DNA of 64,000 bases, from NCBI GenBank assembly GCA_902728285.1, contig CACVBU010000956.1, positions 787,457 to 851,456 on the forward strand. The letters are read 5' to 3'. The position numbers were made by a program, and so were the translations under genes. The DNA comes from Clytia hemisphaerica. Taxonomy: Eukaryota > Cnidaria > Hydrozoa > Leptothecata > Clytiidae. Numbering within the stretch: the stretch's first letter is position 1; every line of letters begins with the position of its first letter. Of this stretch, positions 1-64,000 are shown piece after piece. A model generated the notes under the pieces. The model was not told the origin of the DNA. It did no database searches and saw only the letters and a program-made list of their open reading frames with translations.

Positions 1-1
1 T

Positions 2-2362
2 GTGAATGGATCGGGTCTTGACCCAAATGATTGCTCGACTCAACTGTTCCAATGTGCCAGCCAAGCACTTGGAGATAGTCTTCTTCGCTCGAATCCGGGA
101 ATTATGAATCGTCCCACTAATGAACTTTTGGCGCTAATGAGATCACTTGCCGTTGTTGCTGTTGCCACTTGTGTCACCAGGACCGAGCTGATGAACATGA
201 CTCAACAGCGTGATGAACAATTTCGTGTATTTGCCTCTCGTGTCAGAGGAAAGGCAGTGACTTGTAATTATAAGACGACATGTACCTGCAATAACACTGT
301 TGATTTCACGGATTCAATTATTAGAGATATTTTGATAGCGGGTATTGTAGATTCTGATATTCGTCGAGAGATACTAGGTGTGAAAGACATACTAGATACA
401 CCTATCAATGACATTATCGCACTTGTTGAAAGCAAGGAGATGGCACGCGATGCGCTTCCCCTGCCAGTTGGGAGTGTATCATCCTCTTCCTATCGTCGCA
501 ACAGGTCGAAACAAGTCGAAACACGTCAGACCGACATTCCTGTTCCTTGCCCTGGATGCCAGAAGCCATTCCTGCGTTTCAGTGAAGGTCGAAATGGTCG
601 CAATAAGAAACCTCATAAGCTCTGCATCGAATGTTACCGTATCCAACGTCGCCAAGATAAAACCAATTCCAATCCGCCGACCAAGCCAGACGCATCAAAT
701 ACTGCCGGTGTTGGTACCATGTTTACTCAAGTATCAGGAATCACCACTGCAGGATCAGATCCCACTTCTGTTGCCGACCAAAATGCAATTGCTTCACCTC
801 ACAGTATATTTACCAAGGGCCAGTGGCGGAAGTCGAAGTTCAAAAATCACCCTAGGGTAGAACTCTTATTATCTGTTCTGTCATCTGATTATAAACAGTT
901 CAGTAAAAGATGCCCTAACGTCGCTCCTACCAAAATCACAGCACTGGCCGATACCGGTGCTCAGTCTTGTCTTTGGTCGCTGAAAGAATTCGAGTCACTT
1001 GGCTTCACGAAAAATGATTTGATTCCCGTTAACATCAACCTCATGGCTGCAAACAAGTCACCCATAACCGTTGAAGGAGCTGCTTGCGTTCGATTAGAGG
1101 GTGTCGCATCAGACGGCTCCAAGCAGTCCTGCTCCACTATGGTTTATATCAGTCGGCAGGCACAGGGATTCTACCTTTCGCTGGAGAACATGATGGAACT
1201 GGGTATAGTCCCGAGAGACTTTCCTTCCATTAAACCGTTGTCATCGATCGATCAAGTTGGTCACACCACGAGCACCGTTGATATCGATTCCATCAAGGAA
1301 AAGAGTTGCTTCTGTCGTACTCGCACACCCGTTCCAGAAATGCCCAAAGAGTTACCGTTCGATTGCGTGCCTGAAAACAATGACAAGATGAAAAAGTGGA
1401 TTCTAGAACATTTCGCTTCTTCCACTTTTAACACCTGTCCTCATCAGACCCTCGAGAAAATAGAGGGGCCACCTGTTGAAATCCACTTGAAGGAGAACGC
1501 AATTCCCAAAGCCGTTCACACTCCTGCCAGCATCCCAATCCATTGGCAAGACCAAGTGCACAAGGACCTTTTGAGAGACGAGGCACTTGGCGTTATTGAA
1601 AAAGTGCCATATGGTGAACCAGTGTCATGGTGCCAGCGCATGGTCGTCACACGAAAACATGACGGCTCCCCCAGGAGGACTGTTGATTTATCTCCTCTGA
1701 ACAAACATTGCCAACGAGAAACTTTCCCCACTGCATCTCCATTCCAGGCTGCTAGACGTGTACCACCCAACACCTGGAAGACCGTAAACGACGCATGGAA
1801 CGGCTTCCATAGCGTCCCTCTTCGCGAGTCAGACAAGCATCTAACCACGTTCATTACACCCTACGGTCGTTGGAGGTATCGTGCTACACCCCAAGGGTTC
1901 TCCGGGTCCGGCGACGGGTACAACCGCCGATTTGATCAGATATTATCGGACTTTGAAAGGAAGGAGCGTGTCACTGACGACGTTCTTCATTATGACGCTT
2001 CTCTCAGGGAACATTGGTGGAGAGCCTTAGAAATGCTTACCACGCCTGGTAGAGCAGGAATTACGATGAACCCAGACAAGTTTCAATTTGCCCAACGTAC
2101 TGTGGACTTTGCAGGTTTCCGAATTACAGATACGTCCATTGAACCACTCCCGAAATACACTGATGCAATACGTAATTTTCCGACACCGAAATCAATCACC
2201 GACATCCGCAGCTGGTTCGGTCTTGTAAACCAAGTGTCAAATTACGCCCAACTACGTGATTATATGGAACCCTTCAGACCTTTCCTCAGTCCACGTGTAC
2301 AATTTCAGTGGTCTCCCGAGCTCGATCTTGCTTTCCGGCAATCCAAGGAGTCGATCATGTAA
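2..2362 (+). pseudogene. gypsy gag-protease-reverse transcriptase fragment
   Basis: The frame is open from the window edge, so the first codon is not a genuine start. About residues 1-160 look gag-like. A CxxC...CxxC finger lies near residues 183-212. An aspartic protease follows with the DTGAQ active-site motif near residue 317. The reverse transcriptase lies in roughly residues 500-786, with motif A as NDAWNGFHSVPL and a catalytic TDD in RVTDDVLHYD (the family norm is Y/F-V-D-D, so the first two positions are altered). The frame stops at 2360-2362, but the same frame continues with RNase H sequence beyond it, so this is a nonsense mutation inside pol. Confidence 0.88.
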
Positions 2363-3050
2363 GCCATAAACGAAGGTGTTACCATTTTCGACCCAACCCG
2401 CAAGACCTGTATCCGTCCTGACTGGTCCCGTAAAGGTATCGGCTATTTCCTCTATCAGCAACATTGTGAATGTCCAACCGATACACCAGATTGCTGCAAA
2501 CTAGGATGGCGGATTGTACTTGCAGGATCTCGTTTCTTGTCAACAACACAACAACGCTACGCACCTGTCGAAGGTGAGGCATTAGCTGTCGCTTGGTCGC
2601 TCGAACAGTCCAAGTATTTCACACAGGGCTGCCCCTCGCTTATCGTTGTAACCGACCATGAGCCTTTGGTGAAGATCCTCGGAGATCGAACGCTCGACGA
2701 GATTACGAACGATAGAATTTTTCGGCTGAAACAGCGAACACTGCCATGGTCCTTCAAGATTTATCATCTACCAGGGAAAACGAACCTTGCATCCGACGCC
2801 ACGTCACGCTATCCATCGGCTGTCATTGGATTATTGACTTTTGCTGACCAGGTAGAAGATGCCATTAATGCGGCCATTCGTGCTGATACCAACGCTACCT
2901 TCAACATGAGCTGGGACCAGATCATTGTTGAGACAGCTAAAGATCCATCGCTTTCCCTCCTCCTGAAGCACACACAGTCTTCGAGGAAATCCAACCTGAC
3001 GAAATTGCCACAATATCCGAGTACTGGCGATATCGCGAGTCTCTCTACAT
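2363..3050 (+). pseudogene. gypsy RNase H region
   Basis: This is the same reading frame as the preceding pol segment, continuing after its stop. It carries the typical gypsy RNase H sequence: RPDWSRKGIGYFLYQ, then PVEGEALAVAW and VTDHEPLVKIL, and ends with the LPGKTNLASDATSR linker that precedes integrase. Its frame stays open to 3310, but beyond about 3020 it no longer gives integrase sequence, which moves to another frame. That marks a frameshift near 3015-3025. Confidence 0.85.
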
Positions 3051-3759
3051 ATTGGATGATGTATTGCTTTATCAAGATCGGGTTGTTGTTCCACCATCTC
3101 TTCGCGAAACCGTCCTTTCGATACTTCACTCAGCACACCAAGGAGTATCTGCCATGTCATCCAGAGCTCAATCCATTGTCTTCTGGCCCGGTATGTCAAG
3201 AGATATCAGTGCAACACGTGCCAACTGTACCCAATGCAACCGAAATGCTCCATCCCAAGCGGCCATGCCTGCAGCCCCACCATCGACACCGTCCACTCCA
3301 TTCGAGATGATATTCGCTGACTTCTTCTCTTATGCTGGTTCCCACTATTTACTCGCCGGAGATCGACTATCTGGATGGGTTGAAGTTTATCGTTCGCTAC
3401 ACGGTAGCAATAAATCTGGTGCCAAGGGACTCATCACAGCGTTACGCTCTCTTTTCGCCACATTCGGTGTACCTGAGGAGCTGTCGAGTGATGGCGGCCC
3501 AGAATTCTCCGCACATGAAACTGAATTGTTCTTGAAGAAATGGGGAGTGAGTCACCGTATTTCATCGGCTTACTTTCCCCAGTCCAACGGTCGCGCAGAG
3601 GTAGCGGTTAAGAAGTGCAAACGTCTTCTCACGGAGAATATCGACCCGAACGGTTCTCTTGACAACGATCGTTTCCTACGTGCTCTCCTTCAGATGAGGA
3701 ACACACCCGACACCGACTGCAAGATCAGCCCCGCTGAAATTATCTTTGACCATTTTTAG
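3021..3759 (+). pseudogene. gypsy integrase, C-terminally truncated
   Basis: The integrase is in frame 1 relative to the window. The N-terminal HHCC zinc-binding region is visible (LHSAHQG, then CTQCNRN). The catalytic core has all three acidic positions: Asp in FADFF, Asp in SSDGGPEF and Glu in GRAEVAVKK. The protein stops at FDHF because BEL/Pao DNA starts at 3755, so the C-terminal part is lost. The zinc-binding and core regions otherwise look well preserved. Confidence 0.85.
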
Positions 3760-5157
3760 TACGCCTTGTAGAATTGTGTTCGATGCGTCCCAACCTACAG
3801 CTTCAGGTTTCAGCCTAAATGACGTATTGGCAAAAGGCAGAAATAACCTGAATCATCTTCAAGAAATATTAATCAGATGGTCTGTCCAACCAACAGCTAT
3901 CCATACAGACATAAAGAAGATGTACAATACGATAAAGCTACACAAGAGTCATTGGTGTTATCAGAGATATCTTTGGCAAAACAGCTTGGATCCATCAAAA
4001 TCACCAGAACAGAAGGTTATCAAGACTCTGATATACGGAGTCAAATCGTCCAGCAACCAAGCCGAATTCGCTTTGCGCAAAATTGCTCAGTTATCAAAGG
4101 AGGAATACCCCAAAGTCAACAACATTGTGCAAAAGGATATTTATGTTGATGATTGTGTAACTGGCGAGAAAGACCTTGAAACAGCTCATCGTCGTGCAGA
4201 TGAGCTCGAACTTGTATTGAATCGTGGTGGATTCCAATTGAAAGGCATAGCATTTTCAAGAGAAGACCCACCAAGCACCCTCAGTGATGATGGAGAAACA
4301 ATCCATGTTGGTGGTATGAGATGGCTTGTCAAATCAGATGAGCTAGCTCTCAATGTTGGGGAACTCAATTTCAACAAGAAGATTCGTGGGAGGAAACCTG
4401 AACAATCAATAAAAGGTATACCTTCAAATTTAACAAGAAGACAATGTGCATCCAAAGTTGCTGAATTGTTTGATTTGACTGGTAAAGTTTCACCCTTAAT
4501 AGCTTCAATGAAAATTGATCTTCAGGATCTAGTACAGCGACAACTCAATTGGGACGATATCATCCCCGATAACCTCCGGTCCATCTGGGAATCAAATTTC
4601 GACATGATGAAGGAAATAGGAGATCTACGATTTAATCGAGCCATAGTCCCAGAAGATGCAATCGACTTAAAGATGGACACTCTGGACTTTGGAGATGCCA
4701 GTCACTCAATGGTTTGCGTTTCAATCTATGGAAGATTTCTACGGCGAAATGGAGAGTACTCGTGTCAACTGATCTTTTCAAGAACAAGAACTGTGCCAAA
4801 AGGAACATCTCAACCACGAGGAGAATTGTATGCTGCTGTGATAAACACCCATACAGGAGAGATCGTCAAACGCTCATTAACCACGTGGCACCAATCTTCA
4901 ATTAAGTTGACAGACAGTCAGATTGTTTTACATTGGATAAGTAACGAGAACAAACCACTCAAGCAGTATGTTCGAACCAGAGTCATCGAAATCAAGCGAT
5001 CCACTTCAAATCAAGATTGGTTCTACGTCAACACTAACAACATGATTGCAGATATTGGCACTCGAAAGGGAGCAACCTTGAAAGATGTTTCCAGGACCTC
5101 AACTTGGATAAATGGCTTTGATTGGATGCATTTAGATCATTCACAATTTCCTATCAA
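3755..5157 (+). mobile_element. internal BEL/Pao pol segment (RT-RNase H), transplanted copy
   Basis: This 1.4-kb stretch is almost identical to 58271-59671 of the BEL/Pao element near the right end of the window. I saw only a few base differences (for example Pro versus Arg in EYPKVNN/EYRKVNN) plus a 2-bp length difference. It encodes the reverse transcriptase with YVDDCVTG and the RNase H with DFGDASHS, RGELYAAV and TDSQIVLHW. The frame starts at about 3746 and is open to 5227; the last residues are unrelated read-through. There are no LTRs, and the piece starts and stops inside the gene. The left joint shares only a run of Ts with the gypsy side. Confidence 0.88.
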
Positions 5158-6722
5158 TATCGCTTGCAAATTTTTTAAAACTTTCTTTTTTCAGTTTTTT
5201 TTAAAGCCTTTATATGTATATAGTTAACTTAACTTACACCCGACTTACACTAGTTTCTTCAAAGTTTCAGCCCAAATATAAACTGGAATAAAGAGGGCTT
5301 TATTAAAGAGAACGTTTTTAAAGTACATATTTATTAAACAGAGGGGTAAAAGGAAACAGCTAGGTAAAAATATCAACAAAACTAATTTTATAAGTTTCGA
5401 AGTTGCTCGAAATTAATTGATTGACAAGCTCTTGCAACATTTTCTACTCTCGAAAGAAGACATTACAGTGTCACAAAAAAGAGATCCCCCAAAGCCGTGA
5501 TCTTGGTAAACCTTAGAGAGACTTTGGGAGGGTGACCCAGCCCTTAAGGCACGTGTCATACCCAGCGCCCATATTTTTGCCGAAGTACCCCCCCCCCCAC
5601 CGGGAGTTCAATCATACTAAGAAAATAACAGCCGAAATACTGCTCAAGTCTGTATTCAGTTCATTTGCGAGACAAATTTTTTGCAGTGCTCGTATCTCAT
5701 CTTGCTGAAACGTATCTTCGGCTTGTCTTTAAAAAAAATCTCTTTATACTCTTTACTCTATCTTCAAACGAGAACGATTGACTCATGACTATGCTTCTTG
5801 CCTTGGTGCTTCAACGATTTGTCTTTCTAAGGAAAAAGATAAGAGTGTATAGTTTGTTACGACACTTAATGTCGGACGGAAAAATACGTACAAATTGATA
5901 GATCGGCTCGTTTAAGAAAAACATCACAAGATGCATGATTTTAATCTCGCTTTTCATGTCAGATCGACGCATGATAGAATTGATATTTTATACTTTTCGG
6001 TTGTAGAAAGTCGATTAAGAAGACCTTTTAACCTTTTAGAGATGAAGTTAAGAATCATCACTTTTTGTAATACCCCCTCAAGAACAACAACAACCTCCTT
6101 TGACCTAAATAAAAGCTCGACACGGCAACTTAAAAGTCGAAGAGACGCTAACCGAAATATTCAAACTGGGAGATAATGAATCCTACAATGTAGTACTTCA
6201 CCTTGATAACTTAACACGATATAAAACTTCTAACCATACCAATGTTTTTTTTTCTCAAACCAGTAATTTGTACTTACAAGCACTGTCTCAAATTTTTTAA
6301 ATCTAAATATTGTATATCATGCTGAAAAAAGAGACAACAAATTAGTCCCCGATCGGCAGCCCTCTCTTATCCCCCCATATACATCATACCATGTTCTCGT
6401 TACGATCAAGAAAATCGCCTAAATTTGTTCATTGTAATATTTTTTAAATATAAAAAACATAAAATGAGTCACGCAAATTTTCATCCAATTACAAATCAGG
6501 CTGAAACTTTGATCACACCTAAAAAGAATCTGGAATCAAGCAAATGTAACACCCCTTCTCACAGATCTGGTAGAATTTTTCAGCCTGGGGTGGGAAGGGG
6601 GTAAAAATAACGGACAAAAACTTGATGGGGATGATACTAGTGGACCAAAATTATTTTCAAAATGTCTAGATGTATAGTTTCTTCTTCAAAATTATCAAGT
6701 TATCATCAAGCTAACTAAAATA
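5158..6722. other. non-coding stretch
   Basis: AT-rich sequence with short homopolymers, including a run of Cs near 5587. Small open frames such as the 81-codon one at 5931-6176 have no recognisable domain or splice context. I see no gene here. Confidence 0.5.
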
Positions 6723-7038
6723 TGTCTCAAAAGTATGTGAACATCTTAGTTTTATGATTTATCAGCACCTATTCATGCTATATTAGAAAGTTATAATACA
6801 CCGTTGGAAACATATTTTCAAAAAGACTAATCTAAAGAAAAATTTTTTTTGAAAAATTGTTTCCAACGGTGTATTATAAAAAAGAATAAAATCAAGATTC
6901 TTCGTTTAAATTATTCTACTTATTCTATTATTATTCTGAAATATCTTTCCAACGGTGTATAACTTTCTAGCATAGCATAGCATAAATGGGTCCCGAGAAA
7001 ATGCTCAAAAGCTGAAGTATCCACATACTTTTGAGACA
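6723..7038. repeat. fold-back/MITE element with terminal inverted repeats
   Basis: The ends are inverted copies: TGTCTCAAAAGTATGTG at 6723-6739 and its complement at 7022-7038. The arms continue inward imperfectly for about 80-90 bp and include ACACCGTTGGAAA on the left and TTTCCAACGGTGT on the right. A further copy of TTTCCAACGGTGTAT lies near 6860, so the element is internally folded. No coding capacity and no clear target-site duplication were seen. Confidence 0.7.
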
Positions 7039-7827
7039 GACTTTTTTTCAATACACCACCTTTCTTGCTTGAGTCCTCATATGGACTTTTTTACAAAACC
7101 GTTCCGAACTTAGCAAAAAATCTGCTAACCAAAAAAAGAGTTGAATGATAGAGAACTTTGATTGACAGTTTGTTGTCTTTTGTTATCTTGAGAGTTTTGT
7201 TTGCTAATTCAATTAATTTCGATAAACAAAAAGAAATAGAGGAGAAAGAGAGATACACATCGAGTTTTTTGAAAAATACAAGTCGCCAAAATTCTGCAAA
7301 ATACATAGCTATTCGGTAATTTTCTCGGAAGCGATATCAGAGCCCGATTCGCATCCCCTATATCAAAACTAATTTGGGGATGCATGCAGCCTATCAAATG
7401 GCGGGTGTACCGGTAACGGTCTGTGAAATATATTGATTATCGGGAAAATGATTCACATTCGTAAAAACAAAATGGCGATGGATTGACCCCACTGACCTAT
7501 TATATTTATATAAAGGTCAGTGTTGACCCTCAGGAATGGAGAATCAAAGCTTGAATTATATCCTCATAATCCAACCTGAAGTCTTTTCAAAGACCTTCTT
7601 CCTTTACAGGATTAGCTGTGCAAACTATCTCAAGGTAAATTTTGACAGAATTTATAAAAATTTGTTTCTTATTGTTGTTCTACACTACAAGCCTCATATT
7701 TGGAAGGTAAAAAGTATTGGAGCCATAAACATCATATTGACATATTGACATCTTTGCATCATTTAAGAGTCATTTATCGCGAAATTTTAAATTTCGGATT
7801 TGATATGAGACCTCAAAAAACAATAAA
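7039..7827. other. non-coding stretch
   Basis: AT-rich DNA between the fold-back element and the 208-bp array. Several 60-75-codon frames occur on both strands, all of low complexity and without recognisable motifs. I see no supported gene. Confidence 0.45.
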
Positions 7828-8697
7828 CCTAAAATAGTGTTTAGTTCTCATAAGGTCTGGACTTTGAAATATTCCTCTTTTCTTTTAAAATCAAGTCTGT
7901 GACAAGCTTAGTCTACATAATTTTTAGTTCCGTAGGCTTTGTTAAAAAATTCCGTTCAGATTGTCGAACTCCCAGCTACTTTAGGTTTAAGATCTATCGA
8001 GCTTATGGCTATTTTAGGTTTCAGAATTTTGTAATCCTAAAATAGTCTTTAGTTCTCATAAGGTCTGGACTTTGAAATATTCCTCTTTTCTTTTAAAATC
8101 AAGTCTGTGACAAGCTTAGTCTACATAATTTTTAGTTCCGTAGGCTTTGTTAAAAAATTCCGTTCAGATTGTCGAACTCCCAGCTACTTTAGGTTTAAGA
8201 TCTATCGAGCTTATGGCTATTTTAGGTTTCAGAATTTTGTAATCCTAAAATAGTCTTTAGTTCTCATAAGGTCTGGACTTTGAAATATTCCTCTTTTCTT
8301 TTAAAATCAAGTCTGTGACAAGCTTAGTCTACATAATTTTTAGTTCCGTAGGCTTTGTTAAAAAATTCCGTTCAGATTGTCGAACTCCCAGCTACTTTAG
8401 GTTTAAGATCTATCGAGCTTATGGCTATTTTAGGTTTCAGAATTTTGTAATCCTAAAATAGTCTTTAGTTCTCATAAGGTCTGGACTTTGAAATATTCCT
8501 CTTTTCTTTTAAAATCAAGTCTGTGACAAGCTTAGTCTACATAATTTTTAGTTCCGTAGGATTTGTTAAAAAATTCCGTTCAGATTGTCGAACTCCCAGC
8601 TACTTTAGGTTTAAGATCTATCGAGCTTATGGCTATTTTAGGTTTCAGAATTTTGTAATCCTAAAATAGTCTTTAGTTCTCATAAGGTCTGGACTTA
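7828..8697. repeat. tandem array, 208-bp unit, about 4.2 copies
   Basis: Unit starts fall at 7828, 8036, 8244, 8452 and 8660 (each begins CCTAAAATAGT), an exact 208-bp period. The last unit is cut off at about 8697. Units are nearly identical: I noticed GTGTTT versus GTCTTT near each start, and one C-to-A change near 8563. The near-identity argues for recent expansion or homogenisation. Confidence 0.95.
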
Positions 8698-9126
8698 TCA
8701 TTTCTAAATGAATTGAAGAATCATGCATTAGTTAACTCCCAGTATAAGTGAACTCGAATAAATAGGTTTGTCATTTTGTAAAAATATTACTATGTTGATA
8801 TAAAATTTTTGACCAAATACGGTTAAAAATATTTTTAAAAACGCACGGCATTGAAAATATAGAAAATTACAAATATTGTTCTTATAACAATGTGCCTGAC
8901 ATGACATGTGCCTTGACACAATCCAAGAATGTTGTACATCCGATGCGTCTTCGACCACTTAAAATATTGAAATGAAAATGTTTCTTCTAGGGGAGAACAC
9001 ATCCTCATATGTTTATGGGGACCTAATGACTACTACTGAGAATGGATAACTACCCATAGATAACTAATAACTACTTTCACTCGAAGCCAAGACTACTAAA
9101 ATCTGTGACCACCAAATCTGTGACCA

Positions 9127-9143
9127 CCTAACCCTAACCCTAA
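9127..9143. repeat. interstitial telomere-like motif (CCCTAA type)
   Basis: About two and a half CCCTAA units. A matching TTAGGG block in the opposite orientation lies about 400 bp downstream. It is far too short to be a telomere. Confidence 0.6.
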
Positions 9144-9532
9144 CTGGCGTTCCAACCCTAAAATCTGAAAACAGTAGCAATAATTTCGGAATAGGGTTTG
9201 GGTAGCATCGGTCTCTATTTTTGACCTAAAAAGGCATTGAACGTCAAAAAAGCAATTTAAAATGATGGGACTAGGTGGAACTTATAGTAAAACTTCCGTA
9301 GATTACGATTCTATAAGTTTCAAGTTGTTAAACGGACTTAAACCTTTAAAAAATTTCAAGTCTTAAATTTTCATAGAAATAGATGCTACTTAGGGTTGGA
9401 CAAAAATAGCTATATCCCGGGGATCTTTAGACAAAGGGTTTGACCGCTACATTTGACTACAGTCTTAGAAATTTCAGATTCTGGGTCAGTTTTGATTGGG
9501 CTTTCTTGCCATATCAATGTTTTTGGCTGGGG

Positions 9533-9547
9533 CGGTTAGGGTTAGGG
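9533..9547. repeat. interstitial telomere-like motif (TTAGGG type)
   Basis: GGTTAGGGTTAGGG, in inverted orientation to the block near 9127. The pair may mark the ends of a roughly 420-bp degenerate element. Confidence 0.6.
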
Positions 9548-11467
9548 TAATCTCCGATTTTGGCTGAATCCAAGTAAGATGTAAATCTGATGAGTGTTGG
9601 ACCCGATCCTCGATCGAAGATGTTTTTTTTATTTCTCAGCCAATAAGTTATCGAAAGTTGCGATTTTCACAGGATAGGTTAAGTAGCCTTCGTAGAATAC
9701 AGTCCAATTTTCGAATTTCGCAAATGACGTCATGTTCGATTTTTATTGACAAAACCCTAAAGTAGCTATTATTTCTTGAACTTTAGAGGCGATTGTTTTT
9801 GTCAAAATCGGTATTCCCGATATCTTTGAGGGCGGGATTTGGTCAAATTGACATGGAGATCATCACTATATGTTTTTTTTTGCTTTATTTCATCAGGAAA
9901 AAATAGCTATAGCTATTATACCGATTTCTGTGACACTTTTCAAACCACATTTTTATAGGCTAGAATGTATCTTTTGAGCTATAAATTCATTTCTTAATTG
10001 AAAATTTCAATTTTTTTTCATTTCTTTGCAGGTATGAAACTTATTGGATTCCATCTCATAGTATATGACGGTCTAATCTTTGTAGAATACAGTCCAACTT
10101 TCGAAATTCTCAAATTACGTTTTCTTCGATTTTTATCGATAAAATAAAATAATAGCTATTTTAGGGTTGGGTGATGTTAAAGTCTGTACTTCCTTAGTAA
10201 TGTCTGAAATCTGAGGCTTAGGATTCTTCTTAATTTGTTCTTAGGTCGTTTCAGCCTCGTGTTCTTATAAAATTGCTCTTGTACGTGCGTTATAAAGATG
10301 TTTGTGAAAAAATGTTTGAAACGTTAAATAAAATAGAATGAAATATAAAATATGTACGCGAAAAAAAATTCTCAAAGACTAATCAAAACATAATAAAAAG
10401 TCCCTCAAAGATGGTAAAAAACAACCATAAATGATTCTCCATAAGGGTCTCAAAAATACGAAGTATCAAAAATCAACTCCCCAAAGGGTTATTAACTCTC
10501 GTAATTTGGACTAAAGTGTCTAAACTTTGGCTGAAAATAGTATCTCAAAGGGTCGTTAAAACGTTTAACAAGTGTAAAGATTTTCGAAATTGAATCTCTG
10601 AAAAGTCGATGTTTGAACTCTAACTCGGACTTACCCTCGCAAACCTAGTATCACCCTCTTCCCACAACCAGGACCATTACTTCGACTGAAGAGTTTCTAA
10701 AACATTGTAAAGATCAAACGAGCAGATTCAGGATGTGAACTTTTTTTTGATGTTTTCAGTTTATAGGGTAATCCCCATAAAGCAATTTACATTCCAATAT
10801 CAAAATCTGAGTTTAAAATCTGAGAATCTGGGTTTACAAGTGTCTAGGCAGGGCCAAATATTATGGTCCGCTGCGCGGACCTGCCTGAATGAGAGAAAGG
10901 TGCCCAGTAGTAAAACTTCAAATTAATTCGCTAGAGAGAATCAAGTCAAGCAGGGCCAATTTTGGAGGTTCTTGAATCAATCGTTGACAAAAAAGGTCAA
11001 AAAACGGTCAAAATCTTAAAAAAGTGGATTTTTGTCAAATTTTTGCATTTTTTTGCATTTTTGGCTTAAAATCTCGCTGAAAAGACTCACTTTTGATTTT
11101 TTTTTGCTTGACCATGAAACCCAATCTAAACTTACGAGTTAGACCAAAATTGACGATTTCTAACTCAAACTGCGCATGTCTAGTATACTCGTCATTGGTA
11201 CTTAAAGGGTTAACTTAAGTTGTGTACTTTAATAATGATAAGATAGTAATAAAATGCTTGAAATCAAAATTTAAAATTTAAAATTTGCGACGTAATCAAC
11301 CAACCAATGACGCTATACTATTGTTTCGCAAAAGTTGGCAAAGAGTTGGCCGTCTAAAGTCAAACATAGACAGCCCACTTTCGATCCACTTTATACCAAC
11401 TCTAGCAATTAGAATAGGCAGGGCTAAAAGTGGGCCGACTAAACCAGAGCTTAATTTTAAACGTCTC

Positions 11468-11733
11468 CTAGATTTCATCCTCCTCCAAGTATTTTTGATA
11501 TGATTTTTTTGGTCTGAAACGAATTTCTTTTCTCAATGTATCTAAACCACCGTCCGACATCATTTTTGCAACTCCTTGATTCTTTGGTAACTTCTGAAAT
11601 CTCTCTCCAATTTTACTATTAACTTTTTGCCGAAGCCTTGTCCATGAGTTGGTTTTAGCATTTTCGGTGAACACATTGCATAGCTCTTGGATGAACCACG
11701 TGCCCTTAGTTGGATTACGATACGAAACTGTTC
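11468..11733 (-). CDS. last caspase exon (p10 small subunit)
   Basis: Acceptor GATCTTTTCCAG, then the p10 core VSYRNPTKGTWFIQELC, which holds the substrate-pocket strand of the small subunit, then NVFTENAKTNSW and a C-terminal tail ending YLEEDEI and TAG. Phase 1 matches the donor at 12462, giving the typical p10 sequence ATPGTVSYRNP across the joint. The tail of about 60 residues after the core is somewhat longer than usual. Confidence 0.88.
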
Positions 11734-12461
11734 CTGGAAAAGATCAAACGATATACACATTAAACTAAATATTAGGGTTATTAAAGTGTTCGACCAAAAC
11801 CTGGAGACAAAAAGCCGTTTGCTGAACCCGATCTTTTTTTCGAAGGCGATGTATTCAGCACGTATTTTAATTGGTTACTGAGAAAGAAATTATTTTCCTC
11901 TTAATGACTTTGGAGAGTTTTCTTTATCACGTCTAAAGACAATCGGATGTTTTAGTTGAAAAGAGAAACATTTTTTCAACAAAAAGTTTATAATTGTGGC
12001 ACTTCATAACCTTATGAGAAGGCGTGTGTAGGTGCAATCTGGCTCTCTCACCAACGGTATCGTAACAGAAAGAATCAGAGCCAGATTTTTTTGGCTAATA
12101 TAATTTTAGTAGGTTCTTCGAGTCTAAACCTAGAAGGCTCACTGGAACATAAACCTCGAGTATTTCTCAAACTTATAAATAATTTCCATCGTTAACACGC
12201 TGCTTGGTACCGACTATGATAACTTTACTCGGAGTAGAGACAATCTTTTCGTGGACACACTATAAATGGCCAAAACTTTTGATACAGAAACCTCTGTTTA
12301 CATTTTTATTGCATTTTTGACTCTACATGAAATTCTGCATCGATCATTCATAATTTACAGGCATCTGAAGCCAAACCAAGGATAGGAACCTCTGAACGTC
12401 AATTTTTGGTCAATTTTTGAATTTTCTGAAAAGGGCTTGACAGTGAGTTAATTTAATATAC
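11734..12461 (-). other. caspase intron between p20/p10 and p10 exons
   Basis: Roughly 730 bp of AT-rich sequence between donor GTATAT (minus strand, at 12461) and acceptor CTTTTCCAG (at 11734). No coding features were seen. Confidence 0.75.
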
Positions 12462-12893
12462 CTGGAGTAGCAGAGACAAAGAAGCTGAAATCAGCTTCGT
12501 GGGCCAGGCTTGATGGTGATGGTCATGGTTCTTTATCCTTAGCAGACACGGCTGCACCTTCCTGAGGGCCTAGAACAAATGGGTCAGATTGTAAAGACAG
12601 ACTCGGTGGACCATCGGTATTAATGTGTGATTCTTCAGCTTTTCCACTTCCCTGGCAAGCTTGAATGTAGAATAACTTCGGTTTTCCATTCAAATTTGGG
12701 CAATTCTTTCCGTTAAAATATTTTCTCATTTCAGCAAAATCCATCTCTTGACCATCATTGCAATAGATTCCTTTCTCATAACCATGCGATAAGATACATA
12801 TCACCAAGCAATCATGATTTGCATTTCTGTCATCTAAGGCATAGTCACGCAAGATTTTCAACATTTGCGATCTACCGACATTTTCTTTTGTTT
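12462..12893 (-). pseudogene. caspase p20/p10 exon, downstream part (after the insertion), with internal TGA
   Basis: Reads TKENVGRSQMLKILRDYA, then HDCLVICILSHGYEKG with the catalytic His, and KLFYIQACQG with the catalytic Cys, followed by a linker and the p10 start HEADFSFFVSATPG. An in-frame TGA sits at 12523-12525 in the linker, between QACQG and HEADF; the same frame continues correctly after it. The exon ends with donor ACTCCAG|GTATAT at 12462. Positions 12887-12893 (TTTGTTT) are the other copy of the target-site duplication. The linker is where caspases are normally cleaved, so a truncated p20-only product would end there. Confidence 0.88.
12887..12893. repeat. target-site duplication, left copy
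   Basis: TTTGTTT immediately outside the left terminal inverted repeat; the same 7 bp follow the right repeat at 28850-28856. Described KDZ relatives usually give about 8 bp, so 7 is slightly short. Confidence 0.75.
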
Positions 12894-13014
12894 CACCTTT
12901 TTATGTAACGGGTATACGATGAGTATCGCTATCACTTGTCGAAGGTTTGCCATGCTCATCGTTGCACCTTTACTTTCTAGATTTCTGGAGCGAAGGGTAA
13001 ACTGATGGGTATCG
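12894..13014 (+). repeat. left terminal inverted repeat of the KDZ transposon (121 bp)
   Basis: Reads as the exact reverse complement of 28729-28849; identity is lost abruptly after GGGTATCG. On the inner side, two direct copies of TGTACCGTTATTGAGAGTTTG follow (13027-13047 and 13068-13088). Confidence 0.95.
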
Positions 13015-13026
13015 TGCTTTAAGTAA

Positions 13027-13088
13027 TGTACCGTTATTGAGAGTTTGGACATAGGTGATTCTATCATTGTACCGTTATTGAGAGTTTG
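13027..13088 (+). repeat. subterminal direct repeat pair
   Basis: Two copies of a 21-bp sequence starting TGTACCGTTATTG, 41 bp apart, just inside the left terminal repeat and 22 bp before the first possible ATG of the pseudokinase gene. They could be transposase-binding or promoter elements. I did not see them at the right end. Confidence 0.6.
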
Positions 13089-13109
13089 AACGTAGTGTTT
13101 ATCAATCTG

Positions 13110-16100
13110 ATGGAAGCAAGCAAAATGGCGGCGATAAACAACGAGGAATTCAACAACGAGGAGGACGAGGAAAAAGAAATGAACCAAAATTTTAATGAAG
13201 GTATTCAAGTTACTGAGACAAAACTAAGTGTATACATCTGATAGTGTTTTTTGAATTGGAACAATACTTTTACTTTAGGTTTTGGGACCTAAACTGTCGA
13301 AAGTATTCCTTTAAAATTTGAAATTAAGAAATATTTATTTATAGCGTGCCTGCCTGTCGGCGCACCAAACAGTGCGGTGTTTTGTCTGGTCTCAAAAATT
13401 ATCCTTTTGCTACACCAGATGTGGTAAGTCCAGTGTCAGTCCGGTGTTTAAATGCCGGGAGCTTTAGGCACTGGACGTGCGTCGGAAAAACATTATAAAC
13501 GCGCACACCACACGCTCCTCACCAGACACGTCAGCCTTCAGACTTCCGGTGTTGAGGGTGTCCGTTGGTAAAAAGTATTCTTATCCAACACCAGACCTTC
13601 ACCATGTCCGGTGCTGTCAAGTCCGGTGTGCCGGCAGGGTCGTACATCGTAAAAATTAAAACCAAAAAAAATGTTGGTTTTTCATCACATCCATCCAGTT
13701 AGTCCATCCTGGCATCCATATCTACATCTCCAGACGATCTCAATCGAACGGAATCGACAATCTAACCAATCAAACCAAATCAAACGTCAAAATTCTGGAT
13801 AATATTCGATTGGTTTGATTGTTGTTCGACTGTGGTTTGATCGTCGATTCCGTTCAAATGAGATCGTCTGGCTTTATTCTTGCAGCTTCCCCACATCCCA
13901 GCTCTCAAACATCACAAGCCAAATGAAATTAATTTCGATTTCCCGTAGAAATTATGTGATGAACAATCCGGGGGTCAATGAATTGACGATCGAACGCAAT
14001 CAAACATCAATCGAACGCAATCAAACATCGATCGAATCTGAAAATTGCGGTAATATTCGATTGAGATTCGATTGCGTTTGACAATCGAATTTCAATCGAT
14101 TGATTGCGTTCGATTTGGTTTGACTGGTTCGATTGTCAATTCCGTTCGATTGAGATCTACATCTGGCAATTGAACAAGGTGAGCATTTGAACAGGGTTTT
14201 CGTTGCCCAGTGCAAATGAGATAGGATGTCTCAAGCTAATGAAAAGAAGCAAAAATGAACCTTCCCCGAACCTTAGACCACTTACCGTGAGTGGTCCTAA
14301 ATCCGACAACCCTGCCTAATTCCGACCCCCCAAATAACTGTTATGAAAAAAATTCTATGTTTACAAACATTCCCTCTCCAAGTTGAACAATAAACTATTG
14401 CAAGAACTCTTAAAAAAAAGCATCTAAACAAGATTGTCAAAATGTCAATCAATGTAATTTTAAAAAGTGTGAATTGTAAAAATAATTACTTTTTATGATG
14501 CTGTTACTGTTGTTGTCATTTATGATGTACATATTGCAATGAAAAATTATGTTTTGTATAAAAAGTAATTGTTGAAATTGTTATTTGGTTCAATGTATCA
14601 AATCTCTTAGTTTAGTTGACACTTTGGTATCTTTGTTGCGTCACAGCAAAAGGTTTGTTTTTGTTTTAGTTTGTATCTTTGAAAGACCCCATCGGATTTA
14701 GGCAGGACTGTCGGATTTAGAACCACTCACGGTAGATAAAAAAGGCAAAAGGTGAAGAAAGAGCTCAATTTTAATTTATTTTTTCTGTATTGATACTTAC
14801 AGATAGACCAAATTGAACGCAGTCGACCAATTGAAATTTGATTGTTGAATATTGCCATAGTTTTCAGATTAGATTGATATTTATTTGATTGCAGTCGATT
14901 GCATTAGATTGCGTTTGATTGAGATAGGATGTAGGATGGGATAGGAAAAGCAAGTGTTATCATAAGGATGGAAGGACAAATTGCCGAATTAGACCACATG
15001 ACAAATCATATCCTTGCCATACGTCATACAATTGGGAAAGTATGGTGAAAGTGGTGGATTGTATGTTTACATGACATCAGAGTACGTCAAACACTCTTCT
15101 TTGATTTATGATGGAAAATAGGCCTTCTTTAGAGCATAGAACAATCAAAGGCAGTTGAAAGACTACTATATTTTAAACAACAATCGAACACAGACGAACG
15201 ACAATCGAATGCAGTTGAACGATAATCAAACCAATCAAATGGGTCCGTCCCGTCCGTCACACTTTTAAATTTTTCTTGCAGCCTAGGGCCAGCTACATAA
15301 GTTACATTTCAAGTCCAATAATTTCTTAAAATACACCAAAATGATACCTTTAAGTATTAGTTACATGCTAGATAGATCTTCCTCCTCTGCAATATGCGAA
15401 AATGTGCTAAAATCTTCCTTTTGGAAAAATCCAAAAAAGGATAATTTTACAGTGAAATCTTTGTTTGCTGAATTGAATTGAGTGAAATTTTATGCTTATA
15501 AAAAACATGTAATCATTCTCAGGTGAATAGACCCTATACAAAAAGGTTGCTATTTTATTGTTGAAATTTTTTTCTTATTCATCACTAGTAATTTGGGATC
15601 AGATCTATGCTTATTTTGTCAAAAATTATGACAAAAATCACAACAGAGAAAAATCGGGGGCACAACAAAAGAGACGAGTACGACAAAACATAAAGACCAA
15701 AGTGATGGTATGCATTATTATTTTAAAATTATTGTCTCTGTAAACTATTTAATTGAATTATCTTACAAAGACAAATATCATACTATGGAAGATATCACCA
15801 ATTTATTCTAGTTAATGTACTGTAAGTAAACTATATATTTTGTTTCCAAGTATTTTTCTTAGTAAATTTCTTCACTCATAGAAAATATGTAAAGGAATTG
15901 AGAGAGGTGAAAGTGTGGAGGAAATCCTGAAGAAAGTTGCTGACTACGTCTCAACATTATTTAAAGTAATTTATTTTATTGTGTATGCTTTCAACAGAAA
16001 AGTTAAAGAGCCAAAAATAAAAATTATTTGAACCAGTTAAAACAATTACTGCACAGTTCTTCATGCAATCTCCAGGCAATAGATTATTTTATTTTCGCAT

Positions 16101-17886
16101 AACTACCAAAAAGTAAAGTTCTTTTGCCAAAAATTGAAAACAAGTTCAAATATGCTAAATGTGACATGTTTTGTGAAAATTGAACAAATAGTTTTTCCTT
16201 TAAAATTATCTAGGTAGCTGTAGAGATAAAAATTGGTTCATTCCATCATAAAAGTGGTTGTGATGATGAGGTATTTCTTTGTCTAAAAATTTTGTTATTT
16301 TAAAGAAGTATGACCTTTTGATTTATGTGAATAAAACTACTGACTTCAAAATAATTTCTCAAAATTGATTAAAAGGCTTTTTAAAAGTGTTTTACTCCAC
16401 AATGCAATCCACAAAATGTGTAACCGTACATCCTGTGCCCATGTTCAGGAGTTGCCATAAAGCCATTATGGTAATAACCGGGAGGGCACATTGCTATACA
16501 TTGTAATTTTTCCAACTACTTAGTTACCTTTTTTTTCTTCAAAATAAAGGTTGATAATTACATAGGTGGTGGTAAAGGAGAAGAAAATGATGATAGCAAA
16601 ACTGATGATAGCAAAACTGATGAAATTAACAATGATAATAACGTAAAAACTAATGAAAATAATGATAACTGGTCTACTGAAGATTATGAAAGTGAAGAAC
16701 AGGAAAAGGTTTCATTTTGATTTTTAAAACAGATTTGATCAATGTATTGTTTTTAATAAAATTTTGTTTGTTTTACTTGATAGTAAGCTATGGTTATAAC
16801 CTCTTTGCCCCTTTATATTAGGTACTTCAGTCATCCCCCAAGCGCTTTAAAAGATGGAAAGTAGTAGAGTCAGAGGTGGATATAAACAAAAGGCGCCTAG
16901 AGAATGCTAATGCACAAATCAAACGACTTGAGAACTTTAATAGAGCTCAATCAGACACAATTAGCGTCCTCAAAGAAAAGAATGCTTCTCTCTCCCACCG
17001 CAATGCGGAATATACAAAATTGAAGATCATACAGCAGCTTGGAGAGAGACGTTCTACTCTAATGGTTGACGCTTCATTGTTTAGCAAAACTTTTCACTGC
17101 GGGGATCAACTAATGCAAGAGCAAGACTCCACAATAATCGATCCAGAGAGTTTTAAAGTGGCAAAGAAAGTATCTTTGGCTAGTGGTACTTTCTCTAATT
17201 CTGAGAAAGCTGTCTTTCCTGATGGTGACTCAGTAGTGATCAAGTCCTTAAATGGCAGTTTTGGCATGCAAGCTCTTGCAGTTGCATCACATGAGCATCG
17301 AATTCTGACCTTTTTAGGAGTTCATCCAAACATTGTTCAAACTATTGGTCTAGTGCAGTTCAGCAATAACTTTGCACATATTTTAAACTTTGAAACTGGG
17401 TGGACACTCCAACACGAGATTGATAAGAAATTTGTAATGTCCTTGGATAAATTAAAGCAGCATATACTTGGTATTTCAAGTGCCCTTCAACATCTGTTTT
17501 CAAGAGGTGTTCTTCACAATAATTTGGTTGCCAGTAACATTATTTTGACCGACCGCACTAAACCAATACTGATGGGATTCACGTTTGCGTGTCGTGAGAG
17601 TTGTGGTAAGGCAAAAGTTGAAGATGTTTTAAAGCTTTTCAGTAATCAAAGTCACTTTGCCCCTGAACTCTTCAGAGGGTCAAAGGTCACCTATTCGTCC
17701 GATATTTATTCGTTTGGCATCCTCCTCCAGCGAATATTGAAGAGACCTTCATCGTTTTCATTGGAAGATGTACTCAAGACACGGTTAGAGTGCATTGCTC
17801 AGCATTGCGTGGAAAAATCTCGTGGAAAGAGACTACCCCATCTATTTTTGCAGAGCAGGCTAATAGCGATCATTGAAAATTCCTGA
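13110..17886 (+). CDS. transposon-borne acidic/coiled-coil pseudokinase, 6 exons
   Basis: Exons by splice consensus and phase: 13110-13200, 15589-15707, 15882-15965, 16214-16270, 16550-16708, 16822-17886, giving about 524 residues. Residues 1-30 are acidic (a second ATG is in frame at 13125). Exon 2 gives VIWDQIYAYF and a basic stretch, and exon 5 a D/N/E/K-rich linker. A coiled-coil-like region (RRLENANAQIKRLENF) leads into a kinase fold: VVIK with the lysine, EHRIL for helix C, LHNNLVASN in place of HRDLKxxN, MGFTFA in place of DFG, and APEL. The glycine loop reads SLASGTFS. Both catalytic aspartates are missing, so I predict a pseudokinase. The exon structure makes one unfused kinase unlikely. 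The function of the N-terminal half is unknown. Confidence 0.82.
13730..13871. repeat. 142-bp fold-back element
   Basis: Arms CCAGACGATCTC...GGAATCGAC (13730-13758) and the inverted copy at 13843-13871, about 29 bp with three mismatches. The inner part is rich in ATCGAA/CAATCAAA, a sequence type also seen at 13985-14150, near 15200, near 49000 and at 50166-50570. Confidence 0.7.
14283..14734. repeat. 452-bp MITE with about 45-bp inverted repeats
   Basis: Ends are TACCGTGAGTGGTCCTAAAT at 14283 and its inverted partner ending CACTCACGGTA at 14734. The arms extend over about 45 bp with a few mismatches (CCGACA, CCTGCCTAA). TA at both tips would suit a TA target, as in Tc1/mariner-type MITEs. 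No coding capacity. Confidence 0.75.
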
Positions 17887-19146
17887 TTTTATGGTTGTTA
17901 AACTTAAAACTTGAGTGGCAGACATAATATATACAAAAACTTTCGTTCCTCTAGAAAATAGATGTTGATTGCAAACAAACTCTCTTATGTAAAGTAATCA
18001 AATACAAGAATCAAATAAACTAAACCTGTCAACCTTTTTTTATAAGCATGAGTTGTTTGCTTTATTCTTTAAAGATTGGAACCTTTTTTATGCATACACT
18101 TTCCCTTTTTTTTCCCATCCAAAAAATACTTGTAAATTTGCTGCTAAGAAAAATCCCTATAGGGGTCATAATAATGTGATTTTAGAGTTAAAATTTTCAA
18201 AAATTACGAAGTCCCCTCTCTTATTTAGACACAGAAGAGTGTAAACTTAACAAAACGAAAAATTACTTTCCTGGAATTGAAAAAGTTGGTGTTTTGATAG
18301 GATCTTCTTGGATGTGAAAAGATATTTTTGAAAGAACTTTTTATGGTATTTTTACCACAAATAAAGACAGGAAATAATATTCCCTCGAGTTTGTTTGCAG
18401 CCAAGCACTTTAATATCAGAAAAGCTTTGTGGAAAAAACTTTAGAATGTTTAAAATTCTCACACCTGCCTAAAGATAGCAATTGAAGGTTACATTTATAT
18501 TTTTCAAGCCTGCTTGCTTTTTATTTTGAGCACCCTGTTTCTAGGGATAAAATTTAGAAAAATAGACTATTTGCAAAATCGGCTTACTTTTTTCCATTCA
18601 TATTGTCTTTAAATAATGGTGACTTCTTAAAATATAAATTTAAGTAGATCCACATACTGATTGATCTCTTAGCATTTATCCTGAAACACTTTTGTTTTAA
18701 GTGAATTTTATCTACATACTAGCATAAACTTGATCTCTCACAAGCAAGTTTGAAGATTTCTAGAATTATTAGCTTATTTCGATTTTATTTGTTAAAGAGA
18801 AATATCAAAGTCCATATTATGTATTTTATTTATTCAGTTGTTTAAGATATTGTAGTCAATATTCCTGAATATTCTTGTAATATTTTTCCACGAGGCATTT
18901 AACTAATCAAAAAATCATGTCATCATCTCTGAATACCAGACTGAAAAATTTAATTCTTACATAGATCTCCTCCCTTTTAAAGGTATTAAATACAGTAATT
19001 ACTACTGTAATTTTGGGTGAACGCTTTTACAAAATATAAAATGATGCTGTTGTTTCACATCGACTATGTTGCTGTTCTTGTTGTTTTTTCTTTTTATTTT
19101 AGTTTCTGTAAATAACATCGAAAAAATTCATTGAAATAACAACGTC
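17887..19146. other. spacer between pseudokinase and homeodomain/HMG genes
   Basis: About 1.26 kb of AT-rich sequence inside the transposon. It must hold the 3' end of the pseudokinase transcript and the promoter of the next gene. I see no coding sequence. Confidence 0.55.
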
Positions 19147-20523
19147 ATGTCTACCAAAGTAAAAATTGTCAAAACTGCTCAACAGATTGAAACATTGGAG
19201 AGTTTTTTTCAAAAAGGGATGACATCATACGGCAGGGACAATGTCAACGGGCTAAAGCTGTTGGATGAGGCTGTCAAGGAAACTGGCCTTACTGAAACAA
19301 TTGTTAAGGTAAACACCCTGACAAAAATTTATCTTATATATAAAACTTTTCTACCCTGTTAGCTTTGTAGCGGTATAATATTGAAAGTAGTGAAAACTTG
19401 GCCTTCGTCTAACTATCAAAATTACGAGTAGCATGGATATGCTTGATAATTAATCCTTTTTTTTGATCTTTGCAAATTGATAAAAAATACTGACACTGCT
19501 ACTGACAGTTTCGTGCGCAAAAATGGATACGTTTTTTAATACGCTCGAAAAACCTTTTCCGTCGTATACCAAAATTAATATTTGCTAAAATTAGCAACTT
19601 TAAGGAAATCTATTGGAAGATTTTGTGTTCATGATTTTCTAAAAAAAAAAAACAGGAAAATTAGAATTTGACAAAATAAAAATGGGGCAGATTTGAGAAA
19701 TCTTAAAAATCCTAATCACGAAAATTATTCTTCACGTGAAATTTACTGTAGGAATGGATCAGGAATAAGAAGAAGGCCCCCAGTAAAAAGAAAACCGAGA
19801 AGGTCAACGAGCGAAATCCAAGAGGATACGACCTATTCAAATCAAAATGGTTGACTGGTAAACTTAATTACAGATTTTATTTTATTTACCTGTTTTCAAA
19901 TATATTCAATGATGATTTTTTTTTTCATTTCTAGTTGTGTTTTAATTAAAACTATTACATTATTTATTCAATGACAAGCCAATAAATAGCTTCCTCTTCT
20001 TCTAATATGATTTCAGATAACCCGAATAGCTCGCTACGAGAAGCTAATATTGCATGGAAGGAATTGGTAGATGAAGAAAAGCTGGATTTCAATAAACGGG
20101 CATCGGAAATCGAAGAGGTCAATTTTCATGACAAACCAGTGGAATGGCAAAAGAAGAAGATATCCCTTACTAGGAAGAAAATTTTAGACTTGGTAAAACT
20201 TTTTATTATTCTATATTTCAATGTATGATGCATTCACGATTATTTTCATAAAATAGTAACCACTAAAACTATATACGACGATTTTAAATTTCTCGAGATA
20301 CATTTTAGAAATCGACTAAATCCGTAATATATCTCTAATCTAATTTTTCTGAGAGCTTTCGAATGGTATAACTGGTTAGATGTTTTGACAACTTCGATTT
20401 TTCGTCGAATTCTAAGGGTCAAGGGTTTTATATCTTTTGTCATAGGATGCAATTAACGTACAAAAGAAATTAACGCAAACGTTGATGGGATTGGAACTAC
20501 TCATACAAACATATGGAAAGTAA
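19147..20523 (+). CDS. transposon-borne homeodomain-like plus HMG-box-like protein, 4 exons
   Basis: Exons 19147-19308, 19752-19857, 20017-20192 and 20446-20523 (TAA) join with consistent phases into 173 residues. Residues about 9-63 look like a homeodomain: QQIETLESFFQKG for helix 1, then VKETGLTETIVKEWIRNKKK, where EWIRNKKK sits at the WFxNxR recognition-helix position. The usual F and R are replaced by I and K, so it is divergent. A Lys-rich linker leads to an HMG-box-like segment (RNPRGYDLFKSKW ... IAWKELVDEEKLDFNKRASE), and a short helical tail follows. Likely a nuclear DNA-binding protein. It lies inside the transposon, convergent with the transposase gene 208 bp away. A helper role in transposition is an inference. 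Confidence 0.8.
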
Positions 20524-20731
20524 TGATCATGGCAAAAATAAAGTCTATTTTTAGATTTACCGCGGTACGCTATTCACATGAATAAAGGGCTCGATACCTT
20601 AGATTTGAATATACTTTTAAGGGTAATCGGTCCGTCATAGTTACTAAACGTTTGTTCTTGATTTAAAATGTGTAACAAAATAAAAAAGTAATTTTAAAAA
20701 GCATGGATAATGGTAACTCTTAAAACCTAAA

Positions 20732-23700
20732 TTACCGTTTTGCTTTTCGTTGATGTAAGGCAACATCAGATACTTTTTCACTCATCAGTGCTAAAGAAGA
20801 TTCCCTGTTGAAGGTTTTAAGCTTTTCGTAATAAATTTGTCTCCAGTCGGCAGCATCTAAAAAGAAAAACGCACATTGCTATTACCATTAAGTTTAAAGC
20901 CCGAAGGGCTAGAGTAGAAACTTTTGTTTACAGGCAAGAAAAGTGAAACCACTTAATTCTTTGTTTTCAAGTACTATATTTTTCGAAATCTAGTGATAGA
21001 TTTAATTTCAATCCGGCATTTGTGTAAAAACCATACGCAGGTGTTCTGGATAAAGATAAAGATTAAATAGCTAGGAAATGTCCCATCCAGGTGTTTCACG
21101 TCTAGCCCCTTCGGGACTTTAAACCCAATGCCTATAACACGTAGCTGAATTATAAGCTTACCTCTAATTATAAAGAAGTAAAATGCTACAAAATTCTAAC
21201 GCTACGTTATTATTTTATTTATTCGTCAATGTCAAAGGAGTACTGTCATTGTTTTCAAATTGGCTGAACGTTTGAAGATTTGTCCTAGAATATTATTTGT
21301 CGTGTCCGTCAGTAGAGTACCGTCAATGCTTTTGTCAATAGTTGCCTAGATGTCCTCAAAATACAGATCGGTTGTATATCTGAAAAATAATACAAAAAAT
21401 GGTTCTAAAAGCCTAAAATCATTATTCTTTAAGTTCTGTTACAACGTAAAGCGCTCAAGCAAATTAAGATAAATTAAAGTAAGTAAATAGATTAAGTAGT
21501 CCAAGAAAAGTGCTGTGGTAGAAGCAGTAATGACCTGGTTGCAGTGGCCTTTTGTCCTTGTTTACAACACTGTCTTCCTCTCGTTTCCAAGCTTCAATGA
21601 CTTTCTCATCCACTTTAACTTCTACAACGGAATGAGATTGATGAATTGCTAAGTAGTAGCTTTTTTATTTCACTGAATACAATACTCTTTATTTCCTTTT
21701 TATGATAGGGATCATTACGATTTACCTAGAGGGGAGAGACTTTCATGTGATTGAATTTCAAGAACTGACGAACGAGTTTTCTCCCGCAGATAAAGGTATA
21801 ATAATTATAGTTTTCCTACAACTAGTAAATAAACAGTAGGGAATCAAAATACTTATTTATACCATAATGGATTGTAGACACGATCTGAATGACAATGAAA
21901 GGAACCATTACCAGTCAGTTTAGAGCATATCGCTTTAATCTCCGACTCACAGGAATTCACGGTTTCGATCGCCTTGTTACGCAAAAATACAAGATATTTC
22001 CCTAAAGCAAAAATTGTGCAAGCTTATACGAAAAATAAAAAAATTGAAAAATAGTATGCTTGTGTTTTAGTCTAAATAAAACGTCACAAGTCAAAGAATT
22101 TATAAGATGGATCTCGAATGTTTCTTAAAGTACTTGCCTATGTTTCCCATTTTCTTTGAGCCAAAGTGCATCAAGGCATCACTGAGTAAGTCAGTTCGAT
22201 GCGCCGGAGTCATTTCTTTGGTTATCTTTGAAAACGACCTCAGGTAAGACCACAGGCGCTCCATCAGTTCTCCATCCATCAAACCAAACGTTTCAAGCCG
22301 ACGAATGGAATTCTTTACCTGGATAAACAATAAAGTTCAGGGAATACACTCTTCTCGAGATGCATAAATTTATTGTTGTCCTCGTTTTCAAACAGATTTC
22401 ATTGCTACGAAATTATACATTTAAACCAATTTAAATTCCCAAAAGGCAAACATTAACTCTAAAACAAAAGTACTTGAAATTCAAAATGTCTCATGAGGTG
22501 TAAACAACACAATTATCATTGTGAATATGTAATTTTATAACAATGAAATCTGTTTGAAAACGAGGACAACAATAAATTTATGCATCTCAAGAAGAGTGTA
22601 TTACTGATATTTTCTAGTGTAACGGAGGGTGATAATAAGGGCATCATCAAAGCGTGCTTCAATTTTGTTTATTGCCACTCCAGGATGACGAAGATACATT
22701 CATCATAATGGCGGAGAAGAAAAATTATTACCTGACAATCCCCTCTGTGACCATATGAGTGAAAAACTGGTATTCCAAAGTGGAAATCTTTGTACTTCGT
22801 AAACGTGTTCTTTTTCTTTAAAAAAGCAAAGAACGTCTAATGTGGTTTGCTTGTGAACATTAGTCATAGATGAAGAGCAAAACATCGCTAATACTAGCAG
22901 GTACCCGGCGTCGCTATAATCTTTGAGAATGACATTGGAAATAAGAATACAGTAAGTGTACATACCTTCAAATGCGATTTTAATACACAGGCTATGTCAT
23001 ATATAACGTGAGTGAGTAAACTTTTGTCATGATTTTCTTCCAACAAACGGTCAAGTAAATACACAGCATATCCCAGCCTGAAAATTTTTATATGATGTAC
23101 AATAATTTTTCAACCCCGATATCATTAATAATGACCTCCCATTTTATGACTTTTATCCTACGAAGTACCAAAAAAGGGTTAAAAGCTTCATTTTCCAAGA
23201 TTCCAAGGAATCTTCAGCACAATCAGGCCCCAATCAGACACATTATGACCCCTCCCCGATTTTGTTGATTTTATTCTCGAGTACCCACCCGTCCCGCTTA
23301 TTCTATTGTCCCCTAAAATTAAGCACCAAAGAGTAGCATATGGAAAATGAGCTCACCCTGGCTTAAATTTCGTTAATTTATTTTTGCCAAAATTTTGCAG
23401 ATGAACTTTGTCCAAGAAAGACCAGATTTAGGATCGATTTATGATTTCAGAGCAGTTCCACAAAGATTGCTTTCGGGAAAATATCTTCCCACAAATATTC
23501 ATTTCTAAGGAATTATACTACACGTTATTTTTATAAGTAACCAAGTTGCCAAGATTCAAGCGCTTAAAATGGATCTGAAGATCTTGGAAAGAAATTCTTT
23601 TTTCAAACTTCATTAAAATTGTATTTGATTCTATTCTCCTTGAGATTCAATTTAATTGTTGGGGATAAAATTCAACTCATTTTAATACCTTTCACCATGC

Positions 23701-26700
23701 CTCATATTTAGGAAGAGTTTTGGAAATTCGTGTCTACAAGACATTCCGAAAATTCCGGTAACACTTAATTTCTTTGTTTTTCTTTTCGATCGAAGATTGT
23801 TTCCGGCTTGGAAGTTACTGCAATCCTAGTAAGAAGTTCCTAAAGAACTACAATGACTTTCAATTATAATATTTTGTAACACAGTATATCAGAACATATA
23901 AGGACTCATGAGGACTCATAGCATCTCAATTTTTATAGGTCAAAATATTAATTTCACAGCTTCTTAGATTAAGATTGCTTTGATTTGATTTTGAAAAATT
24001 TTAAAGGTCACTCCTAGAGAATTTAATAAATTAAAATATGTTTAGGCATCGCTGCTTTTTAAAATAGAATAAAAATCTCACCTTTGTTTTTAAAGCATCA
24101 TCATAGTTCACCATGAATGAATCGATATCTTCATCAGGAACAAATAAATTGGAAGATCGCATCGCAAGTTTCTTTGATTTGGAAGCAGACGCTTTGAGTA
24201 CTAGACCAAAGTTTGCATCTAAACAATAGAACACACTGCCGTCTTCCTAAACGAAAGTTGATATTCCTTCTTTAATACACATTATTTTACTTAAAGCAAG
24301 CTAGTTGCTAAGGTTGGCCTTGCTCATAAATTTGCTGTACTCTGAGCCTTTGATAAGCAAAGCAACTTCTTCTTCAACAACAGATGTTCACAACATGAAC
24401 AAGAGAAAACCTTAGTGGCCTATTGAGCAACAACTGCAACCTTGAGTTTGACAAAAATCTTAGCGACCTTAGCAATGAGCCAGAAAATAATAGGTTTGCT
24501 TATTAAAATGTGTTCCTTAGTGTCAACAATGTTATGCACCTTAGTGGTTCCACTCTGATCAAAGCATGTGTAAAAGTAATTCTTACTTTGGGACAAGCAG
24601 CACACTCTTCTAGTCCAGTGAAGTCTTCACAAATGCTTCTGAGGTTAAGAAGTTGCCTCCGAAAGTTCCTAAACTGATCGATAGTGTCAGTCTTCTCCAA
24701 ACGATTTAGATATCTTCTCTAAAAATAAAAATAAAAACTCAAGCGCCAGAAAACAAGAATAATTGAAAATATCTCAACGAGTGTAAGAGCCTATTTATTA
24801 AAAAATAAATCAAGCAAAGTAATAATAATAACATATATTTTAAGTGGCATGCTCCGAATATTCAGTATCCTTTAGACACCTAAAAAATTGTTTCCACGAA
24901 GGGCAACTAATACTAGTTTATCATGAAAATATTTACCAAGACAGTGTTTCCCATTCCTTTTTTCCACGCTAGACCATCACAAAAAGAATGAAAAGATATC
25001 TTCCCCTCCAACTGCAACGAGATGAAAAGGTGTAGGAGATCTATAGACACCACCGTATTTGGTTTGATTGGAGTCACAGGCCACAAGTCAAGACGAAGTA
25101 GTGTTTCCAAATCACTTTCACATTCACAAAAATAGATAGAGCACTGATGATGTAGTCCTAGAAAAGATGACGTAATTTTGAAAAAAAATTATTCAAATAT
25201 ATAGATTTTATCTTTCCCCCCTATTTGTATCTATGTCTTATAGAACATAATGCTGAAATTCTGTAACTATGAAAAATCATAACGTTTAAAAAAAGAACCA
25301 TAGACCCAAAGTTTTAAAACTTTCAAAAGGATATTTGCATGAACAATTTAATTAGATTATCAGGTAGCCTGTTTTTATCAGAGAATAAATTAATATCACA
25401 TTGTTGGTCTGGGAGGGGATGAATTTTTTTTCCAAGGTAAACATCAAAGAAAGGTATCAATCTTACTTATTGATTACATGAATATCTTTTTTTGTATAAT
25501 GTTTTTGCATGAATTTATCATTTATAATTCATTTTGATGTGAACCAACAACTTTATATAAGTAATTTTCAGATCGAGAGACCAGAAATCAAACAGTAATG
25601 GGGAAGGAAAGCCAGATGGGGGTTTTCAACACCGGATGGGGGACCCAAAAAACTTGCATGACACCATGTGATCCTTTAAAGTAATGACATGTAAAGGATT
25701 TTTAATACCTGTTTCTGAAATTACTGTCAATAATCTAGGCTTGGCATACAGACATTGGCTTGTATGTTTGCTTTTCAGCTCATAATTGACTTGAAATTCG
25801 TGAAACCCATCATCCTTCAAATAGATTAGGAAGAAATTATATAAATCAAAAGTTTTTTGATGGCCAGTCTGATTATTGTCACTTCTTCAAAAGACCACTA
25901 AACCCTGAATCTAGCGCAAATGACAGGAAAGAAATCTGCAACTACTTTCCTGTACATTCCATGCTTTCTAGAAGAGAACGCTTTTTCTATACATTACTTT
26001 CATAAGCAACCTAAGCTGCTAAGGCTCCAGCCCTGAAACAGAAATCCATCCGTTGGTATCAAAATATGAAATCCCTTTGACCACTTCAGCCCTGAGCAAA
26101 AAATTATCTCAATATGTAATCAGGCAAGGGTCCAGCTTCACAAAAAAAGAATCAAGTTGGGTTATCATAAAGACCTCAAAAATAATCTTAATTTATTTTA
26201 AATGTACCTGTATGTTTATTTCATTTGAGACCCAAGAGTATACCCTATTACCAGTTACTCTAGGATTAGAATACTTACATTTATTTCATACAGACAATGA
26301 AAAGGCATGTGCTTATGGATCTTAACAGCACATCCACTGCAATATGTGGTTCTTGGCCCACATGTTTTGCACCATACACAATTTTCAAGTAATTTTGTTT
26401 CACAGATAACACATATTGTGGGTAGCATTTCATCGAACTTCTCTGCGTACTTCCTTATCACTTCAGGTGAGAAGGTATCCCATGCCCCAAGCTCCTTTTC
26501 CTTCATTGTCTGGTACTTTGACCTTTTTGAATCATCGTTTGTTTTGTTTACTGAATCAGTGACAAAGTTATCCTCTTTTGAGCTCTCATCCTCATCCCCA
26601 GATATACAAGGACTGAAAGACTCATTTTTCAAGTACTTTGATTGAGATGAACTGCTCATGAAAGGTTGGACATAAGTAGTCCTTTTTCTACCATTTCTTA

Positions 26701-26758
26701 TTTTTGTGCTTTTAACTTTGACAACTTTCTTTCTGAATGTTCTTTGTGTTCCAGTCAT
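20732..26758 (-). CDS. KDZ-family (Kyakuja-Dileera-Zisupton) transposase, at least 12 exons
   Basis: Exons I can place: 26758-26279, a short one near 26090-25995, 25814-25709, 25157-24937, 24718-24587, 24246-24082, 23817-23689, 23077-22966, 22794-22732, 22318-22138, 22001-21912, 21621-21535, 20856-20732 (TAA). One small exon between 24082 and 23817 is unresolved. Exon 1 is basic and Ser-rich and ends in a Cys/His cluster (CVICETKLL, CVWCKTCGPRTTYCSGC). Family motifs follow in order: LWPVTPIKPNTVVSIDLL, CAACPK, YCLDANFGLV (first catalytic Asp), FVPDEDIDSF, TGIFGMSCRHEFP, MRHGERLGY, VIYDIAC (second Asp), FHSYGHRGDCQ, and FGLMDGELMERLWSYL with MTPAHR (catalytic Glu). The 22138 donor is of GC type (ATAG|GCAAGT). 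All placed exons are open; total about 650 residues. It should cut and insert the element ends in the nucleus. Confidence 0.9.
20892..21124. repeat. 233-bp fold-back element in a transposase intron
   Basis: Inverted arms GTTTAAAGCCCGAAGGGCTAG (20892 on) and CTAGCCCCTTCGGGACTTTAAAC (ending 21124), about 22-24 bp with small gaps. It lies between the last two transposase exons. Confidence 0.7.
22345..22600. repeat. 256-bp fold-back MITE in a transposase intron
   Basis: Sixty-bp arms: 22345-22404 starts TACACTCTTCTCGAGATGC, and 22541-22600 is its inverted copy with essentially one mismatch. TA at the tips fits a TA target. It sits between the exons at 22732-22794 and 22138-22318. Confidence 0.85.
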
Positions 26759-27617
26759 TATTTTAAACCTTAAACATAATCATTGTACAGGAAACAAAAT
26801 GAATATCTGTTTTATAAAACATGAACTTTATGAAAAAGGGATATGTTTTTATACCTGGAATGCTGGTGTTAAAGCCCTGAGGAGAATTCAAAGGGGAGAT
26901 GCAATAGAAAAATACATCATGATAAAAGGAAGAAAGAATAAAGATCTTATATTGAAAATATACTTCAATATAAATTTTTACAAATACATTCACCTTGAAA
27001 GTTTAATTTTGTCTCTCAGGTCAGAGTTTACAACTGGGGTCTTTGCAGTATATAATTATAGTCCTAGTCCACGATCAATAACAAAGTCCAAAATCAATAT
27101 CATATTGGTTTTCAAATATATGTTTTGATTCAATCAAAAAATTCCACGAAGACACACATTAAACACACAATTGAAAGCAGTAATTATAACCTCATACTTT
27201 CTTTCCAGTGCAAGAAAATATTAAAACCCCTGTTTTGATCTACGACATCCAGGGCAAGACGTTAGTAAAAACAAGATTTTGCCGCTATTAATCAGGCCAG
27301 GGGGTTGAAATCAATGTTTTGATTTGAAACATGACGTCATTTTGGCTGCACTATTCCCAGGAGAATAATTTACCGTCAGATGAAGGGTTATATTTGCACC
27401 TTCGCTGCTGAAGTGAGAGGTGCATTATTTGTACATAATTGATAATATCTTTTTAACGCACAGACAAAATATTTTTTCCATAGATCAGATTCTTTTGATA
27501 AAGAAAAGCTTTCTTCTCGTACGATTTTTTATAGTCGATGTTTGTTTATCTTTGTCAACCAGCACTATATGTAGTCGTTTTAAGCCTTTGTAGGCTAAAC
27601 ACGAATGAAAACTACTG

Positions 27618-28119
27618 CAATACACCTTATCGGAAATTCCACAAAAACAATTGCGCTAAAATGGATCCGTTGAAATTGGGAGGTAAACATAAATGGTAGC
27701 GCGAGTAGCGACGGTATGGCTAGCAATCCATGGAGTACGTTCGCGTGGTACGGCCCAGCTTCAACACTACATTTCCGTCACGTAAATATACTACATGAAT
27801 TCTAACCCTGTATAAAAGTTCCCGCGTAAAACAAGAACTCATTTGCTTATATCTGGCTTGTTTATGTTCCTAAAAATACACTGAATTTGAAAAAAACAAA
27901 CAAAACAAAGCTTTCAAGATGCTAGCAGAAGCTATTAGAAAGAGAAAAACAACAAATTCGGTGGTTCTTCAGTTGATTTGGAGGCTCTTTTGGCATCAAC
28001 ATTTTGGGTGTTTTGTAAGGCTTTTTGCCTGAAAACCGCAATATCGAGCTTTGTTTACCTCCCAAAAAGTGTTGCGTAGCAACAACGCGAGGAGGTGGAA
28101 TTTCCGATAAGGTGTATTG
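27618..28119. repeat. 502-bp inverted-repeat element
   Basis: Perfect 25-bp arms: CAATACACCTTATCGGAAAT at 27618 and the complement ending 28119. A second inner pair GGGAGGTAAAC / GTTTACCTCCC occurs about 35-40 bp further in. Non-coding, inside the transposon. Confidence 0.8.
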
Positions 28120-28169
28120 ATTGCAGTATACCGCAATTGAGGGATTTCCATCCCTCCTGTGACTGTTTA

Positions 28170-28287
28170 GGGGACCCGTCCATATTCATTTGACAATGCA
28201 AAACGTCAAATTGACGTTATCCTCTAAACCCCCCACCCCACGCCAATTTGATGTTATGCGTTGTCAAATGAATATGGACGGCTCCCC
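28170..28287. repeat. 118-bp fold-back element
   Basis: Arms GGGGACCCGTCCATATTCAT (28170 on) and the inverted copy ending GGCTCCCC at 28287, about 47 bp each with a few mismatches around a C-rich loop. Confidence 0.8.
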
Positions 28288-28728
28288 TTATTTCCCTAAT
28301 ATCAAATTAAAAGTTTAAAAAGCCTTTAATAGCAAAAATCATGAAAGAGGAAAACCACAACACAACAGCTAAACCCCAGAATGGAAATTTGAACTGATTC
28401 TGCACATTATCTTCTCTTCATTAATAGCATAGATAGTAAGCAGTAAGTAATCTATACAAATCATTCTGTTGAGCAGAATTCCCATCCAGCAGACTGGCAG
28501 AAAAATCTACGCGCCATACATTGCACTGCTCATCTGCCATTATGAAGATCATAATGCGCATGCTCAGACAGGTGAAAGTTGGTGAAAGGGTAGCCTGACT
28601 ATCGACACGCCTTGCTCTACAGTAGGTACGACGCGAAATATCGTTTGTTTTCACTCATCCCTATAAAGCTTCAGCGTGCTGGGAAAAAACAATCACAATC
28701 TGTTCTCAGGTTAGTGAAAGCGTGAGAG

Positions 28729-28849
28729 CGATACCCATCAGTTTACCCTTCGCTCCAGAAATCTAGAAAGTAAAGGTGCAACGATGAGCATGGCAAACCT
28801 TCGACAAGTGATAGCGATACTCATCGTATACCCGTTACATAAAAAGGTG
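28729..28849 (-). repeat. right terminal inverted repeat of the KDZ transposon (121 bp)
   Basis: Reads as the exact reverse complement of 12894-13014. Followed directly by TTTGTTT (28850-28856), the duplicated target. Confidence 0.95.
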
Positions 28850-29035
28850 TTTGTTTCGACTTTAAACTGTAACCAACCTTTTCAATAGCTTTACCATCAA
28901 CGTCGGTACCATTTCTCTGACTAAGTAGGATTCTATCACGTGTCTTTACTGTGGATAGGAAGTAGTTATTGATAATGATGCAAAATCCACGTGGCTCTGA
29001 CGTCATTTGATAAAAATCGGCGGGATTCTCGCTCT
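28850..29035 (-). CDS. caspase p20 exon, upstream part (before the insertion)
   Basis: The acceptor TGATATTTTAG precedes codons ESENPADFYQMTSEPRG. The segment holds the p20 N-terminal strand EPRGFCIIINNYFL, the RNGTDVDG loop with the conserved Arg and Asp, and IEKVGYSLKSK. It is cut at 28849 by the terminal inverted repeat of the transposon. The base pairs 28850-28856 (TTTGTTT on the plus strand) are one copy of the target-site duplication. Confidence 0.88.
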
Positions 29036-30082
29036 CTAAAATATCAGTAATGCCAAAAGAATAAAATGATGAAGTTGATGAATGATTATAAAAAAAGGTT
29101 ATAGTCCATTCACTATCATCTGAGAAATGGTTTAGTACTATACAATCATGGTCGAAATATATTGACATTTTAGTGTATTTTAACGTTTTTCCGAATTTAA
29201 AGTTTTATTTAGATTTAAAGGGCGAGAATTGCTATTTTAGCACTTCCACTTTCATTCATTGAATGCTTCAAGTTTAGAGGGGTTCGGTGACTTCTAGGCT
29301 ATATTCCAAGCCTTATTCGAGCAAATTTGAGCTTTAAAATCCTGAAGATCCTAAGGTCCTGAAACTCAGAGTTAAAACTCCCATTTTCAACTGTAGTTTA
29401 AGGCACTTAAAAATCATTTGTGGTTTTTAAATTTTCACCGGGAAATCCCCGTTGTCTCAAATGTTTTGTCCATGATTGTAGAATCTGTTTTTGTTGCTGT
29501 CGATGATAGTGGAAAGCAAGCGTTTCCAATGAAAAGATGTTAACGATTACCTAGCAGATAATGAATAGACTTTAACTTTGTTTTTTATTATGTATTCTCA
29601 GATGTCTTTTAAACAGTGGAGATCAACTGAGGAGGCAGGCAAATGTTTAAATTTCTTAACCCTATTCATCCTAGGCTTTTAGGGGCGGTTTAAAACTAGG
29701 GGGAGGGGGCTTTTCCTGTACCACTCCATAACTTTTGATCTAGTGGGTCTTTTTGGATGAAATTTGGAACACAAGATCCTTGCCTCCAATTACTGCGCGG
29801 GCATTTTTTGTCCGCTTTATGCCACTAAAACCGTCCCAGTCTTTTTTTTCACACCTATAGACAATAGAATAATGTGTCAAAAAAGGATTGGATCGAGTTT
29901 AGTGGGATAATTAAATAATTAAGTGGCACGCGCCTGACCGTGCGGCTACAGTCGAAAAGGCGTATTGAATACTCGATTTAAAAAGAGATTTTCGTCACTC
30001 GATCTTTTCAAACAAAATTTCTTCTCCTTAGTAATAATACAGGAACACCTAATGGTGATTAATAAAATTCATTTTTTCTTAC
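29036..30082 (-). other. caspase intron 1
   Basis: Between donor G|GTAAG (30082 downward) and acceptor TATTTTAG (29036). AT-rich, with no coding features apparent. A 73-codon frame on the plus strand at 29965-30186 overlaps the first exon antisense and is not a gene. Confidence 0.65.
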
Positions 30083-30947
30083 CATTCATGAAATCCATAA
30101 ATTTCGAATCACTATCAATAATTTCATCAAAATCGTTTTCAATTTCTTTCACCTGTTTGCGAAAGTCGACTTTCCCGTCAAAATAATTTGGGTCGGATAA
30201 AAGTTTAATGACTGTTTTGATTGCCATGTGTATAATCTTAAACAGCTCATCTTGTCCACCATTGATGTCTTTAAAATTATTACCAAGAGATTTGCTGCGA
30301 TTACAAACAAAGTGTTCACATTCTTCGCGAGTTACATGGAATAAATTTCGCCATTTCAACATAACCTCAAGGCTTGCTTTTAGATTAGCCATATAACAAA
30401 GATTCGAATTTTCCATTGTAATAATATCACAATTCTTATCTTTGCCACTCAAATAAAACTCTTTGAAATCTTCAAATTTATCACGGCTGCATTTGACGCA
30501 TTTCCCACATAATTTGCAGCATAATTTACCGCAGTCTGCCTTGTCGCAATTACACAATGGGCATCTCTTCATTTTATGTTTACAAGAGTTACAACATTTA
30601 GCACTATGGTGCACACCACATGTCCCTTTGTCTCTTTCAAAAAGAAAATCAGTTTCAATCAATAACTTTAACAATACCTGGATATCCAGATTATTAAATC
30701 CAATATCCTTTCTTAAATTATCTTTCTTAGGATTGTTATTGTCAAAAAACTTGTTAGTCGCCAATGAATATATTTTCTTTTTCTGACCATTGTATGTGTC
30801 TTTCATCCTTTTAGCAAAGGCTTGTGAAGGTGTTGCAGCAAGGTCATTATTGTGGTATGATGCAAAAGCTTCAACCAACAATGAACACAATGGTTGTAGT
30901 TCAGCAGTAATCTTCCATACCAGACCATGCAATTGTTTCCCATCCAT
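30083..30947 (-). CDS. first exon of caspase gene: HEPN-like and Cys-rich prodomain
   Basis: Starts at ATG 30947 (MDGKQLHGLVWK) and is open for about 288 codons to a strong donor, ATGAATG|GTAAG. Residues 1-115 include a helical region with a stretch (IGFNNLDIQVLLKLLIETD) resembling the HEPN-like domain of DZIP3-type proteins. Residues about 125-175 form a dense Cys/His cluster (CCNSCKHKMKRCPLCNCD, CGKLCCKLCGKCVKC). A second helical region follows with LKWRNLFHVTREEC, like the R-N-x-x-x-H region of HEPN folds. It joins the caspase p20 exon in phase 1, so I read it as a prodomain. The HEPN assignment is by motif feel and moderate; the joining to the caspase is better supported. Confidence 0.68.
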
Positions 30948-31057
30948 GTCATTTGTTCATAAGTTTCATTGTCTTTATTATAGATAATATGCTTGTGTAC
31001 TGTTTGTTATTGCTACCTGAAATTAGATGTACAAAATCTAGATGAATTATTTCTTCT

Positions 31058-32640
31058 ATGGAAATTTTCACGTCCAAAGGAAAATGTAACTTCAAATTGA
31101 TGAGAAAACAGATAAAATTGCTGGAAGTGATTAAATCCTTCGGTCCGGATGATATACACCCGAAAATGTTAGTTGAGCTGATTGACCATCTAGCCGAACC
31201 CCTGAGTATCATCATGAACAAGACCTTGTCTGAGGGAACAATACCAAAAGATTGGAAGATAGCACATGTTACTCCGATTTATAAAAACAAGGGTGCCCAA
31301 AACCTTGCGATAAATTATAGACCTGTTAGTTTGACTTCAGTAGTCTGCAAGTTAATGGAATCATTTATAAGAAAGCACATTATGAAGCTCATCTAACTGA
31401 CGAAAAGCTTCTAACCAACAAGCAATACGGTTTCTCATTAGTCGCCACTCCACCGTCACACAACTCCTAAATTATTTGGACAAGTGCTGTGAAAGTATAG
31501 ATAACGGTGGTGTTGTTGACACTATATATTTCGATTTTGCAAAAGCTTTTGATACTGTGAATTAGGGCAAAAGAGGGAACTTTCAAAAAAGAATTCCCGA
31601 AAATCAATAAGCGGGGGGGTTGGAATAAGAATGTCCTGGGTGGAAAATTTCCGAAAAATTAATTAGCGGGCCCCCCGGCTATTAGGTACCCGAGAGTAAT
31701 TAAAAAGCTGAAAGGATATGGAATATCTGGAATCATCTTGAGATGGGTAGATTCTTTTCTGCCTGACAGAAAATAATTGGTTAAGGTTAACCAAACTCGA
31801 TCTAAGACAGATGATGTTATCAGTGGTATTCCCCAAGGAAGTGTTTTGGGACCACTTCTCTTTGTTATCTACATCAACGACCTCCCAGACAATATGCTGT
31901 CTTCGATTCTCCTATTTGCTGATGACACGAAGATTTTCAGAGAAGTCGACTCGATTGAGGACTCATTGGCTATCCAACAAGACATACACAAACTTGAAAA
32001 GTGGTCAAATGACTGGCTATAAAGATTTCACCCAGATTAAGTGCCACTTTCTCACTCTCGGTAAATATTGGAATATTGTCCACGTGCACCCTTATTCAGT
32101 TAGAGGTGAACAACTTTAACATGTTTTTGTTGAAAAAAGATCTCAGTGTTCTGATAGACTCTGACTTATCCTTTGAAGAACATATATCAAAACAAGTGAA
32201 AAAAGCAAATTCCATTCTAGGAGTCATCAGAAGAGGTTTCGAAGACCTAAGCCTTAAAACTTTCTTCACTCTGTACACAACCTTTGTCCGGCCTCATCTC
32301 GAGTATGCCCAATCTGTATGGTCACCAAAAGTATGTAAGGACATCAACTTAATTGAGGGCGTTCAATGGCATGCCACTAAAATGGTCAGAAGGTTAAGTA
32401 ATCTACCATTCGAGCAGCGCCTACGAAAACTTGACTTGCCTTCTCTCGAAGACACTTCGGAGACATGGTTCAGATCTACAAACACTTGCACTTCTACGAA
32501 AAGGGCACCACAGTTGGAAAGTTTATTCGCAGGGTGCGTCCATCTCGAATTTACGATTACGAACTGATACCAGGGATATGTTATAGCGTAGCTGGATAAC
32601 ACACATTTGAAAAAGCCTTGTTCTATCTCTGTCCCTGACA
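31058..32640 (+). pseudogene. decayed CR1/Jockey-type non-LTR retrotransposon (reverse transcriptase)
   Basis: Fragments in several frames. 31058-31396 holds KSFGPDDIHPKML and NYRPVSLTSVVCKLME. Near 31500-31565 lies motif A as IYFDFAKAFDTV. 31777-32022 holds IPQGSVLGPLLFVIYINDLP and LFADDTKIF (catalytic ADD). 32076-32567 holds the C-terminal part, LSFEEHISKQVKKANSILG and YTTFVRPHLEYAQSVWSP. Stops and frameshifts separate them, and about 120 bp of unrelated DNA (31567-31685) interrupts the gene right after motif A. The endonuclease domain is absent (5' truncated, as is usual). It starts just upstream of the caspase gene, on the opposite strand. Confidence 0.88.
31567..31685. repeat. insertion with an internal duplication inside the LINE
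   Basis: Foreign sequence between FDTVN and the following VIKKLKGYGI segment. It contains two related blocks, TTCCCGAAAATCAATAAGCG and TTTCCGAAAAATTAATTAGC, each followed by a G/C run. No target duplication is obvious. Confidence 0.55.
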
Positions 32641-32925
32641 TTAAAATTTGATATAAAATTAAACTTTTTTAGTTACAAATTCGTGAAATTTGGATTTCTT
32701 TTTAGCCAATGATTCTGCTGCTGCATTTATTGTTCATGATTAAAAACTTTTAATTATCAAGAGGGTCTGTAAAACATTGGTGAATGACAATTTAAAAGAA
32801 TGAAAAACATTGTTTTCATTAGTAAAGTTATAAGAAATTTCTTCTGTAAGATTATAAATAGCTCTTTTTCATTTGAAATTCCGCGCTACACCGTGGGGTG
32901 CCTCACTTTCTAACTGATATTTTCA

Positions 32926-33411
32926 TAGACTAGTAAACTAGTCGGTTATTACTTATAACCTTATAATAAAACTGTCAATCAAATAATGTAAACACTAATT
33001 AAATATTCAGCGTGCGTGAGAGAAAAGGAAAATAACCGACTAGAAGCTACTTCCAACGCCTTTTTTTCTTCACCTAAAATCGTAAGGAGACACATACAGA
33101 TTTCTGTATGTCTGACCCGTGCGGGATTGCATTTATTTTTCTTTCTGTTTATTGCGTTTTTAGAAATGCTCATTTATTCATATGTTCCCATGTTCAATGT
33201 TACTATGAAATATGATTTAGTCAAAAAAGTTGGATGGATTCTCAAAAACCTAAAAAAAGTTGTAAAATTAAACAACGTTTTTTGAGGGAAGTAGCTTCTA
33301 GTCGTTGAAATTCAGAAAAGAGACGCAACTTCACCCCTTCAATTCTTTTTATTTATTAGAGCTTCATTTTTTGTATATGGGTCTGTTTTCAACGACTAGT
33401 TTACTAGTCTA
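32926..33411. repeat. 486-bp MITE with TIRs and 9-bp target-site duplication
   Basis: Perfect 19-bp inverted ends, TAGACTAGTAAACTAGTCG at 32926-32944 and the complement at 33393-33411. A second inverted pair lies inside (CGACTAGAAGCTACTTCC near 33038 and GGAAGTAGCTTCTAGTCG near 33288). ATATTTTCA directly flanks both ends, a 9-bp duplication as made by Mutator-like transposases. The 89-codon frame inside (33016-33285) looks accidental. Confidence 0.85.
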
Positions 33412-34079
33412 ATATTTTCAGATAGCAAGTCGGTATGTCTGATTATGGAAAAAATCTCAAGTCAATTGAAACAATATTTGTCAAAATATTTACATCCGAA
33501 ATTTTTTAAGAGAAATCATGAAAGCTTCTCAAATTCATAACACACGTTGATAAAATTAGATTTCATTTACAAAGAAGCTTTTGGGGTATCTTTTGCAAAT
33601 ATTATTTTGATGAAAAGCGGGAACATCATAGCAAAATATATGCAAACGTACTGCATGAATACTTTGTCTGCTTAATTTTTCTTATAAAAACAGAACACTC
33701 AAGGGGACAGAGATGGATTTCTATTATGAACAGTTTACAATAGAAAAGACAAAGAAGCAATCCGCTAAGGAATTCTCGTCCTTCATCCAGCTACGCTTTA
33801 ACATATCCCTGCTGATACCAAACTTTGCAGACGATGGATTCAGAGATGTCAAGACCAAGTCGTTTTATTATCGATGTGTGACACATGGAACCAGCAACCA
33901 AAAGAGACTAACCAAGGCATGGAACATACATTGCGCTACAAATCAAGATCTTTGTAATTGTAGATGATAGATCGGTTTAGAGGCCCTTGTGTGCCTGGAC
34001 TGTAAATCTTCATTAAAAAAAAAAAAAAATTCTGACACCTTGACTAGTAAAAAATAGTTTGACAAAAATCCGGAGAGGG
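33412..34079. other. spacer with an 84-codon open frame of unknown nature
   Basis: The frame at 33713-33967 (MDFYYEQFTIEKTKKQ...) has balanced composition and could be an exon or short gene, but I recognise no domain. A poly-A run follows at about 34015-34029, so a processed transcript copy is possible. Otherwise AT-rich DNA. Confidence 0.35.
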
Positions 34080-34662
34080 TGTGGAATTATCGGACACAGG
34101 TGTTCGTAACGTTATGAATTGATTGATATTGAATGTATGTTCAAACTGAAAAATAAATTTGATACAAATTGATCTAAGTTGATAAATTACAAATTTGATT
34201 GAAAAACTTACTTTAGAAAATTTGAGTTGACAAAGCCTTGATATAAAATAAAGTTTAGAAAATATTAGCTTACCAGCCTGCCAAATGTGAATTGATATGT
34301 GAAAATAATTCCAAATGGTTCAATGTAAATGTAAATGTAAATGTTCAAATGATCAATGCAAATGTTCAAATGATGTAGAAAACTTGATTCAAATTTATTC
34401 ACTGAGTTCTTGAAAACATTCTGATCTCTTCATACCACACTCACGCCTTATGATATGTGATTGAATGAGAGTGCAAAAAGCTGAAAAGTGAGATCTGATA
34501 TGCGAGCTCTCGAATGCTCACGGGAGACATTAATTGATAAATATAAAAAACTAATTGACAAATGACGTCATAATGACCTATGCGTATAAAAAAATTTTTT
34601 TTTTAATTGCTTTTCTTATAAATAAATAATATCTTTTGCACGTTCGTGCTACATTCCCCCAA
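34080..34662 (-). repeat. 3' LTR of the BEL/Pao element
   Basis: On the minus strand it runs TGGGGGAATG...ATTCCACA, with TG and CA termini. It matches 41019-41600 except for one A in an A run near 34620. Confidence 0.93.
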
Positions 34663-34695
34663 CGTGGAAAAGTGAAATATCCATCCAGATACAGT

Positions 34696-37600
34696 TCAGT
34701 TCTTGAACATTTTATTGAGTTCTTGCAAAACGTCCATTTCATCAACATGATGAATTACAACTAAATCTCTGACACATCTGGTAGTTTTACGTTTTGCAGT
34801 TTCATTTGAATTGACCCCGGAATTGACATACTCAACATCAACTTTACGAATTTTACCATCTTTACTAACATGAACAGTTTTTATTCTTCCAAGATGATAT
34901 GTCTTCGCAATGGAAGAATCATTCTTAAGGAAAAGGACAATATCACCCTTTTTCAAGTGCTTGTCGTTCTTAAACCACTTTGGTTGTGAAATAAGCTTTG
35001 GAACATGTGAGATCAACCAATTTTCAAACCACGTGTTGAAGATGTCGATATTCGTTTGGATGATTTTGTTGAATGTTGATGGAACGTTGACTGGACCAAT
35101 GGGACCTCTCTCGTTGTTGCGTCCGAGAAGAAGTCTGTTGGGTGTAATAAGGTCCATGCTTTCGAAATCAGATGTGATGGAACCAAGTGCGAGAGGCATG
35201 TTATTGAGACTGTTCGAAATCTCTGATGCCACCGTTTCCCATTGAAGGATTGATAATCGTGATTGAGAAATCGTCCTCTCGATCGATCTTGAAATCTCCT
35301 TGATTTTGCGTTCAACCTTTCCTTGGTAGTTGTGTGCACCAACTGGACTGATGTCGAATTCAATGGAGTAGTTGCGATGAAGCCTGGCTCGTAAGTCGTG
35401 GAAGTCGATTTTGACGTCTTCACATCCTTTGATGAGTTGGCTACCAGAGTCGATGAAGAGCTTCTGAGGATAACCATGGTGAGATGAAAATCGTACGAAC
35501 GCTTGGATGAAGGCGACAGTGCTGTAGTCGTCCATGATCTTGATTGATGTAGCTGAAGTGGTCATGCAGCAGAAGACCGTCAACCAAAGCTTGATTGTTG
35601 ATCGTCTGTGGTGATTGCAGTATGCCTTTACAGGCCCTGCAAGATCAATCTGAGAATAATAAAATGCAGGGGCAATTGTTAATTGAGGAGACGAGAGCTT
35701 GCCCATTTCAATGCTCACAGTCTTCTTCTCGATGTACCGACATCGAGTACAGTTTCGTTTGATACGTTTGACAATTTCACGTCCTTCAAGAACGTAAGCT
35801 CTCTTAAGGACAAAACGTAGAATTGATTCGTTACCACTGTGTTTCACTGTTTCGTCATAACAGTGAACCTCGTTGATGATGCTGTATGCTAAAGGCGAGT
35901 GTTTGTCGACGAGTGGAACGAAGAAGCTTGTTGATTGCAAGTCGTGCATTGATGATGCCATTGGAGTGACGATGTTGATGGCTTCTGTTGGTAGAAACCG
36001 TCCTGAGTAGTAAAGGATGCCACTGACTTCTTGGCTGATTTTGTTGTAGACAGATGGCTTGTTGAAATGTTTGACCTCCATCGTTGCTTTGCGAAAGAAA
36101 TAATCTTCCGCTTGCTTGATGTCGTCTTTGGATGGACCATTGCTTGATTGATCGAACTTTGCTGTGGCTGATTTTGTCTTTTTCTTGTTGTTTGTCATCC
36201 ATCTCATCTTCCTGATGCTCTTGATAACTATTGCTAAAACTCTAACAACAGTCTTGAATCGAAATTTGTTTGGATCAATTAAATAACCCGAGAAAGTGTA
36301 TCTTGCTTTTACTTCCGATGGAACAACAAAGTTGACGTTGCATGTAACATCAAGAGGTGCCTTTAAGTCTATTGACTTTAATGCCTGTGTTTCTTTGTGA
36401 AACTCTTGAAAATCTTTACAGGTAAGAATAATTTCGCTTACCTTTTTAACAGGAAACTTGGATTCATCTTGGTGCATCCAGTCTTGGCCGACGAACCATT
36501 CTGAATTTGGCTGGACCTCTGATAACTGGACACCTCTCCTTGTTGCTAAGTCAGCCATCATTTGATTGGAGTCGATGAATCGCCAGTCTTCGATGTTTGT
36601 GAGTCGATGGACTTCGATTACTCTGTTTCGAACCCACTGCTTGAGTTGAAGCTCAGTGTTTGATATCCAATGAAGCACGATGGTGTTGTCTGTGATTTTC
36701 AAGCATCCCTTGTGATGTTGTTGGAATGCTCTCTTGACAACTTCACCAGTGTGTACGTTTATCAATGCTGCAAACATCTCTGCTCGAGGTTGTGTTGATG
36801 GTTGAGGAACGAGTTTTGATCGTGCAAATACAAGTTGTGACGAATACGTACCATTTCTCCTTTGAATACGAGTGTAGATGGCAGCACAAGCTAGTGATGG
36901 GCTTGCATCACCGAAGTCGAGGGTTGAGATGTCGAGATTGAGTGCATCTTCAGGAATGATTGTGCGGTGAAATTTGATGTCCTTGATTTCTTGGATCATG
37001 TCGAAGTGGGATGTCCATAGTGAGCGAAGTGAGTCTGGAAGGACGTCATCCCATTGAAGTTTGTGATTGACTAGTTCATGCAGATCGAGTTTGAGACCAG
37101 CAGTGATTGGAGTCATCTTTCCAGTTGGGTCGAAGATTTCAGATACTTTGGAAACGCAGTGTCTTCTTGTGAGTCGAGATGGAATTGTACCTGATGATTC
37201 TGTCGGTTTCTTCCCCCTTTGCTTTCGAGCAAAATTCATTTCGGAGATGTCAAGTGATAGTTTGTCGATCTTTGGGTACCAGACCATTCCCCCAACAGAA
37301 ATAGACTTGCCATCATGTGAGAGAGCTTCAGGTGGGTCACTGCCACTGAAGGTAAATCCTTTGAGTCGAAACCCACCTTTGTTGACGACGATTTCTAAGC
37401 TGTCGGCGGTTTCCATGGCTTCCTGTAATGAATCTTCACCTGAAATGCAGTCGTCGACGTAAACGTCCTTGTTGACAACTTCGTTGACGCGAGGGTACTT
37501 GTCCTTTGAGTGGTCAGCTGTCTTTCGTAGGGCAAGTTCAGCCTGGTTTCCACTTGACTTTACCCCATAGATCAAGGTTTTGATGATCTTCTCTTGAGGT

Positions 37601-38343
37601 GGTTGGTTTGGATTGAGATCGGTTGACCACAAATACCTCTGGAGGCACCAATGGTTTTCGTTCAATTTAACCGTATTATACATTTTACTTACATCTGTAT
37701 GATAACCAATGCGTCTGATACTCCAACGGATGAGGATTTCGATCATCTTATTCATGTTGTTGCGACCCTTGGCACAGATGTTGTTGAGGCTATATCCACT
37801 GCTAGTAGGCTGGGAGGCGTCAAACACTACTCGACAGGGTGTTGAGATGGAATTGGTCTTCCAAACTGCCCTCCATGGAATGAAGTTCTGGACTTGGTTG
37901 TTACATAATTTGATTTGTTGTTCGTTAGATAGATTTTTGACAAAATCGACATGTCCTAAGTCGTGGAGCTTTTGCTCGGAGGCGATGACGTCATTCTTGT
38001 CGATTGGAAATTTTGACAACTTCTTCACTTGTTGCTCGTAGACTTTGAGTGCTTTCCATCGATTGGGATTGAGTTTGACTGTCGGGTCGTGTAACAAAGG
38101 AAGAGATGCGATGGTCTGATGCTTTTCGAAGTCGACTTTGACGGATTGATCGATAAGATTTTGTTCGACTTCCTCTTGGATGCTTATGGATTCGATGGTT
38201 TCATGATTTTTGCAATCTTTGCACGATCGACATTTGATGCAACGATAACTCACTTCGGAACCGGCAGATTCGACCTCGTGGAATCTCTTCTCTGCCTTGG
38301 AGACGAAGATTTGATCATTGTGGACGTGGTAGGTGTCTATCAC
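34696..38343 (-). CDS. BEL/Pao pol: reverse transcriptase, RNase H, integrase
   Basis: A 1215-codon open frame. A Cys cluster (YRCIKCRSCKDCKNH) near residue 32 is followed by reverse transcriptase with FHDVSKMY-type motif A (YHTDVSKMYNTV) and YVDDCISGE. RNase H has DFGDASPSLA, RAEMFAALI, TDNTIVLHW and MMADLATRRG. Integrase has an HHCC-type finger (HCYDETVKHSG, CTRCRY) and core motifs QIDLAGPV, IDSGSQLI and QGKVERKIKE, with all three acidic residues present. The frame begins mid-polyprotein, and its first Met is probably not a real start. All catalytic residues are intact in this segment. Confidence 0.9.
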   Translation of the reverse strand: MIDTYHVHNDQIFVSKAEKRFHEVESAGSEVSYRCIKCRSCKDCKNHETIESISIQEEVEQNLIDQSVKVDFEKHQTIASLPLLHDPTVKLNPNRWKALKVYEQQVKKLSKFPIDKNDVIASEQKLHDLGHVDFVKNLSNEQQIKLCNNQVQNFIPWRAVWKTNSISTPCRVVFDASQPTSSGYSLNNICAKGRNNMNKMIEILIRWSIRRIGYHTDVSKMYNTVKLNENHWCLQRYLWSTDLNPNQPPQEKIIKTLIYGVKSSGNQAELALRKTADHSKDKYPRVNEVVNKDVYVDDCISGEDSLQEAMETADSLEIVVNKGGFRLKGFTFSGSDPPEALSHDGKSISVGGMVWYPKIDKLSLDISEMNFARKQRGKKPTESSGTIPSRLTRRHCVSKVSEIFDPTGKMTPITAGLKLDLHELVNHKLQWDDVLPDSLRSLWTSHFDMIQEIKDIKFHRTIIPEDALNLDISTLDFGDASPSLACAAIYTRIQRRNGTYSSQLVFARSKLVPQPSTQPRAEMFAALINVHTGEVVKRAFQQHHKGCLKITDNTIVLHWISNTELQLKQWVRNRVIEVHRLTNIEDWRFIDSNQMMADLATRRGVQLSEVQPNSEWFVGQDWMHQDESKFPVKKVSEIILTCKDFQEFHKETQALKSIDLKAPLDVTCNVNFVVPSEVKARYTFSGYLIDPNKFRFKTVVRVLAIVIKSIRKMRWMTNNKKKTKSATAKFDQSSNGPSKDDIKQAEDYFFRKATMEVKHFNKPSVYNKISQEVSGILYYSGRFLPTEAINIVTPMASSMHDLQSTSFFVPLVDKHSPLAYSIINEVHCYDETVKHSGNESILRFVLKRAYVLEGREIVKRIKRNCTRCRYIEKKTVSIEMGKLSSPQLTIAPAFYYSQIDLAGPVKAYCNHHRRSTIKLWLTVFCCMTTSATSIKIMDDYSTVAFIQAFVRFSSHHGYPQKLFIDSGSQLIKGCEDVKIDFHDLRARLHRNYSIEFDISPVGAHNYQGKVERKIKEISRSIERTISQSRLSILQWETVASEISNSLNNMPLALGSITSDFESMDLITPNRLLLGRNNERGPIGPVNVPSTFNKIIQTNIDIFNTWFENWLISHVPKLISQPKWFKNDKHLKKGDIVLFLKNDSSIAKTYHLGRIKTVHVSKDGKIRKVDVEYVNSGVNSNETAKRKTTRCVRDLVVIHHVDEMDVLQELNKMFKN

Positions 38344-39285
38344 CGAGTCTTTAAAGCCGAATAATGATACATCTGGGTTGATTCGATAGCCAGCTTGATA
38401 CGCTTTGAGCTGACTGGAGATGAAGCTTGTTCGATTTGTGATACCAACGTGGGCAGCAATTTGATTGAAGACACGATGTGGACCACCGATTACACCACGA
38501 GATCCATCACTGTTTTAGAAGAATGAACGATAGATTGTTAAACCTGATGGAAGTTGGAAGATTATCTCTGGGTGGTAACGTAGATACTTGATTCCGATGA
38601 TAAAATCGACATCACCTCCAATGGATCTTGGAAGTTTTGGTAGTAAGCTGGCGTCTAAATTCGTCTTGGATATCTTTTTCGACTTCTTCCAATTGATGAG
38701 TTGGGAAGGTAGCTGTTAGTCGTTCCAAGCAGACGCCAGTGAATGATGCAACGGTTTGGTTGTCGAACGTTGGGATGGATACGGTATACATACCATGAGG
38801 AGATTCAGTAGTGCTGTCACCGATTCCACCAAGTTGAATTGGACCAGCGTATTCTTGTGTACAGTTGCTTGGGGGTAGTCGTTGGATGGCGTTGAATTTT
38901 GAGACGAAGTCACTACACCCTGAATCGTAGAAGAGCAGGAATTGTTGGTTGTTGATTGTGATCGTTTGAAGTTGATAGATGGCATTGTCATTGTTAGTGG
39001 ACGAATGATGGCCTTCTTGTCGATTGAAGTGAAGTCCCATGTCTTTGACGAATGGTGGAAGCTGTTCTCGTTTTCTCAAGAGCATATCCTTGTATTGAGT
39101 GAGAAGTTGGTCGTTTTCATGCTTGTGATCCTCGCATACGAGTACGTGCTTTCTGGTTGGGTACCTGCTATTGTTGTGAACTGGATTTTGACATGTAAAA
39201 TTTCGTTGACAACGACCTTCCTTATGCTTGGGATGGGACAAAGACGCTCCAGGGAACAAACATTGGTAGCAAAGTCCTTTAGCCT
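38344..39285 (-). pseudogene. BEL/Pao zinc-finger/protease segment, frame-broken
   Basis: The frame 39259-38612 encodes a Cys/His segment (RCQRNFTCQNPVH, HVLVCEDH) and an aspartic-protease-like core with FYDSGCSDFV. It is shifted from the upstream gag frame, next to a run of 13 Gs at about 39309-39321, and from the downstream pol frame, with further stops between 38611 and 38344. The second BEL/Pao copy at 55079 is continuous over the same region, so these breaks are mutations of this copy. Confidence 0.82.
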
Positions 39286-40779
39286 TTAACTCGTTGAATC
39301 TTTCACGGGGGGGGGGGGGGTGAGATTAACAAATTTTTCACAAACGAAGTACTGGATGAGTCTAGAACCTCCTGGGCCACTTGTAACAACGTGGTCGGTG
39401 GCACCACAGATATAACATAAATTTGGATCTCTTACCCCTCCTCCTGAGTGGTGTCCACTTTGACGATTTTTAGGTGGATCATTCTTGGGTTGGTCGTTCT
39501 TTTGATCGTCAGTTCGATTCTTGATCAACACTTTACGAATCTCCTTCTCCAGGAAACTGGTGAATTTTCCCCAGAGATCTTCTCCTTCCAGGTCTTCTTC
39601 ACAAGTGATTGATAACCAACGATTTTGTCTGTGTTCACCGATCACCTTGCATAACTTCTCGAGACTGTTGCTGTAGTACAATCTTCCTTCAACATTGTGT
39701 AGTTTGGCGAGTTTCATGGTGTCTTTGATGAGGCTGATGAGTTCACCAAGTGATTCGATTGTCTTCTCAAGGTTTTTGGATTTGAGCGTGAGGTTAAGTT
39801 TGTCGAATTGTTGGAGCTTCTTGTCAAGCATCACTTGTGGGTCACCAAATGATTTCTTAAGCCTCTTCCATATCTCGTCAATATCATTTGAATCCTTGAC
39901 TAACAACAATGCAGTATGTTCAAGATAATTCATTTTTAACAAGTCTGGTAACAAGTGTTTAGGAGTATTTCGAAGATGGAATTTCTCAAATTTCTCTTTG
40001 GAGGTGAAGATGTCATAAGTTGAGTCGTATCCCCCAAATTTCTTAAGTTCGATCGTTAAACTACTGTCAAGCATCATTTTGTGTTTATCAACTTCCCTTT
40101 TCTCAAGTTCAGAGTCTAGTTTAGTTTTGTAGAGTTGGAATTTCTGAAGAAAAGTTTCATACCCTCCTCTTTGGTCCTGACCACCATATTGAACAAGTAG
40201 AGTGATTTTGGTGTCAATGTCTGTGAGACGTCTTTCGAGGTGAGGGATATTGGTACTGCGTTTTGTGATGTCTGCGTCACTTAGCTCTGGAAGTTTGTCT
40301 GAGAGTTCATTCTCCAGTGATGATTTGAGGGAGGTTATGCTTGAGCTGATGTCTTTGACCAAACGAGTGTCTTGATTCGTTTCTTTCTCTCTTTTTACTT
40401 TCAACGTCTTGATGATTTCAGCTAGTAGAAGTTTGGCACCTTGCTTCATTTGAAGAAAATCATTTCGGAATTCTTCTTCGATCGGGGACAACTCTTCTAG
40501 ACGAATGAATAAATCTCGAAGGGTGTTCCTTAATTTCTCTAATGATGTGAAATCTTTATCCAGGGATTTGATGCTTACTGATGGATCAACTTGATGCTCG
40601 TCTATGAAGTCTGCAAGCTCAGCGTGAACGATCTTGTAATCGATGGCTAACGATGCAATTTCAGCAGCCATTGCGTGTGGGATGGCTACTTCTGATGTAG
40701 GAGGTTGTTCTTTCACGATTTTACAAAAGGTCTTATAATTGATTTGGTCTTTTGTCTTCAAACGATTACTCCTTCTCAT
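39286..40779 (-). CDS. BEL/Pao gag
   Basis: About 497 codons. A long helical, charged N-terminal half precedes the BEL-type gag core (LKKFGGYDSTYDIFTSKEKF, LLPDLLKMNYLEHTALLL, EIWKRLKKSFGDPQVML), then a Cys finger (CYICGATDHVVTSG). It ends just past the homopolymer G/C run at 39309-39321 in a Pro run, where the frame is lost. The start Met at 40779 is the first in frame. Upstream, 40849-41005 carries a 42-43-bp tandem repeat. Confidence 0.85.
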   Translation of the reverse strand: MRRSNRLKTKDQINYKTFCKIVKEQPPTSEVAIPHAMAAEIASLAIDYKIVHAELADFIDEHQVDPSVSIKSLDKDFTSLEKLRNTLRDLFIRLEELSPIEEEFRNDFLQMKQGAKLLLAEIIKTLKVKREKETNQDTRLVKDISSSITSLKSSLENELSDKLPELSDADITKRSTNIPHLERRLTDIDTKITLLVQYGGQDQRGGYETFLQKFQLYKTKLDSELEKREVDKHKMMLDSSLTIELKKFGGYDSTYDIFTSKEKFEKFHLRNTPKHLLPDLLKMNYLEHTALLLVKDSNDIDEIWKRLKKSFGDPQVMLDKKLQQFDKLNLTLKSKNLEKTIESLGELISLIKDTMKLAKLHNVEGRLYYSNSLEKLCKVIGEHRQNRWLSITCEEDLEGEDLWGKFTSFLEKEIRKVLIKNRTDDQKNDQPKNDPPKNRQSGHHSGGGVRDPNLCYICGATDHVVTSGPGGSRLIQYFVCEKFVNLTPPPPVKDSTS

Positions 40780-40848
40780 TGATTTGATTTATGGGTGTGT
40801 CAAATTGATTAGATGACGTGAACGTCAGCTTGAGTCTGTGTGCGACGG

Positions 40849-41005
40849 TTTATTGAGCGTCAGCTACGATTGGTTAAATGTCGGACGACAGTTTGTTGAG
40901 TGTCGGCGACGATTGGTTTGATGTCGGCGATGGTTTGTTGAGCATCGGCGACAATTGACTTGATGTCGGATGACGGTTTGTTGAGCGTCGGCGACAATTG
41001 ATATT
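40849..41005. repeat. 42-43-bp minisatellite, about 3.7 copies, in the BEL/Pao leader
   Basis: Units start TTTRTTGAGYRTCGGCGAC and alternate ATGTCGG spacers; they lie between the 5' LTR and gag. The other BEL/Pao element also has a short tandem repeat at its gag start. Confidence 0.8.
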
Positions 41006-41018
41006 TGTGCTGTTTGAA

Positions 41019-41600
41019 TGTGGAATTATCGGACACAGGTGTTCGTAACGTTATGAATTGATTGATATTGAATGTATGTTCAAACTGAAAAATAAATTTG
41101 ATACAAATTGATCTAAGTTGATAAATTACAAATTTGATTGAAAAACTTACTTTAGAAAATTTGAGTTGACAAAGCCTTGATATAAAATAAAGTTTAGAAA
41201 ATATTAGCTTACCAGCCTGCCAAATGTGAATTGATATGTGAAAATAATTCCAAATGGTTCAATGTAAATGTAAATGTAAATGTTCAAATGATCAATGCAA
41301 ATGTTCAAATGATGTAGAAAACTTGATTCAAATTTATTCACTGAGTTCTTGAAAACATTCTGATCTCTTCATACCACACTCACGCCTTATGATATGTGAT
41401 TGAATGAGAGTGCAAAAAGCTGAAAAGTGAGATCTGATATGCGAGCTCTCGAATGCTCACGGGAGACATTAATTGATAAATATAAAAAACTAATTGACAA
41501 ATGACGTCATAATGACCTATGCGTATAAAAAAATTTTTTTTTTAATTGCTTTTCTTATAAATAAATAATATCTTTTGCACGTTCGTGCTACATTCCCCCA
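41019..41600 (-). repeat. 5' LTR of the BEL/Pao element
   Basis: Partner of 34080-34662 with the same TG/CA ends; transcription would start here and run leftward. Confidence 0.93.
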
Positions 41601-42900
41601 ACTTGGAGGTTTCTCTGCTCGTAGGACCATGGAAGAGGAATCAACAGATATCTTCATCATCTGACTATCCCTTAAGATAACGTTGTGTTGAATAATTATA
41701 CTCCATCATCAAGAGAGCAAAAATTAATTAAACAATTTTGACTTTAATTATTCATAAGCATGCTGTTGTTTGAACATAACTTACACCTTAAAAAACAAGC
41801 AACATGCTGAATGGACCTACCTGATGATGAAGTTAGATAGCAATGCAAGAAGAAAAAGGAAAAAAATCAGTCAGAAAATATACCTTAAGGGAAGAAATTT
41901 TGGCGGGAATTTAATTTGGCGGGTGGCCAAAAAAGTTTTTTCAGAGGGAATTTAATTTGCCAGGTGGCTGGATAAATTGAATTTGAAGGGAATTTAATTT
42001 GGCGGTTGCGGGATATTTTTGGCCTAAAGCGTTATTAGGACGGATTTGAGGAATATGTGAAATAAATAAAATTTGGCGGGAATTTAATTTGGCGGATGGA
42101 GGAAAAAATAAATTTTGGTGGGAACTTAATTCTTTCATATTCACTTTCATGCTCACTTCGTGAGCAAAAAAACATCTATATCATCAAAAAATTGAGTTAT
42201 TTCGCTAAGAACATATTGTATGCTTATTAATAGTGATTCTTATAGATAAAGATGCGTTTTTTGAGCTGAAAATCAGTTTTTTACAAATATCTGCTTGAGC
42301 CATCTTTTACCTACTTTCATGCAAAAAAATCAGAAAAAAACAATGATCAAATATTTCAAAATCCAACCCGTTTTTTAGCCGTTTTTTGGCCCAAATTTGC
42401 CCAAAAACATTTTTTTTCGAAAATCGGGCTCCGTCACATTCGAGGGTTTATAGTTATGCATCTTTGTGCAAAAAATCATAAAGAATGAAAGAGCCAATCT
42501 CGAGAAAAACTAATACCTAAGTAATTGATAATGTACTTATAAAAAAATATCGAATTTGGCCAGTTTTTCTATAAAAAAACGCCAAGCAACCAAAATTTCA
42601 TGTCTAAACACATATATTCTTCAAAAGTAAGCCCTCATGGGCAAAAAAACATCTATCTCATAAAAAAATTGAGTAATTTGACTAAGAACATTAATGTATG
42701 CTTATTAATAGTGATTCTTAAAGATAAACATGCGTTTTTTGAACCCACAAAATTTTTTTGCAAAAATCTGCTTGAGCCATCTTTTACCTATGATGGTACT
42801 CTAGTTTCATGCAAAAAATCAGAAAAAATTAATGATCCAATTTTTCACAACGTCCAAAAAGCCGTTTTTTGGCTGAAATTTGCCCAAAAATTTTTTTCGG
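41601..42900. other. repeat-rich non-coding DNA left of the Copia element
   Basis: 41890-42130 has about five irregular copies of GGGAATTTAATTTGGCGG. From 42160 to 42900 a diverged repeat recurs (phrases like CATCTTTGTGCAAAAAATCA with AGAAAAAA and TTTTTTCG). Relatives of it continue right of the Copia element at 48177-48990, so the Copia element sits inside this repeat field. Confidence 0.65.
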
Positions 42901-43089
42901 TGGTCTTCACCAATTGTTAGTTCTCATCACGATCAGTATCATCAGTTATTGTCAGTAAGTCTTAACACGAATTAACACAACAGGTAAATGTACAGTTCAT
43001 TCATTCACATAAATTAAAGCTCCTCCACAGCTGTTATTATTTGTTATCAATTATTATTATGTCTGTAACGAAACAATGGATGATTAACA
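42901..43089 (-). repeat. 3' LTR of the Copia element
   Basis: 189 bp, TG/CA ended (plus strand TGGTCTTCACC...GATTAACA). One mismatch to 47988-48176. Confidence 0.93.
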
Positions 43090-43598
43090 ATCTCCCTCTT
43101 TCTTCTTTCGTTGGTCGAATATCGTATGTGTCTTCATCGTTGCATTGTTATCGTAGCGTAATCGTAAAGTCGTATCGTAACGTAACGTAGTATTGCACGA
43201 ATTTCACGTTTAAAAAATAATTGTCATTGTTTGTTGAGTCGTCACGAATAAATAAACTCAAAGTCTCTTTGTAAGTAAAGCATTAACGTTGACTTCACTT
43301 TCAATTAACTCATTTTGTAAGGAATAAAAAGTTCGTTGTAACACAAGTTTCTCTGTATCATTTCAAGTCGACTAAACCACAGATCTACATCGGAAGCCAA
43401 CCAGATTGGTACAACCAACTAGCTTAGCTGTCTTTCAGCAGACTTGAATAGAGTTCATTAAAAAGCTGTATCCCGAAATGAGTCATTGCTATATATTATA
43501 TACATATCAAGTGTCAAATAAATTATGACCTTAATTATCATTCTACTTTTTTTTTTTTCTTTTTTTTTTTTTCATAACACAAAGGTTTTGTGATGGAG
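43090..43598 (-). other. Copia 3' untranslated region with polypurine tract
   Basis: Between the gag-pol stop and the 3' LTR. It has long T runs near 43549-43571 and, next to the LTR, the polypurine tract on the minus strand. Confidence 0.7.
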
Positions 43599-46500
43599 TT
43601 AACCATCTAAAAGCTTTCCTGATTGGATCACGTCCATCAGGGAGAAGGGAGAGGCTCCAGCTTTGGTCAGCACATTGTTCAATTGACTTTCGCCTTTGAC
43701 CCATTTGCTCGCAATCTCATTCTTCTTGATCATCTCACGTATGCAGTTGATTTCAACTCTGAGTCTTTTGTCACTCACAGCTGTCGAGGTTCCTGCCGAT
43801 TCAAACAAGGATCTACTGTCTGTGATGCAATCTATTTGAAGATCTTGGAGTTGTGGAGCGAATTCTTGAAGCATTTTGGAGAGATGAATTCCAGACTCTG
43901 CTCCGTCAGAAAATGAGAGAGTCTCTGCAGCGAGAGTTGATCGCACAACTCTTTTTACTTTGTTGGACGACCATGATATTGCAGTACATCTGCCCATTAC
44001 ATCAGTGCAAAAGACGATGTGTCCTCCTTGGCTGTTACCGTCATTTAGGTTGTTGAAACTTGCATCAGTGAAGACTTTAATCTTCATGGAGTTTAAGTCA
44101 AGTTTCGGTATTGTTAAGTATCCTGTACTTTGGATAAATTTTATTGTCTTGTTGATCCGTTTGATATCATCCAAAGTTGCAGAGCCAATACGAGAAGATA
44201 TTTCACTAACCGTGAAACTGATTTCTGGTCTCGTCATTCCTGCAACCCAGTTTAACTTTCCAATAGCTTGACGGATTTGTGACCTTTCAGCTTCATTAAC
44301 AGGTTCTTGTTTCGTGAGGTTCTTCCTTTCTTGAGCCAGACTAATGACTTCCAAATCCTTGACGTAATCATTTTGATCAATTTTGATTGTACAATCGTCA
44401 TTTTGCTGAAGGTGTATTCCAATGTACTTGAAATCGGTGTTGAACTCAGCTCCTATACTGAATGTCTCTTTCAGTTTGTCGATTATCTTGACGAATTGGT
44501 TGGTTCCTGCCCATAGGACATCATCGACAAAGCAATCCATGAGACCAAACAGCGTTGATCCATTGAACCAAAGAAAGATTCCTTGGTCTAAAGAGACAGG
44601 CTTTCCTTTCAACTTGATCAATTCAGTTCGTAATTTCAAATACCAACTCCGGCTTGCATCAGCTAGGCCATAAACAGTTTTCCGAAGTTTCCATAATTTG
44701 TTTGTACCAGCTTCTTTTGGAGGTTTTACATAGAGATCCCTGTTGATGGATTCACCTTGTAAGAAAGCTGTCTTTACGTCAAGTGAATGTAAGGACCAAG
44801 AATGAGATACCAACTTGAGTAGTGCTACTCGTAATCCTTCTTTGGAGCATGTTGGGCTATCTGTACGGAAGTCTTGGATTTCCTCAAAGCCCCTAGCGAC
44901 GAGTCTTGCCTTCACTGATGGTTGACCATTGATGACTTTTGGGGTAATAACCCATCTAAGGGACATTACACTTTGCCCAGTATTTTCAACCTCAAGATAA
45001 ACATCTTGGGACTTCCAAGAAGTCAGTTCTTTTTCTTTAGTATTTAACACCTCATTGTCATTACTCTGAAATAGGTTTGTTGAGATTGATGTTTCACTAT
45101 CGTCGTCATCTTCAATCTCGATGTCCTTGATGCTTTTGAAATTGACTGATTTCTTGGCTCCATCTGCAGTTTCAATGTTGAACCATCCGTCGTGCTTACC
45201 GCCGACCTTCCCAGCTCTTGATAGTATTTTTGCATTGACCCATTCGTTGTTTTTGTTTTGGAAGCGAATATTGATCTTAGGTTTTATCTTTACAGGGATC
45301 TGTGATGGTTTTCTTTGGGCAACCTTTCTGGTATGGCTGTTTGAGCTGTTTGATTGTATTCTATTTGTCTCATCATTGGTTGGCGTGATTTGTGGTTGTG
45401 TGTTATTTTCAGAATCGACATCAGATTCATCAGAGAACAAAGCATGGTTTTCTTGCATGTTATTGTTGATGGGAGTTGTAGTACTGTTGACATGATCAGT
45501 TGTTGTCTTTTCTTGTAGTCTATCACGATTGTTGTCTTCCGACTGTTGAAATGAAGAATGAACCAGTTTTACTCGACAGGGATGTACTCTAACATAATAG
45601 CTGCTATGTTTGATTAGTACTTGTTGTCCATCTTGTCCCAATACAATGCCGGGTCCATGCCATTCACTCGAGTCCTTTCGTTTGTAGTACACCTGATCAC
45701 CAGTAACATACTTCACATCACTTGAAGTACGGATGTTATGTGACAAGGCTCTTCTTATTCTTTCTAAATGTTCACTTTGGATGAAGGCTTCCCTAGCCTT
45801 ATGTAATGCATCAAGGTTCGTTTTGATCAACTTTGTTGCTGGTTCACCAGATAAGGCAGGGGGTTTGTCTGTGGTGACTGACGGTAATCGTGGATTAGTT
45901 CCAATTGCCAATTGGTAGGAAGAGAATCCATGAACATTTGCTAGTGAATTTTTGGCATTGGTACACCAAGAAAGTGCCATGTCGAAGCTACAGTCAGTGT
46001 CGTGTAGCACCTTATCCAACATGTTGGCAATAGTGAGGTTGTGTCTTTCCACAATTCCATTGGACCAGGGTGATTCGGCAGCTGTTGTTTTGATGGTGAT
46101 TCCAAATTGCTCAGCAAGGTCCATGAAATCAGCATTGGCAAATTCACCTCCATTGTCGACTAAGAATTTTTCAGGTGTTCCATACACTGAAATCCAAACT
46201 TTGAAGATGGCTTCTATGACTGTGTTTGGGTTTTTGTTCTTGGTAGTTGTAGCTGAAGACAATCTGGTGCACATGTCAATCAAATGGAGAATGATTTTGC
46301 TATCATAAAATTTCAGGTCCATAGCTACTGTTTCTTGAAATTGGGTTGCCATTGGTAAGCCAACAATTGGCTTAGGTGGGGCCTTTTGATACACTTGGCA
46401 GGTGGTACATTCAGCATCTACCTTTTTTAGTTCTTCCTTTAGTTCGTGATTGTTGGACCATGGGATGCCTGCCTTATTAATTAAGGATAGTAATTGTTTT

Positions 46501-47933
46501 AAGGAAGGGTGGGCAAACTGACGATGAAGTTTGATAGCTATTTGCTTGTTTCTTTGATTTGTTGTAGAGATGAATGTTATTCTTGTATTCCGATCTTCCA
46601 AATTCATAAGCAATTGTCTTGGTTTAGTTAGTGGAATGGTGTAATGTCCACTACTTGTGGTATTGAGTTTGATATTTTGGTTCATGGTTGATACCACATC
46701 TTTTTGAAAATCAAGAACCATGTTTGCTCGCTTCATGAAGGATCGTGATAGTAGGAGGGGTAGATCTTTTGATATTACATCAGTTTTGATTTGCACCTTT
46801 GTGATGCCAATGTACGCAGGAATACTGACACCTTGAGAAGCTTGTACTTGATCACCGACACCAAAGCGGTATACACTTTTGCTGCTGTAATGTTTAACAT
46901 CGTTCTTTTCAATTTCAGGTAATGATGATAGATATTGTTTTAGCCATACTTCTCCACATACAGTTTTGCTTGCACCACAGTCTAACAATCCACAGTTCCA
47001 TGTTTCTGACACCAGGTTACGAAGATTAACTTCAGAATCATCCACATTGTGAAGGATAATCTCATGGAAAACATAGGTTTCATTATTTGTGGAGTTGCGA
47101 TCTGGGCATTCTTGTTGCCAGTGGTTGATGCTATCACAAATTGAACATCTTGACACTCGACCAAACCGATCTAATGGGTTTTTAGCTTTTTCATGAACAT
47201 TTCTTCTATCAGGCTTACTTGATTGTTCAATCCGATAGTTGGTTTTTCGAATGGTTCCTCCTCTTGGCTTATTTTTATAGGTCTGGCGGTTTCTAGTATA
47301 GAAGGCATTTTCTTCTTCTTCAGAAGTGTTTTCCCCTTCGCTTTCTCTTCCATAAAATGTTGGCTCGCTCTTGATCTTTACTCCTGCAAAATCACTTTCT
47401 AAGCCAGAGATTGAGTCATCAGCAAACACTTTTACAAGTTTGTTTCTGACATCTTCATAATTTAAATCTGTGATGGTTGCTTTGATTAACTTTTCATGTG
47501 TTGGTTCGAGGTTAGCAGCTTTGAGTAGGCGATAGGCAAGGAGATCTTGAGGATATTGGATGTAGTTCTTTATCTTGTGTAGTCGTTTGTCAAATTCAAC
47601 AAGAAATTCACGAATGGTGCTTTCCTTGACACGTTTGTATCCCTCGAATTTTTCAATTGCGTTGAACTTCTCTGTAAGTTTGTCTTTTTCATAAATCTTG
47701 TCAAGCCTTGTCAAGATTTGTTTAATCCCATTTTCACCAGTAGTTTCCTCTTGTGACAATTCAAGGGCTGCTTCTTGTGCTTTTCCTTCAAGGGTCAATA
47801 CCAATGCTGGACCTTGTTTCTTCTTTTCAAGGGTTGTGAGCTCCGTCCATATATTGATTAGTTTCTTCCAATCACTATATGTCTTACTGGACGATAGCAA
47901 AGGAGGAGCTTTGTTGTAAGACGTAGATGTCAT
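43599..47933 (-). CDS. Copia gag-pol polyprotein
   Basis: 1444 residues in one frame. Gag has a CCHC knuckle near residue 265 (CSICDSINHWQQEC). Protease has LLDCGASKTV. Integrase follows with HRQFAHPSLKQLL and CTTCQVYQK (zinc finger), AMDLKFYDS, VDNGGEFANADF and PWSNGIVERHN (DDE core). Reverse transcriptase has LDVKTAFLQGE and CFVDDVLWAG, and RNase H has FTDASFNN, AAETLSFSDGAE and CITDSRSLFE. The integrase-before-RT order defines Copia/Ty1. Length and domain set are normal, and no stop or missing catalytic residue was noticed. Expected to be made from one genomic RNA starting in the right-hand LTR. Confidence 0.95.
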   Translation of the reverse strand: MTSTSYNKAPPLLSSSKTYSDWKKLINIWTELTTLEKKKQGPALVLTLEGKAQEAALELSQEETTGENGIKQILTRLDKIYEKDKLTEKFNAIEKFEGYKRVKESTIREFLVEFDKRLHKIKNYIQYPQDLLAYRLLKAANLEPTHEKLIKATITDLNYEDVRNKLVKVFADDSISGLESDFAGVKIKSEPTFYGRESEGENTSEEEENAFYTRNRQTYKNKPRGGTIRKTNYRIEQSSKPDRRNVHEKAKNPLDRFGRVSRCSICDSINHWQQECPDRNSTNNETYVFHEIILHNVDDSEVNLRNLVSETWNCGLLDCGASKTVCGEVWLKQYLSSLPEIEKNDVKHYSSKSVYRFGVGDQVQASQGVSIPAYIGITKVQIKTDVISKDLPLLLSRSFMKRANMVLDFQKDVVSTMNQNIKLNTTSSGHYTIPLTKPRQLLMNLEDRNTRITFISTTNQRNKQIAIKLHRQFAHPSLKQLLSLINKAGIPWSNNHELKEELKKVDAECTTCQVYQKAPPKPIVGLPMATQFQETVAMDLKFYDSKIILHLIDMCTRLSSATTTKNKNPNTVIEAIFKVWISVYGTPEKFLVDNGGEFANADFMDLAEQFGITIKTTAAESPWSNGIVERHNLTIANMLDKVLHDTDCSFDMALSWCTNAKNSLANVHGFSSYQLAIGTNPRLPSVTTDKPPALSGEPATKLIKTNLDALHKAREAFIQSEHLERIRRALSHNIRTSSDVKYVTGDQVYYKRKDSSEWHGPGIVLGQDGQQVLIKHSSYYVRVHPCRVKLVHSSFQQSEDNNRDRLQEKTTTDHVNSTTTPINNNMQENHALFSDESDVDSENNTQPQITPTNDETNRIQSNSSNSHTRKVAQRKPSQIPVKIKPKINIRFQNKNNEWVNAKILSRAGKVGGKHDGWFNIETADGAKKSVNFKSIKDIEIEDDDDSETSISTNLFQSNDNEVLNTKEKELTSWKSQDVYLEVENTGQSVMSLRWVITPKVINGQPSVKARLVARGFEEIQDFRTDSPTCSKEGLRVALLKLVSHSWSLHSLDVKTAFLQGESINRDLYVKPPKEAGTNKLWKLRKTVYGLADASRSWYLKLRTELIKLKGKPVSLDQGIFLWFNGSTLFGLMDCFVDDVLWAGTNQFVKIIDKLKETFSIGAEFNTDFKYIGIHLQQNDDCTIKIDQNDYVKDLEVISLAQERKNLTKQEPVNEAERSQIRQAIGKLNWVAGMTRPEISFTVSEISSRIGSATLDDIKRINKTIKFIQSTGYLTIPKLDLNSMKIKVFTDASFNNLNDGNSQGGHIVFCTDVMGRCTAISWSSNKVKRVVRSTLAAETLSFSDGAESGIHLSKMLQEFAPQLQDLQIDCITDSRSLFESAGTSTAVSDKRLRVEINCIREMIKKNEIASKWVKGESQLNNVLTKAGASPFSLMDVIQSGKLLDG

Positions 47934-47987
47934 TGTTCCTCTGCTACCATGTAAAAATGAAGAAGATTACCTTTCTTCAGGGTGCGG

Positions 47988-48176
47988 TGGTCTTCACCAA
48001 TTGTTAGTTCTCGTCACGATCAGTATCATCAGTTATTGTCAGTAAGTCTTAACACGAATTAACACAACAGGTAAATGTACAGTTCATTCATTCACATAAA
48101 TTAAAGCTCCTCCACAGCTGTTATTATTTGTTATCAATTATTATTATGTCTGTAACGAAACAATGGATGATTAACA
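47988..48176 (-). repeat. 5' LTR of the Copia element
   Basis: Partner of 42901-43089. It lies 54 bp upstream of the gag-pol ATG on the minus strand. Confidence 0.93.
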
Positions 48177-50165
48177 TTTTGCACCTTTGTACCAAAAATC
48201 AAAAGATTTCTATGCTTCAATCCTGAGAAAAGTTGGTAACAGACGAACGGACGGACGGACGGACGGACGGACGGACGGACGGACGGACGGACGGACGGAC
48301 GGACGGACGAACGCAGGTTAATTTATAGGACCTCCACCCCACCGGGGTAGGTCCAAAAATCTAATTAAAATGTGCAAAAACGACGATTTCCGGCATTTTC
48401 AACCGGAAAAAAAATTTTCTCAAAAATCGAACTCGGCCATCGGCGAATACGCATCTTTCTGCAAAAAATCAGAAAAAACTAAGGATTTAAATTCGAGAAA
48501 ATGTCAAAAAAACAGTTTTTCCAGCATATTTCCAGCATTTTCGACCAGAAAATCAGGCTCCGCCACATTTTAGGTATTGTCATATTGCATCAGTGTGCAA
48601 AATTTCATAAAAAAATATAAAGTACAGCTCGAGAAATTCAAGAAATACTATCTTTCCGGCGAAAATAGGTTGTTCCAGCGATTTTTTAATTTCCGGCTTA
48701 AAAAATCAATTTTATTGAAAATTGAAACATGCTTGATGGTGGGCATTGCTATTAATAATGTTTTTGAATGAAAAAACAACCAATTATAAGGAAAAAGTCC
48801 AATGAAAATCCAGAAAACGGTGATTTCCGGCATATTTCCGGCATGTTTCCGGCATTTTCGGCCGGAGAAAAAATTTTCTTAAAAATCGGACTCAGCCATG
48901 TTTTGAGCATTGTTAATACGCATCTTTGAGCAAAAAATCAGAAAAAACTAATGAGAAAATCTTGAGAAAATGCCAAAAAACCGCCAAAAAATTGCGATTC
49001 GATTGTCAAACGCAATCAAATAGCGATCGAATATTACCCAAGATTTGCCGTTCGATTGCGGACTGTGATTAAATCAATCGTATATTACCCAAGATTTGCC
49101 ATTCAATTGCATTGATAACGTTAGATTAATTGATCCTTACAATTATGTTTGATTAGGTTCGATCTTGTTCGGTTGATTTGATATTGTACAAGCAAGCGAT
49201 AAGAAGAAGGCGCAAATACAACAGGCTTGTTTGTTATCTCAGTTTCCGATGGCGGATCAGCTGGCCACCCACGCTATCTAAAGCTCTAAAGGAGTGGGCC
49301 AATTTCCCATCAAAGAAAGAATGATAGCCGCAGCCTTTGATGTGCCGCATCCCCAGCCGGGTTTTATCTGGTATTCCTATGGCGGATTTGCGGCCTCCCA
49401 CGCTAAAGCTCTAAAGGAGCGTGCCAATTTCCCATTGGCGAAGAATGATAGTCGGCCTTTGATGTACCGCATTCCAAGGCGGATTCAACTACCCTTAGGA
49501 GAAAAAGGCTAATCAAAATATTTAGGTTGGACCTGCCAATCCCCGAAAACAAGGGCTGGGTTACCAGACCTCCCGCTACTAAATCCTTGACGCAGTCTTG
49601 CAAAATTCCGTAATCTATAAGACTTCCAGATGTTGAAAATTTGTCTGACCTTCAGAGCTTTAGCATGTCGGATGAAAATTTTTGCATCTACTGGGTGCCA
49701 GATCAACTTACCCTTGCGCGTAAAGCTACAAATATTTTGGTTGGATTTTCACGTTCACAAAATTTTTTTCAATTCACGCATTCACGCAAACCGCTGGGGG
49801 GTATTTAAATATTCAAATATGTTGTATATCGAAGCAGATCGAACCTTCTGTTAAAAGGGAACTCCATGTATTCCTTTTCTTCATGTTATTCGAATCCTTG
49901 TTTATCAAGATTTAAAAAGTTTACCACGCATGCAGCCTGAGAATTACTAGGAAAATCAAGAAAGGCGCATAGGCAAGTACCACCCCGCCCACAGCGTTTT
50001 TTATATTTTGAAAAATCTTTCTGAACTTTGCGTTATCTTTTCAGTCAGTGAAAAAGAGTTTGGTATACTACAGGCTAATAGACAAGAGAACTTTGCCCGT
50101 GAAGCAGATCGAGCACAATCAAAGCTAAAATTCAATCGTAAAGAATCGACAATCAATCCAAAATC
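48177..50165. other. repeat field without genes
   Basis: Begins with the continuation of the CATCTTTGTGCAAAAAATC-type repeat, interrupted by a GGAC microsatellite. ATCGAA-rich DNA lies near 49000-49170. Two direct copies of a roughly 130-bp unit (CCACGCT...AAGCTCTAAAGGAG, then GCCAATTTCCCA and CCTTTGATGTRCCGCAT) sit near 49266-49360 and 49396-49480. Open frames here are short and repeat-derived. Confidence 0.6.
48243..48311. repeat. tetranucleotide microsatellite (GGAC)n
   Basis: About 16 uninterrupted units, flanked on both sides by the variant GAAC. Confidence 0.95.
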
Positions 50166-50500
50166 GAACATATTCAACAATCAATCGAATAATTGGATGT
50201 AATTGACGATAAATAGAATCAATCAAATGAATTTGACGATCAATCGAATCAAACAAATGTATTAGACGATCAATCGAATCAATCAAATGTATTTGACGAT
50301 CAATCGAATCAATCAAATGTATTTGACGATCAATCGAATCAATCAAATGTATTTGACGATCAATCGAATCAGTCAAATGTATTTGACAATCAATCGAATC
50401 AATCAAATGTATTTGACGATCAATCGAACCAATCAAATGTATTTTACAATCAATCGAACCAATCAAATGTATTTGACAATCAATCGAACCAATCGAAATT
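50166..50500. repeat. 30-bp tandem array, about 11 units
   Basis: Units of the type ATGTATTTGACGATCAATCG plus AATCAATCAA; ends are more diverged, middle units near-identical. Because 30 is divisible by 3, both strands show long repetitive open frames, which are not genes. ATCGAA-rich palindromic sequence continues to about 50570. Confidence 0.92.
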
Positions 50501-50643
50501 TGTTCGAACACAATCGAATATTATACAGGAATCAGCTATTCGATTGAGATTTGATTGCGTTCGATTACGTTCAATTGGTTTGATTACAATTTTCGTTTTA
50601 AGTTGTTCGATTGACACCTTCTGGTTATTGCTTTTATTACTAC

Positions 50644-52641
50644 CAGTCACGAGTTTTTGCCTAATTAGGAAAGTATTTTACAATCTTCCTGATTTTCCTA
50701 ATTAGGAAAGGAAAGACCTAATAAAACCCTTTCTACATGATGCGGAAACACAATCTCAAAATGTGTCTGGGGCTTTAAGGCTAGGAAAGTTATATGTTTC
50801 AGGTGGTATATCTCAACACTCCGCCCGTGAGATAGATCAATTTTGACTTACTAAAACTAATGATCATGGTTAGAACTTGGAGTGATTGGGAGAAAGCATA
50901 ACTTTCAGTTAGGGAAACCATCCTGGATTCTGCCATTCTATAAGCCAGCAAAAACTAACCTGATAACAGCTGTTCATAATTTTCTTACGCGCACGGTAAA
51001 CCTCTAAAGGCGCTTGAAAATTATACATCTGGGGAAAATGGTCCTACCAAGGAAAATTTCACAACAAGAATCTTGTTTTGCGCCAGAAAGTCAAAAACTG
51101 ATACGGCGCTCTATTCATAAACACAATCACGCAACTTTGTTGTCACCCCCAGTCTTTACGCGGTCCTTACGATTTCAAGATCGCATATTCGTCAGATTGT
51201 ATGTTTTCACCCATCCCTTTAGAGCTTCAGCGTGGTGGGCAGAAAACAATCACAATCTGATCCTCTGATCTCAGATTAGCAAAAACTAAATGACACTTGT
51301 AAACTTAAGTTTCTTACCATTTTCCATCGAAAACAACCAAAAACATTGCTACTTCCCAAAGCCGGAGACCAAAACAAATCATCTTCCAAGATTATAGCGC
51401 CCTTTTGGATCTATTGTTAAAGCCATCTTAAATGGTGGAAAGAGTTAGGGAAAGACAAAGGCGCCCGTTTGCTTCAAGGGTGGCAACGCCAAAACGCCCA
51501 ATATGATCTTCCAACACAAGGCGAGTTATTTGCCGCGCGAGTTACGGCATTCACTCCACCGCAGCGCACAGCGAAGCGTGTTTCAATGAATATCATTAAT
51601 TATAAGAATATCTTATGTGCTTACCTTTGGTTAACTTCGAGTGCTTCATTGAAAATGAAGAAGGTAAGAAGATAAAAAATGCGCTGGATAATTTTCATTC
51701 AGTGTAGATCTAAAGCTCTAAAGCAGCATCTAATAACATGAAAACCAGAATATGATTCTTCAATGGGAATCAAAACTATAAAGTGCACTTACAAACATCA
51801 ATTTGTCAGATCTAACAAAATTAATAACCGCACTATCATCATTGTCAATAAAACAAACGATTTTCTGTCAAGAGCCTTGTAAACATTCCAACAACATCCA
51901 TCGGAATGATCTATCACAGCTCAGTCTACCATTTTAAGCGCGGTCCGAGGATTGAGCCGAGAACGCTCTGCGAGCTCCTGCGCGGGTGAAAAACTTCAAT
52001 CTGTCAATCATTTTCTCAAGCGAAGAGTATGCGAAACGATTCTAGCTTTACGATAGTGCCGCGGATCATCAATGGATAGTATTCAATTATCATTATCCCT
52101 TTATTTTCATTACTCGAACTTTTGCAAAAAAAAAGGAAAAATAGATAAGTTGTATTTTTTACTGCTCTATTCACATACTGAATTTGAAAGATCTATGTGG
52201 CGTTTTTTTGCAAACTTAAAAAAACTGATTTTTGTCCCCCCTTTGCGGGACTTTGGCTTAAGTGCTTGAGTGCAGTATAGGGTACACAGTCCAAACATGC
52301 GTTTCCCGTAATTTTTGTGTGAAGAGTTAGGTCTATACTGTCATTATAACAGTTTGGTCATTCATCGCTGAAAGTTTGAAAAAGTTTTTCAGACGCAAAA
52401 AAAAACTTCAGCCAATTAAAAGCACAGTGTGCTTAAACTTACTATGTTTGCTACATCGTCTTGGCTAAAAAAAGTGCGAAAAGACACGAACGTCATTTTT
52501 TAATGAGTGATGTTATGATTTTTTTTATTGCGGCCGCGTACAGGAACTCGCCAAATGTTCCTAACTGACTTTTTTTAGCACTTTCAGGAAAGCCGGGAGA
52601 GTTCTAAAATACTTTCCTAATTAGGCAAAATCTCCTGACTG
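50644..52641. mobile_element. 2.0-kb non-autonomous DNA transposon with about 45-bp TIRs
   Basis: Ends are inverted: CAGTCACGAGTTTTTGCCTA at 50644 pairs with the complement ending at 52641. 26 bp (TTTTGCCTAATTAGGAAAG and onward) are perfect and the rest shows a few mismatches. ACTAC flanks both ends, a possible 5-bp target duplication. No transposase-like frame inside; the longest frames are under 85 codons and unrecognised. Part of the interior (51190-51265) resembles 28650-28710. Confidence 0.72.
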
Positions 52642-55078
52642 ACTACTCCTCCATGCCATGGCCAGGGTTTTCCTCCAGTGAAACAATCAACTTTATATAG
52701 CAGGCTTTGTCATTTAGAAGTTCCAGGCGTGTGGTCAATCACACTCCTAAACCATTAATTTAAGGAGTTTCAGGCATAATAAGGTGTGCGATGCACTACT
52801 TTTCGCTGAAAACTCAAAATTTAAGGCGTGTGATTTATCACTCTCCTAAGAGGCTTTTAGTGTGTGTGGAGGCGTGCGCGTGCTATCGCACGCCTCAAAT
52901 GATGCAGCCTGATATAGCTATATATACCGAGAACTTTTTCAACTAGTCTTTTGTTTTATCATCTTTCTATCATTATCATTCAGTTAGTGGAAGTAATTCG
53001 ATTTGTGAATCATGTCACATAGACTGATAGAACAAAAAAAAAATAGCAAAAGAACAAAGGAATTACCCATACACCATAGCCACCATACGCCACCATTTCA
53101 AAACCATGGGGAATCGAGATTGTTCATCTATGGCTCAAATTTTAGGCAATTTCTCATAGTTTTTGAAAATGTTAATTTCATTAAAAAGCGCTGGGTTATT
53201 TTTCATAAATCCCTTTAGAAGTTTTGCGGCTCAATTTTTTTGCTTGCGAGTCAAGTAAACGATATAGCGCCTTCGCAGCATTAATCTTTGATACGCATTT
53301 TGGCGGGACGCTAGTTTGACTTGTTCTCAACCTGTCTCAACTCGTTTGGGTTCCTGTAATAAAAACGTTATTGTGAACTTTGAACATGCTTAAAATCAAG
53401 TTACTTCCACTAACTGTCATTGTATTTCATTGATTATTTCTTATTTTTCAAGAGACCTACGGGTGGGTATAGTATAGAGCCAATGCAATAGAGGTCTGAG
53501 TAATTTTTTTTTCGAGGAGCCAATAAACTTTTAAACTTTCACTTTCTAGCAGTCAGCCTGTCAGCCAGCAGAGAGCGGCAGTTACTATCCAAAAAAAGGT
53601 CATAAACGTTAATAAACAGACAAGGCTGCCCGACAAATAAGCAGAGAAGTGAAAATTACCTTTGAGGACTTGGCCATTTTGTCGAGAACTGAGTTTGTTT
53701 TTTTTTAAATGCCTTTCTGTAAAACCAGACCAACTGTTTCTGTACTGATCTGACTCATAAAATTCTCGGAAAATTATCAAAACCACTGATTCAGCAGCTT
53801 AATGATCGTCATCCAAAAAAGTTTAATCAGGGGGTAACAATTTTAGTAGGGTAGGTAAATGCTTAGTGAAAAAAATATTTACTTTGTTTTTTGTATCATA
53901 TTATTATTACCTATTGTTTAAATAAATATATATATCTTTAAAGAATTGTTCTTGCATATATATGTACTGTACATATACGTTAACTATTGTCAATTGACCC
54001 CCGGTGCATGTCGACCGGGCGGAAGGCGGACGGGACGAGAAACAAACCGTTAGCAGTCGAGTACTATTGCAAATTAGGAGAAATGCGGGTATTTCGCTTA
54101 AATAGGATGAATTATCCTAAATAAGATAAAATCGATAGCTTAGTTAGGAGAAATAGAAGAAAAAGTTGATTTTCTGAACAACTTCAGAGATCCGCGTCTT
54201 TTTAACTCTCTAAATCAATTATACTCATAAAGAAGATCATGTTAGGCCAAATGTTTGTAATGCAACCTTGGTATTGTTGAGTATGTTTCCATACAAATTA
54301 TAAAATTAGAAAAACCAAAAATTTATTTCACAGTTTTCATTGAGTCTCACTTGTTTTCCTTTGTTCTTTTGTTTCATTCAGTCCCTTGTGACACATCAGT
54401 TTCTCAATTCTCATGTGGAATGTCTTTTGTTTTAAAGTTCATTTTTGTCAACAATGTGTCACTCTAGGATAATTACTTTTAATTATTTATTCATTTAATT
54501 GCTTTTTTCACTTAGTTAATTTAATGACATAATATGGATAGGGACTTATTTTTTATATAAATACAGGCACACATTTCAGTTCACTTCAATTCTGACTTGA
54601 CAGTCATAGAGTCAAGATGTCAAGGAAATCAGATTTTCACAAATTTTAATAATAATTCATTTTGATTTTCACTTGTGCACTGGGTACTCGCAGTATTTAT
54701 TCACTGGCTACCTGGTAGGTTTTTGTTTTTGCATTTTTGTTTCTTTGCTTTTTTCATGTGTCAGCCATTTTGTTTTTCTGTGCCTTAGCTTTAAGACTTT
54801 GTATATTTTCAGTACATTGAAACTTATTCACTCATATAGACTTATACTTTTTCAATTCATATATACACACTATACTTTTAAACATCTAGACTTATACTTT
54901 TAAAGACATTTTGGACTTAGAAAATCTTTCAAATATTTTGGACTGTTTTATTTTGAAACTTATTTGACCAATTGTAATTTACCTTTTTAGTTTGAACAAT
55001 ATCAACGTTCCGAACACTGTCAGTCTCAAATCCCTTTGCACTACATTCAAACAGTGGTGACACTTCAACTCAATTCAA
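52642..55078. other. non-coding DNA and probable leader/LTR region of the following BEL/Pao element
   Basis: 52730-52905 has repeated GGCGTGTG-like phrases. A poly-purine/T-rich region follows. The last several hundred bases before 55079 should include the 5' LTR and leader of the BEL/Pao element, but without a second LTR in the window the boundaries cannot be set. ATTCAAACAGTGGTGACAC near 55047 resembles the leader start of the other BEL/Pao copy (TTCAAACAGCAC). Confidence 0.5.
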
Positions 55079-58000
55079 TTGTCAATGTCAAGACGAGGCA
55101 TCACAAGGATCGACTACAGCCAACTCAATTCAACTGGCCGAATCATTCCCCTCAGAAGCATTGACGAAGAACTCACCTCTCATTTTCATAATTTATCTAT
55201 TCGCGAATCAATTCACCCTGATTCCGACGTAACTCATACCGACTCCGACGCAACTCACACCGACTCCGTCGCAACTCACACCGACTCCGTCGCAACTCAC
55301 ACCGACTCCGTCGCAACTCACACCGACTCCGTCGCAACTCACACCGACTCCGTCGCAACTCATACTGACTCCGACACAACTCAAACTGTTCAACTAGACT
55401 CCATAATGGCAGAGCCAAGTGATGAAGCCATCGATCTAATGATTTTGGCACAAGATGCTATTGACATGATAGAAGAAATCCCAATCAATGATCTCAGTCC
55501 TGAAGATTCAAATGTTATCATCACAAAGCTCGAACAAATCAGAAGCTCAATTCGCAAAAAGGAGGTCATAATCAAACGTCGAAAAGAGGAACTCGAGGAA
55601 GATGTGAGGATTTCTGTTAATCAAGCAATTATGTCAATTAAAGAATTCATAACAGGCATTTACGACCGAAAATCAAAAGCCAACCTGAGTCAGACCAAAA
55701 TCAAAGATAACGAAGCAGCCCAAATAGAACGTAAGATCAACTTTCGTCTTGATTGCATCAATAGAGACATTGAAAAGCTAGAGATAACTTTTGATTGTGC
55801 AATGGACAAAGCAGAATCCTCTGAACTTTTACTCTTACGGAAAAATCTTTCTTCGAACGTTCATCAACGATTTGATAAAATCACAGAAAATTATACTGAA
55901 TGCCTTGACTCACCTATCAAAAGTGCCGAAACACTTATCATGATCCGCAAAACTGGGCAAAGATATGTCGACCTAGATGAGAAGAAACAGGCTTACGTCC
56001 TCAATCTTACCAAGGAAATTAGTAAGCAAGAACTTGACAAACATTCTGAGTTTAACAAATCTAAACTCAATATCAAATTAGAGAAGTTCTCTGGTTATGA
56101 CTCCAATACTGATTTTTATACGTTTCGAACCAACTTCGAAAAAATGCACTTGTCTTCAACTCCGAAGGAACTTTTACCAGATCTTCTACGAAACAATTAT
56201 CTGACAGATGCAGCACTAACAATGGTGAAGACCATCAACAACATAGACGAAATTTGGGAACGACTCAAAAAATCCTTCGGTGACTCAAAAGTGATGTTAT
56301 CCAGAAGACTTCATCAACTCAAAAGTATCGACTTCAGCAAACGAGATCCTGAGAAGCTTATATCCGGCATAAGCACTCTAATCAATATCATGCAGGATGT
56401 GTCGTCCCTTGCAGAAAAACACAACATTGAAGAATATCTGTACTATGGTAGCAGCATTTCAGATATTCATGAAGTCATCGGTGAAAGACGATCAACTCAA
56501 TTTTTGGTAGATTTTGGTGAAGAGGATCTCAGCCCAAAGGAAACTTGGCAAAAGATGATTGAATTCTTAATCAAGGAGAGACGAGTCAATGAACAAAAAC
56601 GTCTCTTAAATTTCAAGAAAGAGACAATCAAGAAGAAGGATGACAAGAATGCTGGTGCCAGACGTAATGGTTCATGTCACTGGAATCAAGACGGTGATGA
56701 CGTACACTGCAGCATTTGCAATTCACCAGAAGGAAGAGCAGACCACATTGCAACCAAAAGCCGAAATGGAAAGAAAATCATGCAGTACTACACATGTAAA
56801 TCATTCGTATTCAAATCACCTGGAGATCGATACACCATCTTGAAGAAGAAGGGATTTTGCGCTGAATGCTTATTTCCCGGAGCAGATGCATCTTCGGGAA
56901 AACATGTCGATGGAAAGTGCCAACACGACTTTGTCTGTGCTCATCCATCCCATCAAAACGACACCATCAAGAAGCATGTGCTAGTTTGTGAGGAGCACAA
57001 GACTCAACCATCAAATCAACAACTTCTCGATACCTTTGTCAAGCGTTTCATCAAAAGTCCAGCTTTACCTCAATTCTCAAGGGAGATCAAACTCTACAAA
57101 GCCAGCAACGAGATATGCGATGATCGTGGTGTGTATCTCCTTCAACAAATATCCATCAATGGCAACAACTTGTTAATTTTCTACGACAATGGTTGCAGCG
57201 ATTTCGTTGTCAGCAAGAAAGCAATAGGGCTACTCGGCAGCAAAGCAAAGAAGATATCATCCGAACCGGTCATACTTGGTGGCGTTGGTGAGTGTCAAAC
57301 CAAATCGTTGAATGGAATCTTCAGTGTCACTATCCCACTTCACGATGATCAAGAAGTCACGTTCTCCGGTGTTTGTCTCGATCGTATCACATCTACATTC
57401 CCAACATATCCATTAGACGTCGTTGAACAAGACATCATTGACTATCACATCTCATCAGGAGGAACCAGTCCAATTCCAAAGCTTCCAAACAACATTGGTG
57501 GTGAAGTGCATATGATGATTGGAGTCAAATACCTTCGTCATCACCCAAAAATGGTCATCCAACTCCCATCAGGTCTTGCATTGTACGAATCGAAATTCAA
57601 CAATTCAACTGGGGGAAGAGGAGTGGTCGGTGGACCACATCACAGCTTCACCAAAATTCATCAGCAATTCAACACATTGACATCCTCCACATTCTTTTCA
57701 AATCAATTCAACATGATTAGAAGCCAATCAGCTGTCCCTCTGCTAGGATTCAGCCAATGCAATTCAACAGATCTCGTGCAACAAAATTTCCACGATGAAT
57801 CACCTACCCACATTTCAACAACAATGAAGATTTTTGAAGAAGTAGAAGCAACAGGTAGTGAGATATCATATCGCTGCCCAGATTGTCGCAACTGCAAAGC
57901 ATACAAGCAACCATCAAATGATGTCATCAGCTGCAAAGAGGAAATCGAGCAGAGCATCATCAATTCATCCATCACCGTTGATTTGGAGAGCAAGACTGCA

Positions 58001-58978
58001 ACAGCACTCCTTCCTTTCATAGCAGATCCAGAAGCACGCTTGGTCAACAACAAGGACAAGGCAATGAAAACATATCAGCAACAAGTTCGAAAACTCAATC
58101 ATCCCAACAATCAAAAGGACAAGCAAGATGTTCTCGAGTCAGAAGCAAAGCTGCAGCAACTTGGATATGTTGAATATGTATGCAACCTCCCAAAAGAAGA
58201 CCAGGACCAACTGCAAACTTGTAAGATGCATTATTATATTCCATGGAGAGCCGTTTGGAAATCTAACTCCTTTAGTACGCCTTGTAGAATTGTGTTCGAT
58301 GCGTCCCAACCTACAGCTTCAGGTTTCAGCCTAAATGACGTATTGGCAAAAGGCAGAAATAACCTGAATCATCTTCAAGAAATATTAATCAGATGGTCTG
58401 TCCAACCAACAGCTATCCATACAGACATAAAGAAGATGTACAATACGATAAAGCTACACAAGAGTCATTGGTGTTATCAGAGATATCTTTGGCAAAACAG
58501 CTTGGATCCATCAAAATCACCAGAACAGAAGGTTATCAAGACTCTGATATACGGAGTCAAATCGTCCAGCAACCAAGCCGAATTCGCTTTGCGCAAAATT
58601 GCTCAGTTATCAAAGGAGGAATACCGCAAAGTCAACAACATTGTGCAAAAGGATATTTATGTTGATGATTGTGTAACTGGCGAGAAAGACCTTGAAACAG
58701 CTCATCGTCGTGCAGATGAGCTCGAACTTGTATTGAATCGTGGTGGATTCCAATTGAAAGGCATAGCATTTTCAAGAGAAGACCCACCAAGCACCCTCAG
58801 TGATGATGGAGAAACAATCCATGTTGGTGGTATGAGATGGCTTGTCAAATCAGATGAGCTAGCTCTCAATGTTGGGGAACTCAATTTCAACAAGAAGATT
58901 CGTGGGAGGAAACCTGAACAATCAATAAAAGGTATACCTTCAAATTTAACAAGAAGACTGTGCATCCAAAGTTGCTGA
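55079..58978 (+). pseudogene. BEL/Pao gag-protease-RT part
   Basis: About 1299 residues. Residues about 52-105 include a 7-residue repeat (ATHTDSV, about seven copies) coded by a 21-bp repeat. The gag core has LEKFSGYDSNTDFYTFRTNF and LKKSFGDSKVML. A Cys/His region follows (CSICNSPEGRADH, CAECLF). Protease has FYDNGCSDFV, where the usual active-site Ser/Thr after Asp is Asn. The RT has HTDIKKMYN and YVDDCVTGE. The frame is lost at LTRRLC because of the 2-bp deletion near 58959. Confidence 0.88.
55230..55385. repeat. 21-bp in-frame minisatellite in BEL/Pao gag
   Basis: About seven units of ACTCACACCGACTCCGTCGCA. The period is a multiple of three, so length changes would not break the frame. 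Confidence 0.92.
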
Positions 58979-58979
58979 A

Positions 58980-60125
58980 TTGTTTGATTTGACTGGTAAA
59001 GTTTCACCCTTAATAGCTTCAATGAAAATTGATCTTCAGGATCTAGTACAGCGACAACTCAATTGGGACGATATCATCCCCGATAACCTCCGGTCCATCT
59101 GGGAATCAAATTTCGACATGATGAAGGAAATAGGAGATCTACGATTTAATCGAGCCATAGTCCCAGAAGATGCAATCGACTTAAAGATGGACACTCTGGA
59201 CTTTGGAGATGCCAGTCACTCAATGGTTTGCGTTTCAATCTATGGAAGATTTCTAGGGCGAAATGGAGAGTACTCGTGTCAACTGATCTTTTCAAGAACA
59301 AGAACTGTGCCAAAAGGAACATCTCAACCACGAGGAGAATTGTATGCTGCTGTGATAAACACCCATACAGGAGAGATCGTCAAACGCTCATTAACCACGT
59401 GGCACCAATCTTCAATTAAGTTGACAGACAGTCAGATTGTTTTACATTGGATAAGTAACGAGAACAAACCACTCAAGCAGTATGTTCGAACCAGAGTCAT
59501 CGAAATCAAGCGATCCACTTCAAATCAAGATTGGTTCTACGTCAACACTAACAACATGATTGCAGATATTGGCACTCGAAAGGGAGCAACCTTGAAAGAT
59601 GTTTCCAGGACCTCAACTTGGATAAATGGCTTTGATTGGATGCATTTAGATCATTCACAATTTCCTATCAAGAGTGCAGAAAATTTGAAGCTAAGTGATT
59701 CAGAGATCTCTGAGGTGAATAAAGAAGTTCAAATCTTTCACATTAACAACAAAGAATTCAAGAAGAGATCATCACACTCAAATTATCTCATCGACCCAAA
59801 CCACAGAAGGTTTTCGACAGTCATCCGAATTCTTGCTTACGTTATCAAATTCTGCAACATCACAAGAAAGAAGTCTTCATCCAAATCAACTCAGCTAACA
59901 AACGATGAAATCCATTTGGCTGAGCTCTATTTCTTCAAAAAGGCGACAGAAGAAATTCTTCATCTCGTCGAACCACGAAAATATGAACCAATTTCAACAC
60001 TTAAAGATGGGATACTAACATACAATGGACGCATCCTTTCAGATACAAAGACAACAATCGTCGGACATAAAATTCTTATAAAAAAGAAAGAGTTGAGTTG
60101 GAAAACATTATCAATAAAAGTTTGA
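58980..60125 (+). pseudogene. BEL/Pao RT end and RNase H, truncated
   Basis: Continues the pol protein after the frameshift: FDLTGKVSPLIASM, RNase H DFGDASHSMV, RGELYAAVI, TDSQIVLHW and MIADIGTRKG, then the RNase H-integrase spacer (IHLAELYFFKKATEEI, ILTYNGRIL). It ends in unrelated sequence at 60125 with no integrase. Confidence 0.85.
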
Positions 60126-61650
60126 CTTATAAAAATAATTTGTTAGTGTCGAAATTTCTTCGACGACGGTCGTTCCGCAACCCCTTTTATGTTGATTTTT
60201 TTGCGGAATTCACTTTTTTTTTGTTTGGAAGAGCTAAAGCAAAGCGAGGGGTAAACTACTCGAAAAAAAGTGTACGATAATAACTTTTTGAATTTTCATT
60301 TGACTTTTTTTTTGACTTTTTGACTTTTATTTAGACTTTTTTTCCCGAAAAACGCCCACCACCTCTGGGTGTTAAAAGATTCCCGCCCAAATAGTTTTAA
60401 GACCACCCACCGCCCATGAATATTCCTCCACCCATCCGCTGATTGAAGAGACTTTTTGACATTCAGACACACTTTTCCCCATTCTTAATTTAGTTTTCTT
60501 TGACGTCACTATTGTTCTAAATAAAGTATGGTTCTTCTATTCTTGTAATTTGAGAACGACACACGCCTAGTGCTTTTTTTGTCTATTTTGCTGTATATTT
60601 TAAACAAACAAATATTTGAGAGCTCTTTTTTTCCTCCAAATCAAAAAAGCTAGCGAGACAGGGGTTATAATCACTGATGATGTTGCCCAGTAACCCTCTA
60701 TAGAGTTTGACATTTTCATAAATTTGCTAAAAATATAACTAATATAGCGAAGCCAAGAAAAATGTTGAGAGATGCTACACCGACATTTTTAATCTCGCCT
60801 ATTGTTATTGAATGTACACGTGCGCAATAACTGCCCCTATCTCCTCTTTTTCTATTGTGAAAACTTGTTTGCCAAGGGGATCGAAGGGGATTAACCATTT
60901 AACGATAGATGGCAGCTCCTCTTTGAAGGCATGTTGTAAAACATATCATACACGTTTTCTTTTTATCAAAACACCTAAAATTTGGCTTAGCCTGGATGTG
61001 CTTATTTTTTTAGAAATTTTCAGCTTAAAATGTTCTTAAATATTAAAATATTCTTACGATTTCGTGATTGTGATGTGAGGGGTGCTGCTGCAATTTTTTT
61101 CCATGAGCGGTCCAGGCCCTAGACCTGCGAAATTTGCGACTTAGACTTTGGTACTGGCTTTATTACCCTGATTAAAATCAGCTTAAATTCTAAAATTAGA
61201 GCTGAAATATCACCCGTACGTTAGTTGCAAAATCATCAAATAGAAGTATGATAAAGGATATTTCCAAAAAAGTAGATCTCATCGCAGTTTTTGGACCGCT
61301 TGCGAAAAAACATTTCGGTGCCTCTAGGGGGTTCAATTGAGTAAATTATTGAGAGTTTAAGACTATATTTAGACGGTACGGTTTTGTAGCGCTCCGGTAT
61401 GGTATTGGTTCGTACTAATTTTGTAACGTTTCGGAGCAACGAATCGGAGTAGTTCTTTTGATCTGTTTTGCTTTGTTGCGTCTTCTATTCCGATGTTTCG
61501 AATTTCTACGTTCACACGCTGTTTCGGAACCGTTTAGTTTCGGAGTGATAGAAGAGCGATACCCAGCGACACAAAAACGTAGCGTCTGAACATGTCTTTA
61601 TCAAGTGAATTTCCTTTTTCTCGGTTAGCATTTAAAGAGCACATTCGGTA
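60126..61650. other. non-coding stretch
   Basis: T-rich DNA after the BEL/Pao truncation, then mixed sequence. 61370-61560 has several short repeats around CGGTACGGTTTTG, TTTCGGAGC and their variants. No gene seen. Confidence 0.45.
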
Positions 61651-62381
61651 ATGGATACTTTGATAAAGGTTGATAATTCGTTGGCTGGGATTCTTCTTGA
61701 TTTGGATGTGGAAAAACCTCTTTCTGAGACGAGGGCAAAAATAGCCTATGAGCTTGAAGTGGACGTCTCAAACAAAAAATTCATGCACAAAAACATTGTT
61801 TTGAGAACAAAGCAAGAAAACCAAACGCCGACACAAAAGATCTTGGTCGAGGAGGATAAAAGCAAAGTTTTACTTATGAAAACACATGATCAATCTCAAA
61901 CTGAAGGAAATCTTGATGATACTGTTTTTAATTTCCCTGACTATTCCCCTACTAAACGCCCAGTTACCAGGACAGAGGACAATCTTGAACCACGTGAAGA
62001 AATTGAATCACCTTTTAAGGATATAGAATTAACTTGTGTGACACCAACGCCTGAATCATCGGTATCATCCGAAACACCTCCACCCGGCCCACATGACCAA
62101 GCATCAACATCTTCATGCGTAAGGTAAGCCTGACCCCTAAATCAGCAACTGCTAGTCGCAGGTGGTGGAAAAGCCCCGGTGCTCTTGATATAAAAGATAT
62201 CAAGATTCTAGACACAACATCGCCTGGATTGAAACCTGGTGAGAAAAGAAGAAGAGAATTTTTAAATAGAAAGAGAAAAGAGATAGCTACAAAAAGACCC
62301 AAAATCAATCGTAAAAGGGGTTACGCACGGAGAACGAGTCTCGTGTTCGCAAGGCGAAAGGGATTCTATAGAGCCCACTAG
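61651..62381 (+). CDS. possible gene of unknown function, two overlapping frames
   Basis: A 158-codon frame (61651-62127) begins MDTLIKVDNSLAGILLDLDV, is acidic and Ser/Thr/Pro-rich toward its end (TPTPESSVSSETPPPGP), and stops right at a GTAAG-like donor (GCGTAAG|GTAAGC). An 88-codon frame (62115-62381) overlaps it and is very basic (PGEKRRREFLNRKRKE, KRPKINRKRGYARR), like a nuclear localisation or DNA-binding tail. They may be one protein joined by splicing or broken by a frameshift, or the first may be an exon that continues outside. No family recognised. Confidence 0.42.
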
Positions 62382-62669
62382 TTGTATAAGAAGAGGTGGA
62401 GGCTATCAATCCGCTGCTCATCAAAAAAATATCGTACTTTTTTCCCGAAAATCACAAATCACAAAGAAATTTCGAATGAAAATCTAAAATTCCATAGATA
62501 TAAAAATTACAACTTAAAACGGATCAAAACTCAAAATACTGCAAATCTTGTGACGATGACGTCATTTTGCTTTGGCCCTAAACAACTTTGAGTGCAATAA
62601 TACGAGAAATATTTTACGAGGCGAGCCTTTTTATGAGGCCAATCAGTGTAACGTAAATCTACTTACAGA

Positions 62670-62865
62670 AAGTTAAAGGAAGCAAAAGTTCCCGAGTTAA
62701 AAAAGGAAAAATAACTCGGATAGTTAAAGGAAGCACAATTTCCCGAGTTAGAAAATAAAAAATAACTCGAAAGCTAAAGGAAGCAAAAATCACGAGTTAC
62801 AAGATGAAAAATAACTCGGGAAGTTAAAGGAAGCAAAATAAACAGAGTTATGAAATGTAAAATGA
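62670..62865. repeat. about 50-bp tandem repeat, 4 copies
   Basis: Units start AGTTAAAGGAAGCAAAA and include the inverted words CCCGAGTTA and TAACTCGGG. Copies are 75-90 percent alike by eye. More AACTCGG words continue to 62945. Confidence 0.8.
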
Positions 62866-64000
62866 CGTCACTTTATTCCAAAAATGACGTCATCACTCGG
62901 GATAACTCAGTTTTTTCGTAACTCGGAAAAAAATAACTCGGGAATTCCGGGTCTCCATAATTTCGAATGTTTTTGTTCGAAAATCTTGTTAGATTCGAAC
63001 AAAAAAATTCGACAAGTTCCCGCCGAAAATATAAACATCAAAATAAAGAAAATATTTTTCGATCCCGAAGCTTCAAACATCAAAATGCAGGAGCTTTTTC
63101 AGAGATGTGAAATTATTATACATTATACACAGAAAAAGAAGATATATTGTATTTTTTCGATTGAGAAGAAATTCTTCATCGTTGCGTTTCTCTATCAGAT
63201 TGATGACACTTTTCAATGTTTTTGTTTCGATGCATGGATGAGAGAAAATGCATACTGGTTTAAATTATAGCTATAAATGGTCTGAAAGAACATTTTTGCA
63301 ACAAAAACTATGGGGAACTTCTCGACTTTCAACTATCGTCAAGCTGTAAACGTGTCGAATTTTCGAAATAAGAAGTAAAGTTGATTGTTGAAGATTTGAT
63401 GCTGAAAAGTCAAAGAGAGACACGAGAGACCTTTTACAAAAATCCCTCGTTACCTGGTTTAATCAAAGACATTGAATTTCTCTTGTTTTGTTATGAAAAA
63501 TATTCTTGACAAGTATTAAAGAATTTCAAGTTTTTATGCATGCATTGATAAAAAGAACTGTTTGGTTTTCACGAACGAAAGTGCCGAAAGCTGAATTTAT
63601 TTGCTTTGGGTCGTGTCACGTGTGTGTCGAGTAGTTTTGTAATAATTTCTATATATTTCATCAGTTTTAATTTCACTGACTTTTTGGAAAGAATAGAATA
63701 TAAGAGCTCATCAAATTATAGTTTTTTTTTACGTTTTTCCATTATTTATTTCGAGAGTTCAGTTCTTTTCTCGGCTTTGTTTTGATTTTCTCACGCTGCT
63801 TACCCAAATGTTAACCAATTTTTATTTAAAGTCGTCCCAAGACCTGATAACACCCCTCTCTGTCTCTCTCATTGCATTCTCGATAAATTTTCCGATCCAA
63901 AGAGGGGTTAGCCATTTCCAAACTCCTTTCCAAATCCTATCTTATTCCCCATAAAATTCCCGATAGAATGAGGGGTCAACGACCTCCCAATTCCTTTCCA
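62866..64000. other. right-end stretch, no supported gene
   Basis: A 128-codon frame at 62884-63270 begins in the repeat flank and shows no recognisable domain. The last 120 bases contain two copies of a roughly 66-bp unit (TTTCCGATCCAAAGAGGGGT and TTCCCGATAGAATGAGGGGT), which may be the start of an array beyond the window. Confidence 0.4.

Follow-up and report, generated by a model that had tools for sequence, protein, structure and literature searches.

A 16-kb element in the genome of Clytia hemisphaerica, analysed here within a stretch of 64,000 nucleotides (the window), is very probably a deletion derivative of a lineage of giant KDZ cut-and-paste transposons that carries a recurrent gene set.

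Ends and insertion site of the element

12523..12893, minus strand: host caspase gene, second portion of the exon split by the element, with the catalytic-Cys part QACQG (Peptidase_C14 75.3 bits, profile 42-134)
12887..12893, unstranded: left TTTGTTT, 7-bp target-site duplication
12894..13014, plus strand: left 121-bp terminal inverted repeat, starting CACC and containing GATGAGTATCG and GATGGGTATCG
28729..28849, minus strand: right 121-bp terminal inverted repeat, pairing with the left repeat
28850..28856, unstranded: right TTTGTTT, 7-bp target-site duplication
28857..29204, minus strand: host caspase gene, first portion of the exon split by the element, with GTDVD (no Pfam match on its own)

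An earlier note on this DNA had described identical 121-bp inverted ends flanked by a 7-bp duplication, and both are borne out: the two arms are 121 nt long, 100% complementary and separated by 15,714 nt, the termini read CACC..GGTG, and TTTGTTT stands on both sides. A 28-nt core of the repeat, with up to three mismatches allowed, matched the window twice, at the two ends, and never in 100 shuffles. Searching the whole genome with the 121-bp end, very common words being skipped, returned 100% identity at the window's two sites and one further relic of 76% identity, covering bases 1-98, in contig C408; this search gave no other full-length copy bearing these ends. Copies with the same ends and without the two plus-strand genes, which the note had named as grounds for regarding these genes as chance neighbours, were thus represented by the C408 relic only, around which none of the element's genes was seen within the 34 kb examined.

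The element splits a coding exon of a caspase gene. When the flanks are joined without the element, they form a single domain spanning profile positions 1-133 with 97.2 bits, as compared to 75.3 bits and positions 42-134 for one side alone. This supports entry of the element into the caspase exon as a single unit. The claim that it has moved recently is plausible in view of the exact 7-bp duplication and a 99.7% identical copy (contig C254); identical ends alone, however, do not date a DNA transposon. Several nested inverted repeats were also observed inside the element.

The minus-strand gene encodes a KDZ transposase

20735..26758, minus strand: KDZ transposase gene, 12 exons (Pfam KDZ, CxC2 and CxC1; C-terminal exons absent)
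26758-26279, 25814-25709, 25157-24937, 24718-24587, minus strand: transposase exons 1-4
24246-24082, 23825-23689, 23077-22966, 22815-22732, minus strand: transposase exons 5-8
22318-22138 (GC donor), 22001-21913, 21622-21536, 20857-20735, minus strand: transposase exons 9-12

The KDZ identity proposed for the minus-strand protein was confirmed by profile search, the KDZ domain (PF18758) scoring 159.5 bits (E 1.2e-46) against a Pfam cut-off of 26.6. The three motifs cited in its favour lie in separate minus-strand exons, namely YDIAC in 23077-22966, FHSYGHRGDCQ in 22815-22732 and DGELMERLWSYL in 22318-22138. An N-terminal CxC cysteine cluster is present (CxC2 50.7 bits, cut-off 27; CxC1 27.7 bits, cut-off 26.9), and the presumed catalytic D-D-E residues are D323 (21 of the 21 aligned rows with a letter), D441 (22/22) and E496 (19/20). 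With domain, cysteine cluster and D-D-E residues all in place, the element belongs to the KDZ superfamily. The catalytic core of the transposase is open and complete. The first nine exons, and the tenth as far as 21913, match the NCBI Clytia protein P0001, which is annotated on C254 as isoform X3 of the gene there and ends after the same exon despite the presence of C-terminal exons in C254. The C-terminal part that the window transposase lacks occurs in 12 of the 22 aligned proteins and is common to molluscs, amphioxus and a tunicate; no trace of the corresponding exons was detected anywhere in the window.

The plus-strand genes

13110..13200, plus strand: tentative initial coding exon for the pseudokinase gene, lying 96 bp inward of the left repeat
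15589..17886, plus strand: main part of the pseudokinase gene (Pfam Pkinase 74.8 bits; matches NCBI P0031)
15589-15707, 15882-15965, 16214-16270, 16550-16708, 16822-17886, plus strand: pseudokinase exons
19147..20192, plus strand: homeodomain/HMG-like gene, 3' part gone (exons 19147-19308, 19752-19857, 20017-20192)

The three spliced genes described in the earlier note are all present; 20446-20523 was considered as a last exon of the homeodomain gene and rejected, as this position lies beyond the deletion junction described below. The pseudokinase product comprises a long helix and a kinase domain, amounting to 524 aa if the proposed first exon is counted. This exon has an open frame, a donor (GAAG/GTATTC) and a phase that fits 15589; when its N-terminus was compared with four relatives, P0046 stood out (a level reached in 16 of 500 shuffles) and the other three did not. 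Neither the HRD nor the DFG aspartate is kept in any of the 15 family members covering both sites, from which a kinase without catalytic activity is predicted. The beta-3 Lys and the alpha-C Glu are each kept in 15/16 members and the loop Asn in 15/15. All family members named so far are hydrozoan, and NCBI annotates members as ordinary genes. In Hydractinia, a kinase of this family (P0043) and a KDZ protein (P0008) both occur, on contigs that differ in length.

The homeodomain, HMG and chromodomain labels used here all stand under curated cut-offs. The homeodomain scores 14.9 bits in Pfam (cut-off 22.9) and contains a WIRNKKK motif; weak matches were obtained to DUX4 and MATalpha2 chains (E 0.15-0.29). 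The HMG-like part matches chains of PMS1 and TFAM (E 0.013-0.067), a range that also takes in an unrelated synaptotagmin at 0.019, and no Pfam match to an HMG box was found for this product. Exons related to this gene occur in diverged copies. A chromodomain-like ORF of C254, absent from the window, reaches 15.9 bits with Pfam Chromo (cut-off 25.1); one other copy, C866, also has it, at 39% identity over 77 aa.

An internal deletion has shortened the window copy

20429..20430, unstranded: deletion junction, 10,123 bp absent relative to C254 1659073-1669195

The segment missing at this junction contains, in order, the exons for the C-terminal part of the transposase. Its loss took away this part together with the chromodomain-like ORF and the terminal portion of the homeodomain gene. 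In a third copy, C735, the sequence continues from the junction directly into the extra segment of C254; thus, the undeleted state is ancestral. Judged from these alignments, the window copy is an incomplete, shortened member of a larger family. C254 in turn has lost both ends, so that the window copy and C254 form a near-identical pair damaged in complementary ways. Inverted ends were sought in C254 and C866 and none were found; among the copies examined, paired ends are demonstrated for the window copy only. At the close kinase copies C735 and C234, no transposase was present within the 20 kb read at each, and C234 showed no homeodomain gene in its 20 kb either.

The gene set recurs across the genome

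To count recurrences, 87 kinase rows were manually combined into 37 places (exons merged) and 87 KDZ rows into 17, the search scoring only its best candidates. A pseudokinase-family gene lies within 30 kb at 11 of the 17 KDZ places, the window included, and is convergent with the transposase in all 11; without the window and C254 the count is 9/15. If places are presumed to be evenly spread, about 0.0055 such neighbours are expected per place, or about 0.09 overall, as compared to the 11 observed. At the remaining six KDZ places no kinase of this family lies within 30 kb, and no listed KDZ gene lies within this distance of 26 of the 37 kinase places. Near-identical pairs such as C254/C662, C781/C866, C432/C850 and C308/C596 are perhaps alleles, and the places are not independent events; eight linked loci compared by kinase DNA fell into six groups at 90% identity, C207, C899 and C558 being left out. 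Places with all rows at or below 32% identity were omitted and taken as ordinary kinases; one omitted row (C349:497641-498447, 24%) is separated from a KDZ place by about 26 kb and is read away from it.

Of 18 additional kinase loci, 11 have a homeodomain-like gene downstream of the kinase and in the same orientation. The recurrent order is pseudokinase, homeodomain/HMG-like gene and chromodomain-like ORF, all on the plus strand, with the transposase on the minus strand reading toward them. Kinase pieces at nine other linked loci are about 33-63% identical to the window kinase; C308, C22, C432, C341, C207, C899, C558 and C781 are among the other kinase-KDZ loci. Since kinases at linked loci have diverged to about 45% identity, the arrangement is old. 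The earlier note's reading of both plus-strand genes as part of the element is upheld by their repeated occurrence next to KDZ transposases at other genomic sites: they are not chance neighbours of the transposase.

Alternative explanations

The kinase and homeodomain genes could be host genes lying near KDZ insertions, or genes captured once by the window copy. The size of the kinase family, with most of its 37 places away from any listed KDZ gene, would fit this, as would the NCBI annotation and the lack of a transposase in the 20 kb read at C735 and C234. However, the convergent kinases at 11/17 KDZ places far exceed the chance figure, the homeodomain-like gene repeats in the same position and on the same strand, and the paired ends of the window copy enclose all three genes, which makes this explanation very unlikely. 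Even less credible, to the point of being nearly negligible, is a two-part relic in which the plus-strand genes came into an old KDZ shell with unrelated nested insertions: nested inverted repeats do occur in the element, yet gene order and strands repeat in copies with kinase identities of only about 45%.

The earlier note considered the element possibly autonomous, a claim that does not hold up given the 10,123-bp deletion and the missing transposase C-terminal part. It could still be argued that the short transposase suffices whatever C254 adds, as its catalytic core is intact and P0001 stops at the same exon, so that a short form may be made. We regard this as unlikely, because C254 carries the C-terminal exons in order, C735 passes straight from the junction into the same segment, the window retains no trace of these exons, and molluscs, amphioxus and a tunicate share the part they encode. 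As a deletion derivative without this part, the window copy would now move, if at all, in trans, through fuller transposases encoded at other genomic sites, comparable to the movement in trans proposed for giant Ectocarpus elements (PMC12477816).

Comparison with known elements and proposed mechanism

Maize MuDR has long identical ends and two convergent gene units, a transposase and an accessory gene; its likeness to the Clytia element is one of layout only, the transposase superfamily being unrelated.

Within the KDZ superfamily, the element resembles Kyakuja in its 7-bp duplication, CA..TG termini, KDZ transposase and carried accessory gene, a likeness drawn from described features. The fungal Kyakuja accessory gene is TET/JBP, as opposed to the pseudokinase and homeodomain/HMG-like genes in Clytia, and the two described fungal families are without inverted repeats, in contrast to the perfect 121-bp ones here (PMC12730594). 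Zisupton and Dileera have 8-bp rather than 7-bp duplications (PMC12730594). Zisupton shares with the Clytia element an animal multi-exon KDZ transposase and inverted repeats, but differs in its 8-bp duplications, none being detected in the nematode elements, and in a transposase of up to ~1,400 aa; the excerpts at hand do not mention such accessory genes (PMC9297572 for nematodes; PMC12730594). Cryptococcus KDZ1-KDZ3, for which insertion was demonstrated, share the KDZ and CxC1 domains; they are about 9-11 kb long, with inverted repeats of 139-241 bp and duplications of 8 bp (KDZ1) or 4-8 bp (KDZ2/KDZ3) as compared to 7 bp here, and the passages seen make no mention of pseudokinase or homeodomain accessory genes (PMC12810828). 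A further parallel is offered by giant elements of the brown alga Ectocarpus, generally >10 kb, with KDZ elements up to 30.3 kb: many families carry extra genes that are transcribed, nested insertions occur and the transposase is often pseudogenised; giant size, additional genes, nested insertions and a damaged transposase recur in Clytia. The Ectocarpus accessory genes are mostly of unknown function, whereas Clytia has one recognisable set across diverged copies, in an animal (PMC12477816).

Mechanistically, the transposase would bind the inverted ends and join them to target DNA cut with a 7-bp stagger. Accessory proteins of the DNA-binding and chromatin types may help to find or open target chromatin or control expression of the element, and the pseudokinase may act non-catalytically as a scaffold or decoy for host signalling.

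In the papers considered here, the best-described KDZ elements come from fungi, where TET/JBP genes travel with them. A giant KDZ variant bearing accessory genes in a jellyfish would be new. With slightly less than an even chance, we tentatively suggest a distinct hydrozoan giant-KDZ lineage in which selection keeps a four-part core set (transposase, pseudokinase, homeodomain/HMG protein and chromodomain protein) because its accessory members work together with the transposase, either on chromatin or on host signalling. If so, the pseudokinase family would be transposon-borne throughout. The presence of a dead kinase and DNA-binding-type genes beside the transposase across deep divergence suggests that animal KDZ elements, too, maintain helper genes. 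Clytia is a laboratory animal in which one could ask what these helper genes do, and pseudokinase genes now listed as belonging to the host may have to be reclassified as transposon genes.

Perfect ends and insertion into a caspase-domain gene

The KDZ transposon, 15,956 bp in its present length, is bounded by inverted repeats of 121 nt that are 100% complementary and represent the longest inverted pair in window positions 10000-32000, and the heptamer TTTGTTT immediately flanks the element on either side. The perfect inverted ends and the flanking 7-bp duplication described in the earlier note are thus borne out.

Features of the window copy and of the interrupted gene
12894-13014 and 28729-28849: inverted repeats
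15589-15707, 15882-15965, 16214-16270, 16550-16708, 16822-17886 (+): pseudokinase exons
19147-19308, 19752-19857, 20017-20192 (+): homeodomain/HMG-like gene exons, joined in frame
11471-12893 and 28857-29204 (-): caspase-domain gene split by the element

The 28-nt core of the repeat has no further site in the window with up to three mismatches allowed (0 of 100 shuffles). In the host genome (Clytia hemisphaerica; 417,433,876 bases, 951 contigs; window at C662:787457-851456), the 121-bp repeat is represented, in a search that skips very common words, by the two window sites and one relic of its first 98 bases (L003; C408:331367-331465, 76% identity), for which no partner end and no related genes were found in the 34 kb read. 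Further inverted repeats are nested within the element (13730-14157, 14283-14734, 27618-28119 and 28169-28288).

Joining the minus-strand flanks across the element yields a caspase domain of 97.2 bits over profile positions 1-133, followed by a caspase p10 part (11743-11471, 37.5 bits). One side alone gives 75.3 bits over positions 42-134, and the opposite side alone has no Pfam match. Since the joined flanks form a single caspase domain, the element sits within a coding exon. The caspase frame shifts near the insertion point, and this copy may therefore have been damaged, or a pseudogene, before insertion. Upstream of the caspase pieces, a 295-aa open frame without Pfam match (30072-30956 (-)) may belong to this gene as its N-terminal portion. 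Retrotransposon open frames are present at 34699-38514 (-; Pao-type, Peptidase_A17) and 43602-47966 (-; copia-like, RVT_2 and rve); similar frames were seen by eye at 2-5224 and 55061-60122 (+), with no match in a Pfam scan of 55061-58975.

The window copy has lost part of its transposase

Window 13264-28213 has a near-identical counterpart on another contig (C254:1651921-1676969; 99.7-99.8% identity), whose flanks (3.9 and 3.0 kb read) differ from those of the window. This counterpart has 10,123 bp extra between window positions 20429 and 20430, including the transposase C-terminal exons (C254:1669021-1667915). A third copy, C735, which is 92-96% identical to the window across the aligning parts, is continuous across window 20429 and the beginning of this extra segment; therefore, the segment was lost from the window copy. 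A profile of the transposase C-terminus, built from the part present in 12 of 22 aligned proteins, gave no convincing match across the 64 kb of the window (best E 0.79), and a control profile of the transposase core recovered five exons there. The proposal that the copy is possibly autonomous is not supported.

C254 in turn is truncated at its left end by 370 bp and at its right end by 636 bp, and both inverted repeats are gone; it ends at window position 28213, within the hairpin 28169-28288. The pair is thus complementary, the window copy having ends without a full transposase and C254 a fuller transposase without ends. The extra segment also holds an ORF with a chromodomain-like part (C254:1661108-1661743 (+)), conserved at C866, which could be a gene in its own right or supply the 3' portion that the homeodomain gene lacks.

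A gene set that recurs beside KDZ transposases

Among the best 120 of 1181 listed database matches, 16 belong to the pseudokinase family (6 named Clytia, 1 Hydractinia, 9 without an organism name), and the score falls from 194 to 60 bits between the family and the next protein. In the alignment, the beta-3 lysine persists in 15 of 16 members and all 15 with the relevant column have the loop asparagine, while none of the 15 covering the HRD and DFG columns retains either aspartate. Structure prediction gives a kinase fold (mean pLDDT 71.2; best Foldseek E 2.7e-14). A candidate extra exon shortly after the left repeat, on its inner side (13110-13200), is compatible in frame and phase, and the N-terminus it would add is somewhat similar to that of only one of four relatives tested (P0046). 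The Clytia database pseudokinase (P0031) and KDZ transposase (P0001) both map to C254.

A family kinase lies within 30 kb at 11 of 17 KDZ places (C254, the window's C662, C308, C341, C432, C781, C899, C866, C22, C207 and C558), convergent with the transposase at all 11. Excluding the window and C254, linkage is found at 9 of 15. From the number of kinase places, about 0.0055 per KDZ place would be expected by chance. Six KDZ places have no family kinase within this limit (C820, C672 (two), C784, C797, C349), and 26 of 37 kinase places have no listed KDZ within the same 30 kb, in a search that scores best candidates only and in which several places are fragments. At C866 the kinase is about 44-45% identical to that of the window, and the arrangement is therefore old.

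Gene set at C866 (38 kb read)
32431-34263 (+): kinase
35603-36447 (+): homeodomain-like exons
37885-38109 (+): chromodomain-like ORF
58832-47032 (-): transposase, C-terminal exons included

The homeodomain/HMG-like protein scores 14.9 bits for the Pfam homeodomain against a cut-off of 22.9, has no HMG box by Pfam and no database protein at E <= 0.001. Against solved structures, its first part matches DUX4 and MATalpha2 (E 0.15-0.29) and its second part the HMG boxes of PMS1 and TFAM (E 0.013-0.067); a synaptotagmin, which is unrelated, scored within the same range (E 0.019), so single matches of this kind carry little weight. Of 86 control segments taken from the element, 1 scored at least as high as this gene in the codon test, which was computed with a later rejected fourth exon. 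The gene's credibility comes from its recurrence: 11 of the 18 other kinase loci searched carry it 3' of the kinase on the same strand (C254, C735, C866, C596, C308, C486, C626, C850, C432, C341, C700), with 29-57% identity at diverged loci. It was absent from the sequence searched at C234 (20 kb in all) and at C22, C285, C473, C360, C781 and C797 (about 1.5 kb flank). The pseudokinase and homeodomain/HMG gene, noted earlier as cargo of the element, thus recur beside KDZ transposases or family kinases elsewhere, and the set belongs to the transposon lineage, not to the window copy alone.

Relation to known KDZ elements and proposed working

According to one account (PMC12730594), Kyakuja elements have a 7-bp duplication and CA..TG ends, both shared by the window element, whereas the fungal families described there lack the inverted repeats seen here; Zisupton and Dileera duplications measure 8 bp, unlike the 7 bp of the window element. 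Other papers report giant Ectocarpus KDZ elements with additional genes and broken transposases (PMC12477816) and KDZ elements that insert in Cryptococcus (PMC12810828); for Hydractinia, the sex locus is reported to include one gene labelled 'likely KDZ transposase' (PMC9926710). KDZ elements with extra genes are already known; the present pseudokinase and homeodomain-like set is apparently new, as no title or abstract retrieved describes it, subscription journals being thinly covered.

As expected of the DDE class, the transposase would cut at the inverted repeats and join them to staggered target ends. The window copy would rely on transposase produced elsewhere. Chromatin at the donor or target site may be where the DNA-binding-type and chromodomain-like proteins act; the pseudokinase may serve as a signalling scaffold or diverter.

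The ends, duplication, catalytic residues, exon insertion, recurrent gene set and deletion are established. Our confidence in the two readings that follow is tempered by the close kinase copies C735 and C234, for each of which 20 kb was read without a transposase being found. Very probably, the window copy is a deletion derivative of a giant KDZ transposon with a recurrent gene set, whose accessory products may have the roles outlined here. More tentatively, and at nearly even balance, these elements could represent a distinct hydrozoan lineage of giant KDZ transposons, in which a four-part core gene set has been kept by selection.
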